64,000 nt of DNA from Chryseobacterium sp. IHB B 17019. Its GTDB lineage: Bacteria > Bacteroidota > Bacteroidia > Flavobacteriales > Weeksellaceae. Under the pieces are notes generated by a model. It saw nothing but the letters and a program-made list of their open reading frames with translations. It was not told where the DNA came from and did no database searches. Shown here one piece after another: positions 1 to 64,000 of the stretch (position 1 is its first letter; every line of letters starts with the position of its first letter). Location of the stretch: NCBI RefSeq assembly GCF_001456155.1, contig NZ_CP013293.1:3100001-3164000 (forward strand), written 5' to 3'. The position numbers and the translations under genes are program-made.

Positions 1-122
1 ACTCCCGTAGAAACTAAAACATTGGCCGTATAGGGAAATGTATTCTGAACTAACGACTGCACTGTTCCACAACTTACCAAAGCAACCGAAGCCACTGCCG
101 CTGTCAAAAATATATTTTTCAT
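1..122 (-). CDS. Lipoprotein, partial (N-terminus only)
   Basis: About the first 40 codons of a minus-strand gene are present; the rest lies off the left edge. The start at 122 gives a typical lipoprotein signal: a short basic start (MKNIF), a hydrophobic stretch and the lipobox LVSC with the lipidated Cys at residue 18, followed by GTVQSLVQ. It is therefore probably anchored in an outer or inner membrane. The function cannot be told from this fragment. Confidence 0.6.
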   Translation of the reverse strand, partial: MKNIFLTAAVASVALVSCGTVQSLVQNTFPYTANVLVSTG

Positions 123-173
123 AATGATAATTTTAAAGTTTAGGTTGCAGAAATTATACCAAATTGATAATAA

Positions 174-713
174 TTATTCAACACTTACAGTAAAAGCCCC
201 TTTTGTATTTCCGGAAGCCATATTGCTTTTTCCGATAATAAGCCAAACCTCGCCTTTCTCTTTCACTTCATAAGTGATTTCTCTTCCGAAAGGCCCGTCA
301 TAATCGCCGTTTGGTAGTTTTATCTGATTGAAGCGGATATTGAAATCTTTTTCTTTCGTGGAAATTTTAGCTTTGATACTGGGCTTGTCAAAATCTGTTA
401 TTTTTAAAATAAATTCCTGATCGTCTTTTGTGAATTCCTCGCCCAACGTGAAAGGAAGCTGTTCTGCATCGGCCGTTCTTATGATTTGTCCGTCTTTCAC
501 ATTTCTCATCACACCCGTACGCAAAACTTCTTTGGTTTTAGGAGCATTATTAATGATTGAATCCTTCATTCTCAATGCCGCGGAATCTGTTTTTTCTGTA
601 GAAGCGGGCTGTTCTGTAACCATTATTGAGTCTTGTTTCTGAGTTTCCGAAATATTCGGGTCTTTTTTACATGCAACAATAATCAGCGGGATCAGCAATA
701 AGGATTTTTTCAT
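174..713 (-). CDS. Hypothetical lipoprotein
   Basis: This 179-residue protein has a lipoprotein signal peptide: MKKSLLL, a hydrophobic core, and the lipobox IVAC with the modified Cys at residue 15. A polar linker rich in Asp, Glu, Ser and Thr follows (about residues 17-60). The C-terminal two thirds (about 70-179) alternates short beta-like segments (TADAEQLPFTLGEEF, KAKISTKEKDFNIRF, VWLIIGKS), suggesting a small beta-rich domain facing the periplasm or outside. I do not recognise the family. It lies 51 bp downstream of nothing shared and upstream, in transcription, of the partial lipoprotein gene, so the two may be co-transcribed. No promoter of the TAnnTTTG type was seen directly upstream. 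Confidence 0.7.
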   Translation of the reverse strand: MKKSLLLIPLIIVACKKDPNISETQKQDSIMVTEQPASTEKTDSAALRMKDSIINNAPKTKEVLRTGVMRNVKDGQIIRTADAEQLPFTLGEEFTKDDQEFILKITDFDKPSIKAKISTKEKDFNIRFNQIKLPNGDYDGPFGREITYEVKEKGEVWLIIGKSNMASGNTKGAFTVSVE

Positions 714-794
714 ACTATCTTTTTTAAATGATACTATTTAGAAGCCAAAATTGTTCCAATAACGGTTTTATGATACTAAAAATTTATTGGAATT

Positions 795-1481
795 CTAGTT
801 TTCATTAACGGTTTTCAGTACATTTTGGTTTCTTATAGATTTAAGCATTAAATACATAAAATTAAGCATAACTCCCATCAGAAGAGTGATAGCCCAGGTC
901 TTTGGATGTTCCGCCGGATAGATAATTCTGGACAAAATATCATTAAACAAGCCGAAAGGGTTATTCAGAATATCCCAGCTGTTCCATCTCAGGAATCGTC
1001 CGAGATATACCCCAAAACTGGATAAGAATAAAAAGAAAACGGTGACAAAATTGATCGTCGGTTTTTTAAAATAATCCGAAAGCAGCCTTTCAATATCCAG
1101 CAAACTGATAAAACCGCAAAACAAACCTGCCCATGCATAAGAAAGAATGACCATCAAATCATACCAGATCGGTACTGTACTTCTGATTTTTAAATGAAAA
1201 AGATCCGTCAGAATGTAAGGTGAATTCGGGAAAAATAAAATCCAGACTGCAATGATATTAATTAGAGAAAATTTACTTTTAATTTTAAAAATGACTAAAA
1301 AACTACTGATCAGAAGCGGAATCCAAGCCAGGAATAAATTCCAATTCAAAAATAAAAACACTTTCGTATCACTCAAATAATATCTGAAAATGGAAAGGCT
1401 AAAACAGAACCCTGTCATCAAAATCAACAATAATGTGATTTCAAACCTTTGACTTTCCTTTAATTTTTTCATCATCTCCAT
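795..1481 (-). CDS. DUF1361 family membrane protein
   Basis: This 228-residue integral membrane protein has about six hydrophobic segments. The conserved stretches FFPNSPYILTDLFHL (about 85-99), WYDLMVILSYAWAG (about 106-119) and GVYLGRFLRWNSWD (about 157-170) are characteristic of the DUF1361 family, whose biochemical role is unknown. Its start codon overlaps the stop of the upstream DUF4173-like gene by one base (TAATG), so the two are translationally coupled. A start three codons later (a second Met-Met pair) is possible. The family call rests on recognised motifs; nothing in the sequence gives a substrate. Confidence 0.8.
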   Translation of the reverse strand: MEMMKKLKESQRFEITLLLILMTGFCFSLSIFRYYLSDTKVFLFLNWNLFLAWIPLLISSFLVIFKIKSKFSLINIIAVWILFFPNSPYILTDLFHLKIRSTVPIWYDLMVILSYAWAGLFCGFISLLDIERLLSDYFKKPTINFVTVFFLFLSSFGVYLGRFLRWNSWDILNNPFGLFNDILSRIIYPAEHPKTWAITLLMGVMLNFMYLMLKSIRNQNVLKTVNEN

Positions 1482-2851
1482 TACTTTACCGTTTGATAAT
1501 AAAGGACTTTGGAGAGGAATTTCTCATCTTTCTGTGGTTTTATTTTATTTAAAATTTCAGACTTTAGCTTTTCATCATTTTTTTCTTCAGCATATTTTAG
1601 GAGTTGCTTTTCATTGAAATTGATTTGATTTTTATGGTAATTAAGAACAAAATCTTTACGCTTCATATTTTGGGAAGTGATGATCCCGCCCCAGTTGATA
1701 TAGCTGCAAAGCAATATTGTCGCATAGAAATACCAGGTCATACTGTTGAAAAGGAAAGCATTTCTTTTTTTCATTTGAATTTTAATGAAAGTCATAATCA
1801 ATCCAATCAATGATAAAATCAGAAACGCACAAACTCCTAATCTTTTGTAGGTAAATCCATAGCTAAGAATATATTCCATATTTTTCACCATCGCAGAAAT
1901 TACCAGAATGGCATTCATTAAAATCCAGATTTTGACTAAAATTTTCATTAAACCTGCTTTCGGATCAAAATTAAAATTGGATTTAAAATAAAACATGATC
2001 ACCAGAATGGCCATTATAATAGATACAATCACTGCATTCACCCTTTCATGCGTTTCTTCCGAAAGTTTGGCAGGAGTTTTTGCTACTTCATAAAATTGCT
2101 CGTAATTATAAGTAATAATGAAAAAAATCAATAAAATATTTAAAGCAAAGAAAGAAATTACACCACTCATTCTCTCGGCATCCAAATCAAGGAAAGAATA
2201 GGTTGATTTCTGAATTTTATCCTTTTCCTTAAAATCATTGTCTAAAATGTGGTTGTTTTTGTAGATCAGTTTTTCAACGGCATGATTCCAATAATTAAAA
2301 GCGATAAAAAAGCCTAAAACCGTGATGGCAAATAACTGCCAGAAATTAATATCAATTTCGATATTGGTGAAAAGATTGGCAAAATGATCACTTCCCGCAG
2401 AATAAATTCCGAAGAAAACAGAGATTAACAGTAAAGGTATCAACACAAAAGCAAAAGTTTTCTGCCATAGCTTTGAGGTGTTTGTTTTCGGAAGCCATTC
2501 GTCGAAACTGAAGAATCTGCAAATAGCCGTAAAACAATTTACTACAAAAACAGGAATAAGAAGAAGGATTTTCATTCTTCTGTTCTTGGATCTGTAGCCT
2601 AAGAGCAAAATTGAACTTACAACCGCCAACAATGAAGGAAAATCTCCGTACCAAGCAAATGCAATACTCGAAAGAATACTTGTCACAAAAAGGAAAAGAA
2701 AGGTTTTTGTCCTGTTTTTTTGAGGAGTCCTGAAAAGCGTAAGTACTGCATAAATAATACTGATAATCCCCAGGTTCAACCCTATATTCTGGTCGTAAAA
2801 TACGATGATGAATAAGGCGGTTGTAAGAAATATATAGTGATGTGTTTTCAT
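1481..2851 (-). CDS. DUF4173/DUF4153-like multi-pass membrane protein
   Basis: This 456-residue protein has about 11-12 hydrophobic segments, starting with a possible signal anchor at residues 7-20 and ending in a charged cytoplasmic tail (about 420-456) rich in Lys and Glu. The central part (about 135-200, with an FFGIYSAGSDHF-like motif and NYWNH) and the four or five TM segments after residue 225 resemble DUF4173-type proteins. No catalytic motif is visible. It is transcribed ahead of the DUF1361 gene and shares one base with it, so the two products probably work together in the membrane. The function is unknown and the family call is moderately sure. Confidence 0.65.
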   Translation of the reverse strand: MKTHHYIFLTTALFIIVFYDQNIGLNLGIISIIYAVLTLFRTPQKNRTKTFLFLFVTSILSSIAFAWYGDFPSLLAVVSSILLLGYRSKNRRMKILLLIPVFVVNCFTAICRFFSFDEWLPKTNTSKLWQKTFAFVLIPLLLISVFFGIYSAGSDHFANLFTNIEIDINFWQLFAITVLGFFIAFNYWNHAVEKLIYKNNHILDNDFKEKDKIQKSTYSFLDLDAERMSGVISFFALNILLIFFIITYNYEQFYEVAKTPAKLSEETHERVNAVIVSIIMAILVIMFYFKSNFNFDPKAGLMKILVKIWILMNAILVISAMVKNMEYILSYGFTYKRLGVCAFLILSLIGLIMTFIKIQMKKRNAFLFNSMTWYFYATILLCSYINWGGIITSQNMKRKDFVLNYHKNQINFNEKQLLKYAEEKNDEKLKSEILNKIKPQKDEKFLSKVLYYQTVK

Positions 2852-2872
2852 AATCAGATTAGAAATTAGAGG

Positions 2873-3358
2873 TTAGTGATAAACTGTACTTTGCTTTTGT
2901 TGGATGAAGTCCTTCAAATGGTCGAAATTCTGCCATAATAATGCTTCAAAATCCCATTGATAAAACGGGCGCATATTTTGACCTTTTCTATACGCATTCA
3001 TGTACATTTTGAAATATTCCGGCAAAATCAAAACTCCTAAAACAACCGCAGCCAAAAGATGCGCATTGAGTTTTCCATTTCCTAAAAGAAGAAACTGCAT
3101 GGCTATTTCGTCCTCGAAATTGGTTCCGCATCCGGTAATCAGATGGTGAACGTCATGGTTTTCCATTTTGGGGATCATGGTGAATCCGTGTTTTTTATAA
3201 AATTCCCCGAGCTTTCTTCCTAAAGAATCTTCCTGAAATTCAAGCAACTGTTTCTCTGTAAACTGCCATTGTCTTTTCTTCTTTTTAAAATATTTCCTGT
3301 AGATTTTTTGAGTCTTATCGTACACAAAAAGCAGAAATTGGACACGTATTTTTTTCAT
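2873..3358 (-). CDS. COQ4-like protein (HDxxH-x11-E)
   Basis: This soluble 161-residue protein carries HDVHH at residues 68-72, followed by exactly eleven residues and Glu84. That is the HDxxH-x11-E metal-binding signature of the COQ4 family, including the following LITG. In mitochondria and some proteobacteria COQ4 acts in ubiquinone synthesis, removing or replacing the C1 carboxylate of the ring precursor. Flavobacteria make menaquinone rather than ubiquinone, so another isoprenoid or lipid substrate is likely here; that is inference. The N-terminus (residues 1-30) is very basic, which may help membrane contact. The gene lies 21 bp from the DUF4173-like gene and 13 bp from a small membrane-protein gene, inside one minus-strand run. 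Confidence 0.75.
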   Translation of the reverse strand: MKKIRVQFLLFVYDKTQKIYRKYFKKKKRQWQFTEKQLLEFQEDSLGRKLGEFYKKHGFTMIPKMENHDVHHLITGCGTNFEDEIAMQFLLLGNGKLNAHLLAAVVLGVLILPEYFKMYMNAYRKGQNMRPFYQWDFEALLWQNFDHLKDFIQQKQSTVYH

Positions 3359-3371
3359 AGTTTATTTTTTA

Positions 3372-3662
3372 TTAAATATTCATTCCTATTATAGCATACA
3401 CAATAGCAATCGGGATATTGATCAGCATTATACCTACAGATTTTAGACAAATATCAAGTTTGGATTTTAGGGCAATTCCGTAAATTAATATGGCTGTGAC
3501 GATCAATAAATTAATAATTGTACCTAGCACTAAGAGCGTTAAACCTCCACCCACAAATACATCATTTTTTGTGAATACATATCCAAAAAGACAGATGTTT
3601 CCCAACAAGAAAAATAACCAGAAGGTATATTTTCCTATATCTTCAATCGTTGAATCTTTCAT
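3372..3662 (-). CDS. Small membrane protein
   Basis: This 96-residue protein has three clear hydrophobic segments: about 12-28 (FWLFFLLGNICLFGYVF), 35-62 and 75-95. The loops are short. No family is recognised. It sits between the COQ4-like gene (13 bp away) and another small membrane-protein gene of the same length, all on the minus strand, so it is probably part of the operon that may be controlled by the palindrome at 4014-4030. The start is the only reasonable Met. Confidence 0.6.
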   Translation of the reverse strand: MKDSTIEDIGKYTFWLFFLLGNICLFGYVFTKNDVFVGGGLTLLVLGTIINLLIVTAILIYGIALKSKLDICLKSVGIMLINIPIAIVYAIIGMNI

Positions 3663-3698
3663 TATTTAATCTCATTTATTTTTTTAATCTTCACAAGT

Positions 3699-3989
3699 TT
3701 AGCTTCCAGCAAATGGACTTCCGAAAATTCCGACTGCCAGCTCTGCCCAAACCAGCATCAGTACAAGTAAAATAACCGAACAGATAATTAATTTGGAAAC
3801 AAAATTTTTCTTTGAATTGGCTACCAGATTAACAAAGAAAGCGGTTCCGAAAAGCAGGACAGCAGCAATGATAAAATCAAAAGGTGACCAGTTCCAGCCT
3901 TCTACGAAATTGTTTCCAAAAAATGTTGCAGCCATTAATAAAACCGGTGCAGCGAAAATGAGCGTTGTTTTTTGTTTTGTTGTCATCAT
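3699..3989 (-). CDS. Small membrane protein, first gene after the palindromic operator
   Basis: This 96-residue protein has three hydrophobic segments, at about 9-25, 36-54 and 66-88, with a short basic loop (NSKKNFVSK) between the second and third. No family is recognised with certainty. It begins with MMTTKQKTT, and the palindrome ACTTTGAATTACAAAGT lies 25 bp upstream of the start, at 4014-4030. An almost identical palindrome precedes the membrane-protein gene ahead of the winged-helix regulator. This gene is therefore a likely target of that regulator. It is followed by four further membrane or membrane-linked genes in the same direction. Confidence 0.6.
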   Translation of the reverse strand: MMTTKQKTTLIFAAPVLLMAATFFGNNFVEGWNWSPFDFIIAAVLLFGTAFFVNLVANSKKNFVSKLIICSVILLVLMLVWAELAVGIFGSPFAGS

Positions 3990-4013
3990 ATTTTTAATTT
4001 AATTATTTAAAGT

Positions 4014-4030
4014 ACTTTGAATTACAAAGT
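4014..4030. promoter_or_regulatory. 17-bp palindromic operator, copy 1
   Basis: ACTTTGAATTACAAAGT is a palindrome with half-sites ACTTTG and CAAAGT. It matches the copy at 5038-5054 in 16 of 17 positions. It lies between the winged-helix regulator gene and the next minus-strand gene. Read on the minus strand, its ACTTTG half ends a -7-like element (TAAACTTTG, one base longer than consensus), so a bound repressor would cover the promoter. Confidence 0.6.
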
Positions 4031-4053
4031 TTAAAGATAAAAAAATATAAGTT

Positions 4054-4344
4054 TTATCTTCCTATTAGTTTTTCCAAAGCATTAAGGTGCTCCGTAAAAG
4101 CTTCTCTCCCACTTTGTGTTACACGGTAAGATGTTCTGGGCTTTTTGCCCACAAATTCTTTTTTTACTTCAATATATCCTGCTTTTTCCAAAGCATTACT
4201 GTGACTGGCCAAATTACCGTCCGTAATCTCCAGCAAGCTTTTCATTTCCGAAAAATCAACCCAATCGTTGACTATAAGAACAGACATAATGCCCAATCTT
4301 ACGCGACTTTCGAATTCTTTGTTGAGTTGATTTATTTTTATCAT
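4054..4344 (-). CDS. Winged-helix transcriptional regulator (HTH_34/ArsR-like)
   Basis: This 96-residue single-domain protein has the layout of the small winged-helix regulators common in Bacteroidota. It has an N-terminal helix (INQLNKEFESRVRLGIMSVL), the recognition region DFSEMKSLLEITDGNLASHS (about 31-50), ALEKAGYIEV, and a wing with KKPRTSYRVTQSG (about 67-80). No ligand domain is present. Regulators of this type usually repress a neighbouring membrane protein gene and their own operon. Here the partner membrane gene is 69 bp upstream in the same direction, and two 17-bp palindromes flank the pair at 4014-4030 and 5038-5054. Confidence 0.8.
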   Translation of the reverse strand: MIKINQLNKEFESRVRLGIMSVLIVNDWVDFSEMKSLLEITDGNLASHSNALEKAGYIEVKKEFVGKKPRTSYRVTQSGREAFTEHLNALEKLIGR

Positions 4345-4412
4345 AACAGATAGTATATTGTGTGTAGTGATAGAGTATTAGGGGATTAGGGTTTTAGAGT
4401 TTTAATTCATAA

Positions 4413-5030
4413 CTACTTATATTTTATATGCATAATCAATCCATACACAACATGCAAAATACCAAAGCCAAACGCCCAGAAAAGCAATCCCCATCCTAAA
4501 AAGAATAAAGAAATAAGTCCTAAAACAATCTGGCAATATCCTAAATATTTTATATCAGTGAGTGTATATCTTTCCGCACCTACAAGAGCAATTCCGTAAA
4601 AAATCAATGTTGCAGGGGCTATTAATACAAAAAGATGGTGATAAAGAAGTCCAAGACAAAAAACACCTCCAGCCACCAACGGCACAGCAAAGGTTGTTAA
4701 AAGTCGTTTGGTAGTCGAATCCCAGATTTTCAATCCTTTCTTCTTGCTTTTATTCGCTGTAAAAATGTATCCGCTGAAAATTGCTGTTAATAATATCAAA
4801 GTTCCGATCAGTACTAATTCATTCACCAATGAAGAGGTATAATTATGATTCTCGCTATCAAAGTAGTCTATTCCCTCCCTCTGAAAAACGAAATACACGT
4901 AAACAGCTCCAATAATGGCAGCCAATCCCGCAAAAACTCCGGATAACCCACTCAATGAGATAAATCTGGAAGAACGCTCCATCATGGAACGAATGTGTGA
5001 TAAGTCTTCGTGATAATTTTTTGAATCCAT
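4413..5030 (-). CDS. Membrane protein paired with the winged-helix regulator
   Basis: This 205-residue protein starts at MDSKNYHEDL. The open frame extends upstream to 5126, but a promoter (TTG-N18-TAACTTTG) and the palindrome at 5038-5054 lie inside that extension, so the start at 5030 is preferred. About six hydrophobic segments follow a short cytoplasmic N-terminus (HIRSMMERSSRFISLSG): about 31-50, 73-93, 112-130, 135-150, 165-185 and 188-200. No enzymatic motif is visible. It is the first gene of an operon with the winged-helix regulator. A role as sensor or as the regulated membrane function is possible; that is inference from pairing only. Confidence 0.65.
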   Translation of the reverse strand: MDSKNYHEDLSHIRSMMERSSRFISLSGLSGVFAGLAAIIGAVYVYFVFQREGIDYFDSENHNYTSSLVNELVLIGTLILLTAIFSGYIFTANKSKKKGLKIWDSTTKRLLTTFAVPLVAGGVFCLGLLYHHLFVLIAPATLIFYGIALVGAERYTLTDIKYLGYCQIVLGLISLFFLGWGLLFWAFGFGILHVVYGLIMHIKYK

Positions 5031-5037
5031 ATAAAGA

Positions 5038-5054
5038 ACTTTGAAATACAAAGT
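5038..5054. promoter_or_regulatory. 17-bp palindromic operator, copy 2
   Basis: ACTTTGAAATACAAAGT is a palindrome whose CAAAGT half is also the TTTG part of the minus-strand -7 element at 5049-5056. It differs from the copy at 4014-4030 at one central base. The position over the -7 element suggests repression, probably by the winged-helix regulator encoded next door. Confidence 0.65.
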
Positions 5055-5077
5055 TATTGTTTTTTTTGAACCGACAA
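5049..5077 (-). promoter_or_regulatory. Promoter of the membrane protein/winged-helix operon
   Basis: On the minus strand, TTG (5077-5075) is followed after 18 bases by TAACTTTG (5056-5049). This matches the Bacteroidota -33/-7 consensus TTG and TAnnTTTG. The predicted transcript begins near 5043, about a dozen bases before the ATG at 5030. Confidence 0.6.
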
Positions 5078-5213
5078 AATATTTTTTTGAAATAGATAAA
5101 AATAAATGTGAATTGTCAATTGCCAATTCGTTTCACTTTTCAATTTAAAATTAAATAAAAATTCACCATTAACTAGTGAAGCAAAATTGACTTTTGACAA
5201 TGCCTATCAGTCA

Positions 5214-5241
5214 TAAAAAAACCGATGAATTAAATCATCGG
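5214..5241 (-). terminator. Terminator after the enoyl-CoA hydratase gene
   Basis: CCGATGA (5222-5228) and TCATCGG (5235-5241) form a 7-bp stem with a 6-base loop. On the minus strand the stem is followed by a run of T (5221-5214). It lies 28 bp past the stop of the enoyl-CoA hydratase gene. Confidence 0.75.
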
Positions 5242-5268
5242 CTGTGTATTTTACAATTAAAACAAAAG

Positions 5269-6033
5269 TTATTTCGCTCTTAATCTTTCTTTAATTGATT
5301 CAATATTTTTCTTTGCAGAATCTTCCAGAATTAAGCTTGCACTCATGTGAATTCTTGCCGGCATCAGTTCGTTGAAATGATCAGTTCCTTCCCATGATAC
5401 TTTTTTTATCAAGGCCAGAGCATCCTTGCTTCTTGAAGCTAAAGTCTGCATGAATTTCTCCAATTTGGCATCCATTTCTTCAATATTCTCTGAAACAGAA
5501 TGGTAAATATTGTGTTGCTCCGCCCATTCTGCGGATCTGAAATCTGCATCAATTGCCATTGCGGAAAACTGGGATTTACCGATTTTTCTTTCCACATAAG
5601 GCCCGATCACAAAAGGCCCGATTCCAAGATTAATCTCTGTCAACGCCAACGCCGAATCTTTTGTTGCAAAACAATAATCTGCTCCACAGGCAAGTCCTAC
5701 ACCTCCACCGGTAGTTTTACCCTGAACTCTTACCACCACTATTTTACCACAGTTTCTCATCGCGTTCAGAACTTTTGCAAAACCTCCGAAAAATTTTTCG
5801 GAGGCCTCCAATTCTTCAATAGCTAAAAGCTCATCGAAACTTGCTCCCGCACAGAATGCTTTTTCACCTTCACTTTTTACTAAAATTGCTTTTACCTCAT
5901 CTTTTGCACCTTCATCTAAAATAGTTTGCGCCAGCTTTTCAAGAATAACTCCCGGTAAAGAATTGCTTTTCGGGGTACCGAATATGATTTCGGCGATATT
6001 GTTTTTAAGTTCTGATACTACGAATTCGTTCAT
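5269..6033 (-). CDS. Enoyl-CoA hydratase/isomerase family protein
   Basis: This 254-residue protein is the usual length for a single-domain crotonase. The oxyanion-hole loop KTTGGGVGLACGADYCFA is at about 105-122, following an earlier GAKDEVKAILVKSEGEKAFCAGA block (about 40-63) that contributes the other backbone amide. The segment LTEINLGIGPF (about 130-140) corresponds to the region holding the catalytic Glu. It hydrates or isomerises an acyl-CoA. The exact substrate is unclear; short-chain or methylglutaconyl-type CoA esters are possibilities. It stands alone between a terminator (5214-5241) and a -7 element, and is not part of the paa cluster 5 kb away. Confidence 0.85.
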   Translation of the reverse strand: MNEFVVSELKNNIAEIIFGTPKSNSLPGVILEKLAQTILDEGAKDEVKAILVKSEGEKAFCAGASFDELLAIEELEASEKFFGGFAKVLNAMRNCGKIVVVRVQGKTTGGGVGLACGADYCFATKDSALALTEINLGIGPFVIGPYVERKIGKSQFSAMAIDADFRSAEWAEQHNIYHSVSENIEEMDAKLEKFMQTLASRSKDALALIKKVSWEGTDHFNELMPARIHMSASLILEDSAKKNIESIKERLRAK

Positions 6034-6056
6034 TTTAAAAATTAAATTGATTGATG

Positions 6057-6064
6057 CAAAAATA
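6057..6064 (-). promoter_or_regulatory. -7 element of the enoyl-CoA hydratase gene
   Basis: TATTTTTG on the minus strand fits TAnnTTTG and lies 23 bp before the ATG at 6033. No TTG was found at the expected -33 distance, so this is a half-promoter call. Confidence 0.4.
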
Positions 6065-6301
6065 CTAAAATACAGCTGTTTTGAAGAAATTTAATCCTAT
6101 AAATTAGGGGTATCATTTTTTGCTGCAGTCTTGTTACGTAGAAATACGTAATTCTCAATTTGGTATTTTCTACTCTACTGTAAAATTCATGATTGCCGTT
6201 ACTTTGGATTGTCAATTAATAGTGACATTAAAAAAAAACTAAAGGCGGTATCCGAAAAGCCTCGAAAAGAGTAGGAATATTAAAACTGAAAAATATTAAC
6301 C

Positions 6302-6841
6302 ATGGAAGAATTAATGGGAGTTATCAAAGCGTTCTCCGGAAACTTTGCCCCTGTAAACTTTATGTTCTGCAATGGAGCTTTATTGAGCATTGCACAAAAT
6401 TCAGCACTTTTCTCAATTTTAGGAACTACCTATGGCGGCGATGGCATCAATACTTTTGCTTTACCAAACCTGAATGGCCGTTATCCGCTAGGAGCGGGAA
6501 CCAATGCAGGACAATCTTACCAATTGGGTGAGCAATCGGGAGTTCCTCAGACTACTATTATGTCAATGAATTTACCAAGTTTTGCAAGTCAGTTGAAAGT
6601 TGCCAATGCTAATGCTAATTCTGCGGTACCTTCTGCAAGTACATCTTTGGCTATTACAGGAACACAGAGCGGAAGAGATTTTACTGCTGTTCCAAGTTAT
6701 GTGGATGGTAATCCTACTACAGTTATCAATGCACAATCTGTAATGTTTATGGGACAAAATCAGCCTATCAACAATATGCCTCCTTATTTGGGAATCAATT
6801 ACATCATCTGTGTACAGGGAATTTACCCTTCAAGACCTTAA
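6302..6841 (+). CDS. Phage-tail-collar domain protein (microcystin-dependent protein family), copy 1
   Basis: This 179-residue protein starts with the tail-collar motif: MGVIKAFSGNFAPVNFMFCNG, then LLSIAQNSALFSILGTTYGGDG and FALPNLNGRYPLGAG (about 1-65). The middle is low-complexity, rich in Ala, Asn, Ser and Thr (about 95-125). The C-terminus (NMPPYLGINYIICVQGIYPSR) is the other conserved end of the family. Phage collar proteins sit at the tail tip, but free-standing bacterial copies of about 180 residues are common in Bacteroidota and have no proven role. It has no signal peptide. A paralogue of 180 residues follows after 40 bp, so the pair arose by duplication. Confidence 0.85.
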   Translation: MEELMGVIKAFSGNFAPVNFMFCNGALLSIAQNSALFSILGTTYGGDGINTFALPNLNGRYPLGAGTNAGQSYQLGEQSGVPQTTIMSMNLPSFASQLKVANANANSAVPSASTSLAITGTQSGRDFTAVPSYVDGNPTTVINAQSVMFMGQNQPINNMPPYLGINYIICVQGIYPSRP

Positions 6842-6881
6842 TTTAAAATAAAATACTAATAACTAAAAAACAAAAGATATC

Positions 6882-7424
6882 ATGGAAGAAATGTTAGCAA
6901 CTATAAAAATGTTTGCGGGAAATTTTGCCCCAAGAGGATATTTATTCTGCAATGGAGCTCTATTGCCAATTGCACAAAATCAGGCGTTATTTTCCCTTCT
7001 AGGAACAACATACGGAGGAAACGGCACTACTACTTTTGCTTTACCTAACTTAAACGGACGTGCTCCTATCGGTTCTGGAATTGCCAACACAGGAAAGTCC
7101 GTAAATCTTGGAGAGGTAGGAGGATCTCCTTCAACTACTCTTCTTAGCACAAATTTACCGACATTCATGAGCCAATTGAAAGTTTCAAGCGCTAATGCAA
7201 CTACTGCTACACCCACACTTACAACTTCAATTGCCGTTACAGGAACACAAAGCGGAAGAGACTTCACGGCCGTTCCAAGTTTTGTAAATGCTGCTCCTGA
7301 TACTACTATAAACGGAGCTTCGGTAACATTCAACGGGGCAAATGTGCCTATCGAGAATATGCCGCCTTACCTAGGTATGAACTACATTATTTGTGTAGAG
7401 GGGATTTATCCTTCAAGACCATAA
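6882..7424 (+). CDS. Phage-tail-collar domain protein, copy 2
   Basis: This 180-residue paralogue of the preceding gene shares its N-terminal collar motif (GNFAPRGYLFCNGALLPIAQ), the LLGTTYGGNGTTTFALPNLNGR block, the AVTGTQSGRDFTAVPSF block (about 125-141) and the C-terminal ENMPPYLGMNYIICVEG. Differences concentrate in the Ser/Thr/Ala-rich middle. No signal peptide is visible. The gene lies between its twin and a T9SS-exported protein, all on the plus strand with 30-40 bp gaps, so the four genes from 6302 to 9387 may form an operon. The role is unknown. Confidence 0.85.
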   Translation: MEEMLATIKMFAGNFAPRGYLFCNGALLPIAQNQALFSLLGTTYGGNGTTTFALPNLNGRAPIGSGIANTGKSVNLGEVGGSPSTTLLSTNLPTFMSQLKVSSANATTATPTLTTSIAVTGTQSGRDFTAVPSFVNAAPDTTINGASVTFNGANVPIENMPPYLGMNYIICVEGIYPSRP

Positions 7425-7463
7425 AAATTCTAAAAAACAACCTAAATTAAAACTTTAAACATC

Positions 7464-8291
7464 ATGAAAAGTACTATACTACTTACAATCTGCAGTCTTT
7501 TCATATCGATATTTTCGTTTGGACAGACAAGTACAGAACAGTTTGAGACAGAATCTCACGGAAGCGCAAGTTTTACTGATAACGGAGTAATTTTTAATAT
7601 CCTTTCTCATGTAAATACTTATGATATCCAGGCAAATTATCCGGGTACAGGATGGAACGGTTCAGCCGTAGACAACAGGTATATTGACAATTCGGCGCCG
7701 GGAAATCAAGCGACAGGAACTTCATTCAGTATAAAAACAACGTCTAATTTATTCAAAGTAAATAGATTTTGGGTATATGCTTCAGCAGCCGATTTGACCT
7801 TATCCGTTTCCGGAACCCTTACTATTACAGGAAAATTAAGTGGCGTAACCAAGTTTACACAAACCAAAACAACAGGTTTTGCAACAAGTATGGGTACCAC
7901 AAACGGCTTTACACTGATTGATCTTACAAACCTTAATGGTCAAAATTACAGCAATATTATAATAGATCAACTCGAAATTACTGCAGGCGGAGGCTATGTA
8001 TATCTGAGTTTAGACGCCTTCACATGGGTAAAAGACAGCAATGTAGTTCTAGCGGCAAACGAAGTAAAATCTTCTAAAAAAGAACTGAGTATTTATCCTA
8101 ATCCTACAAATGGTCCTTTAACCATTAAAACTGAGGCTAATAAAAAGTTAGAAGTTTACAGTCAATCCGGTCAGCTTGTGAAAACAATTGAAGCTAAAAA
8201 AGGCGAGACAGAAACTGATATTTCAGAACTTCCTACAGGAAATTATCTAATAAAATCTTCCTCGGAATCTTATAAGATTATTAAAAAATAA
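7464..8291 (+). CDS. Secreted protein with type IX secretion (T9SS type A) sorting signal
   Basis: This 275-residue protein has an N-terminal Sec signal peptide (MKSTILLTICSLFISIFSFG, cleavage probably before QTSTEQ). Residues about 25-190 form a beta-rich region with many Ser, Thr and Gly, possibly a jelly-roll. Residues about 205-275 are the T9SS type A C-terminal domain, with the hallmark LSIYPNPTNGPLTI, the VYSQSGQLVKTI segment, ISELPTGNYLIK and the final YKIIKK. It is thus exported to the cell surface or medium by the type IX system. The central domain is not recognised. It lies 39 bp after the second tail-collar gene. Confidence 0.85.
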   Translation: MKSTILLTICSLFISIFSFGQTSTEQFETESHGSASFTDNGVIFNILSHVNTYDIQANYPGTGWNGSAVDNRYIDNSAPGNQATGTSFSIKTTSNLFKVNRFWVYASAADLTLSVSGTLTITGKLSGVTKFTQTKTTGFATSMGTTNGFTLIDLTNLNGQNYSNIIIDQLEITAGGGYVYLSLDAFTWVKDSNVVLAANEVKSSKKELSIYPNPTNGPLTIKTEANKKLEVYSQSGQLVKTIEAKKGETETDISELPTGNYLIKSSSESYKIIKK

Positions 8292-8394
8292 TTAGAAGCT
8301 TATTATTAAAGTTGAAACTAATAACCAGGGAAACTTAAATTATAAATAATAAGCGATTGTACCGCGAAAGATTCTAATGCATAAGTGTGATGAT

Positions 8395-8420
8395 ATCCCT
8401 GAAGAAATTCGGGGATTTTT
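8395..8420 (+). terminator. Terminator after the T9SS protein gene
   Basis: ATCCCTGAA (8395-8403) and TTCGGGGAT (8408-8416) pair with one wobble around a GAAA loop, followed by TTTTT. It lies about 100 bp past the T9SS gene and may lower or stop read-through into the PI-PLC gene. Confidence 0.6.
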
Positions 8421-8451
8421 CTTAAAAACTAATCATTAAAATATTAAAACC

Positions 8452-9387
8452 ATGAACACATTTACACAAAATTGGATGAGTAACATCGATGGTAATAAAA
8501 AGCTTACCGAGCTTACCATACCGGGAACTCACGACAGTGCCACTTACGACACGGCTTTCATGCCTGCGCAATGCCAAACCATGAATTTTACAGATCAGCT
8601 CAATTCAGGAATACGCTTTTTGGATTTCCGTCTGAAAAGAGGATATGATGCAGATAAAGACCATGTATTGTGGTTTTATCACGGAAGCCTCGGCTTAAAT
8701 CTTCATTTCGGACAGGTCATCAATATGCTGATAGACTTTTTACAGCGACATAAGGATGAGACCATCATTATGTGTGTAAAAAATGAGGCTGATCCCAGCA
8801 ATGACAGTAAGCAGGAAAAGTTTTATAATGATTTTAATATTACCATTTCTAATAACTATCCTTCTTATTTTTACCGGGAAAACAGAATTCCGACCCTTGA
8901 TGAAGTAAGAGGAAAAATTGTCTTTGTGAAAAGATTCGGTACCGGAACCGTGGACAGCAGCAGTGACGGTCTCAATTTATTTGACAAATGGCCAAATGAT
9001 TCAATGGGTAATTTTGAAAATAACGGTGTAAAATACTATGTTCAGGACGTCTATTACAGCTGGTCAAAAGGTACAGACAGAGCGAATAAATTCAATGAAT
9101 TCGTGAAAAGTGCATTATTAAATGCTGCAAGCGGAGATAAAGACAGATTATATTTCAATTTTACAAGCGGAACCGGTGCCACCGGAGGAATTCTCCCGGA
9201 TACAACAAGGCCCTGGGATCTGGCGAAAGTGGTAAATCCTTTATTCTTAGACTATCTGAAAACGTATTCGAAAGGACGATACGGAATCATCCCCATGGAT
9301 TATCCGGAATATCCTGATTATAAAAAACTGATCCAAAGCGTGATCAATACAAATGAATTTAAAGTTGCTGCTCCGGCAGAATTATAA
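8452..9387 (+). CDS. PI-PLC X-domain protein (phosphatidylinositol-specific phospholipase C-like)
   Basis: This 311-residue protein has the catalytic layout of bacterial PI-PLC. PGTHDSAT places the first catalytic His at residue 27, GIRFLDFRL gives Asp58 and Arg60, and FYHGSLG supplies the second His at residue 77. It would cleave a phosphoinositide-type head group into diacylglycerol and a cyclic inositol phosphate; the substrate in this organism is unknown. Unlike the Bacillus enzymes it lacks a signal peptide, because the protein starts directly with MNTFTQNW. It follows the tail-collar/T9SS genes in the same direction, behind a hairpin. The 3' end is followed by a bidirectional terminator. 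Confidence 0.85.
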   Translation: MNTFTQNWMSNIDGNKKLTELTIPGTHDSATYDTAFMPAQCQTMNFTDQLNSGIRFLDFRLKRGYDADKDHVLWFYHGSLGLNLHFGQVINMLIDFLQRHKDETIIMCVKNEADPSNDSKQEKFYNDFNITISNNYPSYFYRENRIPTLDEVRGKIVFVKRFGTGTVDSSSDGLNLFDKWPNDSMGNFENNGVKYYVQDVYYSWSKGTDRANKFNEFVKSALLNAASGDKDRLYFNFTSGTGATGGILPDTTRPWDLAKVVNPLFLDYLKTYSKGRYGIIPMDYPEYPDYKKLIQSVINTNEFKVAAPAEL

Positions 9388-9398
9388 TAATTAAATAG

Positions 9399-9422
9399 AA
9401 TCTTCTGAAAATTCAGAGGATT
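9399..9422. terminator. Bidirectional terminator between convergent genes
   Basis: AATCTTCTGAA (9399-9409) pairs with TTCAGAGGATT (9412-9422) with one wobble. The stem is followed by TTTATTTTT on the plus strand. It lies between the PI-PLC gene (plus) and the DNA glycosylase gene (minus), which ends at 9423. Confidence 0.65.
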
Positions 9423-10118
9423 TTATTTTTTAAGCTCAAGAATATATTTGTTGATGTAAAGTTCTTTTTCCTTCGATTTGTATTGTTGAATATACCTCGG
9501 ATGCTCCAGAACCGTCATTTTATCGAAAAGTTTTGCTTCTCGATTTAATTTTGAAATAAAATCAGCATTCTTTTTTCCCAAAATAAAAACTTCCGAAATA
9601 TCGAGATGTAAGCTGAGGTGCTTTTTTAATGAATCAATCATAAAATCTTTTACGTCATTAAAAAGCTCTTTATCATCATAATAATTGGCATTGATCCAGC
9701 TTCCTTTAGATTTTCTGACAATAGTCAAAGGAAACGGCGAATTGATATAAATATCTCTGTAAAACTCTTCTACACCACCATATTCAGCGATCATGTCATA
9801 CATAAAAACGGAAGAAACTTCATGAGTATACGTTGATTTCATTGTAATTCCACAAACGCTTTCCAGGCGTTTTGTGTCGGTGAAAGGAACTCCTGTAACG
9901 CCCGCTCCGTGGCGGCTTGGATTGATTCCGATCAAAAACTTCCTCTTATTGGAATCATTGTAAAACTTTTGATAAAATTGTTGCATCACTTCCATTGTTT
10001 CCGGATTATCCAGATATGGATTCAACACCTGAAAGTCATCGGGAAGATTTCCGCTGTATTTTAAATTCCGGTTAAAATCAACAACTTGTTCTGCAAAGGT
10101 TTTATTCATGTTAATCAT
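9423..10118 (-). CDS. SMUG2-like uracil-DNA glycosylase family protein (DUF4918)
   Basis: This 231-residue protein has the glycosylase core motif FLIGINPSRHGAGVTGVPFT (about 61-80), where GINPS is the water-activating loop of SMUG-type enzymes. A C-terminal VLEHPRYIQQY (about 202-212) supplies the His-Pro-Arg loop that reaches into the minor groove. Such enzymes remove uracil or oxidised pyrimidines from DNA to start base excision repair. The start may be Met1 or Met4, since the reading frame begins 3 bp after the stop of the SUKH gene. The two genes are probably co-transcribed. Confidence 0.8.
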   Translation of the reverse strand: MINMNKTFAEQVVDFNRNLKYSGNLPDDFQVLNPYLDNPETMEVMQQFYQKFYNDSNKRKFLIGINPSRHGAGVTGVPFTDTKRLESVCGITMKSTYTHEVSSVFMYDMIAEYGGVEEFYRDIYINSPFPLTIVRKSKGSWINANYYDDKELFNDVKDFMIDSLKKHLSLHLDISEVFILGKKNADFISKLNREAKLFDKMTVLEHPRYIQQYKSKEKELYINKYILELKK

Positions 10119-10121
10119 ACA

Positions 10122-10658
10122 TTATTCAACATCAAATTCTTCTTCATTTTTTAAGCCTTTAATAAATGTTTCAAAATCTTTTGCCAGAAAAGTCTTTTTA
10201 TAATCGCTTTCCTGATCAACGTGCACAACCTCCGGTTCACCATCTTTCCCACATTTTGAATAATCCAGCAAAATCATATCATGACCGGCAGACGGGCAAT
10301 CACCTACATACACTCCATCGTTTGGATATCCCCATTCCTCGATCATAAACTTACTTCCCAATTCTCCGCAGATCGAGTACGTTTTATTCCTTCCAATTCC
10401 CATAATTCCGGTAATAGCTACGTGATCTTCCGCCCAGGAAGTACTTTCTGTTGTCGGAAAGCAAGATTTTTCCACCAATCCTCCATTCTGAATCCTCATC
10501 AGTTCGATGTATGACGCAGGAAGCTTGTAACCGAGCTCTTTCTCAACAGAAGCTATCATTTCATCATCCGGAAATTCTTCGATATAATCTCTCTCCGAAT
10601 AGCTGCTTTCATTCCAGAAATCTGTAAAATCAAAGTCTTTGAAAAATTTTAATTCCAT
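10122..10658 (-). CDS. SUKH-type (SMI1/KNR4) protein
   Basis: This 178-residue protein has the SUKH pattern: DEMIASVEKELGYKLPASYI (about 31-50), ELMRIQNGG, then the beta-rich middle with IMGIGRNKTYS, WGYPNDGVYVGDCPSAGHD and MILLDYSKCGKDGEPEVVHV. The C-terminal helix is ETFIKGLKNEE. SUKH proteins often act as immunity proteins against polymorphic or contact-dependent toxins, or as general chaperone-like domains. No toxin gene is adjacent. The next gene, 3 bp downstream, encodes a DNA glycosylase. The immunity role is therefore only a family-based possibility. Confidence 0.85.
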   Translation of the reverse strand: MELKFFKDFDFTDFWNESSYSERDYIEEFPDDEMIASVEKELGYKLPASYIELMRIQNGGLVEKSCFPTTESTSWAEDHVAITGIMGIGRNKTYSICGELGSKFMIEEWGYPNDGVYVGDCPSAGHDMILLDYSKCGKDGEPEVVHVDQESDYKKTFLAKDFETFIKGLKNEEEFDVE

Positions 10659-10671
10659 ATTTAATTTTGAT

Positions 10672-10702
10672 TAAAAAAAGGAGCCCTGTAAAAAAGCTCC
10701 TT
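10672..10702 (-). terminator. Terminator after paaZ
   Basis: On the minus strand AAGGAGC and GCTCCTT (10702-10696 and 10684-10678) form a 7-bp stem, followed by a run of T (10679-10672). It closes the paa cluster 22 bp past the paaZ stop. Confidence 0.8.
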
Positions 10703-10723
10703 AAAATTATTATTTATTTTGAA

Positions 10724-13219
10724 TTAAATCAATCCAAACTGCTCAAAATGATGGGTAAAATGTTTTTTATGCATCAGTTCCCACATTTCTTTGTTTAATT
10801 TTCCGAACACGAAATTCATGTGCTCAGCTTGCGGATTTTCTTTATAATAAATGGAGAATCTCTTTAAATTATCCATGAAAGACTGTTTTGCAGCTTCCAA
10901 ATTTTTATGTCTTAATTCCAAAAGCTTCTCATCTTCAGCTAAGAATGGTGCAGGGAAATCTTTCGGCATTTTTCTGTGATTGTATAAAGAATCCTGCCAT
11001 TTTTCCAACTGCTCTTCCGGTGTAAAGCATTTATCTGCTTCCGGTTCGCCTAAACTCACCAAAACTCCGTGCTCCAAATGTTCAATCATCTGTTGAGGAG
11101 ACATTTTGCCCCAACTTGGCTGGGTGTTTTCAGTTAAGCCATTTAAAGTTTTTTGAATATTTTTTAAGTTTAAATCGATGAAGGGAGATTTTTTCGCAAC
11201 CAATGTTAAAATAGTCGCTACACAAACTATCTCATCTCTCTGATTCACAACCTCAACAAGCCACTTTACAACTCCGGAAGGAATATTTCTTCCCTTTACC
11301 CCACGGTTGATTTTTTCTTTTGCCGTCAAGTAAACCGTCATCGTATCTCCCGCATAAACAGGTTTGAAGAAAGAACAGTTTTCCAGTCCGTAATTTGCAA
11401 TAACAGGTCCTTTTTTACCTGAAACGAACAATCCCGCCGCCGCAGAAAGGATAAAATATCCGTGAGCAACGGTTTTATCGAAGATCGTTCCTGTTAAGCT
11501 CGTTGCATCTGTGTGTGCGTAGAAATGATCCCACGAAACATTGGAGAAATTAACGATATCAGCATCGGTAACCGTTCTGCCCGCTGTTTCCAACGAATCT
11601 CCAACTTCAACGTCTTCAAAATATTTCTGAAAAGGGTGTTTATCTGCAAATTTTTTCTCCGCTCCCTGCTGATATACTTTGGTAATTGCCGTCAATGTAT
11701 CCGGAGTACCCTGAATTGCTGTTTTCTGAAGGAAGAAATGAAGACCGCTTAATCCGCCCATTTCCTCGCCCCCACCAGCTCTTCCGGGACCACCATGCAT
11801 CAAAGTCGGAAGCGGCGAACCGTGACCTGTACTTTCTTTTGCATTATCTCTGTTTAACACGAAAATTCTACCGTGTTGAGAAGCCATTTTCCATGAAGTT
11901 TCCGCCACGAAGTTGTCGTCATAAGAAACAATTGAACCTACTAAACTTCCTTTTCCTCTTTTTGCTAAGGCTGCAGCTTCTTCCGCATCTTTGTAAGGCA
12001 TTAACGTAGAAACCGGCCCGAAAGCCTCGACATCATGAGAGATATTTTTCTCAAAAGGTTTATCATTTAAGAATAATTTCGGACTCATAAATGCTCCGTT
12101 TTCATAGCTTGCATCTACAAGCTCGTGTTTCCCGTCATAAACAAGTTCGTTTTCAGTTTTTAAAATATCAATTTTTCTTACCACTTCATCGTATTGCTGT
12201 CTTCCTACCAAAGAGCCCATTCTGGTTTCCCTGCTTAAAGGACTTCCGATTTTAGTCTGATCCAACGCTTTAGATAAAGCATTCTGAACGTCTCCAACTA
12301 AATTTTCCGGAACAATAATTCTTCTGATCGCCGTACATTTTTGTCCGGCCTTCGTGGTCATTTCGTTACGAACTTCTTTGATGAACAGATTAAATTCCGG
12401 AGTTCCTGGTTTAGCGTCCAATCCAAGAATTGAGCAGTTCAGAGAATCGGCTTCCATATTGAAACGAACAGCATTTCCGGCCACAGAAGGTAAAGATTTT
12501 AATTTTCTACCTGTCGTTGCAGAACCCGTAAATAATACAGAATCTCCATCCTGAACATAATCCAGAATATTTCCCGGCTCACCACAAACCAATTGAACGG
12601 CTCCTTCCGGAAGAATCCCACTTTCGATCATATCCTGGAAAACAGCATTCGTAAGATAAGAACCAAACGGAGATGGCTTCACGATTGAAGGAACGCCCGC
12701 CAACAATGAAGTTGACAGTTTTTCCAACATTCCCCAGACAGGGAAATTATAAGCATTAATCTGAATTGAAACCCCTTCACTCGGCGTTAAAATGTGAGTT
12801 CCCAGGAAAGTTCCATTAGCAGAGATTTTCTGAGTATCTCCATCTACCCAAAACGGAGTATTTGGGAGCATTCTCTTCGCCAATCCGGAATAGGTGAAAA
12901 ACGTACCGAAACCTCCTTCGATATCTACCCAGGAATCAACATGAGTTGCCCCGGTTTTATATGATAATTCATAATATTTTTTCTTTCTTTCCAACAGGTA
13001 AAGCGCCACCTTTTTCAACATTTCTCCACGATCATAGAAAGTCATTGAAGAAAGATTTTTGTAACCGACTGTTCTGCCATAATCTAGAGCCTGTTCAAAA
13101 TTCAGCCCTTCTGTATCAGAAACAGCAACCTTTTCTCCCGTTACAGCATTGAATAAAGGAATCCCGTTTCCGGTACCTTCAATCCATTCGCCGTGGATAT
13201 AGTTTTTTAGTTTGTTCAT
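10724..13219 (-). CDS. paaZ: PaaZ: oxepin-CoA hydrolase/semialdehyde dehydrogenase with extra C-terminal domain
   Basis: This 831-residue protein contains three parts. Residues 1 to about 515 are an aldehyde dehydrogenase with NAYNFPVWGMLEKLSTSL, FTGSATTGRKL and the catalytic Cys in KAGQKCTAIRR (about residue 295). Residues about 530-675 are a MaoC-type hotdog hydratase (FSNVSWDHFYAHTDA, VAHGYFILS). This pair opens the oxepin-CoA ring and oxidises the aldehyde in phenylacetate degradation. About 150 residues follow (about 683-831), beginning with NTQPSWGKMSPQQMIEHLEHG and resembling DUF1569/DinB-like helical proteins. Common PaaZ proteins, such as that of E. coli, end near residue 680. It is the last gene of the cluster and ends at a terminator. 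Confidence 0.9.
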   Translation of the reverse strand: MNKLKNYIHGEWIEGTGNGIPLFNAVTGEKVAVSDTEGLNFEQALDYGRTVGYKNLSSMTFYDRGEMLKKVALYLLERKKKYYELSYKTGATHVDSWVDIEGGFGTFFTYSGLAKRMLPNTPFWVDGDTQKISANGTFLGTHILTPSEGVSIQINAYNFPVWGMLEKLSTSLLAGVPSIVKPSPFGSYLTNAVFQDMIESGILPEGAVQLVCGEPGNILDYVQDGDSVLFTGSATTGRKLKSLPSVAGNAVRFNMEADSLNCSILGLDAKPGTPEFNLFIKEVRNEMTTKAGQKCTAIRRIIVPENLVGDVQNALSKALDQTKIGSPLSRETRMGSLVGRQQYDEVVRKIDILKTENELVYDGKHELVDASYENGAFMSPKLFLNDKPFEKNISHDVEAFGPVSTLMPYKDAEEAAALAKRGKGSLVGSIVSYDDNFVAETSWKMASQHGRIFVLNRDNAKESTGHGSPLPTLMHGGPGRAGGGEEMGGLSGLHFFLQKTAIQGTPDTLTAITKVYQQGAEKKFADKHPFQKYFEDVEVGDSLETAGRTVTDADIVNFSNVSWDHFYAHTDATSLTGTIFDKTVAHGYFILSAAAGLFVSGKKGPVIANYGLENCSFFKPVYAGDTMTVYLTAKEKINRGVKGRNIPSGVVKWLVEVVNQRDEIVCVATILTLVAKKSPFIDLNLKNIQKTLNGLTENTQPSWGKMSPQQMIEHLEHGVLVSLGEPEADKCFTPEEQLEKWQDSLYNHRKMPKDFPAPFLAEDEKLLELRHKNLEAAKQSFMDNLKRFSIYYKENPQAEHMNFVFGKLNKEMWELMHKKHFTHHFEQFGLI

Positions 13220-13243
13220 ATAGTTTTTTATTTTTATTCAAGG

Positions 13244-13276
13244 AAACCTAACGGGTTTTAAAAACCCGTTAGGTTT
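13244..13276. repeat. REP-like palindrome, copy 1 (G variant)
   Basis: This 33-bp palindrome reads AAACCTAACGGGTTT and its mirror around a short A/T centre. The same element occurs at 13897-13929, and slightly different copies occur at 19579-19611 and 47658-47690. It sits just downstream of the RAYT transposase gene. Confidence 0.85.
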
Positions 13277-13288
13277 GATTATTAACAA

Positions 13289-13867
13289 TTATTCTAAATT
13301 TAAAAAATCATATTCAACATTAGATTGATGATAATTCTTAAAAACATCTAACGAATCAAAATATTGCATGATCTCCATTCTATTCAATTTACTTTCTTTC
13401 TCAAGATTTAAATATGAATTATATGAAGAATGCTTCCATTGATCAACCTTATTTACAAATCCGTGATTAATTGGATTATTATGGATGTAATGCAAAACTT
13501 TCAGTAAATATTTCTCATCTGATATTTTCTTTCGCTTTACAGCGTTAAGAAAAAGAGCTCCTTTTCTATTATACTTTTTATTAAATGCCTTAGCATAAGA
13601 ATTCAGAAAATTACCAAAGTTCTTCATTAAAAACTGATGTTCGTCTTCAACATTTATACCTTCAATATTTTTAAATCTTAATAGTAAATGAAAATGATTC
13701 GGCAACAGACAATACGCATAAATATCTGCAATTTGGATAATATATTTATCTAACTGTTTCAGAAAAAATTGATAGTTTGTCTCTTCACGAAAAATAAATT
13801 CTTTTCCATTTACATGAGAAAAAACGTGATAAACAGATTCAAACTCAAAACTTTCTGTATTAATCAT
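13289..13867 (-). CDS. REP-associated tyrosine transposase (RAYT, Y1_Tnp)
   Basis: This 192-residue protein is a short single-strand DNA transposase of the Y1/HUH type. VYHVFSHVNGKEFIF opens the domain. LLPNHFHLLLRF (about 60-71) carries the HxH metal site. AYAKAFNKKYNRKGALF (about 95-111) carries the candidate nucleophilic tyrosine. IHNNPINHGFV and WKHSSYNSYL complete the family pattern. RAYTs are domesticated transposases that process REP hairpins. The gene is bracketed by two identical 33-bp palindromes, at 13244-13276 and 13897-13929, as expected for a REPtron. It interrupts the paa cluster between paaY and paaZ and has no insertion-sequence inverted ends. Confidence 0.85.
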   Translation of the reverse strand: MINTESFEFESVYHVFSHVNGKEFIFREETNYQFFLKQLDKYIIQIADIYAYCLLPNHFHLLLRFKNIEGINVEDEHQFLMKNFGNFLNSYAKAFNKKYNRKGALFLNAVKRKKISDEKYLLKVLHYIHNNPINHGFVNKVDQWKHSSYNSYLNLEKESKLNRMEIMQYFDSLDVFKNYHQSNVEYDFLNLE

Positions 13868-13896
13868 TTTTAATTTTTAATTGAACTAATCTTTTT

Positions 13897-13929
13897 AAAC
13901 CTAACGGGTTTTAAAAACCCGTTAGGTTT
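13897..13929. repeat. REP-like palindrome, copy 2 (G variant)
   Basis: This 33-bp palindrome is identical to the one at 13244-13276, on the upstream side of the RAYT gene. Together they bracket the transposase within about 690 bp. Confidence 0.85.
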
Positions 13930-13943
13930 GACTTCGATCAGAA

Positions 13944-14537
13944 TTATTTCACATCATCCCAAATGCTGTAATCAACAATTTTGGTAGGCGTTTGCTGAAC
14001 ATATTCTGTAAAAGGCTCGCAAGGCAGAATCGCGTCTTTCCCTTCTCTTGCCAGTTCCTGATACAATTTTGTGCCTTCTGTTTTCCATTTAATCATTTCA
14101 TCAGAAACATCACGGATGATTTTTGCAGGACTTCCAACAATTAATTTTCTTGCATCACATTTGAAATTCGCAGGAACAAAAGCCAATGCACCAATGATGC
14201 ATTCATCTCCGATAATGGCTTTATCCATTACGACAGCATTCATTCCAACAAGACAATTCTTTCCGATGTGTCCGGAATGGATGATTGCACCGTGCCCAAT
14301 GTGTGCAGATTCTTCCAAAACAGTTTCAATCCCCGGAAAAACGTGAAGTGTACAGTTTTCCTGAACATTCGCACCGTCTTTGATGATAATTTTACCCCAG
14401 TCACCACGGATTACCGCGTTTGGACCGATATAAACTTCTTCACCAATTTCCACATTTCCGATAATCACCGCTTGTGGGTGAACGTAAGCGGAAGATTTTA
14501 TGATGGGACGAATTCCGTGATATGAGTAAATGTTCAT
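13944..14537 (-). CDS. paaY: PaaY-type gamma-carbonic-anhydrase family protein
   Basis: This 197-residue protein has left-handed beta-helix hexapeptide repeats (VIIGNVEIGEEVYIGPNAVI, about 24-43). The zinc-binding histidines of the gamma carbonic anhydrase fold lie in LHVFPG and HIGHGAIIHSGHIG (about 66-100). The length matches PaaY. In E. coli PaaY hydrolyses stalled CoA adducts and so spares CoA when the phenylacetate pathway backs up. The gene lies inside the paa cluster, upstream of the RAYT gene and 136 bp downstream of paaJ, with a palindromic repeat in the gap. Other gamma-class proteins look similar, but the context favours PaaY. Confidence 0.8.
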   Translation of the reverse strand: MNIYSYHGIRPIIKSSAYVHPQAVIIGNVEIGEEVYIGPNAVIRGDWGKIIIKDGANVQENCTLHVFPGIETVLEESAHIGHGAIIHSGHIGKNCLVGMNAVVMDKAIIGDECIIGALAFVPANFKCDARKLIVGSPAKIIRDVSDEMIKWKTEGTKLYQELAREGKDAILPCEPFTEYVQQTPTKIVDYSIWDDVK

Positions 14538-14557
14538 AAAATTTTTGTTGAAAATTT

Positions 14558-14668
14558 AATTTAACAATGTATCAATCTAACAGTTTATCAATGAGATTCT
14601 TCACTTTGTTCAGAATGACAGATCGTAAATTGTTACATTGATACATTTCTATATTGTTACATTATTGA
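14558..14668. repeat. Intergenic palindromic repeat, family A copy 1
   Basis: This imperfect palindrome has outer arms TTAACAATGTATCAAT and its mirror (TTGTTACATTGATACA...), and an inner core GAGATTCTTCACTTTG...CAGAATGACA. The same family occurs at 16708-16803, 18855-18973 and 22691-22762. Confidence 0.7.
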
Positions 14669-14673
14669 AAAAG

Positions 14674-15882
14674 TTATACTTTTTCAATTACCATTGCATA
14701 ACCTTGTCCAACACCGATACAAAGAGTACACAAGGCATATTTTTTATTTTGTTTTTGAAGTTCTAAAGCAGCAGAACCGATAATTCTGGCACCGGAAACT
14801 CCAAGTGGGTGACCGATCGCGATGGCTCCTCCGTTTGGATTTACTCTTGAATCGTCATCTTTTAAACCTAAGCTTCTGGTTACTGCTAAAGATTGAGCGG
14901 CAAAAGCTTCATTCAATTCGATAACATCCATGTCGTCTAGTGAAAGATTCAATCTTTTCAATAATTTCTGAGTTGCTTCAACTGGTCCGATTCCCATGAT
15001 TCTTGGCTCAACACCAGCAACAGAAGATCCTAAAATCTTAGCTTTTGGTTTCAACCCGTATTTTTTAACCGCTTCTTCACTTGCTAAAATAAGAGCTGCG
15101 GCTCCGTCATTCATTCCTGAAGCATTTCCGGCAGTTACCGTTCCGCCTTCTTTTCTGAAAGCCGGACGAAGTTTTCCAAGACCTTCCATTGAAGAAGTTG
15201 GTTTAATGAATTCATCTTTATCGAAAATTTTTGGATCGCCTTTCTTTTGTGGAATTTCAACTTTTACAATTTCTTCTGCCAATCTTCCGCTTTCCTGAGC
15301 TTTTGTGGCTTTTTGTTGTGACCAAAGAGCAAATTTATCCTGATCTTCTCTGCTGATGTTGTGCATATCGGCTAAGTTTTCAGCAGTGTCTCCCATTCCG
15401 TCAACACCGTACATTTCTTTCATTTTTGGATTAATAAATCTCCATCCGAAAGTAGTGTCAAACATCTGGCTGTCTCTCCCAAAAGCTGTACTTGGTTTTG
15501 ACATTACATAAGGTGAACGCGTCATATGCTCCACTCCACCTGCGATGTAAATTTCACCTTCACCAGAAGCAATTGAACGGAAAGCATTCGCCACCGCCGA
15601 CATTCCAGAAGCACACAGTCTGTTTACTGTTTCACCTCCGATTTTGTACGGAAGTCCAGCTAATAAAAGTCCCATTCTGGCTACGTTTCTGTTATCTTCT
15701 CCCGCTTGATTTGCGCATCCGAAAATAACATCCTCAATTTCCTCAACAGGAACTTCAGGGTTTCTTGCAACAATGTCTTTTAGAACGATTGCCGCCAAAT
15801 CATCGGCTCTCACTTCTGATAAACCTCCCTGTAATTTTGAAATAGGAGTTCTGATGTAATCTATGATATATACGTTGTTCAT
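14674..15882 (-). CDS. paaJ: 3-oxoadipyl-CoA thiolase
   Basis: This 402-residue thiolase has the acylating Cys in NRLCASGMSAV (about residue 90), the His in GGAIAIGHPLGVSGAR (about residue 357) and the second Cys in LCIGVGQGYAM (about residue 387). Length and motifs fit PaaJ/PcaF, the enzyme that splits 3-oxoadipyl-CoA to succinyl-CoA and acetyl-CoA and also acts on 3-oxo-5,6-dehydrosuberyl-CoA. It is followed by a family B repeat on its upstream side and is preceded in transcription by paaI. The substrate is inferred from context, since the active-site motifs are shared by all degradative thiolases. Confidence 0.9.
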   Translation of the reverse strand: MNNVYIIDYIRTPISKLQGGLSEVRADDLAAIVLKDIVARNPEVPVEEIEDVIFGCANQAGEDNRNVARMGLLLAGLPYKIGGETVNRLCASGMSAVANAFRSIASGEGEIYIAGGVEHMTRSPYVMSKPSTAFGRDSQMFDTTFGWRFINPKMKEMYGVDGMGDTAENLADMHNISREDQDKFALWSQQKATKAQESGRLAEEIVKVEIPQKKGDPKIFDKDEFIKPTSSMEGLGKLRPAFRKEGGTVTAGNASGMNDGAAALILASEEAVKKYGLKPKAKILGSSVAGVEPRIMGIGPVEATQKLLKRLNLSLDDMDVIELNEAFAAQSLAVTRSLGLKDDDSRVNPNGGAIAIGHPLGVSGARIIGSAALELQKQNKKYALCTLCIGVGQGYAMVIEKV

Positions 15883-15888
15883 TTTTAT

Positions 15889-15962
15889 TAGATTTTAGAT
15901 ACTAGATTTCAGATTTCAGACAAACACGAATCTGTTATCTGACATCTGATGTCTTTTATCTT
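15889..15962. repeat. Intergenic palindromic repeat, family B copy 1
   Basis: Stretches of AGATTTCAGATTTCAGAC and a mirror (GTTATCTGACATCTGATGTC) form a long imperfect hairpin between paaI and paaJ. A related copy fills the paaB-paaC gap at 20371-20449. Confidence 0.6.
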
Positions 15963-15964
15963 TT

Positions 15965-16378
15965 TTATAATTCTATTACTTTTTTTCCTATTTTATAAAC
16001 TGTCCCGACAAATTTCGCAACTAACTCTTCGTTTTGATTGGTAATTTTAATGTCGTAAACAGCGGTTTTCCTGGTGTCATTTACCAAAACACTTTCTGCT
16101 CTGAAAATATCGCCTTCTCTTCCGGCTTTGGTAAAATTGATGATACAGTTCAGGGCAACAGCCGCATCTCCGGTGTTGTTGGACGAAAATGCCAATGCAG
16201 AATCTGCAAAAGCAAATGTGACGCCTCCGTGAACGGTTTTTAACCCATTAATCATGTCCTTTTTGATGGGCATTTCCAGTAAACAATAATTTTCTTTAAC
16301 CTCGATTATTTTGATATTCATCCATTGGGAAAAATAATCCTGATCGAACATATAATCTGCAACTTGTCTTGGATTCAT
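15965..16378 (-). CDS. paaI: PaaI hotdog thioesterase
   Basis: This 137-residue hotdog-fold protein has the PaaI active-site motif VHGGVTFAFADSALAFSSN (about 49-67), with the catalytic Asp in ADSA. The long helix is preceded by MPIKKDMINGLKT. It hydrolyses hydroxyphenylacetyl-CoA or other stalled CoA esters, releasing CoA. The first codon lies 3 bp after the stop of a small unknown gene. The N-terminus, MNPRQVADYMFDQDYFSQ, is the normal helix start for this group. Confidence 0.9.
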   Translation of the reverse strand: MNPRQVADYMFDQDYFSQWMNIKIIEVKENYCLLEMPIKKDMINGLKTVHGGVTFAFADSALAFSSNNTGDAAVALNCIINFTKAGREGDIFRAESVLVNDTRKTAVYDIKITNQNEELVAKFVGTVYKIGKKVIEL

Positions 16379-16380
16379 TT

Positions 16381-16695
16381 CTAATTTACGCTTGTTATTT
16401 CTTCATATAATTCGTCAACCAATTTGTCATAAATACTCATGGTTTTACCAAGAATTATTTGCTCGTATGAAAGATTTTCTGAATTTGACGGATTTTCAGT
16501 TGGATAAGGAGCATTTACATCAATCCCATTTTCATTCGCTAATCTTTTGATCAGCTCTTTATATTTTTCATTAAATTTTCCTAATAATTCAAGCTTTTCC
16601 TGATAATCATTTATCGAAGAAAGCTCCTGAATGATGTATTCTTTTTCAATGAGAAGCCTTGTTTCTAATTCGGCCCGGAATCCGTCTATATCCAT
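16381..16695 (-). CDS. Small helical protein within the paa cluster
   Basis: This 104-residue protein is predicted mostly helical, with heptad-like charge patterns (RAELETRLLIEKEYIIQELS, about 6-25) and a Pro/Asn-rich turn (NAPYPTENPSNSEN) near residues 61-74. It is acidic, with no signal peptide or TM segment. The final helix is LGKTMSIYDKLVDELYEEI. The family is not recognised. It sits immediately ahead of paaI, with 2 bp between them, and downstream of paaH and a palindromic repeat. Its position makes it a candidate accessory protein of the phenylacetate pathway, but it may have been captured from elsewhere. Confidence 0.55.
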   Translation of the reverse strand: MDIDGFRAELETRLLIEKEYIIQELSSINDYQEKLELLGKFNEKYKELIKRLANENGIDVNAPYPTENPSNSENLSYEQIILGKTMSIYDKLVDELYEEITSVN

Positions 16696-16707
16696 TTTTT
16701 AATCTAA

Positions 16708-16803
16708 TAATTTAACAATGTAGCAGTTTACCAATGAGATTCTTCGCTTTGCTCAGAATGACAGTGCGATTACTACATTCTTAGATTGGTATATTGTTAC
16801 ATT
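16708..16803. repeat. Intergenic palindromic repeat, family A copy 2
   Basis: Arms TTAACAATGTAGCAGTTTACC and a mirror ending GATTGGTATATTGTTACATT enclose the core GAGATTCTTCGCTTTGCTCAG. It runs into the last codons of paaH, so the repeat supplies the end of the coding sequence. Confidence 0.7.
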
Positions 16804-17930
16804 TTACGCAGTAATGAGCTTTGTCTGTATCTTTCTTCCTGATATTCTTCGTAAAGATACTGTAGGGTTTCGGAGATTTTTGCATAACCGATTTCTTTTC
16901 CCCAAGCCAATAATCCTTTTGGATAATTAACTCCTTTTTGCATTGCTAATTCAATATCTTCATCGTTCGCAACGCCTAATCTTTTCGCTTCCACGGCTTC
17001 ATTGATTAACATTGAAATAATTCTTAAAAATATTTGTTGATAAAGAGCATCGTCTTTTTGAGCAACAGGTTTTTCTGCACCTTCAGTGTAATCGTAGAAG
17101 CCTTTTCCGGTTTTTCTGCCGTGAAGTTTGGCTTCCGACATTCTTTGTTGTAATAAAGATGGTTTATATTTTGGGTCGTAGAAATAATCTTTGTAAACGG
17201 TTGTTGTTACAGAGAAATTTACATCAACACCAATTAAATCCATTAATTCAAAAGGCCCCATTTTGAAGTTTCCGATTGTTTTCATGGCTTCATCCACCTG
17301 TTCCGGAGTAGCGATATTCTCTTCAACAATTCTCAAGGCTTCACCGTAGTAAGGACGGGCAATTCTGTTCACAATAAATCCAGGAATATCCTTAGCAATC
17401 ACAGGCATTTTGCCCCAATCTTTCATGAGATTGTAGATTTTTTCCGCTAAAGATTTTTCTGTAAGTAAAGATGGAATGACCTCAACCAAAGGCATCAAAG
17501 GAGCCGGATTGAAGAAGTGAATTCCGATGAAACGCTCCGGTTTTTGTAATTCCGCACCGAGAGAGGTGATTGAAATTGAGGATGTATTAGAACCAATCAC
17601 ACAGCTTTCTGAAACATGCTTTTCTAACTCCGTGAAAACTTTGGTTTTAATTTCTTTATTTTCGATAATGGCTTCGATGATTAATTCGCAATCTTTGAAG
17701 TCCTTCAATTCGGTAGCGATGGAAATATTAGCTAGAATTTCAGTCATTTTTTCTGCCGAAATTTTTTGTTTATCAACCAATTTAGTTAATGTTTTTTCCA
17801 AACCTACCGTTGCCGTTTCTACTTGTTTTGCATTCGCGTCATAGACCCAAACTTTGCATCCGTTTGTTGCGGCTACTTGTGCGATGCCAATTCCCATAGT
17901 TCCGGCACCGATAATTCCTACATTTTTCAT
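16797..17930 (-). CDS. paaH: 3-hydroxyacyl-CoA dehydrogenase PaaH
   Basis: This 377-residue protein begins with the Rossmann NAD site VGIIGAGTMGIGIAQVAATN (about 4-23). The catalytic His/Glu region IGIHFFNPAPLMPLVEVIPS (about 136-155) follows, and then GFIVNRIARPYYGEALRI. A second, C-terminal 3HCDH-type helical domain is visible from ISMLINEAVEAKRLGVAN. PaaH oxidises 3-hydroxyadipyl-CoA to 3-oxoadipyl-CoA with NAD. The size is a little longer than short-chain HADs. It lies between paaG and the small unknown gene. Confidence 0.9.
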   Translation of the reverse strand: MKNVGIIGAGTMGIGIAQVAATNGCKVWVYDANAKQVETATVGLEKTLTKLVDKQKISAEKMTEILANISIATELKDFKDCELIIEAIIENKEIKTKVFTELEKHVSESCVIGSNTSSISITSLGAELQKPERFIGIHFFNPAPLMPLVEVIPSLLTEKSLAEKIYNLMKDWGKMPVIAKDIPGFIVNRIARPYYGEALRIVEENIATPEQVDEAMKTIGNFKMGPFELMDLIGVDVNFSVTTTVYKDYFYDPKYKPSLLQQRMSEAKLHGRKTGKGFYDYTEGAEKPVAQKDDALYQQIFLRIISMLINEAVEAKRLGVANDEDIELAMQKGVNYPKGLLAWGKEIGYAKISETLQYLYEEYQEERYRQSSLLRKM

Positions 17931-17936
17931 TTTTTA

Positions 17937-18011
17937 TAGATGTTAGAATCCAGAAGTTAGAAGTTAGACTTTCGCATGCTAATTTCTAACCTCTAATTTC
18001 TAATTTCTATA
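17937..18011. repeat. Intergenic palindromic repeat, family C copy 1
   Basis: The gap between paaG and paaH holds AGAAGTTAGAAGTTAGAC and a mirror (CTAATTTCTAACCTCTAATT), forming an imperfect hairpin. A perfect relative lies at 50187-50275. Confidence 0.6.
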
Positions 18012-18013
18012 AT

Positions 18014-18814
18014 TTATTTTCCTTTATAATTAGGTTTTCTTTTTTGTAAAAAGGCTTGTACACCTTCTTTAAAATCTTCTGTTTCAGCTGCTGCCTGTTG
18101 CAAATCACCTTCTAATTCCAGTTGCTCTTTCAACGTATTATTGTAAGAAGCTGCGAATGCTTTTTTAGTTAATTTAATCGCTGCAGTCGGCATATTTGCC
18201 ATTTTTTCAAGGATTTCCATTGATTTTGGTGCGAATTCTTCCTCAGTGAAAACTTCAGCCACCAACCCGTAAGATTTTGCTTCTTCCGCAGATAATCTTT
18301 TTCCTGTAAATGCTAAGTAATTTGCCAATTGTCTCCCCAATAATTTTGGTAAGAAATACGTTCCACCCGTATCAGGAATCAATCCAATGTTTGAAAACGC
18401 CTGAGCAAAATATGATTTGTCAACTGCCAAAACAAAGTCAGAAATCAAAGCCAACATCGCACCAGCTCCTACTGCAGGGCCATTTACCAATGCTACAACC
18501 GGTTTTTTGCAATGTGTAATTTCTGTAACCAGAGGATTGTAATAATCTACTACAATTTTTCTGATAATATCGTTGTCATGATGCTCATTGCCTTGCACAA
18601 AAGCATCATCCAGGTTCTGACCAGAGCAAAAGGCTCTTCCTCTCCCTGAAATGGCAACACATCTTACTGTTTCGTCATCGCTGCATTCTTTAATAAAATC
18701 TTTTAGATCTGATAAAGAAGGCTTTGTAAGCGCGTTCATTGTGTCTGGCTGATTGAGGTAAGCAATTTTAAGTTTTCCGTCAAAATGCGTTTCAATATCG
18801 AGTTGTGTGTACAT
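18014..18814 (-). CDS. paaG: 2-(1,2-epoxy-1,2-dihydrophenyl)acetyl-CoA isomerase PaaG
   Basis: This 266-residue crotonase has AISGRGRAFCSGQNLDDAF (about 54-72) and the oxyanion loop VNGPAVGAGAMLALISDFVL (about 113-132). The GLIPDTGGTYFLPK motif (about 144-157) carries the Asp used by isomerase-type members instead of the hydratase Glu pair. PaaG converts the epoxide to oxepin-CoA and also isomerises the later dehydroadipyl-CoA. Order and size match paa operons elsewhere, with paaD upstream and paaH downstream. Confidence 0.9.
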   Translation of the reverse strand: MYTQLDIETHFDGKLKIAYLNQPDTMNALTKPSLSDLKDFIKECSDDETVRCVAISGRGRAFCSGQNLDDAFVQGNEHHDNDIIRKIVVDYYNPLVTEITHCKKPVVALVNGPAVGAGAMLALISDFVLAVDKSYFAQAFSNIGLIPDTGGTYFLPKLLGRQLANYLAFTGKRLSAEEAKSYGLVAEVFTEEEFAPKSMEILEKMANMPTAAIKLTKKAFAASYNNTLKEQLELEGDLQQAAAETEDFKEGVQAFLQKRKPNYKGK

Positions 18815-18854
18815 AATTTTCTAATTTAAAGATTAAATTATTTAAAAATTCAAA

Positions 18855-18973
18855 GATTTAACAATGTCCTAATATAGTCATAATGTGACAATTTATCAGT
18901 CTAACAATGTAACAATTGTAATGTCATGCTGAACATATTGGTAAACTGTTATATTTTATATTACTACATTAAT
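18855..18973. repeat. Intergenic palindromic repeat, family A copy 3
   Basis: ATTTAACAATGTCC... and AACAATGTAACAATTG form the left half. ATATTGGTAAACTGTTATATT is the right half, in the gap between paaD and paaG. This copy has diverged the most from the family. Confidence 0.6.
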
Positions 18974-18974
18974 T

Positions 18975-19439
18975 TTAGTGACATTTAAAATAATCAAAAG
19001 GCTCTAAACAGTCTAAACACTGATATGAAGCCTTACACAAAGTAGACCCGAATCTACTGATCTGCTTTGAGTTCATAGAACCACAACGCGGGCATTTTTT
19101 CGGTTTCCCGATGTAGTGTTCGTCGGCTCCTTTTTCGGGAGGTGAGATTCCGTAGACACGAAGTTTTTCTCTCGCTTCATCTGTCAACCAATCTGTTGTC
19201 CAAATCGGAAACATTTTAGTGACCACTTTCGCGTCCCAACCGTTTTCCTTCATGATCTTGATGATGTCTTCCTCAATAGTAAACATAGCGGGACAGGCAG
19301 AATAAGTCGGAGTAATGGTTACTTCACAAGAATTCTCGCTCGTAACTTTTGCTTCTCTTACAATGCCTAATTCCACGATATTGATTACCGGGATTTCGGG
19401 ATCGGGAACGAGTTCTAATATTTCTAAAGGATTTTTCAA
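18975..19439 (-). CDS. paaD: PaaD, assembly factor of the phenylacetyl-CoA epoxidase
   Basis: This 154-residue protein has a DUF59/MIP18 domain at the N-terminus (LVPDPEIPVINIVELGIVRE, about 10-29, and TYSACPAMFTIEEDI). A zinc-ribbon-like tail carries CPRCGSMNSKQ (about 117-127) and QCLDCLEPFDYFKC. It is thought to help mature the di-iron or iron-sulfur centres of the PaaABCE complex. It is followed by a dispersed repeat region and a REP-like palindrome before paaC. Confidence 0.9.
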   Translation of the reverse strand: MKNPLEILELVPDPEIPVINIVELGIVREAKVTSENSCEVTITPTYSACPAMFTIEEDIIKIMKENGWDAKVVTKMFPIWTTDWLTDEAREKLRVYGISPPEKGADEHYIGKPKKCPRCGSMNSKQISRFGSTLCKASYQCLDCLEPFDYFKCH

Positions 19440-19458
19440 TCTTTTTTACTTTGATTTT

Positions 19459-19546
19459 TTTAACGCAAAGTGCGCAAAGTTTTTTTTGACTACTAAACGT
19501 TTTTAAGTTCACAAAGGCGTTTCACTTAGCAAAGTCAACTAAGAAT
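19459..19546. repeat. Dispersed repeat upstream of paaD
   Basis: The stretch AACGCAAAGTGCGCAAAGTT, then CACAAAGGCGTTTCACTTAGC, is shared with a diverged copy at about 26030-26106, which has CAAAGGCGTTTCACTCAGCC. The role is unknown; it looks like a dispersed intergenic repeat. Confidence 0.55.
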
Positions 19547-19578
19547 AAGTAAACTGATATATTTTACACGTTATTTGT

Positions 19579-19611
19579 AAACCTAACAGGTTTTAAAAAC
19601 CTGTTAGGTTT
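19579..19611. repeat. REP-like palindrome, copy 3 (A variant)
   Basis: This 33-bp palindrome starts AAACCTAACAGGTTT and mirrors itself. It differs from the RAYT-flanking copies by the G-to-A change in each arm, which keeps pairing. It lies directly after the paaC stop. Confidence 0.85.
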
Positions 19612-19617
19612 CTATCT

Positions 19618-20367
19618 CTACCATGTGCACCCCGGATACGCTCTCTGCATATATTGCAATTCACAAAGGATAAATCCGAAATATTCTGTGTGATATCCTG
19701 TTCTGGATTTTGGCTGCATGAAATGATCTGTCGGATATTCCAACCCAAAATCGGCGAAATCTTTTTCTGTGATTGAGATAAACTGGTTGTATAATTCATC
19801 CACATTCGGAGTGATATTTAAAGCAATTAAATCATCTTCCCCTTCCACTTTTGCAAATAAACCTTTTGTATATTCCCAGATATTTTCGATGGCTTTTTCT
19901 AAACGCATTTTACTTTCTTCTGTTCCCTGAGCGAAAATTTTCATCCAGGAAGCAGCGTGAGTGTAATGATATCTCACTTCTTTCAAAGATTTCTGAGCAA
20001 TGGCAGAAAGTTCTTCGTCAGCAGAATTTGACAATGCTTCATACATTAATTTCTGATAGACAGAGAAAGTATACACTTTAAGAATCGTCTGTGCATAATC
20101 TTCATTCGGAAGCTCGGTTAAATGTGCATTCAGATATTCATGTTCGTATCTTAAAAATGCCAAATCATCTTCACTTTTACCGTTATCGGCAACTCTTGAG
20201 GCGTAAACATAGAAGTTATTGGCCTGTCCAAGTTCATCCAAAGCGATGTTTGTCAATGCAATATCTTCCTCTAAATAAGGACCTTCACCGCACCACGCAG
20301 ACAAACGCTGTCCCATAATGAAACTGTCGTCCGCTAGTTTTAATAAATAATTATATAATGGGTTCAT
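19618..20367 (-). CDS. paaC: PaaC, structural subunit of the phenylacetyl-CoA epoxidase
   Basis: This 249-residue ferritin-like protein carries IALTNIALDELGQANNFYVY (about 35-54) and KEVRYHYTHAASWMKIFA (about 129-146), the paired helices that in PaaA hold the di-iron centre. PaaC pairs with PaaA but has no functional metal site in known complexes. Sequence and size agree. A palindromic repeat fills the 87 bp to paaB. Confidence 0.9.
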   Translation of the reverse strand: MNPLYNYLLKLADDSFIMGQRLSAWCGEGPYLEEDIALTNIALDELGQANNFYVYASRVADNGKSEDDLAFLRYEHEYLNAHLTELPNEDYAQTILKVYTFSVYQKLMYEALSNSADEELSAIAQKSLKEVRYHYTHAASWMKIFAQGTEESKMRLEKAIENIWEYTKGLFAKVEGEDDLIALNITPNVDELYNQFISITEKDFADFGLEYPTDHFMQPKSRTGYHTEYFGFILCELQYMQRAYPGCTW

Positions 20368-20370
20368 TGT

Positions 20371-20449
20371 TTAGTAGATTTCAGATTTCAGACATTAGAT
20401 TTCAGATTGACAATAAGTCTGGTATCTGATATCACATCTTAAAATCTTT
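20371..20449. repeat. Intergenic palindromic repeat, family B copy 2
   Basis: Repeats of AGATTTCAGATTTCAGACATTAG and a partial mirror (GTCTGGTATCTGATATC) are found between paaB and paaC. It resembles the element at 15889-15962. Confidence 0.6.
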
Positions 20450-20454
20450 ATTAA

Positions 20455-20736
20455 TTACATATTTTTTACATCGTTAGGAATATCGTAGAACGTCGGGTGA
20501 CGGTACAATTTGTCATCAGCAGGATCAAAGAAAGCTTCTTTATCCACTCCTTCTGAAGTCACAATATATTTACTTGGAACCACCCAAACTGAAGTTCCTT
20601 CCTTTCTTCTTGTATAAACGTCTCTTGCGTTCTGCAAAGCCATTTCTGCTGTTGGCGCCTGTACAATTCCAACGTGTTTGTGAGATAATCCCGGTTTAGT
20701 CTGAATAAACACTTCCCACATATCTAATTGACTCAT
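20455..20736 (-). CDS. paaB: PaaB, subunit of the phenylacetyl-CoA epoxidase
   Basis: This 93-residue protein has the PaaB features: WEVFIQTKPGLSHKHVGIVQ (about 7-26), a short helix AEMALQNARDVYTRRKEG, and WVVPSKYIVTS (about 52-62). PaaB bridges the PaaAC heterodimers in the epoxidase. It lies downstream of a membrane-protein gene that separates it from paaA; most clusters place paaA and paaB side by side. Confidence 0.9.
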   Translation of the reverse strand: MSQLDMWEVFIQTKPGLSHKHVGIVQAPTAEMALQNARDVYTRRKEGTSVWVVPSKYIVTSEGVDKEAFFDPADDKLYRHPTFYDIPNDVKNM

Positions 20737-20786
20737 TTCTTTATGTTATAAATTTAAATGATTTAAAAATTCTTTATTTAAATATA

Positions 20787-21731
20787 TTATACTTCACTCC
20801 TATTTTTAATGACTTGAAGTATATTATTCTGTATATCTTTCATTATCCATTCTCCCCAAAGCCCAGCATAAAAATTAAATGTTGTGTTGAGTGAAAAATT
20901 TGAATATAAAATCAAATCATATTCATTTTCTGATATTTTTTTAAGTACATATGTTCCGTTAAGCATATCAAAATATTCACCTCCAATTAAAATATGTTCA
21001 TCTAAAGTCGTTGATGGAATATCATAAGTATTTGCTTTTATTTCAAAGCTCATTTTATTAAAATCCGAATAATCAGTAACCGTTTCGTTGAAGATTAAAC
21101 CTTTTTCGAAAACAGCTTTTCTAAATCCACCTATTTCATTCTTATCTAAAACAGCTTCTACAGGCATCGGAAAACCTAAAAACTTTGTTAGCTTTGAATG
21201 CTCTTCATTAGATCCAATCCTTTTTACGGAAGTTACATTTTCCCAAATTTTCTCTTTGGTTGAATGAATTCTAATGCTTGTAAAAGTTTTAAACACCTGT
21301 TTTTGAGTTTTTATTGATTTCTCAATTGGTGCAATTAAAAAAGGCAATAATATTACAAGTGAAATATTCAATCTATCTCTTTTTCTAGATTTTATATAGC
21401 CTCCAAACAAGCCTCCTAATGATGAAAACAATAAAAACAAAGGTGTTATCATTATCCAGCAAGCCCATCCTTCAATTTGAAATGCTATTGTGACTGCTAC
21501 AAAAAAACAAACTCCTACCCAAGGAAAAAAAATTCTATACGTATAGCTAGGTTTATCTTTCTCTTTTGACAAATAAATCATCAAAGCCCCTAACACAAAA
21601 GGAACAGTAATGAAAAAATTCAGAGACATGACACTGGAAAAATTTTCAAAAATATTTGCTCCAAATAACACTCTGATAAATGTTACTACAATTACAGGTA
21701 TAAAAATAATTTTAAAATAATCCCAGTTCAT
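20787..21731 (-). CDS. Membrane protein with SRPBCC-like C-terminal domain, inserted in paa operon
   Basis: This 314-residue protein starts at MNWDYFKIIFIP. A longer frame from 21773 runs into paaA and is unlikely. Residues about 1-140 hold four hydrophobic segments: about 8-25, 35-50, 65-80 and 87-112. A positively charged loop follows (SRKRDRLN). The C-terminal half (about 155-310) resembles a START/SRPBCC fold: TSIRIHSTKEKIWENVTSVK, TDYSDFNKMSFEI and YVLKKISENEYDLILYSNF. I cannot assign a function. It lies 10 bp after paaA and 50 bp before paaB. It may bind or export a hydrophobic pathway intermediate, but that is speculation. Confidence 0.65.
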   Translation of the reverse strand: MNWDYFKIIFIPVIVVTFIRVLFGANIFENFSSVMSLNFFITVPFVLGALMIYLSKEKDKPSYTYRIFFPWVGVCFFVAVTIAFQIEGWACWIMITPLFLLFSSLGGLFGGYIKSRKRDRLNISLVILLPFLIAPIEKSIKTQKQVFKTFTSIRIHSTKEKIWENVTSVKRIGSNEEHSKLTKFLGFPMPVEAVLDKNEIGGFRKAVFEKGLIFNETVTDYSDFNKMSFEIKANTYDIPSTTLDEHILIGGEYFDMLNGTYVLKKISENEYDLILYSNFSLNTTFNFYAGLWGEWIMKDIQNNILQVIKNRSEV

Positions 21732-21741
21732 AGAATCTAAA

Positions 21742-22680
21742 TTACTTAGTCGCTTCTTGTTGTTTCTCTGCAAAAGCAGCCGCCGCTTCTTTTACCCATG
21801 AATTTTCTCTTTGAGCTTTTCTCTTCGTTTCGATACGTTTCTTATTACAAGGTCCGTTTCCTTTTAGAATTGTCATGAATTCATCCCAGGGAAGTTCTCC
21901 GAAATCGTAATGCTGTCTTTCCTCATTCCATTTTAAATCTTTATCAGGAATGGTTAATCCCAAGAATTCCGCCTGAGGAACAGTAACGTCAATAAATCTC
22001 TGACGAAGACTGTCGTTACTTTCTCTTTTTACTCTGTAATTCATAGAGATTTTTGAGTTTGGCGAACTGTCATCATTTGGGCCAAACATCATTAAAGCCG
22101 GCCACCAGAAACGATCTAACGAAGCCTGAGCCATTTCTTTCTGCTGTTTTGTACCACGGCAAAGTGCCATTAAAATCTCGTAACCCTGTCTTTGGTGAAA
22201 AGATTCTTCTTTACAGATTTTCACCATCGCTCTTGAATAAGGACCATAAGAATTTCCCATCAACATAACCTGATTCATAATCGCTGCACCATCAACCAAC
22301 CAACCGATTGCGCCGATATCCGCCCAACTCAATGTCGGATAGTTGAAAATACTTGAATATTTTGCTTTTCCTTCCAACATATCTTCATAAGTGGCGTCTC
22401 TGTCAGCTCTGATGGTTCCGTTTCCTAGAGTTTCTGTTGCAGAATATAAATATAAACCGTGACCAGCTTCATCCTGAACTTTGGCCAAAAGAGCCATTTT
22501 TCGTCTCAATGAAGGTGCTCTGGAGATCCAGTTGGCTTCCGGCAACATTCCGACAATCTCAGAATGTGCGTGCTGTGAAATCTGACGAACCAATAGTTTT
22601 CTGTAATCATCGGGCATTACATCTTTTGGTTCTACTTTATTTTCGTCGTGTACGTATTGTACAAATTTTTCTAAATCCAT
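21742..22680 (-). CDS. paaA: PaaA, catalytic subunit of the phenylacetyl-CoA epoxidase
   Basis: This 312-residue ferritin-like oxygenase has [19 protein letters not shown] (about 68-86), which supplies Glu and His iron ligands, and [16 protein letters not shown] (about 156-171), which supplies the second EXXH. A polar C-terminal tail carries RKAQREN. It inserts one oxygen atom into the aromatic ring of phenylacetyl-CoA to form the 1,2-epoxide, receiving electrons from PaaE. It is preceded by a family A repeat and by paaE. Confidence 0.95.
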
Positions 22681-22690
22681 AATTTTTCCA

Positions 22691-22762
22691 ATTTAACAAT
22701 GTATCAGTCTAACAATGTACCAATGATTGTTACACTGGTAAACTATTACATTGTTATATTAA
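22691..22762. repeat. Intergenic palindromic repeat, family A copy 4
   Basis: The gap between paaE and paaA holds TTAACAATGTATCAGTCTAAC on one arm and TAACTATTACATTGTTATATTA-like sequence on the other. It is the shortest copy and lacks the GAGATTCTTC core. Confidence 0.7.
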
Positions 22763-23848
22763 TTAAACATCATAATTAAGCATCACCACATTCGTTGTCG
22801 GGTGACATTGACACGTTAGAACGTAACCTCTGGCCACTTCATCTTCGGTAAGCGCGTAGTTTTTCTCCATGAAAACTTCTCCTTCCAAAACCTCGGCTTT
22901 ACACGTACAACAAACTCCTCCTTTGCACGCAAAAGGTACGGGAAGATTGTCTTTCAATGCTTTATCTAAGATACTCTCTTTTTTGGAATTAAGGTGGAAC
23001 GAATATTCATCGTCATCAATGATTACTGTCACCATACTTTCGATATTGGCAATTGCCTTGAATTCATCACTCATTTCCTCAGAATTTTCTTCGTCAGGAG
23101 CGGTGAAATATTCAAATAAAACCTGAATGGCAGGTACTTTTTTATCCTTCTTTAGATAATCTGCAATCCCTTTAATCATCTCCGAAGGTCCGCAGATGAA
23201 ATATGTTGCTTCTTTAACATCGATTTCAGCATATCTTTCAAATAAAAGCTCTAATTTTTCAGGAGAAATTCTTCCTTCAAAAATCGGATCTTCATGCTGT
23301 TCGCGGCTTACTAAATAAACAACTTTCAGTCTTCCGTTAAAAGTTTCAACCAATTTATCGATCTCTGCCTTTTTCATCACATGATTCATGCTTCTGTTGC
23401 TGTAGAACAGATAAGCGTTTGAATTCGGTTCTTGGTAAAGGCTTTCTTTAATATTTGACAATACCGGAGAAATTCCGCTTCCTGCCGCCAGACCGATGTA
23501 AGTTTTCACATTAGTTGGGTGATAAGTGGTGTTAAAACCACCCATTGGAGGCATTACTTCAAGCATTTCATCCATGTGAAGATGTTCGTTGAAATAACCG
23601 GAAACTTTTCCGTTTTCCAGCAGCTTCACCAATACTTCTAGCGTGTTGCTTTTTTCACTCGGAGCATTGCAGATAGAATAAGAACGTCTCTCTTCGTTTC
23701 CGTCGATCATCATTCGGAAATTAAGATACTGCCCCTGCTTGAACCTGAATTTATCCTTCAGTTCCTCAGGAATTTCAACGGCTACATTCACTGCATCGTT
23801 AGTATCTTTCTGAACCTTTACGGTTTTTAATTTATAAAATGAATTCAT
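22763..23848 (-). CDS. paaE: PaaE, reductase of the phenylacetyl-CoA epoxidase
   Basis: This 361-residue protein has an FNR-type flavin domain with RRSYSICNAPSE (about 54-65) and the nucleotide site IGLAAGSGISPVLSN (about 112-126). NAD(P)-binding YFICGPSEMIKGI follows. The C-terminal plant-type ferredoxin has FACKGGVCCTCKAEV and VLTCQ, giving the C-x4-C-x2-C...C cluster. It passes electrons from NADPH to PaaA. Its ATG overlaps the paaK stop by four bases (ATGA), so the two are translationally coupled. Confidence 0.95.
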   Translation of the reverse strand: MNSFYKLKTVKVQKDTNDAVNVAVEIPEELKDKFRFKQGQYLNFRMMIDGNEERRSYSICNAPSEKSNTLEVLVKLLENGKVSGYFNEHLHMDEMLEVMPPMGGFNTTYHPTNVKTYIGLAAGSGISPVLSNIKESLYQEPNSNAYLFYSNRSMNHVMKKAEIDKLVETFNGRLKVVYLVSREQHEDPIFEGRISPEKLELLFERYAEIDVKEATYFICGPSEMIKGIADYLKKDKKVPAIQVLFEYFTAPDEENSEEMSDEFKAIANIESMVTVIIDDDEYSFHLNSKKESILDKALKDNLPVPFACKGGVCCTCKAEVLEGEVFMEKNYALTEDEVARGYVLTCQCHPTTNVVMLNYDV

Positions 23849-25164
23849 TTTGTTTTTAGTATTCTATTAATTTTTCCACCTTCGCACTTAGGCAAACTGT
23901 CCTGAGCATGAATTTTCACTTTCGTGGTGATTCCTACCCGTTTTTTTATTTCGTTTTCTATACTTTTTCCAAAGTTTCCGACAAAAATAGCATAATCGTC
24001 GGTATTTATTTCAATTTGTTTGGCTTTTACAAACTCATCATCAATTTCCAGATCAATATCCAACGCAACACACATCTGTTCTTTTTCAATCGGTGTTAAA
24101 TAATAATTTGGAACGACTCCTTCCACATGAGAAAATGCTTCTTCAATCTGACTTGGATACACATTCACCCCTCTTACAATCAGCATATCATCGGCTCTTC
24201 CAAGAATCGGTTTCATTTTAACCATGGTTCTTTTTGAGTTTTTGTCATAGTAAAGACTCGTTATATCGTTCGTCCAATACCGTAAAAGTGGCATTGCTTT
24301 TTTCGTTAAAGTCGTAATCACCAAAACGCCTTCTTCCCCGAAAGGAACCGGTTGTTTTGTAATCGGATCTAAAATTTCAGGATAAAAATGATCTTCCCAA
24401 ATGTAAGCTCCACCTTTTTCCTCAAAATCTTCCATCGAAACTCCGGGTCCGATAATTTCACTTAACCCATAAATATTGGTTGCATGAACGCCTAGTTTTT
24501 CTTCAATATGATGTCTGATAATCTCCGTCCAAGGTTCTGAGCCTAAAACGGCATATTTTAAACTGATTTCGTCTGCCGAGATTCCTCTTTTCGCAAATTC
24601 ATCAGCGATTGTTAAAGCGTAAGAAGGTGAACAGCAGATTACTTCAGGCTTAAAATCTATAATTAAATCAACCTGTCTCGTTGTCATTCCGCCCGAAATC
24701 GGGAGAACGCTCATTCCTAATTTTTCAGCTCCGTAATGAAGTCCAAGTCCGCCTGTGAAAATTCCGTATCCATAAGCGTTGTGTAACTGCATTCCCGGTT
24801 TTGCTCCTGCTGCATTCAATGATCTTGCTACTACTTCGCTGAATAAATCAACGTCTTCTTTCGTATATCCTACAACCGTTGGTTTTCCTGTTGTTCCGCT
24901 TGAACAGTGAATTCTCTGCAGTTCATTTTTCGGAACAGTAAATAATCCGAACGGATAATTGTCTCTTAAATCCTGTTTGTACGTAATCGGTAGTTTTGAA
25001 ATATCTTCAATTGACCTTATTTCTCCAGTTGATATTCCTAATTCATCAAATTTTCCTTTATAAAAATCCGACTTCTCCTTAAGATAACCCACCAAATTCA
25101 CCAGTCTCTCGGACTGGAGCTTTCTCAATTCATTAAGACTTAGATATTCAACATCAAACTTCAT
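23845..25164 (-). CDS. paaK: Phenylacetate-CoA ligase
   Basis: This 439-residue AMP-forming ligase has the ATP loop HCSSGTTGKPTVVGYTK (about 86-102) and LKYAVLGSEPWTE (about 201-213). The mid-domain NIYGLSEIIGPGVSMED and LIVRGVNVYPSQIEEA (about 329-344) in the C-terminal swinging domain match PaaK. It activates phenylacetate with CoA and ATP and begins the pathway. A dyad CTAACATTTGTTAG lies 7 bp before the start codon, a likely TetR-type operator. It is the first gene of the paa run. Confidence 0.95.
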   Translation of the reverse strand: MKFDVEYLSLNELRKLQSERLVNLVGYLKEKSDFYKGKFDELGISTGEIRSIEDISKLPITYKQDLRDNYPFGLFTVPKNELQRIHCSSGTTGKPTVVGYTKEDVDLFSEVVARSLNAAGAKPGMQLHNAYGYGIFTGGLGLHYGAEKLGMSVLPISGGMTTRQVDLIIDFKPEVICCSPSYALTIADEFAKRGISADEISLKYAVLGSEPWTEIIRHHIEEKLGVHATNIYGLSEIIGPGVSMEDFEEKGGAYIWEDHFYPEILDPITKQPVPFGEEGVLVITTLTKKAMPLLRYWTNDITSLYYDKNSKRTMVKMKPILGRADDMLIVRGVNVYPSQIEEAFSHVEGVVPNYYLTPIEKEQMCVALDIDLEIDDEFVKAKQIEINTDDYAIFVGNFGKSIENEIKKRVGITTKVKIHAQDSLPKCEGGKINRILKTK

Positions 25165-25170
25165 TACTAA

Positions 25171-25184
25171 CTAACATTTGTTAG
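25171..25184. promoter_or_regulatory. Palindromic operator ahead of paaK
   Basis: CTAACATTTGTTAG is a perfect 5-4-5 dyad between 25171 and 25184, ending 7 bp upstream of the paaK start codon (on the minus strand). A TetR-type regulator gene lies just upstream, and PaaR-type TetR repressors are known to bind dyads near paa promoters. The match to PaaR is inferred. Confidence 0.5.
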
Positions 25185-25285
25185 GTGTAAATTTAAAAAG
25201 AATTTTCTTCATGGCAAAATTTTTATGATTTTTGTCAGATTTTGAATTAATTGAGGTTTAGATTAAGGCAAATCTTGCGTTTAAG

Positions 25286-25365
25286 TTGTCATTCTGAACG
25301 AAACGAAGTGTATTGAAGAATCTCTAATAATAAAGTTGAGATTCTTCCTTTCGTCAGAAGGACAA
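25286..25365. repeat. Intergenic palindromic repeat, family D copy 1
   Basis: Outer arms TTGTCATTCTGA and TCAGAAGGACAA, and inner perfect arms GAAGAATCTC (25315-25324) and GAGATTCTTC (25338-25347), lie between the TetR gene and paaK. Related elements occur at 35315-35395 and 40159-40239. Confidence 0.75.
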
Positions 25366-25397
25366 ATGGTGCTTAAAGGAAGGTAAAAAAATGATCA

Positions 25398-25973
25398 TTA
25401 CTTCTGATTTCCGAGAAGTCCGTAAAGTATCTTATCCCTAATTTCATCAGTAATTTCAGTAGTGGATTCAATATTTCTTTTGAACCAGAAATAAGAATTA
25501 TTTAAAGTATGAAGAATAAATCTTGTCGTAAAAGTCGGTGATCTTAATTCCCAGTTTTCGGCTTTATAAATTTCAGAAATCAATTCCTCAACTTCCTGTT
25601 GATATTTTTTTCTTAATTCTACAAATTCGGGAAGCCTTTCCTCCAAATGTTTCCATTCATTGGAATAAATATGAGTAACATCGCGGTTTTTAAGAACAAT
25701 TGATAAATGTTTATCAATAAATAAATTTAATTTTTCTCTTGGAGGAATATCAGTGTTTTTCACCTCCTGAAGCTCATCAAAAAATTCCTGAGCAATACCA
25801 AAGCATATCCATTCCAGAATTTCTTCCTTGGAACGGATGTGTGCATATAATGAAGCTGCTTTAATATTAAGCTTTGTCGCCAAATCTCTTACAGAACTTC
25901 CTATATAACCTTTCTCCTTGAAAAGTTCTACAGCAACGTCTAATATTTTCCTTTGTTTTTCTTTAAGTTCCAT
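25398..25973 (-). CDS. TetR family regulator, probably of the paa genes
   Basis: This 191-residue protein has the TetR N-terminal HTH: VAVELFKEKGYIGSSVRDLA (about 14-33), then KLNIKAASLYAHIRSKEEIL (about 35-54). The rest is an all-helical ligand domain. It precedes paaK in the same direction, 233 bp away, and a palindrome sits just before paaK. A phenylacetyl-CoA-responsive repressor is the natural reading, as for PaaR of other bacteria, though the ligand is unproven. The start MELKEKQRK is preceded only 8 bp away by the -7 element TACTTTTG, so the leader may be extremely short. Confidence 0.8.
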   Translation of the reverse strand: MELKEKQRKILDVAVELFKEKGYIGSSVRDLATKLNIKAASLYAHIRSKEEILEWICFGIAQEFFDELQEVKNTDIPPREKLNLFIDKHLSIVLKNRDVTHIYSNEWKHLEERLPEFVELRKKYQQEVEELISEIYKAENWELRSPTFTTRFILHTLNNSYFWFKRNIESTTEITDEIRDKILYGLLGNQK

Positions 25974-25981
25974 GTGAGACG

Positions 25982-25989
25982 CAAAAGTA
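25982..25989 (-). promoter_or_regulatory. -7 element upstream of the TetR gene
   Basis: TACTTTTG on the minus strand fits TAnnTTTG. It is only 8 bp before the ATG. No -33 TTG lies at the proper distance. Confidence 0.3.
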
Positions 25990-26299
25990 ATTATTTTGAT
26001 TTTAATATTTGATTTTGTAAGAATTATTTTAACACAAGGTTCGCAAAGATTTATTTAAAGTAATTTCATATATTTTTGTTAGCAAAGGCGTTTCACTCAG
26101 CCAAGAATGTTTTGTTTGTCATTGACTGCGTTGAATCCTTTAAAGAGAGAATCTCCTTTAGCCGAAACTCACATTTTTAACCACCCCGTCAAATTCGTTG
26201 AATTTTCGCCACCCCTCCAAGGGAGGGGAATTTTTTACTCCGCTTGATTTATAGATCCTGTGACGACTTTTCCATTCTTTTAAATAAAATTTTTAATTA

Positions 26300-26356
26300 T
26301 CGGAAATTTTGTCAAGTTAATTTTGAGTTAAAAATACAATATTCGGAAATTTTGTC
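26300..26356. repeat. Direct repeat pair upstream of clpB
   Basis: TCGGAAATTTTGTC occurs at 26300-26313 and again at 26343-26356, 43 bp apart start to start, about four helical turns. The pair lies about 190-250 bp before the clpB start codon. It may be a pair of regulator binding sites. Confidence 0.45.
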
Positions 26357-26546
26357 CATATTTTTTGTAAATTTAATAATTGAACAGTTTTTGCGATAAA
26401 GTAATCGAATTAAATGATAAATAATTGATAGCATTAAGAAGCTAAGCCTGAAAATTTAGTTTCTTGATGTTTTTAGAAGAATAGAATAAATTTTGGTATT
26501 AATATTTTAAATCATTAAATCTTTTAATTTTTAAATCACTTATAAT

Positions 26547-29141
26547 ATGAACTTAAATCAATATACTGTAAAATCACAAGAAGCCATCCAGGCAGCACAG
26601 CAAGTTGCAATGGAATTCGGTAACCAGCAAATAGAACCTCAACATTTACTTGAAGGAATCTTTCAGGTAGATGAAAACATATCGCCTTTTTTATTAAAAA
26701 AATCTGAAGCAGATGCCACGTTGGTAAGAGAGCGCAACCGTGAAAATTTAGAAAAGCTTCCGAAAGTACAGGGAGGAAACATTTACCTTTCACAATCAGC
26801 AAACAAAGTATTGCTTGATGCGCCTAATATCGCTAAAAAAATGGGCGACGAATATGTAACGATCGAACATTTATGGCTTTCATTGTTAGATACCAATTCA
26901 GAAGTTTCGAAGATGCTGAAAGATATGGGCGTTACGAAAAGCCTTCTGGAAGGGGGAATTAAAGAATTAAGAAAAGGAAGCAAGGCGACTTCTGCAAGCT
27001 CAGAAGAAACTTACCAATCCTTAAATAAATATGCTAAAAACTTCAACGAACTCGCTGCCGAAGGAAAATTAGATCCAGTTATCGGGCGTGATGAAGAAAT
27101 CAGGAGAGTTTTGCAGATTCTTTCAAGAAGAACGAAAAACAATCCGATTCTTATTGGTGAACCGGGAGTTGGTAAAACCGCGATCGCAGAAGGAATTGCG
27201 CACAGAATTATTTCTGGAGATATTCCTGAAAATCTGATGGATAAAACGTTGTATTCATTGGATATGGGAGCGTTGATCGCCGGTGCAAAATATAAAGGAG
27301 AATTTGAAGAAAGGTTAAAATCTGTCGTAAATGAAGTCATTAAATCAGACGGACAAATTATTCTCTTCATCGATGAAATTCACACTTTGGTAGGAGCTGG
27401 AGGTGGTGAAGGTGCGATGGATGCAGCAAATATTCTGAAACCAGCTTTAGCAAGAGGAGAATTAAGAGCAATTGGAGCAACCACTTTAAATGAATATCAA
27501 AAATATTTTGAAAAAGACAAAGCACTTGAAAGACGTTTCCAGAAAGTGATGGTGGAAGAACCGGATACTGAATCCGCAATTTCGATCCTTCGTGGAATTA
27601 AAGATAAATATGAAGCGCACCACAAAGTAAGAATTAAAGACGAAGCGATCATTGCGGCAGTGGAAATGTCTCAACGATATATTTCTGACCGATTTTTACC
27701 GGATAAAGCGATTGATTTGATTGATGAAGCTTCGGCGAAGTTGAGAATGGAAATCAATTCAAAACCTGAAGAACTGGATGTTTTAGACAGGAAATTAATG
27801 CAGCTGGAAATTGAATTGGCTGCCATTTCAAGGGAGGGCAATCAAACAAAAATCGACCATTTAAAAGAAGATATTTCGAAAATTTCCGAACAGAGAAATG
27901 AAATTAATGCTAAATGGCTGAAAGAGAAACAAAAATCTGAGGATTTAACCCAGATTAAAAAAGATATTGAATCTCTGAAATTAGAAGCAGAAAGAGCTTC
28001 AAGAGCAGGAGACTACGCAAAAGTTGCTGAAATTCAGTACGGAAAAATTAAAGAGAAGGAAGATGCTTTGCAGAAACTTGAACTAGAGATGCAAAACCAT
28101 CAGAATGAATTGATTAAAGAAGAAGTAACCGCAGAAAACATTTCTGAAGTCATTGGAAAGTGGACGGGGATTCCTGTTACGAAGCTTCTTCAATCCGAAA
28201 GAGAAAAATTATTACATCTTGAAACCGAACTCCACCACAGGGTTGTAGGGCAAGATGAAGCGATTCAAGCAGTTGCTGATGCAATCAGAAGAAACAGAGC
28301 GGGATTGAGCGACGAGAAAAAGCCAATCGGATCGTTCTTATTCTTAGGAACAACCGGAGTTGGAAAAACTGAATTAGCAAAGGCATTAGCTGAGTTTTTA
28401 TTTGACGATGAAAACAATATGACGAGAATCGATATGAGTGAATATCAGGAAAGACACAGCGTGTCTAGGCTTGTCGGTGCACCTCCGGGATATGTTGGAT
28501 ATGATGAAGGCGGTCAGTTGACTGAAGCAGTGAGAAGAAGGCCTTATTCCGTGGTTCTTTTGGATGAAATTGAAAAAGCGCATCCGGATGTCTTCAATAC
28601 TTTACTTCAAGTTTTGGACGACGGTCGTTTGACGGATAATAAAGGACGTGTTGTAAATTTCAAGAACTCCATTATCATTATGACCTCGAATTTAGGTTCA
28701 CACTTAATTCAGGAGAATTTTGAGAATATTACAGAAGAAAATCAGGACGAAATTGTTGATAAAACAAAAGATGAAGTTTTCGATTTATTAAAACAAACGT
28801 TGCGTCCGGAATTCTTGAACAGAATTGATGAAGTGGTGCTATTCCAGCCTTTAAGAAAAAAAGAAATTGGAAAAATCGTTCAATATCAGTTGAGAGGATT
28901 TAATGATATGCTGGCAAAACGAAACATCATTATGACTGCCACTCAGGATGCTGTAGATTATTTAATGAATAAAGGTTACGATCCTGCTTTTGGGGCAAGA
29001 CCTTTGAAAAGAGTAATCCAACAGGAAGTATTAAATAAATTGTCAAGAGAGATTTTGGCAGGAACCGTGAATGACGGCGATAGAATCACTTTAGATTATT
29101 TTGAAGAAACAGGTCTGGTTTTCAGACCGGCAGAAATATAA
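26547..29141 (+). CDS. clpB: ATP-dependent disaggregase ClpB
   Basis: This 864-residue Hsp100 protein is complete. Residues 1 to about 145 are the Clp N-domain (VKSQEAIQAAQQVAMEFG). AAA domain 1 has Walker A GEPGVGKT (204-211) and Walker B LFIDEIHTL. The middle coiled coil spans about 395-520. AAA domain 2 has Walker A GTTGVGKTE (near residue 603) and Walker B VVLLDEIEKAH, followed by the C-terminal domain. It rescues aggregated proteins together with DnaK, in the cytoplasm. It stands alone, with a 573-bp upstream region and a terminator after it. Confidence 0.97.
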   Translation: MNLNQYTVKSQEAIQAAQQVAMEFGNQQIEPQHLLEGIFQVDENISPFLLKKSEADATLVRERNRENLEKLPKVQGGNIYLSQSANKVLLDAPNIAKKMGDEYVTIEHLWLSLLDTNSEVSKMLKDMGVTKSLLEGGIKELRKGSKATSASSEETYQSLNKYAKNFNELAAEGKLDPVIGRDEEIRRVLQILSRRTKNNPILIGEPGVGKTAIAEGIAHRIISGDIPENLMDKTLYSLDMGALIAGAKYKGEFEERLKSVVNEVIKSDGQIILFIDEIHTLVGAGGGEGAMDAANILKPALARGELRAIGATTLNEYQKYFEKDKALERRFQKVMVEEPDTESAISILRGIKDKYEAHHKVRIKDEAIIAAVEMSQRYISDRFLPDKAIDLIDEASAKLRMEINSKPEELDVLDRKLMQLEIELAAISREGNQTKIDHLKEDISKISEQRNEINAKWLKEKQKSEDLTQIKKDIESLKLEAERASRAGDYAKVAEIQYGKIKEKEDALQKLELEMQNHQNELIKEEVTAENISEVIGKWTGIPVTKLLQSEREKLLHLETELHHRVVGQDEAIQAVADAIRRNRAGLSDEKKPIGSFLFLGTTGVGKTELAKALAEFLFDDENNMTRIDMSEYQERHSVSRLVGAPPGYVGYDEGGQLTEAVRRRPYSVVLLDEIEKAHPDVFNTLLQVLDDGRLTDNKGRVVNFKNSIIIMTSNLGSHLIQENFENITEENQDEIVDKTKDEVFDLLKQTLRPEFLNRIDEVVLFQPLRKKEIGKIVQYQLRGFNDMLAKRNIIMTATQDAVDYLMNKGYDPAFGARPLKRVIQQEVLNKLSREILAGTVNDGDRITLDYFEETGLVFRPAEI

Positions 29142-29175
29142 GTAGTTTTTTTTCATATATATTATTTTTGTAAGT

Positions 29176-29210
29176 AAGTGCTGTAGAGAAATCTGCGGCA
29201 CTTATTTTTT
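29176..29210 (+). terminator. Terminator after clpB
   Basis: AAGTGCTGTAGA (29176-29187) pairs with TCTGCGGCACTT (29192-29203) with wobbles around a GAAA loop, followed by ATTTTTT. Confidence 0.7.
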
Positions 29211-29362
29211 AGTTAAAATGTGAATTATTCTTTATAATTTTAATTAAAATTTACAATCCGTAAAAATACGGTAGAGAAAGGGTGAAAAACCGTGTCCTTT
29301 TAACATAAATTTTTTCCGAAATTTGCAGTACCAACTAACATCATACTATAAAAACTAGCTTT

Positions 29363-29911
29363 ATGAAAACAAAACAAACTTTAGACGTTGAAACACTTGA
29401 GCCAATCTCAGTGCCAAACACCATGATATGCAACTTTATCCAGACCCTGATCAACAACTACAGAAACAACCATCTGGTGTCTATTAAGGATAAATTAGGC
29501 TTTGACGATGCACATTCCATCCATTTTGATCTGCCTACACTGAAAAAATTTATTTCTGACATCGAAACTGAAACTCAAAAGAGCAATCCTACTGTTACAG
29601 AAGAAGATTTAGGAATAAGATTTTATTACGCCGCATATCCGAAAACTGCTGATTGGGAAATCATGGCAGATACGCCAATCGGGGTAGAATATGCTCAAAA
29701 ACATACTTTGGTCATGATTCCTACCATGAAAATGGAAGATGAAGAAGGTGAAATATTGCCTTACGACTTCAATCCTCTGGGTTCAGGTAATAGCGGTGAA
29801 GTTTTAGCAATGGCTTCCAGCAGAAATGTCAATGACCCTGCCGAACAATCGCTTGCACAGAATCACGGGACTTTGATACCGCCGGATAGCACGAAAACAG
29901 AATTATTCTAA
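29363..29911 (+). CDS. Hypothetical protein, first gene of a signalling operon
   Basis: This 182-residue soluble protein has no signal peptide or TM segment. The middle holds FDLPTLKKFISDIE (about 54-67) and DLGIRFYYAAYPKTADWEIM (about 82-101), followed by HTLVMIPTM. A polar acidic tail with NPLGSGNSGEV (about 137-147) and HGTLIPPDSTKTELF at the end is distinct. I do not recognise a family. It is followed after 40 bp by a membrane protein and then a histidine kinase/response regulator pair that overlap each other. It may be part of this signalling unit. Confidence 0.6.
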   Translation: MKTKQTLDVETLEPISVPNTMICNFIQTLINNYRNNHLVSIKDKLGFDDAHSIHFDLPTLKKFISDIETETQKSNPTVTEEDLGIRFYYAAYPKTADWEIMADTPIGVEYAQKHTLVMIPTMKMEDEEGEILPYDFNPLGSGNSGEVLAMASSRNVNDPAEQSLAQNHGTLIPPDSTKTELF

Positions 29912-29951
29912 AATTTTAGTTAATATTACAATCAAATAAACATCAAACACA

Positions 29952-30599
29952 ATGACTGATTTCCAAAAAATGGTATATGAATCTATGTACATTGCAGAAG
30001 GACTTGCCGCTGTAATCTCTCTTATATTTTACAAACGCATAAAAGATCAGTCATGGAAATATTTTGTGTTTTACCTGATTTTTATTTTCCTGTGCGAATC
30101 CATAGGAAAATGGGCGGGGTATTTAATTGATTATAATAAACAGGCATTTTTCAACTATTTTGTAATCCCAGTACAGTTTATATTTTTCTATTGGCTGTAT
30201 GCCGCAAAATCTTTCCGGAGGCCGAAGCTTTTCATTATATTATCACTGGTTTACCTGCTTTCATTCATCCCGAGTGAATTGCTGTTTTCCTCAGATAAAG
30301 TCATGCTTTCGTTAAATTATACCTTAGGCTGTCTTATTTTAATGATCCTGGTCGTGATGGAATATTATAAACAGATTAATGATTCCGAAATCCTTAATTT
30401 TGATAAAAACAGGATGTTTTATATTAATCTTGGGGTAACTTTATTTTATATCGGAACTTTACCGTTCTGGACTTTTTTGGAGCTGATAAGGCCTTACAGA
30501 GAAATTTTTAATATCTATTTTGCTTATTTTCTGATTTCCGGAATTCTTATGTATTTATTATTCTCAATTTCATTTATATGGGGAAAACAGAGCTCTTGA
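29952..30599 (+). CDS. Multi-pass membrane protein next to a histidine kinase
   Basis: This 215-residue protein has about seven hydrophobic segments (about 13-28, 38-55, 65-82, 90-107, 119-135, 153-172 and 184-208). No catalytic motif is seen. It overlaps the start of the histidine kinase gene by 22 bp, so the two are translated together. A seven-pass layout could act as the input sensor for the kinase, whose own N-terminus has only one TM segment. That is inference from gene fusion-like coupling. Confidence 0.6.
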   Translation: MTDFQKMVYESMYIAEGLAAVISLIFYKRIKDQSWKYFVFYLIFIFLCESIGKWAGYLIDYNKQAFFNYFVIPVQFIFFYWLYAAKSFRRPKLFIILSLVYLLSFIPSELLFSSDKVMLSLNYTLGCLILMILVVMEYYKQINDSEILNFDKNRMFYINLGVTLFYIGTLPFWTFLELIRPYREIFNIYFAYFLISGILMYLLFSISFIWGKQSS

Positions 30600-31363
30600 T
30601 AACACTCATCCTTTTCAACATATTTTTTGTGTTGTTTGTGGCCGCCATCATGGTTTATATCCGAAAATATAAGCATCGCAAAAAGGAATATTTAAATGAA
30701 ATTGAAGTAAAAAACGAAATTCATAAACGTGAGCTTTTGGCCACTCAACTGGAAATCCAACAAGCAACCATGCAGCAGATCGGGCGCGAGCTTCATGATA
30801 ATATCGGGCAGAAATTAACATTGGTAAGCCTTTATACACAGCAACTTCTGTATGAAAACAAAGTTCCGGAAGTCAGTGAAAGAATCGATCAGGTTTCACA
30901 AATCATCAACCAGTCGTTGCAGGATTTGAGAAGCCTTTCAAAAACTTTGACGGATGATAATATTAACCAAAAGGAAATCGTAACTTTAATACAGGAAGAA
31001 GTAGACAATACCAATTCTTTTAAAAAATGTAAAGTAAGTTTTGAGCATAATTTTAAACAGCTCGATTTAGGATTTGCCCACAAAAATGTACTTTTGAGGA
31101 TAACGCAGGAATTTATTCAGAACAGCATAAAACATGCAAAATGCAAGAATATTTTCATTAACCTGAATACTTCCGAAGAATCACTTTGGGAACTGAATAT
31201 CAAAGATGATGGTGTAGGATTCGACAAATCGAACATTAAATCCAACGGCATCGGACTTACCAACATGAAAAACAGAGCCGAGATCATCGGGGCAGATTTC
31301 AGTCTCGACAGTGAGAAAAGCAAGGGAACAACGCTCAATATTATTTTAAAAAGACAGCCATGA
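30578..31363 (+). CDS. Sensor histidine kinase (HisKA_3 family)
   Basis: This 261-residue kinase has one N-terminal TM segment (about 6-28) and a coiled linker (about 32-65). The phosphoacceptor His73 sits in GRELHDNIGQKL, typical of the NarX/DegS-type HisKA_3 family. The ATP site shows EFIQNSIKHAK (N box), DDGVGFDKS (G1) and GIGLTNMKNRA (G2). It phosphorylates the LuxR-type regulator encoded next, with which it overlaps by ATGA. The sensing part is minimal, so the membrane protein before it may provide input. Confidence 0.9.
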   Translation: MGKTELLITLILFNIFFVLFVAAIMVYIRKYKHRKKEYLNEIEVKNEIHKRELLATQLEIQQATMQQIGRELHDNIGQKLTLVSLYTQQLLYENKVPEVSERIDQVSQIINQSLQDLRSLSKTLTDDNINQKEIVTLIQEEVDNTNSFKKCKVSFEHNFKQLDLGFAHKNVLLRITQEFIQNSIKHAKCKNIFINLNTSEESLWELNIKDDGVGFDKSNIKSNGIGLTNMKNRAEIIGADFSLDSEKSKGTTLNIILKRQP

Positions 31364-32001
31364 AAAAGACAATCGTAATTGTTGACGATCACGTACTTAT
31401 CGCCAAAGCTTTAGAAGGAATTATTGATAATTTTAAAGAGTTTGAAGTCATCTACGTTGCCGAAAACGGAAAAGACCTCATCCAGAAATTTGAAAACAAC
31501 AGCAAAGTTCCGGATATCATTTTAATGGATATCAGCATGCCGATCATGGATGGTTTTGAAACCGTTCTCTGGCTTAAGGAACACCACCCGAACATCAAAG
31601 TAATGGCGCTGAGCATGCAGGGTGACGACAAAAGTGTGATCAAAATGATCAAAAATGGAGCAAAAGGCTACTTACTGAAAAACACCCATCCGAAAGAGCT
31701 GGAAAACGCCTTAACAAAACTCAATACAGACGGATTTTTCTACCCGGAATGGGCTTCAAAGATTATTTTTTCCAATATGAATAACGAAGATTCTGCGAAC
31801 AGTATAAGAATTTCCGACCGCGAAAAAGAGTTTTTGAAATACACCGTAACCGAGCTGAGCTACAAAGAAATTGCCGATAAAATGTGCTGCAGCCCAAGAA
31901 CCGTGGAAAGTTACAGGGATCAGCTTTGTGATAAATTAGATCTAAAAACCCGCGTCGGACTGGCTGTTTTTGCCATTAAAAACGGTTTTGCGGAATCTTA
32001 A
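31360..32001 (+). CDS. Response regulator, NarL/LuxR family
   Basis: This 213-residue protein has a receiver domain (phosphoacceptor Asp57 in IILMDISMPIMDGFE, plus VMALS and GYLLKN). The C-terminal LuxR-type HTH runs SDREKEFLKYTVTELSYKEI (about 147-166) and CCSPRTVESYRDQL. It is the partner of the kinase encoded just upstream (ATGA overlap). Its targets cannot be told from the sequence. A terminator follows. Confidence 0.9.
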   Translation: MKKTIVIVDDHVLIAKALEGIIDNFKEFEVIYVAENGKDLIQKFENNSKVPDIILMDISMPIMDGFETVLWLKEHHPNIKVMALSMQGDDKSVIKMIKNGAKGYLLKNTHPKELENALTKLNTDGFFYPEWASKIIFSNMNNEDSANSIRISDREKEFLKYTVTELSYKEIADKMCCSPRTVESYRDQLCDKLDLKTRVGLAVFAIKNGFAES

Positions 32002-32028
32002 ATTAACATTCACTTATATTTAAACTTT

Positions 32029-32058
32029 AAATCCTGTCTTAATTCCAAGATGGGATTT
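32029..32058 (+). terminator. Terminator after the response regulator gene
   Basis: AAATCCTGTCTT (32029-32040) pairs with AAGATGGGATTT (32047-32058) with two wobbles, followed by TATTTTTT. Confidence 0.65.
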
Positions 32059-32296
32059 TATTTTTTAACCATAATTTAAATCACGTTTCGGAGTACTATG
32101 CAAATTTTAATAAATCATAATATTTTAAATCAAGTTTAAATTTTACATAAAAATCAGAAATAAACGAGATTGAATATAAACAAATCAATTGAAAATAAAA
32201 ATAATTATTACATCCATAACATATCTTGAAAATTATTATTGCATATTAATTGAAAAAAAATTAATTTCATATTCTTAATTACAAAAAAGAGAATTT

Positions 32297-33283
32297 ATGA
32301 AAAAACTATTATTCGGAATCCTTGCGCTGGGATTAGTATCATCTTGTAACAATGACAATTTGACCAACCAGTCTGAAGATTCATCCACAACTCCTGAATC
32401 ATCAGGTTTATTCAAAAGAGGTTGTGCTTCTGAAGAAGTACGCCAGGAAGCTTTAAAAAACAATGCTCAGCTTAGGCAGAAATACGAAGCTTTGGAAGCC
32501 CATACTGAAAAGTTCATGAATGATGTAAAACTAGGAAAAGTCCTTCCCGATGGTACGGTGGAGATTCCTGTGGTTGTAAATGTTCTTTACAGAACGGCAG
32601 CAGAGAATATTTCAGATGCACAGATCCAGTCTCAGATTAATACACTGAACGCCGATTTTTCAGCCACAAATAGTGATATTAATAAAATCCCGACAGAATT
32701 TGCTGCTGTAGCCGCAGGAAACACAGGCGTAAAATTCCGTCTGGCACAGGTAAACAGAAAATCTACAACGGTAAGAAACTGGAGAACGAATGATGCAATG
32801 AAGAAAACTTCATCCAAAGGATTGGATGCTACCGACCCTACTCATTATTTTAACATTTGGGTAGTGGGAGAAATGGGAAGTGTATTAGGATACGCAACTT
32901 TCCCTGAATCTGCAGGACTTTGGAATGACGGCGTTGTAATTGCAGCCAAATATTTCGGTAATACTTCTGCAGTTCCTTATAACTTAGGAAGAACTGCGAC
33001 TCATGAAGTAGGTCATTACCTGAACTTAAGACACATCTGGGGAGATGCTAATTGCGGAAATGACCTGGTAGCGGATACTCCAACACAGACTACCGCCAAT
33101 TATGGTAAGCCGACTTATCCTTTGCTTAATACATGCAGCGGCGTTCAGAGATCTGTGATGTTCATGAATTATATGGACTATGTGGATGATGCAGCGATGT
33201 TTATGTTCTCAGGAGGGCAGAAAACAAGAATTCAATCTGTAATTGCTTCAGCAGGACCAAGAGCAGGATTGAGGATAAATTAA
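32297..33283 (+). CDS. M43-like zinc metalloprotease lipoprotein
   Basis: This 328-residue protein has a lipoprotein signal with lipobox LVSSC (Cys17). The metal site HEVGHYLNLRH (His236, Glu237, His240, His246) is the HExxHxxGxxH-type pattern of the cytophagalysin/pappalysin (M43) family, with the third His at the expected spacing. Downstream, FMNYMDYVDDA supplies the Met-turn. Family members are secreted or surface proteases. It stands alone, with a terminator after it, and is divergently unrelated to the M1 gene that follows on the other strand. Confidence 0.85.
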   Translation: MKKLLFGILALGLVSSCNNDNLTNQSEDSSTTPESSGLFKRGCASEEVRQEALKNNAQLRQKYEALEAHTEKFMNDVKLGKVLPDGTVEIPVVVNVLYRTAAENISDAQIQSQINTLNADFSATNSDINKIPTEFAAVAAGNTGVKFRLAQVNRKSTTVRNWRTNDAMKKTSSKGLDATDPTHYFNIWVVGEMGSVLGYATFPESAGLWNDGVVIAAKYFGNTSAVPYNLGRTATHEVGHYLNLRHIWGDANCGNDLVADTPTQTTANYGKPTYPLLNTCSGVQRSVMFMNYMDYVDDAAMFMFSGGQKTRIQSVIASAGPRAGLRIN

Positions 33284-33305
33284 AAAGCTCAAAACATTTA
33301 ATAAT

Positions 33306-33330
33306 AAAGCCTGAGAAATTCTCAGGCTTT
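33306..33330. terminator. Bidirectional terminator between protease genes
   Basis: AAAGCCTGAG (33306-33315) pairs with CTCAGGCTTT (33321-33330), followed by ACTTTTTT on the plus strand. It separates the convergent M43 and M1 genes. Confidence 0.8.
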
Positions 33331-33336
33331 ACTTTT

Positions 33337-35199
33337 TTATATATTTTTCAAATTATCTTCCGGCGTATAATCTATATAAATACCACCATCCAGATTCACA
33401 GATTTTACTTTTTTCTTAATCGGAATGGTCAGCATGGTTTGTTTTTGGTCTTTTTCCCAAACTGATGGTGAAAAATGCAGCTTTTCCACAGTTCCGTCTT
33501 CATAAGTCAACAACGCATCAAAAGGAATAGCAAAACCTCCGACATTGTCAATATTCACAGTAAGAAGATCGTTCATTTGAGAAATATTGGAGATTTTAAG
33601 ATCAATATAATTGTTGGTATAAAACCAGTTGTTGAAGAACCAGTTCAGATTTTTCCCGGATCCTGTATTCATCGAATTAAAATAATCCCATGGAGTTGGG
33701 TGTTTCCCGTTCCAGTTGTTCATATAATGATGTAATGCTTTTTTAAATAAATCATCACCCAGATAATCCTTTAAAGCTAAATAAGACAAAGAAGCTTTCA
33801 CATAAGAATTGTTTCCATATCCTGCTCCACTTACCTGCGTACTCATCGAAATAATTGGCTGATCCTGTTCTGCCGAAGGATCATTGATCCATCTTTTTAC
33901 CCTGAAATTCTGGTAAAATTCTTTCGCCGCAGCTTCACCATTTTCATCAATCCCAATTAGATATTCCAGAGTGGTTGCCCAGCCTTCATCCATGAAAGCA
34001 TACCGCGTCTCGTTAATTCCCATGTAAAAAGGAAAATACGTGTGTGCAATCTCATGATCTGCCGTCAATCTCGCATCCTGAAAATTATCCGGAATGCTGG
34101 AATCGTTGATCATCATTGGATATTCCATGTCAGCATACCCTTGAATTGCCGTCATTACATTGTACGGATATTCTATACCCGGCCAGTTTTTTGAGAACCA
34201 ATCCAGGTTGTAACGCATCCAGTCTACATAATGTTCAAAATCTTTTGCTTCCGGCCTGTAACCCGCCTGAACACTGGCTCTTTTTGTTTTCAGCTGAACA
34301 CTTGCCGCATCCCAGACATAATGATTGCTCAATGCAAAACAAAAATCCGTGATGTGGTTGGCCTTGAATTTCCAGACATTCCATTTATTTTGTTTGGTCA
34401 CTTTTCCGGATTCCATTTCCTGTTTGGTCGCAATATGAATTACCTTATCGCTTTTTAAGGAAGCTTTATATCTTTTCAAATATTCAGGCTGCAAAACAGC
34501 ATCAGGATTTAAAAAATCCCCCGTTGCCCAGACAACATAATTTTTAGGAGCCGTGATCGCAAAATTATAATCATTAAAATCATTGTAAAATTCCTGTCTA
34601 TCAGAATGTGGAAGCATATCCCAACCGTTGTAGTCGTCATATACAGAGATTCTCGGGAAAGAATAGGCTACGTAAAATGTTTCGGGATCAATCTGCCCTT
34701 CCCTTCCGCTTTGTACGGATAACGGATATTCCCACTCTATTTTTATTTCTGCTTTTGCTTTAGATTTTAAAGCTGAATTTAATTTTATCTTTTCAACCGT
34801 TCCCCAATCATCACTATTTACAGTATATTTTTCACCATTTACGATAAATGATTTAATATCTAAACCTAAAGACAAAAAATCCTTGGAAACAAAACCGGAT
34901 CTTGGAGATTGTGGCTTGTGAAGATTATTAACGAATCTTATGGCTAATTCATCAAGATCGTCCGGGCTGTTGTTGCTGTAGACAATTGTTTCTTTCCCTG
35001 AAACTGTTTTTGAGTTGGCGTCCACCTTTACTTCAACATTATAAATTCCCTTATTCTGCCAATAATTTTTGCCCGGTGCTCCCGACAAATCGCGGGTTCC
35101 GTTTTCGTAGGCTTTTTTAATATTTCTCGGCATATATAGTTCCTGCGCGGAAAATTGCCATGAAGCCAACAGCAATAAACCCAAAACCAATCTTTTCAT
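33337..35199 (-). CDS. M1 family metallopeptidase (aminopeptidase-like)
   Basis: This 620-residue protein has a signal peptide (MKRLVLGLLLLASWQFSA). The zinc site is HEIAH (382-386) with the third ligand Glu405, the HExxH-x18-E spacing of the M1 family. GYADMEYPMM (about 354-363) replaces the usual GAMEN substrate loop, which suggests non-classical N-terminal binding. An all-beta N-domain precedes the catalytic region. The protein would be exported to the periplasm or outside and trim peptides. It faces the M43-like gene and shares a terminator with it. Confidence 0.85.
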   Translation of the reverse strand: MKRLVLGLLLLASWQFSAQELYMPRNIKKAYENGTRDLSGAPGKNYWQNKGIYNVEVKVDANSKTVSGKETIVYSNNSPDDLDELAIRFVNNLHKPQSPRSGFVSKDFLSLGLDIKSFIVNGEKYTVNSDDWGTVEKIKLNSALKSKAKAEIKIEWEYPLSVQSGREGQIDPETFYVAYSFPRISVYDDYNGWDMLPHSDRQEFYNDFNDYNFAITAPKNYVVWATGDFLNPDAVLQPEYLKRYKASLKSDKVIHIATKQEMESGKVTKQNKWNVWKFKANHITDFCFALSNHYVWDAASVQLKTKRASVQAGYRPEAKDFEHYVDWMRYNLDWFSKNWPGIEYPYNVMTAIQGYADMEYPMMINDSSIPDNFQDARLTADHEIAHTYFPFYMGINETRYAFMDEGWATTLEYLIGIDENGEAAAKEFYQNFRVKRWINDPSAEQDQPIISMSTQVSGAGYGNNSYVKASLSYLALKDYLGDDLFKKALHHYMNNWNGKHPTPWDYFNSMNTGSGKNLNWFFNNWFYTNNYIDLKISNISQMNDLLTVNIDNVGGFAIPFDALLTYEDGTVEKLHFSPSVWEKDQKQTMLTIPIKKKVKSVNLDGGIYIDYTPEDNLKNI

Positions 35200-35314
35200 T
35201 AAAATCTTTTTTATATAGGTATTAATTTAACATAAAAGTAACAAAAAACAGCAATACAATTATTGCTCGTTTGTATAATTTTTCTGATCCAAATCATTCA
35301 AAAAAGTCAGAAGG

Positions 35315-35395
35315 TTTGTCATCCTGAAAGTATTTAAGCAAAGTTTTAGAAATAGTATGAAATGATTCGTGCATGGATCTTTTCAGGATGACAAA
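35315..35395. repeat. Intergenic palindromic repeat, family D copy 2
   Basis: Perfect 15-bp arms TTTGTCATCCTGAAA (35315-35329) and TTTCAGGATGACAAA (35381-35395) lie between the M1 and endonuclease genes. The outer arms resemble those at 25286-25365 and 40159-40239. Confidence 0.75.
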
Positions 35396-35407
35396 CGCTG
35401 TAGATAA

Positions 35408-36241
35408 TTAAAACTGCAAATCTACCAAAACCGGGAAATGATCCGATGGATACAGCAGGTTTTCCCTTCTGTCGTTAATATGTCGGTGAGATTTTATTTT
35501 GAAACCTTTTGTAAAAATATAATCAATCCTGTCTTTTGGAACTTCATTGACATTGAATGCTGTAAAAGTTCCTTTCGGGCCGTAATGTTTCGTTTCAGAA
35601 TGATAAAAAGTATCCTGCAGGTTTTGTGAAATAATTTTAATCGGTTCTGAGTCTTCCGTTAAATTAAAATCACCGCTTAAAGCTACAGGTAAATTTTTAG
35701 GATTGATTTCTTTGATTTTCTTTAAAATTAATTCTGAAGATTTTACCCTTGCAACATTTCCGATATGATCAAAATGAATGTTCAGTGCCATAAATTCTTT
35801 CTTAGATTTTTTATCCTTGAAAACAGCGTAAGTACAGATTCTATTCAAAGCAGCATCCCAGCCTTTTGAAGGTTTTTCAGGCGTTTCGGAAAGCCAGAAC
35901 GTTCCTGAATTAACAATCTGCAATCTGTTTGTATCATAAAAAATAGCAGAAAACTCTCCTTTTTCCTTACCATCATCTCTTCCAACACCTACATAATCGT
36001 AATTTTTTAAACCGTTTTTAATATCCTTCATCTGATCCGGAAGTGCTTCCTGAACGCCGAAATAATCGGGATGATAGTACGTTAATAAATCTGCAACATC
36101 CTGTTTTCTGTTCGTCCACGAATTCTCTTTATCAGAATCTACATTCAGCCTGATATTGAAACTCATTACTTTAAGATCCTGAGAAAACCCCAACGCAAAA
36201 AACATCATAAATACGATTGAAAATCTGAAATTCATAACCAT
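35408..36241 (-). CDS. Endonuclease/exonuclease/phosphatase (EEP) family protein
   Basis: This 277-residue protein has EEP-superfamily motifs: MSFNIRL (about 26-32), YFGVQEAL with the metal-binding Glu (about residue 64), LSGDFNLTEDSEP (about 195-207) and the final YPSDHFPVLVDL with Asp and His. The N-terminus is hydrophobic (IVFMMFFALGF), a signal peptide, so it is exported. Cleavage of a phosphoester is expected; nucleic acid or a sugar/lipid phosphate are possible substrates. The start may be Met1 (36241) or Met3 (36235). It stands apart from its neighbours. Confidence 0.8.
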   Translation of the reverse strand: MVMNFRFSIVFMMFFALGFSQDLKVMSFNIRLNVDSDKENSWTNRKQDVADLLTYYHPDYFGVQEALPDQMKDIKNGLKNYDYVGVGRDDGKEKGEFSAIFYDTNRLQIVNSGTFWLSETPEKPSKGWDAALNRICTYAVFKDKKSKKEFMALNIHFDHIGNVARVKSSELILKKIKEINPKNLPVALSGDFNLTEDSEPIKIISQNLQDTFYHSETKHYGPKGTFTAFNVNEVPKDRIDYIFTKGFKIKSHRHINDRRENLLYPSDHFPVLVDLQF

Positions 36242-36264
36242 ATATTTTAATTAACAAAGCAACA

Positions 36265-36296
36265 AAAATAAGACTTCTCCGGAACAGAGAAGCCTT
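36265..36296 (-). terminator. Terminator of the protease/DUF2589 operon
   Basis: On the minus strand AAGGCTTCTC (36296-36287) pairs with GAGAAGTCTT (36279-36270) with one G-T wobble, and is followed by ATTTTTG. It lies about 10 bp past the last gene of the operon. Confidence 0.75.
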
Positions 36297-36305
36297 AAAT
36301 ATCAA

Positions 36306-36509
36306 TTATATTGTTAAATTATCTTTATCTTCTTCAATAGAAAGAAAATAATCCTTAAAATCTTTTGGTGAAACCGGCTTTTCACTTTCTAATTTTACTA
36401 CCCCTATTGTTTTGTAGTGAGCCGCCGGTTTTATGTTTTTCTTTTTAAGTTCTGCTTCAAGATCTTTGATATTGATGTCATGTTTCAGAACTGCTAGGTA
36501 TGTTTTCAT
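36306..36509 (-). CDS. Small I9-like protease inhibitor (stand-alone propeptide)
   Basis: This 67-residue protein (MKTYLAVLKHDINIKDLEAE) reads like the peptidase inhibitor I9/subtilisin propeptide fold: YLAVLKHD (strand), DLEAELKKKNIKPAAHY (helix), KTIGVVKLES (strand), PKDFKDYFLSIEEDKD (helix and last strand). It lacks a signal peptide. It is encoded 2 bp downstream of a signal-less subtilisin, so it probably folds or inhibits that protease in the cytoplasm. It is the last gene of a five-gene operon. The family match is by pattern only. Confidence 0.6.
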   Translation of the reverse strand: MKTYLAVLKHDINIKDLEAELKKKNIKPAAHYKTIGVVKLESEKPVSPKDFKDYFLSIEEDKDNLTI

Positions 36510-36511
36510 GT

Positions 36512-37768
36512 TTAAACCTGTATTAATCCGCTTCCGATGTCACGATATTTCAATCCTTCAATCGGTTTTGCTTTGGTTTCTATCAGTTCCCAGATTTCTT
36601 TTGCAGATTTTTCGGGAAACTGCTCCATGAAAAGCGCGGCAAGTCCTGAAACATGTGGTGCAGCCATACTTGTACCGCTCATGGCGTAATAATCACTGCT
36701 TTTATTTTTTGTATTTTTGGGATACGAACTGATAATATCAACCCCTGGAGCGCAAATATTTATGCAGCCTCCTGTGGTAGGATTGAGCCCGGCATTAGAA
36801 AATTTTGCGACTTTCATTTGTCCGTCAATCGCAGCAACCGACATGATGGAAGCGGCATTGGCGGGAGAAGAAACAGGTTTCGGAATAGAAGGCCGACTGC
36901 TGTCGTTTCCGGCTGCAGCTATGATTAAACAGTTATTTTCCAACGCTCTCGCTCCTACCGTTTCAAAAAGCGGTGATGGTGCTTCATTTAATTTTACTAC
37001 AGATGCTAATGACAATGATAGAATCCTGAATTTCTTGGTAATCGCCCAGTCTATCGCATCAATGACGCTGCTTGTTGTTCCTTTTCCTGCATCGGAAAGA
37101 ACTTTGGCAATTTTTAAATTAACATCTTTTGCAACTCCATAACGTTTTCCGTTGTCGAGCCTGATATTTCCCGCTGCAACTCCGGCGCAATGGGTTCCGT
37201 GACCGTTGGGATCGCGGTTCCAGTCTTCCCCGCTTATGAAAGATTTTCCTTCAATTTCTCTTCCTGAAAAATCAGGATGCGAAAGCTCAAGGCCGGTATC
37301 CAGAATACAGATATCAACATCTTTTCCCGTGTACAGGGAGCTTTCGAGACCTAAAGCTTTTAAGCCCCACTCCATTTCTACCAAGGGTTTTTGAGGCAGC
37401 GGCTTATTTATAATATACTTTTCCAGCTCGGTGATTTTGCCTGCAATTTCTGCGGACTGCTTTTTCAATTCATTAATAATTGATAATTCATCTGCTGAAA
37501 AAAATTCTCTTTCTTTTTCAAAATAAACGATCGGATTCGAGTCGTTTTTTACGGCACTTTTCAGTTGTGCTTCATCCATATTTTCAACGACCAGAATGCC
37601 GAGGTTTTTGTATAAAACTCCGTTTTCATTATCAATCACTTCATAAGAACGGTTTTCAGATGAAAGAAATTCTGATGAGGTGATGGTGACCTCCAATTCA
37701 TTCTCCACTTTTCTGAGGGAATTTTTCTGCTGATCATCCAAAACAACAATATATCTTTCTTTTTCCAT
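36512..37768 (-). CDS. Intracellular subtilisin-like serine protease (S8)
   Basis: This 418-residue protein has the S8 triad: Asp157 in CILDTGLELSHPDF, His190 in NGHGTHCAGVAAG, and Ser367 in SGTSMAAPHVSGLAALF, with oxyanion Asn288 in AAGNDSS. Residues 1 to about 90 look like an I9 propeptide (ERYIVVLDD, then GILVVENMDE and PIVYFEKE), and about 93-118 form a coiled-coil linker. It has no signal peptide, so it should act inside the cell. It is coupled to a stand-alone inhibitor gene downstream and to three genes upstream, including a DUF2589 gene. A regulated cleavage role is likely; the target is unknown. Confidence 0.85.
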   Translation of the reverse strand: MEKERYIVVLDDQQKNSLRKVENELEVTITSSEFLSSENRSYEVIDNENGVLYKNLGILVVENMDEAQLKSAVKNDSNPIVYFEKEREFFSADELSIINELKKQSAEIAGKITELEKYIINKPLPQKPLVEMEWGLKALGLESSLYTGKDVDICILDTGLELSHPDFSGREIEGKSFISGEDWNRDPNGHGTHCAGVAAGNIRLDNGKRYGVAKDVNLKIAKVLSDAGKGTTSSVIDAIDWAITKKFRILSLSLASVVKLNEAPSPLFETVGARALENNCLIIAAAGNDSSRPSIPKPVSSPANAASIMSVAAIDGQMKVAKFSNAGLNPTTGGCINICAPGVDIISSYPKNTKNKSSDYYAMSGTSMAAPHVSGLAALFMEQFPEKSAKEIWELIETKAKPIEGLKYRDIGSGLIQV

Positions 37769-37781
37769 GGCAATTTGTTTT

Positions 37782-38360
37782 TTAGTTTAATTTTAAAATA
37801 ACTTCTTCAAGAATTAAGAAAATATCTTCCGAAATCATGGTCAGTCGTAGTTTTTTATTAATTCCGGAAATCTGCGTATTCTGATTGACCAGTGAGGTCC
37901 AGAATACTTCAATCTTAGCAACAGAATTCAGCTCCTTTACTTTGTCATCATCCAAGATTCCGTTTTGATATAAAGAAATAATTAACCCCGAAAGCAATTC
38001 TTCCGCCTCGTCGAGCTTCTTTTTTTCTTTGGCATGCATTTCCATTAAAAATCCATGAATTGTCTCCATCGCATTGAATGAAAATCCCCAAAGCGTTTCA
38101 CGTTTTGCCGACGTTATTTTTTCCATCTGAACTGGATTAAAACCTCTCTTTACAGTAGAAATCATATTCATGACTTTCAACACTTCAGACTCATAAGTGG
38201 TATTTCCTTTCGATCTTAAATATTCTAAAAATTCATTAAGAAATGTCTCAAACTGCCCATCAAAATCAAAAGATTTCAACAGATAAAGCTCCTGAACTTT
38301 GTTGAAATGTTCCAGCAATTCCTGAATTTTCTGTATCGTATGATGAACGAGTTCCTGCAT
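37782..38360 (-). CDS. Helical hypothetical protein of the protease operon
   Basis: This 192-residue protein is predicted almost fully helical: QELVHHTIQKIQELLEHFNK (about 2-21), a stretch around KVMNMISTVKRGF, LWGFSFNAMETIHGFLMEMH, and a final IFLILEEVILKLN. No domain is recognised. It has no signal peptide or TM segment. Its ATG overlaps the stop of the preceding gene by one base (TAATG) and its stop is 13 bp before the protease gene, so its product is likely made in a fixed ratio with both. A scaffold or adaptor role is possible. Confidence 0.6.
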   Translation of the reverse strand: MQELVHHTIQKIQELLEHFNKVQELYLLKSFDFDGQFETFLNEFLEYLRSKGNTTYESEVLKVMNMISTVKRGFNPVQMEKITSAKRETLWGFSFNAMETIHGFLMEMHAKEKKKLDEAEELLSGLIISLYQNGILDDDKVKELNSVAKIEVFWTSLVNQNTQISGINKKLRLTMISEDIFLILEEVILKLN

Positions 38361-39082
38361 TACTCAAAAGTTATTTGTTCGATGGTTTTTCCGTCCTTAT
38401 CCTGGTAAGAAACGATTCTGATTCCCTCTTCCTCCATTTCCACGTGAAGGTTGATGAATAATTTGTCCTTGTCTTCGGCGGAATTGGTGTTTGGATCGAT
38501 ATAAATGTTGTTTAATTTTGAATTAATCAAGCTGTACCTGTTCAAAACTTCTGAATAAATTTGTTTTAAAGCAGTAGATTCCTCTTCGGTTGTTGTCCCT
38601 TCTGTTGGTCTTGCCACCGGTTTTTGCGGAGTTGCGGCAATGGCTTTTGTCGGTAATGGTTTAATATCCGGAGTCTGTGTCGTGGTTTCAATTTTTGAAA
38701 GTCGGCTTGATTCCATTCCGCCACCACCTCTTACATTATTCAATATTCCTTTAAAATCGTCATTCTGAATAGTTTTTGTCGAAATCGGCTGGATGTTCAA
38801 TTGTCTTTCTTTATTAATGACAAGAATTCTTTTGTTGACGTCATCAATTAATTTTGATTCATCTAAAGGAAAATTCCTGTCCGCATCAGAATCAATATCG
38901 GTGATTTTGATGGGAATATCCATTTTCACGCTCGGAAGCGAATATCGGGGAACTTTAAAATATTTTAAATACTCGTGATTAGCATATTCTTTTGCGATGG
39001 CAACCGCATTTTCGTCTGCTTTTTTACGAGCCTGAATTATCTCGTTATTGAGATAATCCAGGTAATCTGATAATTTGACCAT
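38360..39082 (-). CDS. Hypothetical protein following the DUF2589 gene
   Basis: This 240-residue protein has an N-terminal helix (DYLNNEIIQARKKADENAVA, about 9-28), then FKVPRYSLPSVKMDIPIKIT (about 42-61), a Pro-rich strand pattern that recurs among partners of DUF2589 proteins. Residues about 110-170 are disordered and Pro/Thr-rich. The C-terminal part (SLINSKLNNIYIDP, LFINLHVEMEEEGIRIVSYQ) is strand-rich. The family is not recognised with certainty. It lies between the DUF2589 gene (15 bp) and the helical protein gene (1-base overlap). It may bind the DUF2589 protein. Confidence 0.6.
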   Translation of the reverse strand: MVKLSDYLDYLNNEIIQARKKADENAVAIAKEYANHEYLKYFKVPRYSLPSVKMDIPIKITDIDSDADRNFPLDESKLIDDVNKRILVINKERQLNIQPISTKTIQNDDFKGILNNVRGGGGMESSRLSKIETTTQTPDIKPLPTKAIAATPQKPVARPTEGTTTEEESTALKQIYSEVLNRYSLINSKLNNIYIDPNTNSAEDKDKLFINLHVEMEEEGIRIVSYQDKDGKTIEQITFE

Positions 39083-39097
39083 GTCTCGTAAAAGTTT

Positions 39098-39967
39098 TTA
39101 TTGAGCAAGCAATCCAAGAACTTTTTCCAATCCTGCAGGCATTTCGTCATTCGTAGCCTTTACTTTTACTCCAAGAGAATATTCTTTTTCCACTTTAATT
39201 CCTGTGCTTGAAGTTCTCTTGTAAGAAACGTCCACATTGAATTTCACCGGCCCGAAACCTCCTGAAGCTCCTGCTTTGATCCCGAATTCGTCGCTTACGT
39301 CTTTTGTATACGTTGAATTTAATTTTACGTTAAAATCTACATCACAAGTTTCGATTCTAAAGCTTGGAACATTCAATAATGCGATGAAAGGAACTGAAAT
39401 TTCAACATCCTGCTCGATCGTAGCATCAACGTTTGGAGTTTCTTCTTCATTTTTGTACTCAGGATTCGGCACATGTTTTTTGTACTTGAATTCTGCCATA
39501 CGAAGTTTGTTGTTGTCCCCGTCTTTTTCAAATCCAACTTGTTGGATGAAATTTACCGTACTGATCGCTGCATTAGACTGAGCTTTTACACAAGCATCAA
39601 GCGGTCCTCCGATGATTTTCGCGAAATCGATACTTCCTAATTCTGCCGCAAAATCTGCACTTTCCGCACCTGACGTTTTAAAAACCTGATCATCAGCAGC
39701 CATTCTTCCGGAAATCATTTTTAATATTTCTGAAGACACTCCAGCGAAAGACTTCTCCCATTTTTCATCGTAATTTTTCTTGAAGTTTTCGATGATGCTT
39801 AATAAGTCTTTGTTTGAAAGATTTGCCAGCTCAGAAGTTTCGATTCCTGAAACTTTTTCGTAAACTGCAGGGGTTAATGATTTTTCCAATCCTGTTAAAA
39901 GGTCGATCAATTCATTTTTTGATTTCTTAGTGTGGTTTGCTTCCAACACCGACTTTAATGTTTCCAT
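39098..39967 (-). CDS. DUF2589 domain protein
   Basis: This 289-residue protein has an N-terminal helical region (about 1-95) and a C-terminal DUF2589-like part starting near FAKIIGGPLDACVKAQSNAA (about 117-136). It continues TVNFIQQVGFEK, ISVPFIALLNVPSFRIETCD (about 190-209) and VDFNVKLNSTY, and ends VKVKATNDEMPAGLEKVLGL. DUF2589 proteins are usually beta-rich and of unknown function. It is the first gene of the operon, with a TAAATTTG -7 element 38 bp upstream. It lacks a signal peptide. A structural or effector role regulated by the operon protease is the simplest guess. Confidence 0.75.
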   Translation of the reverse strand: METLKSVLEANHTKKSKNELIDLLTGLEKSLTPAVYEKVSGIETSELANLSNKDLLSIIENFKKNYDEKWEKSFAGVSSEILKMISGRMAADDQVFKTSGAESADFAAELGSIDFAKIIGGPLDACVKAQSNAAISTVNFIQQVGFEKDGDNNKLRMAEFKYKKHVPNPEYKNEEETPNVDATIEQDVEISVPFIALLNVPSFRIETCDVDFNVKLNSTYTKDVSDEFGIKAGASGGFGPVKFNVDVSYKRTSSTGIKVEKEYSLGVKVKATNDEMPAGLEKVLGLLAQ

Positions 39968-40005
39968 GTTTTTTGTTTGTTTTGGTTATTAAAAAATTTC
40001 TACTG

Positions 40006-40013
40006 CAAATTTA
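40006..40013 (-). promoter_or_regulatory. -7 element of the DUF2589/protease operon
   Basis: TAAATTTG on the minus strand matches TAnnTTTG exactly, 38 bp before the ATG at 39967. No TTG was found at the usual -33 distance. Confidence 0.45.
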
Positions 40014-40078
40014 TGTCGCCTGCCAGTGAAGTATATCAGTAAATTTCCTAAACCTTAACCGTAAAATCCCCCAAAATA

Positions 40079-40111
40079 AAAAAGTAGATCCCGATTGAGA
40101 ATCTACTTTTT
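40079..40111. terminator. Terminator between SDR and DUF2589 genes
   Basis: AAAAAGTAGAT (40079-40089) and ATCTACTTTTT (40101-40111) form a perfect 11-bp stem. T-runs occur on both strands. It lies between the SDR gene (minus, upstream) and the DUF2589 operon promoter. Confidence 0.7.
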
Positions 40112-40158
40112 ATTTTAAGGTTTTACTTTCTTACAAAAACCTATTGTATTGTAGTGGC

Positions 40159-40239
40159 ATTGTCATTCTGACAAAGGAAGAATCTCGGCATCATTTATAG
40201 AGATTCTTCATTCCACTTCGTCCTATTCAGAATGACAAT
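40159..40239. repeat. Intergenic palindromic repeat, family D copy 3
   Basis: Outer arms ATTGTCATTCTGA (40159-40171) and TCAGAATGACAAT (40227-40239), with perfect inner arms GAAGAATCTC (40177-40186) and GAGATTCTTC (40200-40209), lie just past the SDR gene. It closely matches the copy at 25286-25365. Confidence 0.8.
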
Positions 40240-40257
40240 AAAAACATTAATATATTG

Positions 40258-41139
40258 TTAATTAGACTTCTTGGCCTTAATCATTGCTTCCAATGCATCC
40301 CACATTTCCTGTGGAATAGCTTCCAGCATATTAAATTCGCCTGCACCCTGCAACCACTCTCCGCCATCAATTGTTACGACTTCACCATTTACAAAAGATG
40401 AAAAATCAGAAACGAGGTAAGCAGCAAGATTGGCCAGTTCCTGATGTTCTCCGACTCTTTTCAGCGGATTTTTTTTAGCTAAATCAAACTGATCTTTCAT
40501 ATCACCCGGAAGCAATCTGTCCCAAGCTCCTTTCGTAGGAAACGGTCCCGGCGCGATTGCATTAAAACGAATATTATATTTTCCCCACTCAACAGCGAGA
40601 GATCTTGTCATTGCTAAAACCCCTGCTTTTGCACAAGCTGATGGAACGACGTAAGCAGAACCTGTCCAGGCGTAAGTTGTTACAATATTTAAAACCGTAC
40701 CCGAAGTTTTTGAATCAATCCAGTGTTTTCCGATAGAAAGTGTACAGTTTTTTGTTCCTTTTAAAACAATATCTAAAATAGAATCAAATGCGGAATGTGT
40801 CAATCTTTCTGTTGGAGAAATGAAATTTCCTGCTGCATTATTTAATAGAATATCGATTTTTCCGAATTCTTTTAATGTCGCTTCTTTCATCGCTTCCACC
40901 TCATCCCAATTTCTTACGTCACATGCAACGCAAAGAACTTTTCCGCCCGTTTCCTCTTCCAATTCTTTGGCTGTTCCCTGTAATTTCTCCAAATTTCTGG
41001 AAGTGATCACTACTTTTGCACCCAATTGAAGGAAATATTTGGTCATTGCCTTTCCAAGTCCGCTTCCGCCACCAGTAACGATGGCAACTTTATCTTTCAA
41101 AGCATCTTCACGCAACATCGGCTGTGTATATAGATTCAT
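40258..41139 (-). CDS. 2,4-dienoyl-CoA reductase-like SDR
   Basis: This 293-residue short-chain dehydrogenase has VAIVTGGGSGLGKAM (about 18-32), DILLNNAAGNFISPTERLTH (about 96-115) and the motif TYAWTGSAYVVPSACAKAGV (about 155-174). The catalytic Tyr comes from TTYAWTG and the Lys from the AKAG helix; the normal YxxxK spacing is absent, as in mitochondrial and peroxisomal 2,4-dienoyl-CoA reductases. It probably helps beta-oxidation of polyunsaturated acyl chains using NADPH. It stands alone between a repeat and a long gene-free stretch. Confidence 0.8.
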   Translation of the reverse strand: MNLYTQPMLREDALKDKVAIVTGGGSGLGKAMTKYFLQLGAKVVITSRNLEKLQGTAKELEEETGGKVLCVACDVRNWDEVEAMKEATLKEFGKIDILLNNAAGNFISPTERLTHSAFDSILDIVLKGTKNCTLSIGKHWIDSKTSGTVLNIVTTYAWTGSAYVVPSACAKAGVLAMTRSLAVEWGKYNIRFNAIAPGPFPTKGAWDRLLPGDMKDQFDLAKKNPLKRVGEHQELANLAAYLVSDFSSFVNGEVVTIDGGEWLQGAGEFNMLEAIPQEMWDALEAMIKAKKSN

Positions 41140-41402
41140 ATTTTTTATTTTTCTTAAAAATAGTAAATATTGAGACGCGGTGCTTTAAAATAAGTTAAGA
41201 AATGATGCTGCAAATAATTGTTTTGATTTTAACCTTAAAGAATCAAAAGAAATGATTTATAAATAAGAATTTCAAACTTTACAAAATAGTATGGTAAGAT
41301 TTGTGTGTAGATCCTTGACAGAGATGACAATTTTTCGAATATTTCCCAGTATTTAAATGAATGACTACAACCCTAGCCCCGATTGTAGCATTGTTTGAGC
41401 TC

Positions 41403-41461
41403 ATTTTCCTGGTTTTTTGGTTGCGGCGGCTTTGCCGCCGCAACCAAAAAACCAGGAAAAT
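41403..41461. repeat. 28-bp perfect hairpin in a structured repeat element
   Basis: Arms 41403-41430 and 41434-41461 are exact inverted copies around the loop TTT. The inner end is GC-rich (GCGGCGGC/GCCGCCGC). The flanks (GCCCCG before; AGCG and AAGCGGGA after) resemble those of the element at 47706-47776, so the two are distant relatives. Confidence 0.85.
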
Positions 41462-41503
41462 AGCGAGTGCGAAAAGCGGGAAATTGCTCCTTAAAATAAA
41501 TAC

Positions 41504-41538
41504 AAAAAACAACCTGACAAAATTATCAGGCTGTTTTT
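41504..41538. terminator. Terminator after the DUF1573 gene
   Basis: On the minus strand AACAGCCTGA pairs with TCAGGTTGTT (one wobble), followed by TTTTT. It is also T-rich on the plus strand. It lies 22 bp past the DUF1573 stop. Confidence 0.75.
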
Positions 41539-41560
41539 ATATTGAACAAGATTAAATTAA

Positions 41561-41974
41561 TTATGAAGTCACCACAGTTCCCTTAAAAGAAAGAGTTTTT
41601 GGAGTTTTGCTGTCGCTTGTGGTAACGTTTACCGTTTTCATAAATGCACCCGGAGCTGCTGCATTATAGCTTGCTTCTACAAATCCTTTTTTTCCCGGAA
41701 GAATTGGCGTTTTTGTGTAATCTGCTGTTGTACAACCACATGATGGTGCTACATTTTCGATAACGATTGGCTTTTTCGTTGTGTTAGTAAATTCAAATCT
41801 GATTAATTTTGGTTTTCCCTGAGGAATATTTCCAACATCAATAGATTCTGATTTCCATTTGATTGCATCTGCAAGTACTTTTACGACAGGGGTTCCTTCA
41901 ACAGGAAACACATTTGCGTAAAACGGAGAGAATGCCAAAACTGCTAAAAAAGCTGTAATTTTTAAATTTTTCAT
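41561..41974 (-). CDS. DUF1573 domain secreted protein
   Basis: This 137-residue protein has a signal peptide (MKNLKITAFLAVLAFSPFYA). The DUF1573 pattern is present: VGNIPQGKPKLIRFEFTNTT (about 47-66), VIENVAPSCGCTTADY (about 71-86) and GKKGFVEASYNA. It is an Ig-like beta fold common in Bacteroidota secreted proteins; the role is unknown. The CGC pair may be oxidised. A -7 element TACATTTG lies at 42031-42038. Confidence 0.85.
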   Translation of the reverse strand: MKNLKITAFLAVLAFSPFYANVFPVEGTPVVKVLADAIKWKSESIDVGNIPQGKPKLIRFEFTNTTKKPIVIENVAPSCGCTTADYTKTPILPGKKGFVEASYNAAAPGAFMKTVNVTTSDSKTPKTLSFKGTVVTS

Positions 41975-42030
41975 GATATAAATTTTTATTAATGGTTAAA
42001 AATGAAACCGATTGTTATTTTTTGATATAG

Positions 42031-42038
42031 CAAATGTA
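42031..42038 (-). promoter_or_regulatory. -7 element of the DUF1573 gene
   Basis: TACATTTG on the minus strand fits TAnnTTTG, 56 bp before the ATG. The -33 TTG was not found at the usual distance. Confidence 0.4.
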
Positions 42039-42090
42039 AAGCTGAATATTGGTGTAACTTGTTAATCGCTCTCAAACATTTGTTAACAAG

Positions 42091-42123
42091 TTGTTAATGA
42101 TAAAAGATAAATAGATATTTTTG
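42091..42123 (+). promoter_or_regulatory. Promoter of the histidine kinase/response regulator pair
   Basis: TTG (42091-42093), a 22-base spacer, and TATTTTTG (42116-42123), matching the -33/-7 consensus, lie 20 bp before the kinase ATG. The leader would be short. Confidence 0.45.
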
Positions 42124-42142
42124 GATAATATTGCTTCATTAA

Positions 42143-43396
42143 ATGGAAATAAAAAAACTCAATATTATAATAACTCTCGGGTTGATCGCTATTATCGGAA
42201 TTTTGATAGCCCAACTTCTATGGACAAGACAAGCATATAATCTTGAGGATAAAAAATTTAACCAAACGGTGAACATTGCTTTGCTGGAAGTGGTTGACAA
42301 ACTTTCTGGTGGGAAAACTTCTTTTAATGAAAGCCCGGTACAGAATATTTCTAATGACTATTATGTGGTAAATATCAATAATGAATTTCATCCAGCAGTA
42401 TTGGAACATTATCTTAAAACTGAATTTACACGTCTGCAAATAAATACCGATTATGTTTACGCATTATACAATTGCCATAGTGACAAAATGGTTTATGGAA
42501 AATACATCTCTACTCATCAGGAAAGTCCAAATAATAAGGTTATTAAATTCCCAAAACATAAAAATCTGGTGTATTATTTTTCAATCCGTTTTCCGGATAA
42601 AACGACGTATCTGATTAGTTCGCTGCGTTTTTGGTATTTGCTGACGTTTGCTCTTATCATCATTCTTTTGGTGTATGTTTATTCTATTTATACGATTATT
42701 CAACAGAAAAAATTCTCGGAGCTGCAACGGGATTTTATCAACAATATGACCCATGAGTTCAAGACTCCTCTTTCATCCATACTTTTGGCTTCAGAAGCAT
42801 TGAAAAAGCAAGAAATAATAAAGGAAAATCCTAAACTACAAACCTATATTTCGATTATCACCGATCAAAGTTACAAGCTTAATAATCATATTGAAAAAAT
42901 ATTGAATATTGCTAAAAATGACGCTTCGGGATTGTCATTAAAACCTCAAAGAATAATTTTATTGCCTTTTATTCAGGAAATTGCAGACACCATAAAGCAA
43001 AAGAATGAAAATCTTTCTGTCAAAATAGAAATTGACAGCAATATATCAATCATTGCAGATGAATTTCACTTTACAAATATCATTTATAATATTTTAGATA
43101 ATTCTATTAAATATTGCGAAACTAAACCTGAAATTATTATTTCTTCATTTAAGGATGTAAAAGGTTTATATTTAAAATTTAAAGATAACGGGATAGGAAT
43201 TCCTGCTAAAAATATTCCTCATATTTTTGATAAATTTTACCGGATCAATACAAAAAAAAGTGATGAGGTGAACGGTTTTGGACTGGGCTTATTTTATGTA
43301 AAAAAAATCGTTCAACAGCATAACTGGAAGATTTCAGTTGAAAACAACATCGATAAAGGGATTACTGTCACGCTGTTTTTACCGTCACAAAAATAA
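42143..43396 (+). CDS. Sensor histidine kinase (HisKA, RprX/PorY-like)
   Basis: This 417-residue kinase has two TM segments (about 7-25 and 163-185) that bound a periplasmic sensor of about 135 residues. His204 lies in FINNMTHEFKTPLSSIL. The ATP site has NILDNSIKYC (N box), KDNGIGIPAKNIPHIFDKFY (G1/F box) and GFGLGLFYVKKIVQQH (G2). The layout resembles RprX and PorY of Bacteroidota. It is followed by an OmpR-type regulator gene 11 bp away. The gene set it controls is unknown. Confidence 0.85.
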   Translation: MEIKKLNIIITLGLIAIIGILIAQLLWTRQAYNLEDKKFNQTVNIALLEVVDKLSGGKTSFNESPVQNISNDYYVVNINNEFHPAVLEHYLKTEFTRLQINTDYVYALYNCHSDKMVYGKYISTHQESPNNKVIKFPKHKNLVYYFSIRFPDKTTYLISSLRFWYLLTFALIIILLVYVYSIYTIIQQKKFSELQRDFINNMTHEFKTPLSSILLASEALKKQEIIKENPKLQTYISIITDQSYKLNNHIEKILNIAKNDASGLSLKPQRIILLPFIQEIADTIKQKNENLSVKIEIDSNISIIADEFHFTNIIYNILDNSIKYCETKPEIIISSFKDVKGLYLKFKDNGIGIPAKNIPHIFDKFYRINTKKSDEVNGFGLGLFYVKKIVQQHNWKISVENNIDKGITVTLFLPSQK

Positions 43397-43407
43397 TAGG
43401 GCAAATC

Positions 43408-44088
43408 ATGGAAAAATCTAAAATTTTATATGCCGAAGATGATAAAACCATCGCTTTTCTAATTCAGGATAGTCTGGAAAATTATTATGAAATCGACTGT
43501 TATTCTGACGGGAAATCGGCACTTGAAGCATTCAATAATGGAAGTTTCGACATCTGCCTGTTAGATATCATGATGCCTGAAATGAACGGTTTTGAATTGG
43601 CACAATATATTCGCGATAAAAACTCTGAAATCCCTATCATTTTCATCTCCGCAAAAGCTTTGAAAGAAGACAGAATTAAAGGCCTGAAAATCGGAGCAGA
43701 TGATTATCTGGTAAAACCATTCAGTATTGAGGAACTTATTCTTAAAATTGAAGTTTTCCTGAAACGATCAAAGAAAACAGAATCTTTTCCTCAGAAATAC
43801 AAAGTCGGAAAATACAATTTCGATCCTAAAAATTACACTTTACAAGATGTAGAAAACACTATTTCGCTTACCCAAAGAGAATCCGAATTGCTTCTATATT
43901 TCATCCTCCACAAAAATACAGTCTTAAAAAGGCAGGATATTTTAAAAGCCGTTTGGGGCGACGATGATTATTTTATGGGACGAAGTCTGGATGTTTTTAT
44001 TTCAAGATTGAGAAAAGTTTTTGCCAATGAACAAAATATAATCATTGAAAATCTGCACGGAATTGGTTTCCGCTTTTCTGAAAAATAA
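43408..44088 (+). CDS. OmpR-family response regulator (RprY-like)
   Basis: This 226-residue protein has a receiver domain with Asp53 in CLLDIMMPEMNGFEL, ISAKA and DDYLVKPF. The winged-helix C-terminal domain has LTQRESELLLYFI (about 152-164), ILKAVWGDDDYFMGRSLDVF and ISRLRK. It is the partner of the kinase just upstream. The GH92 gene follows in the same direction after 76 bp, but no proof of regulation is visible. Confidence 0.88.
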   Translation: MEKSKILYAEDDKTIAFLIQDSLENYYEIDCYSDGKSALEAFNNGSFDICLLDIMMPEMNGFELAQYIRDKNSEIPIIFISAKALKEDRIKGLKIGADDYLVKPFSIEELILKIEVFLKRSKKTESFPQKYKVGKYNFDPKNYTLQDVENTISLTQRESELLLYFILHKNTVLKRQDILKAVWGDDDYFMGRSLDVFISRLRKVFANEQNIIIENLHGIGFRFSEK

Positions 44089-44164
44089 TAAGTTACATTA
44101 ATCAAAACAATAAAAATTATTCTTTGATTTTGATTACTTTTATCATTCGAAAATTTACGTATTC

Positions 44165-46462
44165 ATGAAAAATTCGGGAACTTCTGTTTTTCTATTATTT
44201 TTATTATTTAATTTAAATTTTAAAGCTCAACAATTCGAAAAGCTCTATCAATATGTCAATCCATTAATCGGGACAGAAAAAATGGGACATATATATCCCG
44301 GAGCAACTGCACCTTTTGGAGCCGTACAATTAAGTCCGGAAACGGATACAATTTCTTATGACCTGAATGGAAAATACAACGGCGAAGTTTACAAATATTG
44401 CGCAGGATATCGATACGAAGATAAAACGATTGTAGGTTTCAGCTCGACTCATTTTAGTGGAACAGGTCATTCTGATTTGGGGGATTTTTTAATCGTGCCG
44501 ACTGTTGGTAAACTTCAATTAAATCCCGGAACGGCTTCCAATCCTGAAAATGGCTACAGAAGCAGATTTTCACATCAAAACGAAAAAGCAGAAGCAGGTT
44601 ATTATAAAGTAAAGCTTGAGGATCATAATATTTTAGCAGAATTAACGGCAACAACGAGAGTCGGAGTTCATCGCTACACTTTTCCAAAATCTGACCAGGC
44701 ACATATTATTTTGGATTTGATGGCTGGAATTTACAATTATGACGGTAAAAATGTATGGACTTATGTTCGTGTTGAAAACGGAAATACAATTACTGGCTAC
44801 CGTCAAACAAACGGCTGGGCAAGAACGAGAACGGTTTATTTTGCAATGAAATTCTCAAAGCCATTCAAATCTTACGGTCAGAAAAACTATGACGGAAAAC
44901 AAGTTTATAATGGATTTTGGAGAAAATTTGATCAAACCAAAAACTTTCCGGAAATCGCTGGAAAAAATCTGAAAATGTATTTTGATTTTGATACGAATGA
45001 AAATGAAGCGATTGAAGTTAAGCTGGCAATTTCACCTGTTAGCCAAGCGAATGCATTGGAAAATTTAGAAACAGAAGCCGGAAATTTATCTTTCGATCAG
45101 GTCAAAGCAAAAGCTCAGGAAGACTGGAATAAGGAACTAAATAAAATCGTCATTAAAGGTTCTGAAACCGAAAAAACGAACTTTTATACCGCAATGTATC
45201 ACACATTTATCAGTCCGACAACATATACGGACGTCAACGGAGAATATAAAGGTTTAGATCAAAATATTCACAAAGCGGAAGGTTTTACGAACTATACAAC
45301 CTTCTCAATTTGGGACACTTATCGTGCGCTTCATCCGTTTTTTAACATTATTCAGCCGAAAAGAAATAATGACATGGTGAAATCGATGATGGCTCATTAC
45401 AACCAATTTTCCATGAAAATGTTGCCGATCTGGTCACATTACGCGAATGATAATTGGTGTATGAGCGGCTATCACAGCGTGAGTGTGGTTGCAGATGCGA
45501 TTATCAAAGGAAATTATGACGGCGACCCAAAAGAAGCTCTGAAAGCATGTATTGAAACGGCAAATAAAAGGGATTATGAAGGAATCGGGCAATATATAGA
45601 TTTGGGATATATTCCTGCTGAAAAAAGTGGAACTTCGGTTTCCAACACCTTAGAATATGCTTATGACGACTGGGCGATTGCTCAGTTGGCGAAACATTTG
45701 GGTGAAACGGAAATTTATAATCAGTTCATCAAACGTTCTGAAAACTGGAAAAATAATTTCGATAAATCGATCGGATTCATGCGTCCTCGTTTGGCGGATG
45801 GAAGTTTTAAGAAAGATTTTAATGCATTGAGTACGCACGGACAAGGTTTTATTGAAGGAAATTCATGGAACTACAGCTTCTTCGTTCCTCAAAATCCGGA
45901 TGAATTGATTCAACTAATGGGCGGAAAGAAAAAATTCGCTTTAAAATTAGACGAATTGTTCACCATGCATTTGCCCGACGAGTTTTTTGCAGACACGGAA
46001 GATATTACAAGAGAAGGAATTATCGGCGGTTACGTTCATGGAAACGAACCGGCGCATCACGTTGCTTATTTTTATAATTGGGCAGGACAGCCGTGGAAAA
46101 CTCAGGCGCAGATCAGACGGATTTTAGAAATGCAATACAAAGCAACTCCTGATGGATTGGGAGGAAATGATGATGCAGGACAAATGAGTGCGTGGTATAT
46201 TTTGAGTTCGCTTGGTTTTTATCCCGTTGCTCCCGGTTCGGAAGATTATGCGATTGGAAGTCCAGCGATTGACAGTGCTGTTTTAAATTTAGAAAATGGA
46301 AAAAGGTTTGAAATCGAAGCCATCAATCAGCGCCCTAAGAATGTGTATGTTGAAAAAATTCTTCTCAACGGCAAAGAAATAAAAAACTTTACACTGAAAC
46401 ATTCTGATATTATGAATGGTGGGAAATTGAGTTTTTATATGAGTTCTAAGGTTAGGAAATAA
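44165..46462 (+). CDS. GH92 family alpha-mannosidase-like protein
   Basis: This 765-residue protein has a signal peptide (MKNSGTSVFLLFLLFNLNFK). The N-domain carries YVNPLIGTEKMGHIYPGATA (about 30-49) and PFGAVQLSPETD. The catalytic domain has FTNYTTFSIWDTYRALHPFF (about 377-396), GYHSVSVVADAIIKGNY and GNEPAHHVAYFYNWAGQPWK (about 629-648). The final block GGNDDAGQMSAWYILSSLGF (about 669-688) is hallmark GH92. Such enzymes release mannose from alpha-mannosides, needing calcium. It lies downstream of a two-component pair and ends in an inverted repeat at 46470. Confidence 0.92.
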   Translation: MKNSGTSVFLLFLLFNLNFKAQQFEKLYQYVNPLIGTEKMGHIYPGATAPFGAVQLSPETDTISYDLNGKYNGEVYKYCAGYRYEDKTIVGFSSTHFSGTGHSDLGDFLIVPTVGKLQLNPGTASNPENGYRSRFSHQNEKAEAGYYKVKLEDHNILAELTATTRVGVHRYTFPKSDQAHIILDLMAGIYNYDGKNVWTYVRVENGNTITGYRQTNGWARTRTVYFAMKFSKPFKSYGQKNYDGKQVYNGFWRKFDQTKNFPEIAGKNLKMYFDFDTNENEAIEVKLAISPVSQANALENLETEAGNLSFDQVKAKAQEDWNKELNKIVIKGSETEKTNFYTAMYHTFISPTTYTDVNGEYKGLDQNIHKAEGFTNYTTFSIWDTYRALHPFFNIIQPKRNNDMVKSMMAHYNQFSMKMLPIWSHYANDNWCMSGYHSVSVVADAIIKGNYDGDPKEALKACIETANKRDYEGIGQYIDLGYIPAEKSGTSVSNTLEYAYDDWAIAQLAKHLGETEIYNQFIKRSENWKNNFDKSIGFMRPRLADGSFKKDFNALSTHGQGFIEGNSWNYSFFVPQNPDELIQLMGGKKKFALKLDELFTMHLPDEFFADTEDITREGIIGGYVHGNEPAHHVAYFYNWAGQPWKTQAQIRRILEMQYKATPDGLGGNDDAGQMSAWYILSSLGFYPVAPGSEDYAIGSPAIDSAVLNLENGKRFEIEAINQRPKNVYVEKILLNGKEIKNFTLKHSDIMNGGKLSFYMSSKVRK

Positions 46463-46469
46463 TTTAATT

Positions 46470-46507
46470 TCCCACAGATTTCTCAGATTTTCACAGATGA
46501 TTGCGTT
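46470..46507. repeat. Long inverted repeat, left end
   Basis: The sequence from CCCACAGATTTCTCAG to GATGATTGCGTT is the reverse complement of 48718-48753 with a single one-base gap (36 of 37). It brackets an aldo/keto reductase and an AraC regulator. It belongs to a dispersed TTTCCCACAGATT-type family that includes 63061-63149. Confidence 0.8.
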
Positions 46508-46627
46508 ATAATTTTCACAATTAGGGTTAAAGAAGTTAATCCGTAATTTAAATACGACAATCATCGTTTTGCATACATCAGACTCGTAATTTCTGCTGAA
46601 TTTTGTATTGTTAAAAATCAACAGAAT

Positions 46628-47629
46628 ATGAATAAAGTAAAATTAGGAAATCAAGGATTACTCGTTCCGAATATCGGTTTGGGATGTATGGGAATGACGG
46701 GTTTTGGCGATGTGGATACTTATGGGAAAGCTGATGAAAAAGAAGCTATTGCAACCATTCACCGTTCTTTGGAATTGGGTGGAAACTTTCTGGACACTGC
46801 CGATTTGTACGGACCTTTTACGAATGAACGGTTAATTGCAAAAGCTATTGAGGGAAACCGTGACCAATATATTATTGCCACTAAATTCGGTTGGGAAATT
46901 GACGATAATGAACAAATCACCTGGAAAATTAACGGAAGCAAAAACTATGTAAAAAAAGCAGTCGAGCGTTCTCTTAAAAATCTTAAAACTGATTACATCG
47001 ACCTTTATTATATGCACCGCCTGGATAAGAATATTCCTGTTGAAGAAACTGTTGGAGCGATGAGTGATTTGGTTAAGGAAGGAAAAATCGGTTACATCGG
47101 TTTGTCGGAAGTATCTTCAGAAACGGTAAAAAGAGCACACGCAATTCATCCGATTACGGCTGTACAAAGTGAATTTTCTTTATTCGAAAGAACGGTAGAA
47201 GAAAAAGGTGTAATCAAAACTTTAAATGAATTAGGAATCGGTTTTGTGGCTTATTCGCCTTTAGGACGAGGGTTTTTGTCCGGACAGATCCGTTCTATTG
47301 ATGATTTGCCGGAAAATGATTTCCGCAGAGGAATTCCTCGTTTTCAGGAACAGCATTTTCATAAAAACCTTGAACTCGTAGAAGCGATTGAAGATCTTGC
47401 GAAAGAAAAAAATGTAACGTCTTCTCAATTGGCTCTAGCCTGGATCATCAGCAAGGGGATCGTTCCGATTCCCGGAACAAAACGTAGAAAATATCTTGAA
47501 CAAAATATTGAAGCCGGTAACATTGTTTTAAGTGAAGCCGAACTTCAGAAGCTGGAAAGTATTGTACCGCTGGGAACGGATACAGGTGCTCCTTATGATG
47601 AATTCAGTATGGGATTGTTGGATTATTAA
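46628..47629 (+). CDS. Aldo/keto reductase
   Basis: This 333-residue protein is of the YajO/AKR13-like type. The catalytic tetrad is visible: Asp and Tyr in FLDTADLYGPFTNE (about 55-68), Lys in IIATKFGW (about 84-91) and His in DLYYMHRLD. The C-terminal NADPH-binding loop is IVPIPGTKRRKYLEQN (about 283-298). It reduces a carbonyl with NADPH; the substrate is unknown. The AraC regulator gene follows in the same direction with a REP-like palindrome and a structured repeat in between. Both genes lie within a 2.3-kb inverted repeat. Confidence 0.92.
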   Translation: MNKVKLGNQGLLVPNIGLGCMGMTGFGDVDTYGKADEKEAIATIHRSLELGGNFLDTADLYGPFTNERLIAKAIEGNRDQYIIATKFGWEIDDNEQITWKINGSKNYVKKAVERSLKNLKTDYIDLYYMHRLDKNIPVEETVGAMSDLVKEGKIGYIGLSEVSSETVKRAHAIHPITAVQSEFSLFERTVEEKGVIKTLNELGIGFVAYSPLGRGFLSGQIRSIDDLPENDFRRGIPRFQEQHFHKNLELVEAIEDLAKEKNVTSSQLALAWIISKGIVPIPGTKRRKYLEQNIEAGNIVLSEAELQKLESIVPLGTDTGAPYDEFSMGLLDY

Positions 47630-47657
47630 TTTGTAACTTTAATTGTTAAAATAACTC

Positions 47658-47690
47658 AAACCTAACAGGTTTTTGAAACCTGTTAGGTTT
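47658..47690. repeat. REP-like palindrome, copy 4 (A variant)
   Basis: This 33-bp palindrome AAACCTAACAGGTTT(TTG)AAACCTGTTAGGTTT is the A variant, as at 19579-19611, with a slightly different centre. It is over 33 kb from the RAYT gene. Confidence 0.8.
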
Positions 47691-47705
47691 TATGGCGGAA
47701 TACGA

Positions 47706-47776
47706 TCGCGCCCCGGCTTGAACGGAGCTCTTTTTGCGAAGCAAAAAAGCGGGAGTGGAAGACGGAAAAGGCGCCC
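47706..47776. repeat. Structured repeat element with short hairpin
   Basis: GCGCCCCGGCTTGAACGGAG, a hairpin TTTTTGC/GCAAAAA (47731-47737, 47741-47747) with loop GAA, then GCGGGAGTGGAAGACGGAAA and GGCGCCC form an element whose ends also pair (GCGCC/GGCGC). It resembles the one around 41403-41461. It lies 28 bp before the AraC gene. Confidence 0.7.
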
Positions 47777-47803
47777 AAAAATCATTATTAAAGTTTAAAA
47801 ATT

Positions 47804-48700
47804 ATGAACACGATAAAATCTATTTCTGCATTTCATAAACTGCTTTCGCTTCCCGAACCGAAGCATCCGATGGTAAGTGTTATCAATCTTCATGAAAGTG
47901 TTTTTATTGAAGATGATGTCTGGAAAGGTTTTGTCAGCAGATATTATTGTGTCGCCCTAAAACGGAATGCCAAGGGAAAAATAAAATACGGACAGCAACA
48001 TTACGATTATGATAAAGGTGTATTGAGTTTTACGGCACCCAATCAGGTTCAGTATCTGGATTTGCAGACGATGGATTGTGAAAATACCGGCTATCTGCTG
48101 ATTTTTCATGAAGATTTTTTGCTGAAGCATTCTTTAGCAAAGACGATCTCTTCTTACGGATTTTTCTCGTATGCCGTGAATGAAGCACTGCATTTATCTG
48201 AAGATGAAGAGAATGATTTACTCGAAATCATGAATAAAATTAATAAGGAATGTCAGCATATCGACCATCATACGCAGGAAATTATTTTATCGCAGATTGA
48301 ATTGTTATTAAATTATTCCAAACGGTTTTATGAGAGGCAGTTTATTACCCGAAAAAGTGGAAGCCATCAGCTTTTAACGAAATTTGAATCTTATTTAAAT
48401 GATTATTTTAATACAGAATCATCTGAAAAGGGTCTTTTAACGGTTCACCAGCTTGCGGAAGCGATGAATCTTTCTGCTAATTATTTAAGTGACTTTTTGA
48501 GAGTTCATACCGGACAGAATACACAGCAGCATATTCATGAAAAATTGATCAGTAAAGCAAAAGAGAAGCTTTCAACAACAGAACTTTCAATAAGTGAAAT
48601 TGCTTATGAATTAGGATTTGAACATTCGCAGTCTTTCAGTACACTTTTTAAAAAGAAAACGAAGATGTCGCCTTTGGAATTCCGGCAGTCTTTTAATTAA
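47804..48700 (+). CDS. AraC family transcriptional regulator
   Basis: This 298-residue protein has an N-terminal ligand-like region (about 1-185) and a C-terminal AraC HTH pair: GLLTVHQLAEAMNLSANYLS (about 206-225) and LSISEIAYELGFEHSQSFST (about 265-284), ending KKKTKMSPLEFRQSFN. It probably senses a small molecule and controls the neighbouring aldo/keto reductase. The order AKR then regulator, on one strand, is common in Flavobacteria. It ends 18 bp before the right arm of the inverted repeat. Confidence 0.9.
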   Translation: MNTIKSISAFHKLLSLPEPKHPMVSVINLHESVFIEDDVWKGFVSRYYCVALKRNAKGKIKYGQQHYDYDKGVLSFTAPNQVQYLDLQTMDCENTGYLLIFHEDFLLKHSLAKTISSYGFFSYAVNEALHLSEDEENDLLEIMNKINKECQHIDHHTQEIILSQIELLLNYSKRFYERQFITRKSGSHQLLTKFESYLNDYFNTESSEKGLLTVHQLAEAMNLSANYLSDFLRVHTGQNTQQHIHEKLISKAKEKLSTTELSISEIAYELGFEHSQSFSTLFKKKTKMSPLEFRQSFN

Positions 48701-48717
48701 ATTTCCACAGATCTTTA

Positions 48718-48753
48718 AACGCAATCATCTGTAAAATCTGAGAAATCTGTGGG
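48718..48753. repeat. Long inverted repeat, right end
   Basis: It starts AACGCAATCATCTGT and ends AATCTGTGGG, the reverse complement of 46471-46507 apart from one missing base. With TTTCCACAGATC just before it, it also forms a local hairpin. Confidence 0.8.
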
Positions 48754-48778
48754 AGATAAAATAAATTTGATAATGAAA

Positions 48779-48796
48779 AGCGGGCTAAAGCCCGCT
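48779..48796. repeat. Hairpin between convergent AraC and dihydroorotase genes
   Basis: AGCGGGCT (48779-48786) and AGCCCGCT (48789-48796) form an 8-bp perfect stem with a two-base loop, followed by CCTATTG. No T-run follows. It may be a dispersed repeat or a weak terminator. Confidence 0.55.
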
Positions 48797-48832
48797 CCTA
48801 TTGATATAATTATTGTGAGGCTTTTGTTCAAT

Positions 48833-50170
48833 TTATTCCTGAACTTCAAAAAGCAGTCGCTCCCCGAATTTTTGTTCATTAATTTTTCCGTTGTCGTAAA
48901 CCAGATTTCCGTTGACAAAAGTGTGAGTGACTTTAGAATGGAAATTCATTCCTTCCAATGGGCTCCAACCGCATTTGTACAGGACATTTTCTTTGGCGAC
49001 AGTCCAGTTTTCATTTAAATCAACCAAAACTAAATCGGCTTTGTAGCCTTCTCTCACAAAACCTCTTTTTTCAACTCTGAAAAGAATCGCAGGATTATGA
49101 GACATTTTTTCAACGATTTTTTCTAAAGAAATTTTTCCGTTTTTATAATTTTCCAGCATTACAACCAATGAATGCTGCACCAAAGGCGCTCCGGAAGGAC
49201 ATTTTGTGTAGACATTCTGTTTTTCTTCCCATGTATGAGGCGCATGATCGGTTGCAATCACATCAATTCTGTCATCCAACAACGCTTCCCAAAGTCCGTC
49301 CTTGTCTTTTTGCGTTTTTACGGCAGGATTCCATTTGATTAACCCGCCTTTTGTGTCGTAATCTTCATTTGTGAAAGTCAGGTGATGAACACAAACTTCC
49401 GCGGTAATTTTTTTATCTTTTAAAGGAATATCATTTCTGAAAAGTTCCGTTTCCTTTGCTGTCGACAAATGGAAAACGTGAAGTCTTGCTCCTGTTTTTT
49501 TCGCCAGTTCAATTGCCTTTGATGAAGATTTATAACAAGCTTCTTCACTTCTGATCAAGTGATGAAATTTCACTGGAATATCTTCGCCATATTCATCCAG
49601 ATATTTTTGAGTATTGGCTTTAATGGTCGCTTCATCTTCACAATGAACGGCGATCAGCATTTTTGTATTGCTAAAAATATTTTCCAGTGTTTCAGGATTG
49701 TCGACCAACATATTTCCTGTTGATGAACCTAAAAACAGCTTAATTCCGGGAACATTTCTCGGATTTGTCTTTAAGACTTCCTCCAGATTATCATTCGTTC
49801 CACCCATCATAAAACCGTAATTGGCGTAGGCTTTCTGAGAAGCAATTTCGTATTTATCGGCTAATAATTCCTGAGTTACAGCATTGGGAACAGTGTTGGG
49901 CTGATCGATAAAACTTGTTGTTCCACCAGCAATTGCAGCACGCGATTCGGTTTCAATATCGCCTTTGTGCGTTAAACCCGGCTCACGGAAATGTACCTGA
50001 TCATCAATCACGCCCGGTAAAAGATATTTTCCCGAACCATCAATAACTTGATCTGCTTCTTCAGAAATATTAGAATTTATTTTAGAAATTAAATCATTTT
50101 CAATTAAAATATCGCCTTCAACAATCTTTCCTTCGTTTACGATTTTTACGTTTTTGATTAAGGTTTTCAT
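48833..50170 (-). CDS. pyrC: Dihydroorotase
   Basis: This 445-residue amidohydrolase starts with an imidazolone-type beta domain (about 1-50). LLPGVIDDQVHFREPGLTHK (about 50-69) carries the metal site; the first ligand of the usual HxH pair is Gln here (QVH), as in other Bacteroidota dihydroorotases such as that of Porphyromonas. KLFLGSSTGNMLVDN, LIRSEEACYKSS, LHVFHLSTAKE and IDVIATDHAPHTWEEKQ supply the other ligands. It closes carbamoyl-aspartate to dihydroorotate in pyrimidine synthesis. A paired palindrome lies upstream at 50187-50275. Confidence 0.9.
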   Translation of the reverse strand: MKTLIKNVKIVNEGKIVEGDILIENDLISKINSNISEEADQVIDGSGKYLLPGVIDDQVHFREPGLTHKGDIETESRAAIAGGTTSFIDQPNTVPNAVTQELLADKYEIASQKAYANYGFMMGGTNDNLEEVLKTNPRNVPGIKLFLGSSTGNMLVDNPETLENIFSNTKMLIAVHCEDEATIKANTQKYLDEYGEDIPVKFHHLIRSEEACYKSSSKAIELAKKTGARLHVFHLSTAKETELFRNDIPLKDKKITAEVCVHHLTFTNEDYDTKGGLIKWNPAVKTQKDKDGLWEALLDDRIDVIATDHAPHTWEEKQNVYTKCPSGAPLVQHSLVVMLENYKNGKISLEKIVEKMSHNPAILFRVEKRGFVREGYKADLVLVDLNENWTVAKENVLYKCGWSPLEGMNFHSKVTHTFVNGNLVYDNGKINEQKFGERLLFEVQE

Positions 50171-50186
50171 TTACTTTTTTAGAAAT

Positions 50187-50275
50187 TAGAGGTTGGATAT
50201 TAGAAGTTAGATTTGAGTTATGAATTATGAGTTATAAGTAATCACTAATTTCTAACTTCTAATATCCAACCTCTA
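50187..50275. repeat. 25-bp perfect inverted repeat, family C
   Basis: Arms 50187-50211 (TAGAGGTTGGATATTAGAAG...) and 50251-50275 are exact inverse copies, with a 39-base spacer. It lies between the divergent dihydroorotase and flippase genes. A degraded relative is at 17937-18011, and a fragment at 2862-2875. Confidence 0.85.
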
Positions 50276-50343
50276 CAAAAAGCAAAATTAAGGTTTATGA
50301 ATGAATTTTAAGCTTGCTGATAAAAAATCAATTTCTAAATATT

Positions 50344-50351
50344 TACATTTG
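50344..50351 (+). promoter_or_regulatory. -7 element of the flippase gene
   Basis: TACATTTG matches TAnnTTTG, 17 bp before the TTG start codon at 50369. The nearest upstream TTG (50314-50316) is 27 bases away, a little far. Confidence 0.4.
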
Positions 50352-50368
50352 CAGAAAAATTTCACATT

Positions 50369-51790
50369 TTGAAGAAACTTCTTAACGAGACAATTATATA
50401 TGGAATTGGAGCGATTATGCCGAGGATAATTGTTGTATTGCTTAATTATTTGTTCATTAAAAATATTAATAATGAAGATTTTGCAATTTTCACTAATCTT
50501 TATGCACTCATTTCATTTATCAATATTGTTCTCTCTTTCGGCTTTGAAACTGCTTACTTTAGATTTTCCTCAGATAAAGACAATGAGCAGAAAGTTTTCA
50601 ATACTTCATTTTGGTTTTTATCGGGTTTATCAACTGTTTTCCTGATATTGGTTTTATTATTCAACCAACCAATCGCTAATGTTTTTGGCTATGAAAAAAC
50701 GCCCGAATTCATCAGATGGTTTGCATGGATTGCATTTTTCGACAATCTTCTTGTGATTCCTCTGGCGTGGTTCAGGTTTCACAATAAGCCAATAAGATAT
50801 ACCGCAATCCGAGTGACACAGGCTGTTTTTCAAAGTATATTTGTTATTGCTTTATTCCTTTATATTCCTCGGGAATTCAGTTTTAAACTAGGTTTAAAAG
50901 AAAATGTATCATATCCTTTTTATAGTAATTTAGCATCAAGCTTTTTAGGATTTTTGTTGGTTTTACCAATTATTTTTAAGGTTAAACTTCAATTTTCCAA
51001 AGATCTTTTTCTTCAAATGATCAAATATTCCTGGCCTATGATGATTGCCGGTCTCGCTTTTATGGTCAATGAAAATTTTGACAAATTCATTCAGAAATTC
51101 ATTATTGATGATGGCGATGCCGGAGCTTATGGTGGTTGCTATAAAATGGCTGTTTTGATGACACTTTTCGTTACGGCCTACAGAATGGGAATCGAACCAT
51201 TTTTCTTCAAACAAATGCAAAACGAAAATGCCAAACTCACGTATGCAAAAGTGACGGAATATTTTTCGTTTTTTGCTTCAATTGTAGCATTGGGAATCAT
51301 TGCAAACGTTTCATGGATAAAATTTTTGCTTGTCCCAAATAGTTCTTACTGGGTTGCCTTAAATATTATCCCGATTATTGTGATTGCCAACTTATTTTTT
51401 GGGATTTATTACAATCTTTCAACCTGGTACAAAGTGACTGACAGAACGCGGGTAGGAACTTATATTTCCTGGACAGGAGCAATTATTACCATTATTTTAA
51501 ACCTTTTGCTTTTAAGACAATACGGTTTCATGGTTTCAGCTTGGGTGACATTGGCTGCGTATTTCGTCATGATGGTTCTTTCCTATTTTTTAGGTCAAAA
51601 ATATTATCCTATACCTTATAGGATGAAGAAAATTTCTATTTTTATTGTTCTTCTGGCGGTTTTCAGCTATGCAATTGTAAATTTTTTCGATTACAATTTC
51701 TGGATAGGAAACTTACTGTTTCTAGTTTATACAGGAATCCTTATCTATTCTGAAAAAGACATGCTTTTATCCAGAATTAAGAGAAACTAA
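50369..51790 (+). CDS. Polysaccharide flippase (Wzx-like)
   Basis: This 473-residue membrane protein has about 12-14 TM segments. It begins with TTG (KKLLNETIIYGIGAIMPRI), because the family N-terminus reads this way and an ATG occurs only 16 codons later. The helix FAIFTNLYALISFINIVLSF (about 37-56) and the repeat of hydrophobic segments fit the MOP/polysaccharide transport family. It flips lipid-linked saccharides over the inner membrane. A sugar nucleotidyltransferase gene follows on the same strand, consistent with exopolysaccharide or LPS-like sugar synthesis. Confidence 0.85.
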   Translation: MKKLLNETIIYGIGAIMPRIIVVLLNYLFIKNINNEDFAIFTNLYALISFINIVLSFGFETAYFRFSSDKDNEQKVFNTSFWFLSGLSTVFLILVLLFNQPIANVFGYEKTPEFIRWFAWIAFFDNLLVIPLAWFRFHNKPIRYTAIRVTQAVFQSIFVIALFLYIPREFSFKLGLKENVSYPFYSNLASSFLGFLLVLPIIFKVKLQFSKDLFLQMIKYSWPMMIAGLAFMVNENFDKFIQKFIIDDGDAGAYGGCYKMAVLMTLFVTAYRMGIEPFFFKQMQNENAKLTYAKVTEYFSFFASIVALGIIANVSWIKFLLVPNSSYWVALNIIPIIVIANLFFGIYYNLSTWYKVTDRTRVGTYISWTGAIITIILNLLLLRQYGFMVSAWVTLAAYFVMMVLSYFLGQKYYPIPYRMKKISIFIVLLAVFSYAIVNFFDYNFWIGNLLFLVYTGILIYSEKDMLLSRIKRN

Positions 51791-51928
51791 ACTTTGGTCT
51801 CTCTTTTGATAATAAACAAATTTATTTTAATGTAAACAAATGTTTAAAAAGATATAAATCATACCACATGAATGGTTTTAATTATTATCTTTAACCTAAA
51901 TATTAAACAAAACATCTTTATATAATTT

Positions 51929-52945
51929 ATGAAAATTATTGTTCCTATGGCTGGACGTGGTTCCAGATTACGTCCACATACACTGACTGTTCCAAAACCT
52001 CTTATTCCTATCGCTGGAAAACCAATTGTACAGAGATTGGTGGAAGATATTGCTAAAGTTGCAGGGGAAAAAATTGAAGAAGTAGCTTTTATCATCGGAG
52101 ATTTTGGCCCGGAGATTGAAAAATCTTTGATACAGATCGCTGAAAAATTAGGAGCAAAAGGTAGCATTTATTATCAAAACGACCCTCTGGGAACGGCTCA
52201 CGCTATCAAATGTGCCGAGCAATCCATGAGTGGAGATGTTGTCATTGCTTTTGCAGATACACTTTTCCGTGCAGATTTCGTGCTGGATAAAAATTCAGAC
52301 GGTGTAATTTGGGTGAAAAGCGTAGAAGATCCTTCCGCTTTCGGAGTTGTAAAACTGGACAACTACGGTTTCATCACTGATTTTGTGGAAAAGCCTCAAA
52401 CTTTCGTTTCAGATCTTGCCATTATTGGTATTTATTATTTCAGCAGCGCTGAAAAACTGATGAGTGAGATCAATTATATCATGGATAATGATATTAAAAA
52501 CGGCGGCGAGTATCAACTAACAACTGCATTAGAAAACTTAAGGGCAAAAGGTGCAAAATTCTCTTTAGGAAAAGTAAATGACTGGATGGATTGCGGAAAC
52601 AAAAACGCGACCGTAGAAACCAACAGCAAAATTCTTGAATACGAAAGAGAGGAAATGTCAACTTTTCCGACTTCGGCTGTTATTGAAAATTCATTGATCA
52701 TCCAACCTTGTTTTATTGGTGAGAATGTAAGAATTTCAAACTCAAAAGTGGGCCCGGGAGTATCTTTGGGGAATAATACGGTTATTGTAAATTCAAATAT
52801 TGAAAATTCTTTGATTCAGGAGAATACAAGAATCAATCACGGAAACCTTTCCAATTCAATGATCGGAAATTCTGCTCAGTATTTCGGAGTGGCAAGAGAA
52901 ATTTCTTTAGGAGATTATTCGGTTTTAGATTTCCTGTCCAAATAG
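51929..52945 (+). CDS. Sugar-phosphate nucleotidyltransferase
   Basis: This 338-residue protein has the signature PMAGRGSRLRPHTLTVPKPL (about 6-25) and NDPLGTAHAIKCAE (about 86-99). DWMDCGNK (about 214-221) and, after residue about 245, a left-handed beta-helix tail of hexapeptides (VRISNSKVGPGVSLGNNTVI) complete the pattern of glucose-1-phosphate thymidylyl/uridylyltransferases. It joins a sugar 1-phosphate to a nucleotide for envelope polysaccharide. The exact nucleotide is unclear. Confidence 0.85.
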   Translation: MKIIVPMAGRGSRLRPHTLTVPKPLIPIAGKPIVQRLVEDIAKVAGEKIEEVAFIIGDFGPEIEKSLIQIAEKLGAKGSIYYQNDPLGTAHAIKCAEQSMSGDVVIAFADTLFRADFVLDKNSDGVIWVKSVEDPSAFGVVKLDNYGFITDFVEKPQTFVSDLAIIGIYYFSSAEKLMSEINYIMDNDIKNGGEYQLTTALENLRAKGAKFSLGKVNDWMDCGNKNATVETNSKILEYEREEMSTFPTSAVIENSLIIQPCFIGENVRISNSKVGPGVSLGNNTVIVNSNIENSLIQENTRINHGNLSNSMIGNSAQYFGVAREISLGDYSVLDFLSK

Positions 52946-52984
52946 TTATAGACGGAAAATATTTAACTTAAATAAGATATAATC

Positions 52985-53012
52985 AAACCACACAAAATGT
53001 TTTGTGTGGTTT
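52985..53012. terminator. Hairpin after the nucleotidyltransferase gene
   Basis: AAACCACACAAAA and TTTTGTGTGGTTT (52985-52997, 53000-53012) form a perfect 13-bp stem around a two-base loop. The following sequence is not a T-run, so the terminator function is uncertain. Confidence 0.6.
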
Positions 53013-53058
53013 GGCGTTAATATTGCAACGTTTTTTTTAAAAATTGAAAGATAAATAC

Positions 53059-53907
53059 ATGAAAAACTGGATCATAATATTATTATTGCTTTTTGTGGTA
53101 ACGTCTTGTAAAACAAGAAATGCCCATAAAAAGAGAGACAATACTATTAAAATAGACAGTACTTATGTTTTGGAGGATGATAATAATCCAAAAGATGCCA
53201 ACCAGCCGATAAGAAACAAACTTACGTTTTTTGAGCATGTATTGATTCCGCCGCAATTCGAGCAGATAAAAATCAGCAGCAAGGTAAATGTGGAAACAGG
53301 AAGCTTTATTCCGACTCTTGACGCTACAATTTATATTGAAAAAGATAAAAAAGTATGGATGAACCTTCAGGCATTTATCATCAATGTTGCCCGTGGAATT
53401 GCAACTCCGGAAGGAATTAAAGGCCAGGACAAAACATCCAAAACTTACATCGATTCTGATTTTGATTATTTAAATAACTTATTGAATGTCAATTTCATTG
53501 ATTACAAATCATTGGAAAAAATCCTGATGGGAAGAACTTTTGTTAAGCTCAACGATTCACAGTTTACGCTTACACAAAATGCCCAGGGTTTCAAAATGGC
53601 TTCTAATGTCAATCAAAAAATTGTAACCGACGAAAAAACAAGGGAATACAAAATTATTTTGCAGTATGATACCAACTATGATTTATTAAGTGTAAATCTA
53701 AAAGATGTGTTATCTCCGGATGAGCTGGAAATTTCATACAGCAATTGGGAAGAGATCAATGGAATCCGTCTTCCGAGAAATGTTAAAATAATTATAAAAG
53801 GCTCAAAAAGCAGTCAGATTTTACTGGAAAATACGAAATTTGACTTTTCGAGGATGGATACACCCTATTCCGTGCCATCTAGTTACAAGAAAATTGAGAT
53901 TAAATGA
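53059..53907 (+). CDS. DUF4292 family lipoprotein
   Basis: This 282-residue lipoprotein begins at ATG 53059; the earlier frame start at a TTG (53044) would put extra residues before the signal. The lipobox is VVTSC (MKNWIIILLLLFVVTSCKTR). Later motifs KISSKVNVETGSFIPTLDAT and YKIILQYDTNYDLLSVNLKD fit the DUF4292 family, an LolB/LolA-like fold. In Flavobacteria it regularly precedes an EnvC-like protein, as here (ATGA overlap). Its role may be lipoprotein or envelope related. Confidence 0.85.
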   Translation: MKNWIIILLLLFVVTSCKTRNAHKKRDNTIKIDSTYVLEDDNNPKDANQPIRNKLTFFEHVLIPPQFEQIKISSKVNVETGSFIPTLDATIYIEKDKKVWMNLQAFIINVARGIATPEGIKGQDKTSKTYIDSDFDYLNNLLNVNFIDYKSLEKILMGRTFVKLNDSQFTLTQNAQGFKMASNVNQKIVTDEKTREYKIILQYDTNYDLLSVNLKDVLSPDELEISYSNWEEINGIRLPRNVKIIIKGSKSSQILLENTKFDFSRMDTPYSVPSSYKKIEIK

Positions 53908-55463
53908 TTAAAAAATTTAGCTTTTTAATAGGTATTTTATTGTTCACACTGCAATATGGGCAAAAAAACAAGGAACAATTACAAAAACAAAATGCCGAAC
54001 TTAAAAAACAAATTGCACAAATAAATTCGGATTTAGCTAAAACCAGAAGCGAATCCAAACTTTCCATCGCCTACCTTGATAATGTTAATAAAAAATTAGC
54101 ATTACGAGAAAAGGTTTACAACAATACCCAAAAGGAAAAAAGGTTTATCGAAGATGAAATCTATCTTCGTCAGCTGGAAATCAACCGCCAAAACAGAGAA
54201 CTGAAAGTCCTTAGAGACAATTACGCGAAAGTTTTGGTCAATGCTTATAAAAATAAAGGTGTCCAAAATAAGGTAACCTTCATTCTTTCTGCTAAAAACT
54301 TAGGAGAGGCTATCCGAAGAGTTCAATATCTTAAACAATATTCAGATTATCAAGATAAAAAAGCCGCAGAAATCACAAACGCTGCCGCTCAGATCAAAAG
54401 ATCAATTGCTTTGAAACAGAACTCTGCACGGGAAAAAGCGAATTTATTGGTAAATCAACAGAAAGATTTAACAACCATTAATGCCGAAAGGGCTCAGAAA
54501 GAGCAATTGGTAACAGAATTCAAGAAAAACGAATCCAAGCTAACGGCAGAGCTTAGACAAAAACAAACTCAGTCTAAAGCACTCGAAGGTCAAATCAGAG
54601 TAATTATTGCTGAAGAAATCAGAAGAGCTAAGGCAGAAGAGGAAGCAAGAAAAAAGGCTGAGGCAGAAAAAATCCGTCTGGCAAAAATTGCCGCTGAAAG
54701 AGAAAAAGCAAGAATTGAAGCCGAAAATAAGGCTAGAGCCGCCGCTTTGGAGAAAGAAAGATTAGCCGCTGAAGCTGAAGCCAGAAAAACCGCTGAATTA
54801 GCCGCAAAAAGAGCTGAAGAGGAAAGAAAACGTACTGAAGAAGCTGCCAGAACAGAAGCAACAGCAAGAGACGAGGCAAGAAAAGTAGCTGCAAAAAAAG
54901 CATCTGATGAAGCTGCACTAAGGGCAAAAGAAGCATCTAATAAGTTAGTTGCCGCAAGAGCTGCTGAAGCTGCATTATCGAAGAGAAAAGAAGATGAGAA
55001 AAAGGCTGCAGAAACAAAAGCGATGACCAATTTCGGAGTTTCTACCGTGGCAGGAAGCAATTTCGCAGACAATAAAGGAAGAATGGGATTCCCTGTTGAT
55101 AAAGGGCAGATTACTCACCGTTTCGGAAGACATCCTCACCCTGTTTTCAAAAATATTGATGAGGAAAATAATGGTATTAAGATTTCTGTTCCTTCCGGTA
55201 CACGCGCAAAGTCGGTATTCCCGGGAACTGTTTCTTCGGTATTGGCGAATAGTGATGGTACAAAAACCGTTATGCTGAAACACGGAACTTATTTCACCAT
55301 TTACTCTAACCTTGCAAGTGTAAGCGTTTCTAAAGGGCAGCAGGTCTCTGCAGGAACTCTGGTAGGTGTTGTAGGTCAGGATTTTGATGGCTCTTACACC
55401 CTTGATTTCCAGGTATGGAACGGAACCACGCCAGTTGATCCATTAGGTTGGGTTTCTTATTAA
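53904..55463 (+). CDS. EnvC-like murein hydrolase activator (degenerate M23)
   Basis: This 519-residue protein has a signal peptide (about 1-18), a long coiled coil (about 20-110 and 150-370), then a charged Ala/Glu/Lys helix repeat (AEEEARKKAEAEKIRLAKIA) up to about 375. The C-terminal LytM domain (about 392-519) has QITHRFGRHPHPVFKN, but the metal site is altered: NNGIKI replaces the usual NHxGIDI and LDFQVW replaces the terminal HxH. It thus should not cut peptidoglycan itself, and is probably an activator of amidases. Overlaps DUF4292 by ATGA. Confidence 0.85.
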   Translation: MIKKFSFLIGILLFTLQYGQKNKEQLQKQNAELKKQIAQINSDLAKTRSESKLSIAYLDNVNKKLALREKVYNNTQKEKRFIEDEIYLRQLEINRQNRELKVLRDNYAKVLVNAYKNKGVQNKVTFILSAKNLGEAIRRVQYLKQYSDYQDKKAAEITNAAAQIKRSIALKQNSAREKANLLVNQQKDLTTINAERAQKEQLVTEFKKNESKLTAELRQKQTQSKALEGQIRVIIAEEIRRAKAEEEARKKAEAEKIRLAKIAAEREKARIEAENKARAAALEKERLAAEAEARKTAELAAKRAEEERKRTEEAARTEATARDEARKVAAKKASDEAALRAKEASNKLVAARAAEAALSKRKEDEKKAAETKAMTNFGVSTVAGSNFADNKGRMGFPVDKGQITHRFGRHPHPVFKNIDEENNGIKISVPSGTRAKSVFPGTVSSVLANSDGTKTVMLKHGTYFTIYSNLASVSVSKGQQVSAGTLVGVVGQDFDGSYTLDFQVWNGTTPVDPLGWVSY

Positions 55464-55491
55464 AAAAGATTAACTTTGTAAAAAAATTGAA

Positions 55492-55683
55492 ATGAATACT
55501 TTAACAATACTTGCCTTATCTTGGCAACACATCCTAATCGTAGCAATACTTCTTGTATTACTTTTCGGAGGTAAGAAAATCCCGGAATTAATGAGAGGTG
55601 TAGGTTCTGGTATTAAGGAGTTTAAAGATGCAGTAAAAGAAGAAGACAAGCCAGGTTCTGAGAACAAAACGGACAAACAATAA
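55492..55683 (+). CDS. tatA: TatA/E twin-arginine translocase subunit
   Basis: This 63-residue protein has the TatA layout: a hydrophobic helix (HILIVAILLVLLFGGKKIP, about 13-31) with the FGGKKIPEL hinge, an amphipathic helix (MRGVGSGIKEFKDAVKEE) and a short charged tail. It forms the pore for folded Tat cargo. It lies 28 bp past the EnvC-like gene and ahead of DUF4254, an arrangement common in Flavobacteria. It could be TatA or TatE; the sequence does not separate them. Confidence 0.88.
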   Translation: MNTLTILALSWQHILIVAILLVLLFGGKKIPELMRGVGSGIKEFKDAVKEEDKPGSENKTDKQ

Positions 55684-55711
55684 TTCTTCGCAACCAAATT
55701 CTTTAAGATCA

Positions 55712-56326
55712 ATGAATTTTACAGAGACCGCATGGAAAGTCTTTAATCAATCTATTGAAGATTATCACGTGTCTGATGACGTTAACACTCTAATTAATAA
55801 CCCGTTCGAAAAAGACACTTTGGAACGGATTTTGTATGCAAAGAACTGGATTGATACCGTTCAATGGCATTTGGAAGATATAATTAGAGATGAAAATATT
55901 AATCCAGCTGAAGCTCTTCAACTCAAAAGAAGAATAGATGCCTCCAATCAGCAAAGAACTGATCTGGTGGAGTTTATAGACAGTTGGTTTCTTAATAAGT
56001 TTGAAAATATAACTCCTAAACCTGATGCAAAAATCAATACTGAAACTATCGCCTGGGCGGTAGACAGACTATCAATTCTTGCATTAAAGGTTTATCACAT
56101 GTCGTTAGAGGCAAATCGAGAATCCGCTTCTGAAGAACACAGAGCTAATTGCCAGGCAAAATTAGACGTTCTTCTTACCCAGCAGGAGGATCTTTCTACT
56201 TCTATTAATCAGTTGCTTACTGATATTGAAAACGGTGATGTTAAGATGAAAGTGTACAAACAAATGAAAATGTACAACGATGAAAGTCTTAACCCAATCC
56301 TTTATCAAAAGGGGCAACAAAAATGA
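55712..56326 (+). CDS. DUF4254 family protein
   Basis: This 204-residue soluble protein is largely helical. It contains NFTETAWKVFNQSIEDYH (about 2-19), the conserved ILYAKNWIDTVQWHLEDIIR (about 41-60) and INTETIAWAVDRLSILALKVYHM. The family DUF4254 is typical of Bacteroidota and has no known function. Its stop overlaps the start of the next lipoprotein gene (ATGA). The pair with TatA and EnvC-like genes suggests an envelope link; that is inference. Confidence 0.85.
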   Translation: MNFTETAWKVFNQSIEDYHVSDDVNTLINNPFEKDTLERILYAKNWIDTVQWHLEDIIRDENINPAEALQLKRRIDASNQQRTDLVEFIDSWFLNKFENITPKPDAKINTETIAWAVDRLSILALKVYHMSLEANRESASEEHRANCQAKLDVLLTQQEDLSTSINQLLTDIENGDVKMKVYKQMKMYNDESLNPILYQKGQQK

Positions 56327-56775
56327 AACGACTACTTTTTTTTGGAGTATTACTGATTATAACATCTTGTGCAACGGAAAAGCCAAATTTTTCTCCGTTG
56401 TCAACTAGTTTTTATAGCGAAACCAAAGGTTCTGATTCTGACAGAGGTAACAAAAACAACATTGAAATTAATGTAAAGGAAAATGTAAATGCATCCGAAA
56501 TATCTAATTTGATTGCTACTTTTCCCCAGTTTAAAAATACAGCATTAAATACCGAAATCACTACGCTAAAATACAGCTTACAGAATTATCTATATGCAAT
56601 CGACGCCAGTAATGTTTCGGGGAAAAACAGAGCCTTAAAAGATTTCGAAAAGTCTTACAAAAAAATTCAGAAACTGAGACAGCATCTTAATAAAGATGAT
56701 GATGAGGTTCTTAACAGATACCTGGTAAGATTAAAAACCAATATTTCTGTAATTGAAGATTCTATAAAAAATTAA
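56323..56775 (+). CDS. Small hypothetical lipoprotein
   Basis: This 150-residue lipoprotein has the lipobox IITSC (MKRLLFFGVLLIITSCATEK, Cys16). The mature region is polar and helical, with LKYSLQNYLYAIDASN (about 86-101) and KDFEKSYKKIQKLRQHLNK. The family is not recognised. It overlaps DUF4254 by four bases and is 27 bp before ribA. Confidence 0.65.
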   Translation: MKRLLFFGVLLIITSCATEKPNFSPLSTSFYSETKGSDSDRGNKNNIEINVKENVNASEISNLIATFPQFKNTALNTEITTLKYSLQNYLYAIDASNVSGKNRALKDFEKSYKKIQKLRQHLNKDDDEVLNRYLVRLKTNISVIEDSIKN

Positions 56776-56802
56776 AACTAATAATTAATAATTAGGACAT
56801 TA

Positions 56803-57399
56803 ATGACTAAAATTCAGGCGGAAGCCAACGTTCCTACAGAACACGGCAGTTTCCGAATGATCGCTTTCTCTGAAAACGAAAATGACTGGATGCCTCACAT
56901 GGCAATTATCGCAGAAAATACAGATTTTTCAAAACCTGTGAATGTGCGTTTCCATTCAGAATGTATAACCGGAGAAGTTTTCCATTCAAAAAAATGTGAA
57001 TGTGGGCAGCAACTTGACGCTGCAATGAAATATATCCATGAAAATGGGGGAATCATTATTTACCTTCGACAGGAAGGAAGGAATATCGGGATCATCAATA
57101 AATTAAAAGCATATTCTCTTCAGGAAAAAGGCTTTGACACCGTAGAAGCCAATTTAAAACTGGGACTTCCCGCAGATGACAGAAACTTCGGTGTTGCTAT
57201 TGAAATATTAAATTTATTAGAAGTAAAAGATATTAACCTTCTTACCAATAATCCTGAAAAGGTAAAGTATGTAAAAGAAAGTAATATTCACTTAAACTCA
57301 AGAATTCCTTTACAAATTCCAGCCAACGAGATGAGTAAAGGTTACCTTAAAACAAAGAAAGATTATTTTGGTCATTTACTTGATGATAATGACAATTAA
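56803..57399 (+). CDS. ribA: GTP cyclohydrolase II
   Basis: This 198-residue protein has the zinc site RFHSECITGEVFHSKKCECG (about 49-68), with three Cys. RQEGRNIGI (about 87-95) and GLPADDRNFGVAI follow. RLF-type NNPEKV completes the usual RibA motifs. It opens GTP to the first intermediate of riboflavin. As a stand-alone form it has no DHBP synthase domain. A strong terminator follows. Confidence 0.93.
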   Translation: MTKIQAEANVPTEHGSFRMIAFSENENDWMPHMAIIAENTDFSKPVNVRFHSECITGEVFHSKKCECGQQLDAAMKYIHENGGIIIYLRQEGRNIGIINKLKAYSLQEKGFDTVEANLKLGLPADDRNFGVAIEILNLLEVKDINLLTNNPEKVKYVKESNIHLNSRIPLQIPANEMSKGYLKTKKDYFGHLLDDNDN

Positions 57400-57415
57400 A
57401 TAACTAGATAAAAGC

Positions 57416-57448
57416 AAAAGCTCCGAAGAAATTCTTCGGAGCTTTTTT
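57416..57448. terminator. Terminator between ribA and the minus-strand lipoprotein
   Basis: A 14-bp perfect stem (57416-57429 and 57433-57446) with loop AAT is followed by TT. AAAAGCTCCGAAGA reads into the stem, and it works in both directions. Confidence 0.9.
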
Positions 57449-57480
57449 GTAATTATAAAAAACTGAAAAGATATATTTTC

Positions 57481-58005
57481 TTAATTGACTTTAATAGTCT
57501 TTACTTTAGACTCATCAAGATTGTAGTATTTTACAACTGCATTATAATCGCTTTTATCTACCGAATTTGCAGTTTTTCCTGCGCTTGCCGGAACTAATAC
57601 CACTCTAAATGTCTGGTTGTTTAAGTATTGATTTGCTTCTGCAGCTGACATTGAAGCTTGATTAAAATTAGCTGATGTTGAAATATTAACTTCTTGAGTA
57701 TTAAAATCAAAATTATAGTCTAATTCTCTACCAGTTGCCGGTGCAACCACATTATCTAAATAATAAGTTTTAGGTATGCTTTGCCAGTTACCCCCTACTT
57801 TTCTATATACCAATACTACATCTGTATTCTGAATATTGATATCCATTGAAAGTGTATAAGTATTAGAAGCAGAAAATGTTCCCGTAGCATCTCTCATTTG
57901 TGAATAAGTATCATGATCTACAAAATTATTATCATTATCATCATCACAGCTAAATATGAATAAGCTCACAAAAGCTATTAATAAAATTGGAAGAAATTTT
58001 TTCAT
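57481..58005 (-). CDS. Hypothetical lipoprotein with beta-rich domain
   Basis: This 174-residue protein has the lipobox IFSC (MKKFLPILLIAFVSLFIFSC, Cys20), followed by an acidic Asp/Asn stretch (DDDNDNN). Its core contains ASNTYTLSMDINIQNTDVVL (about 49-68) and YNFDFNTQEVNISTSANFNQ (about 97-116), suggesting a small Ig-like beta domain. It is placed at the cell surface or the periplasm. The function is unknown. It is transcribed away from the GH3 gene. Confidence 0.7.
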   Translation of the reverse strand: MKKFLPILLIAFVSLFIFSCDDDNDNNFVDHDTYSQMRDATGTFSASNTYTLSMDINIQNTDVVLVYRKVGGNWQSIPKTYYLDNVVAPATGRELDYNFDFNTQEVNISTSANFNQASMSAAEANQYLNNQTFRVVLVPASAGKTANSVDKSDYNAVVKYYNLDESKVKTIKVN

Positions 58006-58080
58006 TTTTATAAAAGTTTAGTTATTATTAATATTATTTATAAAGCGTATTCAAATCATATACCAAAAATTTCAAAAACA

Positions 58081-58112
58081 TTGTTTTCATCATTTTTTTA
58101 ATTGTATTTTTG
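58081..58112 (+). promoter_or_regulatory. Promoter of the GH3/bshA operon
   Basis: TTG (58081-58083), a 21-base spacer and TATTTTTG (58105-58112) match the -33/-7 consensus. It lies 16 bp before the ATG at 58129, which supports that start over the TTG at 58102. Confidence 0.5.
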
Positions 58113-58128
58113 TTCTTATTCAAAAATT

Positions 58129-59844
58129 ATGAAGAAACTGGTTTATACTTCCCTCCTCACTTTCTTATTTATAAGCTTAAATCTTTCAGCTCAATATCAA
58201 CCTAAAAATATTTCAAAGGAAGATTTGAAAAAGGCAAATCAATGGGTTGACAAAACATACAAATTACTTTCACAAGACGAAAAATTGGGACAGCTTTTCA
58301 TCGTTGCACTTTATACCAATAGGGGTGAAGATGAGATCAGTAAGGTAAGAAGCATCGTTAATAATGATAAAATCGGAGGTCTGATTTTAATGCAGGATGA
58401 TGCAGCAAGGGAAATAAACCTTGTTAATGAATTTCAGCAAAAATCAAAGATTCCTTTAATGATCGGGATGGATGCAGAATGGGGACTTTACCAGAGAATT
58501 GCAACGGCTCACAAGTTTCCATGGGCAATGACTTTAGGTGCGATTCAGAATAAAAACATGATCCAGCAGATGTCTGCCAAAATTGCCGAAGACTGCCACA
58601 GAATGGGCATCAATTGGGACTTTGCACCGGTTGTGGATGTCAACACAAATCCAAATAATCCTATTATTGGAAACAGAAGTTTCGGATCTGAGGTAAATAA
58701 CGTGATCAGCTCTGCCCTTTCTTATGCCAATGGTCTTCAGGATAATAATATCTTAGCTGCAATCAAGCATTTTCCGGGACACGGCGACACCAGCACGGAT
58801 TCACATCTCGATCTGCCCGTTGTTTCGCACAATCTGGAAAGATTAAATAATGTTGAGCTTGCTCCTTTTAAAGCATTAATGGATAAAGGAATTGGAGGTG
58901 TAATGGTAGCTCATTTATATGTACCGGCATTGGAACCGGCAAAAGGGATTCCGGCTTCGGTTTCTAAAAATATTATCACAGGATTATTGAAAAATAAATT
59001 AGGATATAAGGGCTTAATCATCACCGATGCTTTAAACATGGGTGCTGTAGCCAATAAATACAAGCCGGGAGAATTGGATGCATTAGCTTTTAAAGCAGGA
59101 AATGACATCATGCTCTTCTCTCAAGGGGTTGCTGATGGAAAAAAATTAATTCAAAAAGCCATTGACAACAGAGAAATTCCTCAATCAAGAGTGGAAGAAA
59201 GTGTGAAAAAAATTCTTTTGACTAAATATTTTTTAGGTTTAAATCAATACACTCCGAAAAATCCTGAAAATATCAATGACGATTTGAATAATGAAACTCA
59301 TGAAATTCTAGTCAGAAACCTTTATTCAGAAGCTATTACTTTATTAAAAGATGATAAAAAACTGTTGCCGCTACAAGGGAAACAGATTTACTATGTTCCT
59401 TTGGAGGAAGCACCTTATCAGACTTTCGCGAATCAATTAGGCTCAAATATCATCATTAAAAAAGCCAGTGAAATCAGTACTATTCCTGTCAATTCTACAG
59501 TGATTGTCGGGTTTCATAAAGATAATTCTACCGCTTACAAACCTTATAAAATTTCTGCAGAATCGAAGAAAATTCTAGCGGATCTTACAAAAAATCAGAA
59601 TGTTATTTTAAACGTTTTCGGAAGCCCTTATGCTTTGAAAGACATTGATATTTCGAAAGTTTCAACAGTGCTTGTTTCTTATGAAAACAATGATGATTCG
59701 ATGACGGCGACAGCTCATGCTTTAACGGGAAAGAGAAAAATTTCCGGCAGACTTCCCGTTTTGGTTAATGACAAACTAAAAGCAGGCATGGGAATAGATT
59801 TCACACCATTACAAATAGATACACTAAAAACACCCATAAACTAA
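58129..59844 (+). CDS. GH3 family beta-N-acetylhexosaminidase-like protein
   Basis: This 571-residue protein begins at 58129 with a signal peptide (MKKLVYTSLLTFLFISLNLSA). The GH3 domain has IGMDAEWGLYQRI and the NagZ motif AIKHFPGHGDTSTDSHLDLP (about 213-232), whose HGDTSTDSH loop holds the acid/base His-Asp pair. The nucleophile Asp sits in LIITDALNMGAV (about 300-311). It removes N-acetylglucosamine from peptidoglycan or chitin fragments. A C-terminal region (about 390-570) is GH3-C-like. The end overlaps bshA by one base. Confidence 0.9.
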   Translation: MKKLVYTSLLTFLFISLNLSAQYQPKNISKEDLKKANQWVDKTYKLLSQDEKLGQLFIVALYTNRGEDEISKVRSIVNNDKIGGLILMQDDAAREINLVNEFQQKSKIPLMIGMDAEWGLYQRIATAHKFPWAMTLGAIQNKNMIQQMSAKIAEDCHRMGINWDFAPVVDVNTNPNNPIIGNRSFGSEVNNVISSALSYANGLQDNNILAAIKHFPGHGDTSTDSHLDLPVVSHNLERLNNVELAPFKALMDKGIGGVMVAHLYVPALEPAKGIPASVSKNIITGLLKNKLGYKGLIITDALNMGAVANKYKPGELDALAFKAGNDIMLFSQGVADGKKLIQKAIDNREIPQSRVEESVKKILLTKYFLGLNQYTPKNPENINDDLNNETHEILVRNLYSEAITLLKDDKKLLPLQGKQIYYVPLEEAPYQTFANQLGSNIIIKKASEISTIPVNSTVIVGFHKDNSTAYKPYKISAESKKILADLTKNQNVILNVFGSPYALKDIDISKVSTVLVSYENNDDSMTATAHALTGKRKISGRLPVLVNDKLKAGMGIDFTPLQIDTLKTPIN

Positions 59845-60992
59845 TGAAAATAGGCATACTTTGCTATCCAACATACGGAGGAAGCGGAATCGTAGCAACG
59901 GAACTTGGGATGTCTCTGGCCAATAAAGGCTATGAGGTTCATTTTATAAGTTCGGCGCTTCCCGCAAGATTAGATATCACCAATCCGAATATTTTCTTTC
60001 ACAGAGTAAATGTTCAGACCTATCCGCTTTTCCAGTATCAGCCTTATGATATTGCGCTGAGTTCGATGATATACCGTGTTGTCAATCTTTACAAACTTGA
60101 TTTGCTTCACGCTCACTATGCGATTCCTTATGCATACGCAGCTTTTACGGCAAAACAAATGCTTAAGGAAGACAACAACGATATTCCCCTGGTGACAACC
60201 CTTCACGGAACGGATATTACGTTGGTAGGCCAGCATCCGAGCTATAAACATGCGGTGGAATTCTCTATCAATCAATCAGATGCGATTACTTCTGTTTCTG
60301 AAAGTTTAAAAAGAGATACCCTTCAATTTTTTAAAATTAAAAAAGAGATTCAGGTTATTACGAATTTCATTGATAATTCTGAATTTGATGAATGCAATGA
60401 ATGCCAACGAACTCAATTTGCTAATGCTGATGAGAAAATTTTAATTCACGTGTCCAATTTACGTCCTGTAAAACGTGTGGATGAAGTTTTGCAGATTTTC
60501 AAAAATGTTGAGAAAAAGGTAAAGTCAAAATTAATAATTATCGGTGAAGGTCCGGACATGGAAAAAGTAAATCAGTTTTTGGAAGAAAACCCAGAATTGA
60601 TTTCGAAAATCCGTTTGCTTGGAAAAGTAAATGATTTGTACAGGATTCTTCAGCTTTCAGACGTGTTTTTATTGCCTTCCGAGCAGGAAAGTTTCGGTTT
60701 GGCGGCATTGGAAGCAATGGCTGCAAATACACCGGTTATCAGTTCGAACGCGGGTGGAATTCCTGAAGTAAATATTCAGGGAGAAACTGGTTATTTGGCA
60801 GAAATCGGAAATGTGGAAGCAATGAGTAATTATTGCATCAAATTGTTGAGCAATGAAGAACTTTTAGCCAAAATGAAGAAAAATGCGAAAGATCAGGCGA
60901 TAAAATTCGATTTGAAAAACATTCTTCCTATATATGAAGAAATGTATAGAACAACTATAGAAAATTTTAATAAGGAGTTGGCAAAAGTCTAG
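59844..60992 (+). CDS. bshA: N-acetyl-alpha-D-glucosaminyl L-malate synthase
   Basis: This 382-residue GT4 glycosyltransferase has GILCYPTYGGSGIVATELGM (about 3-22), the BshA-specific N-terminus, plus LLHAHYAIPYAYAA and THLHGTDITLVGQ-like TTLHGTDITLVGQ. The EX7E-like motif LPSEQESFGLAALEAMAANT (about 275-294) completes the fold. BshA joins UDP-GlcNAc and malate in the first step of bacillithiol synthesis. It is coupled to the GH3 gene by a one-base overlap, which is curious because the two act on different substrates. Confidence 0.93.
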   Translation: MKIGILCYPTYGGSGIVATELGMSLANKGYEVHFISSALPARLDITNPNIFFHRVNVQTYPLFQYQPYDIALSSMIYRVVNLYKLDLLHAHYAIPYAYAAFTAKQMLKEDNNDIPLVTTLHGTDITLVGQHPSYKHAVEFSINQSDAITSVSESLKRDTLQFFKIKKEIQVITNFIDNSEFDECNECQRTQFANADEKILIHVSNLRPVKRVDEVLQIFKNVEKKVKSKLIIIGEGPDMEKVNQFLEENPELISKIRLLGKVNDLYRILQLSDVFLLPSEQESFGLAALEAMAANTPVISSNAGGIPEVNIQGETGYLAEIGNVEAMSNYCIKLLSNEELLAKMKKNAKDQAIKFDLKNILPIYEEMYRTTIENFNKELAKV

Positions 60993-61019
60993 CGATTCTG
61001 CTATATTTGTGTCACACTC

Positions 61020-62285
61020 ATGACGGAAAAATTACTTCAATATCTTTGGAACTTTAAAGTTTTTAAGCATTTTGACTTCAAAGATATTGAAGGAAATTCC
61101 GTTGAAATATTAGATTTCGGAAAATGGAATACCGATTCCGGACCGGATTTCTTAACGGCGAAAATTAAGACCAACAATATTATTTTAGCCGGAAACATCG
61201 AACTTCACGTAAAATCTTCCGACTGGATTTTTCATAATCATTCTCAAGACCCCAATTATCAAAATATTATTCTTCACGTTGTTTTTCAAAACGATGCAGA
61301 AATTGATGAGCTTAAAGATAAAAATGTTCCTACTTTAGAACTGAGAACCCACATTGATGAAAATATTCTTTGGAAATATGAAAAGCTGATCAGTGGCAAT
61401 CAATTTATTCCCTGCGAAAATATTTTTAATCCCAATATAATTCCCGTCAATTTCCATGAAGAAAATGTTCTCAAAAAATTGGAAGAAAAGTCTCTGGAAT
61501 TCGAGAAAAGCTTAGAACAATTTAAAAATAATTTTGAAGTGGTTTTATTTCACAGCCTGGCCTATTCTTTTGGTTTAAAAGTAAATGCCTTTATTTTTAA
61601 ACAAATTGCAGAAAGCATTGATTTTAATAGCATCAATAAAATCCGCCAAAACGAAATCCAACTAGAAGCTCTATTCTTCGGGGTTTCCGGCTGGCTCGAA
61701 AATCCTGAAGATGAACAAATGAAAATTTGGAAAAGAGAATTTGATTTTATTAAAGCTAAGTTCAATATTTCAGATCTGAAATTTCATCCAAAATTTTTAA
61801 GACTCCGTCCTCCGAATTTCCCGACAATTCGTTTGTCACAGCTAGCCAATCTTTATCATCAGCATCAGAGTTTATTTTCAAAAATTATTAATGTAAAAAC
61901 TTCAGATCAACTATTTGAAATATTTAAAGATATAAAAGCTTCAGAATATTGGAATAATCATTTTAATTTCGGGAAAATTTCAAAAATTGACCAGCCGAAA
62001 ATTGTAAGTAAAGACTTTATTGAATTAATTATCCTAAACACTGTTTTACCTTTAAAATATACTTATCATAAATACCACAACGAAGAAATTGCTGATGAAA
62101 TTCTCCATTTCTATAACAATTTATCTGCGGAAAAAAATTCAATTACTGATGATTGGAAGAAATTGGGCTTAAAATTTAAAACAGCTTTAGAAAGCCAAAG
62201 TCTGATTTATCACTTCAAAAATTCCTGTGAAGAAAAAAATTGCTTAAATTGCAGTATTGGATTTAAAATTTTAAAAGAATCTTAA
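61020..62285 (+). CDS. DUF2851 family protein
   Basis: This 421-residue soluble protein has the DUF2851 pattern: LQYLWNFKVFKHFDFKD (about 6-22), ILDFGKWNTDSGPDFLTAKI (about 30-49) and AGNIELHVKSSDWIFHNHSQ (about 57-76). The C-terminus has a Cys cluster (CEEKNCLNCSIG). The family is Bacteroidota-specific and of unknown function; the NxDSGPDF and ELHxxSSDW motifs have a nuclease-like look (D-x-G and ExH), but this is only a guess. It lies 28 bp after bshA. Confidence 0.85.
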   Translation: MTEKLLQYLWNFKVFKHFDFKDIEGNSVEILDFGKWNTDSGPDFLTAKIKTNNIILAGNIELHVKSSDWIFHNHSQDPNYQNIILHVVFQNDAEIDELKDKNVPTLELRTHIDENILWKYEKLISGNQFIPCENIFNPNIIPVNFHEENVLKKLEEKSLEFEKSLEQFKNNFEVVLFHSLAYSFGLKVNAFIFKQIAESIDFNSINKIRQNEIQLEALFFGVSGWLENPEDEQMKIWKREFDFIKAKFNISDLKFHPKFLRLRPPNFPTIRLSQLANLYHQHQSLFSKIINVKTSDQLFEIFKDIKASEYWNNHFNFGKISKIDQPKIVSKDFIELIILNTVLPLKYTYHKYHNEEIADEILHFYNNLSAEKNSITDDWKKLGLKFKTALESQSLIYHFKNSCEEKNCLNCSIGFKILKES

Positions 62286-62286
62286 A

Positions 62287-62508
62287 ATGTTTGATAATAT
62301 CCGCCATAAAATGGAAAGAGAATGGTTTGGCGTTCTTACAAGAATGGGAACCAAATTGGGAATTCCGGTTTCCAAGCTTCGTGTTTTCTTTATATATTCA
62401 ACTTTTGCAACGGCAGGATTTTTCTTTTTAATTTATCTGGGGCTGGCTTTTACTTTGTGGATCAAGGATATGTTCATCACAAGACGGCCCAACGTTTTTG
62501 ACTTATAA
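62287..62508 (+). CDS. PspC domain membrane protein
   Basis: This 73-residue protein is a minimal PspC domain: GVLTRMGTKLGIPVSKLRVF (about 15-34), with a hydrophobic helix pair at about 34-58 (FFIYSTFATAGFFFLIYLGL). It begins 2 bp after the DUF2851 stop and ends 2 bp before the GNAT gene. PspC proteins sense membrane stress in other bacteria. It lacks the longer C-terminal part. Confidence 0.8.
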   Translation: MFDNIRHKMEREWFGVLTRMGTKLGIPVSKLRVFFIYSTFATAGFFFLIYLGLAFTLWIKDMFITRRPNVFDL

Positions 62509-62510
62509 TC

Positions 62511-63023
62511 ATGGAATTTTTACAAATAACTTCTCCTGAAGACTACAGGGTCCAGGAAATCTTCGCTTCATACTGCAGTACTTTTCCTGAGGATGAAAGG
62601 AGAAATGACAGTCAGTTTACGACTTTGTTTTCCCATCCGAATGTGAAAATAATCTCCGTTTTACACGATGCAAAAAATATCGGTTACCTCATTATCTGGG
62701 AACTGAGTAATTTTAATTTTGTGGAGCATTTTGAAGTTTTTGCTGAATTTAGAAATCAAAAATTAGGCTCAACTATTACCAATTATTTATTTGAAAATTA
62801 TCCAAGAATCGTATTGGAAATTGAGCACGGAAATAAAAATGAGGATGCATTAAGAAGATTTTCTTTTTATCAGAAAAACGGGTTCCATCTGATTGACGAA
62901 ATGTATGTTCAGCCGAGTTACGGAGTCGGGAAAAGCCCTTTGGAGCTTTGGTTGCTGGCAAATTATATTCCTGAAAATTTAGAGGAAGTCAAAGATGAAA
63001 TTTATGATGTTGTTTATCATTAA
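62511..63023 (+). CDS. GNAT family N-acetyltransferase
   Basis: This 170-residue protein has the GNAT core: NIGYLIIWELSNFNFVEHF (about 57-75), FRNQKLGSTITNYLFENY (about 81-98; acetyl-CoA loop RNQKLGS), LEIEHGNKNEDALRRFSFYQ and NGFHLID. The substrate is unknown. It is the last gene of the plus-strand run starting at GH3 and is followed by a terminator. Confidence 0.85.
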   Translation: MEFLQITSPEDYRVQEIFASYCSTFPEDERRNDSQFTTLFSHPNVKIISVLHDAKNIGYLIIWELSNFNFVEHFEVFAEFRNQKLGSTITNYLFENYPRIVLEIEHGNKNEDALRRFSFYQKNGFHLIDEMYVQPSYGVGKSPLELWLLANYIPENLEEVKDEIYDVVYH

Positions 63024-63031
63024 AATATATT

Positions 63032-63058
63032 AAACGCTGGAAGTATTCAGCGTTTTTT
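63032..63058 (+). terminator. Terminator after the GNAT gene
   Basis: AAACGCTG (63032-63039) and CAGCGTTT (63048-63055) form an 8-bp stem followed by TTT. Confidence 0.8.
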
Positions 63059-63060
63059 GT

Positions 63061-63149
63061 TTCCCACGGATTCCACAGATTATTATGTATAGTTTTAAAA
63101 AAAAATATTTAACATAAACATTTGTGTAATCTGTGAAATCCGTGGGAGA
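63061..63149. repeat. Inverted repeat between convergent genes
   Basis: TTCCCACGGATTCCACAGAT (63061-63080) and the mirror ATCTGTGAAATCCGTGGGAG (63129-63148) flank an A/T-rich loop. It is related to the repeats at 46470 and 48718. It lies between the GNAT gene and the SIMPL gene. Confidence 0.75.
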
Positions 63150-63169
63150 AATATTTGTATTAGTAAAAT

Positions 63170-63904
63170 TTAATTCACTCCATACTCCAACTTAATCGTA
63201 ATGCTTGCTTCCTTATCTTTGGAAGCCGTGTTGAAAGTCCCGCCATAAGAATAATCTTCATTGGAATTCGGTGCTGTAATCTGGATAACTCCCATTGTTG
63301 CTTTTTTCAAATTTCCTAAACTGCTTCCTGAATTCTCTGCAATTTTTTCGGCGCGCGCTTTAGCATCCTTCGTTGCAGCCGCAATCATTTCCTGTTTTAC
63401 AGTTGCAAGTTTGGTATAGAAGTAATTCGGGGAAGATGAAGTGAATTCTATTCCACGATTGATAATTTCCGTGATATTTCTGGAAAGGTTTTCAATTTTC
63501 GCTACTTCTTTACTTTCTATGGAAACTTTTTGTGAGAGATTATATCCTGAAAACTCACCCTGAACATTATTTCCGTTGGAATCTGTATAATTCCTGAACT
63601 GTTTTTGAATATCAACCGAAGAAAAAACAATTTCGTTTTGCTTAATTCCCTTTGACAGCAAATAATCATTGATGACTTTCCTGTCTAAAGCCAGTTCGTC
63701 GTAAGCTGCCTTTAAATCAAAATTATTTTTAGAAAAGCTTCCAGACCATGTAATGAGATCGGAAGTGAATTGCTTGGTTCCCAGACCCGTAACAGAAATA
63801 GTGTTTTCAGATTTGTTTCTGTTTTTAATAGCATTTCCAAGAATCCCGAGGCCAATAACGAACCCAAGGGCGGCAATTGTGATCGCAATAATGTTTTTAT
63901 TCAT
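63170..63904 (-). CDS. SIMPL (DUF541) domain protein
   Basis: This 244-residue protein has an N-terminal TM helix (IIAITIAALGFVIGLGILGN, about 5-24). The SIMPL domain starts with ISVTGLGTKQFTSDLITWSG (about 36-55), then DLKAAYDELALDRKVINDYL and SSVDIQKQFRNYTDSNGN. RAEKIAENSGSSLGNLKKAT (about 184-203) is also typical. It is an oxidative-stress-linked periplasmic domain of unknown mechanism. It lies at the end of the window and reads leftward. Confidence 0.88.
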   Translation of the reverse strand: MNKNIIAITIAALGFVIGLGILGNAIKNRNKSENTISVTGLGTKQFTSDLITWSGSFSKNNFDLKAAYDELALDRKVINDYLLSKGIKQNEIVFSSVDIQKQFRNYTDSNGNNVQGEFSGYNLSQKVSIESKEVAKIENLSRNITEIINRGIEFTSSSPNYFYTKLATVKQEMIAAATKDAKARAEKIAENSGSSLGNLKKATMGVIQITAPNSNEDYSYGGTFNTASKDKEASITIKLEYGVN

Positions 63905-64000
63905 AAAACTTTGTGGAATTTGATTGTTGTAATTGAAACATTTTCATTTACATAGAATAATTATTATCAATTTTCATTCCAATTTTAAGATTTTTTTAAC
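63905..64000. other. Right edge, no feature seen
   Basis: The last 96 bases are A/T-rich, upstream of the SIMPL gene. No -7 element, hairpin or open frame worth reporting was found. Confidence 0.5.

What the first reader, a model, noticed from the sequence alone, without database searches (positions are those of the whole stretch)
10724..11171. PaaZ with a fused DUF1569/DinB-like C-terminal domain
PaaZ is 831 residues long, about 150 more than the usual two-domain form. The extra region starts near NTQPSWGKMSPQQMIEHLEH and ends in MHKKHFTHHFEQFGL. DinB-like helical bundles often bind metal through His residues, and several are present. The domain may handle a reactive thiol-linked by-product or act as a CoA chaperone; that is inference.
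Basis: partly seen in the sequence, partly recalled or inferred. Interest (0 to 1): 0.5.

Follow-up and report, generated by a model that had tools for sequence, protein, structure and literature searches.

The report
Three-domain PaaZ with DinB-fold tail
In some Bacteroidota the enzyme that opens the aromatic ring during phenylacetate breakdown carries an extra metal-site domain at its end, and related bacteria keep a relative of that domain as a separate gene in the same gene cluster, which suggests an overlooked helper step in this pathway.

Summary
The 831-aa ORF (10724-13219, minus) is a PaaZ (TIGR02278 over residues 4-676) with a real extra C-terminal domain (about 677-831). That domain belongs to the DinB superfamily, at the edge of the Pfam models: PF07606 (DUF1569) scores 23.8 bits alone (cut-off 21) and 20.2 in the full protein. 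AlphaFold2 gives a confident helical bundle whose solved-structure look-alikes are mainly DinB/YfiT and thiol-transferase proteins. The DinB-type His triad is kept in 113 of 114 (H714) and 114 of 114 (H820, H824) fused copies; dN/dS is about 0.03.

Fused PaaZ form one clade, seen in four sampled families; most Bacteroidota PaaZ lack the domain. New here: a separate, well-supported clade of standalone relatives (clade P) lies within 3 kb of paa genes in 8 of 18 fetched cases, often beside paaY or paaZ, and all 19 carriers in the class sample have an unfused PaaZ. The domain therefore probably serves the PaaZ/PaaY step. I infer, without proof, a metal- and thiol-dependent (bacillithiol?) handling of the reactive ring-opened CoA aldehyde or its shunt product. 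New variant of a known enzyme; chemistry untested.

The parts
10724..13219 (-). paaZ, 831-aa three-domain protein (ALDH + MaoC-type ECH + DinB-fold domain)
   Evidence: ORF; TIGR02278 853.2 bits; 6jql match 3-678
11192..13210 (-). PaaZ core, residues 4-676; ALDH residues E256/C295 and ECH residues D564/H569/H586 (same motifs as E. coli D561/H566/H583, mapping inferred) are invariant in 14 fused proteins
   Evidence: residue roles from PMC6739347 passages
10727..11191 (-). C-terminal DinB-fold (DUF1569-like) domain, residues 677-831
   Evidence: PF07606 23.8 bits on the isolated domain, 21.9 bits in the genome scan; AF2 pLDDT 88.1, pTM 0.85; DinB-type fold matches
11078..11083 (-). E713-H714, first conserved metal-ligand candidate (helix 2)
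   Evidence: E713 in 114 of 114 and H714 in 113 of 114 fused domains, both in 18 of 18 clade P rows
10748..10762 (-). H820-x-x-H823-H824 of the last helix (H820 and H824 form an HxxxH pair)
   Evidence: H820, H823, H824 each 114 of 114 fused, 18 of 18 clade P, 41 of 41 other relatives
13944..14537 (-). paaY-like gene (PaaY is the thioesterase of the PaaZ shunt product in other bacteria)
   Evidence: TIGR02287 249.2 bits, below its equivalog cut-off of 319.6
14674..15882 (-). paaJ, 3-oxoadipyl-CoA thiolase
   Evidence: NF006551 653.2 bits, over cut-off
15965..16378 (-). paaI-like hotdog thioesterase
   Evidence: TIGR02286 112.4 bits, below the cut-off of 118.9
16797..17930 (-). paaH-like 3-hydroxyacyl-CoA dehydrogenase
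   Evidence: NF006124 over cut-off; TIGR02279 below its cut-off
18014..18814 (-). crotonase of the cluster (paaG/paaF type)
   Evidence: TIGR02280 235.8 bits, below the cut-off of 345
18975..25164 (-). paaD, paaC, paaB, paaA, paaE, paaK: epoxidase and ligase genes of the same cluster
   Evidence: paaB seen as a 96-aa frame (name by sequence look and recall)

Best explanation
The extra region is a catalytically competent DinB-superfamily (S-transferase-like) metal domain that serves the ring-opening step of phenylacetate degradation. In one PaaZ lineage it is fused in cis; in other Bacteroidota a related standalone gene (clade P) sits in the paa cluster beside paaY or paaZ and would act in trans. 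Most likely mechanism: the ECH domain of PaaZ opens oxepin-CoA to a very reactive CoA semialdehyde, part of which escapes oxidation and cyclises to a seven-membered shunt product that ties up CoA and inhibits PaaZ. The DinB domain, with a divalent metal held by H714/H820/H824, activates a low-molecular-weight thiol (bacillithiol is the candidate, since the host carries bshC) and adds it to the escaped electrophile or its ring-opened relative, so that it is trapped or returned to the pathway, while PaaY hydrolyses what has already cyclised. Shown: the domain, its conservation, His triad and fold class, and the paa linkage of a related clade. Inferred: metal, thiol, substrate and direction of the reaction.
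For: DinB clan by Pfam score and fold. His triad kept across fused, clade P and other relatives, matching the three His that are the only fully conserved residues of the eight B. subtilis DinB-type bacillithiol transferases, all EDTA-sensitive (PMC5815605 passages). Purifying selection. One origin: 19 fused PaaZ cores form one clade, SH-aLRT 98. Clade P (18 rows, support 100/99 and 100/100) holds all 8 standalone genes found within 3 kb of a paa gene, against 0 of 41 other relatives (Fisher p 2e-5); it abuts paaY in L289 and L291, follows paaY in L323 and L290, lies 156 bp from paaZ in L196 and 1.2 kb upstream in L288. All 19 clade P genomes of the class sample carry an unfused PaaZ, against 87 of 171 other unfused genomes (p 8.6e-6). 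The PaaZ intermediate is described as highly reactive, and the shunt product as a PaaZ inhibitor and CoA sink removed by PaaY (PMC7497051 passages). bshC is present in the host (E 2e-104).
Against: No activity, metal or thiol was tested. bshC is in 186 of 198 class genomes, so its presence discriminates nothing; 17 of 18 tree members of clade P have it (G147, 85% complete, does not). The characterised Bst enzymes did not use CoA. 10 of 18 clade P genes are not near a recognised paa gene. None of 40 further unfused PaaZ neighbourhoods holds such a gene (chosen after the linked ones were set aside), so the function is dispensable or met otherwise. Fused domains and clade P are not shown to be sisters: holding them together is neither rejected nor supported (p-AU 0.126), so the step from clade P to the fused domain rests on superfamily plus shared context. 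Carriers within families are not independent.
Confidence: 0.4

Rival explanations
1. The domain is a structural or assembly module: it steadies the PaaZ oligomer or docks PaaZ onto partners such as PaaY, with the His cluster kept for a structural metal.
For: Fused in cis, or encoded next to paaY/paaZ; PaaZ works as an oligomer whose two active sites lie about 51 A apart and which channels its intermediate (PMC6739347 passages; hexameric, trilobed in PMC7497051 passages).
Against: The ligand-type residues are the most conserved positions across fused, clade P and unrelated-context relatives, as expected of an active site shared by the superfamily. PaaZ is kept both with and without the domain inside the window's own family (genera g1 and g121 against g241).
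Confidence: 0.2
2. The domain is a second thioesterase, hydrolase or CoA-ester binding module that clears the CoA-bound shunt product, as PaaY does, or holds CoA esters for the core.
For: Adjacency of clade P to paaY. The four fusion partners seen for this domain all use CoA thioesters: PaaZ, an ECH_1 crotonase (L198), HMG-CoA reductase (L199) and a GNAT acetyltransferase (L301).
Against: Four partners is a small, hand-found sample; among 71 HMG-CoA reductase genomes of the order one shows the fusion by frame length, and the two other long frames were read and lack it. paaY is still present in the window and in linked clusters. Characterised relatives are thiol transferases, not esterases (passages).
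Confidence: 0.2
3. The fusion is incidental: a generic DinB-type gene next to paaZ was joined to it by loss of a stop and is tolerated, acting on unrelated electrophiles.
For: Relatives occur beside unrelated genes (ribonucleotide reductase L206, GH20 hexosaminidase L203); the genome has two standalone DUF1569 paralogues.
Against: Strong purifying selection, retention through several families, one well-supported fusion clade, and a paa-linked standalone clade that was delimited by sequence, not by linkage.
Confidence: 0.15

Closest known systems
PaaZ of E. coli (TIGR02278; PDB 6jql)
   Same: ALDH plus MaoC-type ECH, about 680 residues aligned; catalytic motifs kept
   Different: E. coli PaaZ ends there; this one has a further 155-residue DinB-fold domain
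DinB/YfiT (S-transferase-like) superfamily, bacillithiol transferases BstA-H and mycothiol S-transferase
   Same: Fold class and three-His site (H67/H160/H164 of BstA/YfiT from PMC5815605 passages); bacillithiol gene bshC in the host
   Different: Here a C-terminal part of a CoA-thioester enzyme; no thiol or transferase activity shown
Mycothiol-dependent maleylpyruvate isomerase (PDB 2nsf)
   Same: Top VIA row (Z 7.8, rmsd 3.6, 120 aligned, tied with others); also works on a ring-opened aromatic product (recalled)
   Different: Standalone enzyme with another C-terminal domain (recalled); its substrate is not a CoA ester (recalled); Z in this range is not specific
DUF1569 (PF07606)
   Same: Scores over the family cut-off for the isolated domain
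   Different: Only 1 of 52 fused domains hits it at E <= 0.001; clade P hits DinB_2 more often (15 of 17) than DUF1569 (5 of 17)
Two-domain thiol transferases (EgtB, LmbV type)
   Same: Thiol-transfer DinB domain joined to a second domain that sets the other substrate (PMC5815605 passages)
   Different: Those partners are not CoA-pathway enzymes (recalled); here the partner is the whole bifunctional PaaZ

Membership tests
PaaZ (TIGR02278) | Equivalog score over the curated cut-off across ALDH and ECH | tested here: met
   853.2 bits against 562.8, residues 4-676
PaaZ (TIGR02278) | Catalytic residues of both domains | tested here: met
   E256, C295, D564, H569, H586 invariant in 14 fused proteins; correspondence with E. 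coli D561/H566/H583 read from the motif, roles from PMC6739347 passages
PaaZ (TIGR02278) | Ring-opening and aldehyde oxidation activity | not testable with these tools
   no assay; the gene lies in a full paa cluster
DinB superfamily (Pfam clan CL0310) | Significant score to a clan member | tested here: met
   PF07606 23.8 bits, cut-off 21, isolated domain; 21.9 bits in the genome scan; the full-length scan gives 20.2. Clan membership of DUF1569 from a PMC4520260 passage
DinB superfamily (Pfam clan CL0310) | DinB/YfiT-type four-helix bundle | tested here: met
   VIA rows 1-24 at Z 3.9-7.8, 15 of them named DinB/YfiT, DUF664, thiol transferase or MDMPI, next row Z 2.9. Caveat: Foldseek has none at E <= 0.001, best 0.11, and Z under 8 alone is weak for helical bundles
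DinB superfamily (Pfam clan CL0310) | His in helix 2 plus HxxxH in the last helix | tested here: met
   H714 113 of 114, H820 and H824 114 of 114 fused domains; helices 33-47 and 135-152 of the model
DUF1569 (PF07606) | Family-level score across members | tested here: inconclusive
   1 of 52 fused domains, 5 of 17 clade P at E <= 0.001
Bacillithiol transferase | Host makes bacillithiol | tested here: inconclusive
   bshC in the own genome, E 2e-104, but only this one gene was sought and it is in 186 of 198 class genomes
Bacillithiol transferase | Metal-dependent bacillithiol transfer | not testable with these tools
   needs purified protein
Mycothiol-dependent maleylpyruvate isomerase | Thiol-dependent cis-trans isomerase activity | not testable with these tools
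   only a tied structural similarity

The most novel reading that the evidence does not exclude
The phenylacetate pathway of many Bacteroidota has an unrecognised thiol-dependent step: a DinB-fold metalloenzyme, recruited once as the third domain of PaaZ and once more as a separate gene beside paaY/paaZ, adds bacillithiol to the ring-opened unsaturated CoA semialdehyde or its cyclised shunt form and thereby isomerises or rescues it, a bacillithiol counterpart of mycothiol-dependent maleylpyruvate isomerase.
Probability: 0.15. Interest if true: 0.75.

Novelty: new variant of a known kind. Interest (0 to 1): 0.5.

Why it matters
PaaZ is the branch point between phenylacetate breakdown and tropone formation. 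How cells keep its reactive aldehyde in check has so far been answered by channelling and by PaaY (PMC7497051 and PMC6739347, passages). A metal- and possibly thiol-dependent domain attached to or co-encoded with this step would add a third strategy, give DUF1569-like proteins a first pathway, and offer a built-in substrate hint for a superfamily whose natural substrates are mostly unknown. My literature searches (DUF1569; PaaZ with DinB; PaaZ with oxepin-CoA or Bacteroidetes; PaaZ with Flavobacteri and domain; phenylacetate with bacillithiol) listed no paper that by title or abstract describes it; that library is open-access only, and I read passages of six papers.

Tried and rejected
Full-length AlphaFold2 model (14 sequences): pLDDT 54.5, pTM 0.47, unusable, so no statement on where the domain sits on PaaZ. 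PDB sequence search with the domain or its profile: only 2eh3, a transcriptional regulator (E 0.24 and 0.0069), aligned over the middle of the domain and taken as spurious. Foldseek gave no match at E <= 0.001. bshC co-occurrence was tried as a test of the bacillithiol idea and is uninformative. HMG-CoA reductase fusion was checked as a recurrent architecture and is rare. Long frames of G338 (L233), G567 (L250) and G570 (L241) were read and are not fusions of this domain. Replicating clade P in the phylum sample gave only 2 clear members, G168 and G361, both with PaaZ (the split at about 165 bits was mine, and G168 was already counted), too few to test. Fused rows did not come out as one clade in the domain tree, though one clade is not rejected (p-AU 0.392). 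Not classified to clade: 5 of 54 class-sample profile hits (G069, G234, G150, G079 and the second G133 hit), whose letters were not fetched. Rows under 120 aa (L197_11, L230_4) were left out of the domain tree and the residue counts; both come from broken frames, and L230_4 does not keep the HHF motif. L306 (G087) has a frame break and was left out of alignment A4.

Full report
OBSERVATION. The minus-strand ORF 10724..13219 encodes 831 aa. TIGR02278 (PaaZ) covers residues 4-676 at 853.2 bits, well over its cut-off of 562.8, and E. coli PaaZ 6jql aligns to 3-678. About 155 residues are therefore extra. The catalytic motifs of both PaaZ domains are present and invariant in 14 fused proteins (E256, C295; D564, H569, H586, with residue roles from passages of PMC6739347), so the extra part is added to a complete enzyme. 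The gene closes a full paa cluster: paaK, E, A, B, C, D, a paaG/F crotonase, paaH, I, J, a paaY-like gene, then paaZ; several of these score below the strict equivalog cut-offs, as listed in the parts.

WHAT THE EXTRA PART IS. PF07606 (DUF1569) scores 23.8 bits on the isolated domain (cut-off 21) and 20.2 in the full protein; the genome scan gives 21.9. Across 52 aligned fused domains only 1 hits DUF1569 and 3 hit DinB_2 at E <= 0.001, so the family label is borderline while the DinB clan is the safe level (DUF1569 is in clan CL0310 according to a passage of PMC4520260). AlphaFold2 on 52 sequences gives pLDDT 88.1 and pTM 0.85. Foldseek against the PDB finds nothing at E <= 0.001; its best rows are a putative metal-binding protein 2p1a (E 0.11) and a YfiT-like protein 2rd9 (E 0.24). 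The VIA second look gives 24 rows at Z 3.9-7.8, 15 of them named DinB/YfiT, DUF664, mycothiol/bacillithiol transferase or maleylpyruvate isomerase, and then drops to Z 2.9. The top row, mycothiol-dependent maleylpyruvate isomerase (Z 7.8), is tied with others and is not evidence of that function.

CONSERVATION. Of 114 fused domains (34 from genome-search loci, 80 from the genome-contig scan), H714 is His in 113 and E713, H820, H823, H824, Q827 are kept in all 114; the same positions are kept in 18 of 18 clade P rows, and the four His in 41 of 41 other relatives (rows under 120 aa left out). H714 lies in helix 2 and H820/H824 form an HxxxH pair in the last helix, the arrangement of the three His reported as the only fully conserved residues of the eight metal-dependent bacillithiol transferases of B. 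subtilis (PMC5815605 passages). Within the genus the domain has a median dN/dS of 0.026 (18 of 23 pairs with usable dS), against 0.031 for ALDH and 0.013 for MaoC. Across genera it diverges faster than the core (40-53% against 54-94% identity).

DISTRIBUTION. Genus: 60 of 60 genomes, 59 full-length, one (G013) in two frames. Class: 8 of 114 PaaZ genomes among 198 reach residue 830-831; 7 matches stop before 640 and are undecided. Phylum: 11 of 64 among 296. Order: 17 of 67 among 148; in the window's own family, genera g1 (13 of 13) and g121 (2 of 2) are fused while g241 (0 of 5) has a different, unfused PaaZ of 54-55% identity. The samples share genomes; fused copies fall in family codes f1, f2, f4 and f34. 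In a tree of 74 PaaZ cores the 19 fused rows are one clade (SH-aLRT 98), consistent with a single fusion followed by vertical or lateral spread.

STANDALONE RELATIVES AND THE LINK TO PAA. A profile of the fused domain finds, besides the fused genes, a tier of standalone genes at roughly E 1e-18 to 1e-45. In a 75-row tree all seven of those then known to lie in paa clusters fell into one clade (P, 18 rows, 100/99; 100/100 without the paralogues). Measured afterwards, 8 of 18 clade P genes lie within 3 kb of a paa-like ORF, against 0 of 41 other relatives (p 2e-5). Order: abutting paaY in L289 and L291; after paaY in L323 and L290; 156 bp from paaZ in L196; 1.2 kb upstream of paaZ, same strand, in L288; 2 kb from paaY in L306; 2.5 kb from paaD on the opposite strand in L307. 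All 19 class-sample carriers of clade P (18 by tree, G255 by profile score) have an unfused PaaZ, against 87 of 171 other non-fused genomes (p 8.6e-6); the other classified standalone relatives co-occur with PaaZ in 12 of 21 genomes (tallied by hand, tested). None of the 8 fused genomes shows a clade P gene: seven have the fused copy as their only hit, and the second hit of G009 does not reach E 1e-30 with the clade P profile. Against the linkage: 10 of 18 clade P genes are not near a recognised paa gene, and 40 further unfused PaaZ neighbourhoods, chosen after setting the linked ones aside, hold none. Relatedness within families inflates all these p-values.

OTHER FUSIONS. The same domain is joined to an ECH_1 crotonase in G391 (L198; 44% identical to the window crotonase at 5269-6033, whose homologue follows the fused paaZ within about 1 kb in L308, L309 and L311-L315), to HMG-CoA reductase in G326 (L199) and to a GNAT acetyltransferase in G133 (L301). 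With PaaZ, all four partners use CoA thioesters, a suggestive but small and hand-found set.

HOW IT MAY WORK. PaaZ makes a highly reactive CoA semialdehyde; what escapes oxidation cyclises to a seven-membered CoA ester that inhibits PaaZ and drains CoA, and PaaY removes it (PMC7497051 passages). A DinB-fold metal domain placed on PaaZ, or encoded beside paaY, is well placed to act on these electrophiles. Superfamily members use thiols such as bacillithiol (PMC5815605 passages) and the host has bshC, but so do 186 of 198 class genomes. The thiol, metal and substrate are inference. The main rivals are a scaffold role, a CoA-ester binding or hydrolysing role, and an incidental fusion; the last is the least likely given selection and the clade P linkage.

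VERDICT. Real, conserved, and a new variant of PaaZ rather than a new kind of system; the paa-linked standalone clade makes a pathway role likely and directly testable. The full-length structure prediction failed, so the geometry of the three domains is unknown.

Noticed in passing
window 20787-21773 (-): A 328-aa ORF with no Pfam match at E <= 0.001 sits between paaA and paaB and overlaps the paaA end; it looks inserted into the epoxidase genes.
   Followed up: partly
window 16381-16695 (-): A 104-aa ORF without Pfam match lies between paaI and paaH.
   Followed up: partly
window 13289-13867 (-): A 192-aa ORF resembling a REP-type (Y1) transposase by eye lies between paaY and paaZ; no Pfam match at E <= 0.001, so the label is recalled.
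   Followed up: partly
window 6302-7424 (+): Two tandem similar ORFs; the first has a phage tail collar domain.
   Followed up: partly
window 8452-9387 (+): PI-PLC-X domain protein near the paa cluster.
   Followed up: no
G000 C1:2012751-2013173 and C1:1581581-1582012 (L006, L007): Two standalone DUF1569 paralogues elsewhere in the own genome with the same His pattern.
   Followed up: partly
L199 7081-8811 (-), genome G326: HMG-CoA reductase with a C-terminal DUF1569 domain, 577 aa.
   Followed up: yes
L198 7137-8351 (-), genome G391: DUF1569-ECH_1 fusion next to a MarR regulator, a two-glyoxalase-domain (HPPD-like) protein and a carboxymuconolactone-decarboxylase-family protein, in a genome without a PaaZ match.
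   Followed up: partly
L301 6935-7900 (+), genome G133: GNAT acetyltransferase-DUF1569 fusion, 322 aa.
   Followed up: no
G013 C1:4228945-4231438 (-): paaZ split into two overlapping frames in one genome of the genus, frame break or assembly error.
   Followed up: no
genus g241 of the window's family (G588, G602, G613, G621, G632): Carries an unfused PaaZ only 54-55% identical to the window's, as if PaaZ had been exchanged within the family.
   Followed up: no
L200, L206, L208, L215: Standalone relatives of the domain sit beside ORFs of ribonucleotide-reductase size; confirmed as ribonucleotide reductase large and small chains for L206 only.
   Followed up: partly
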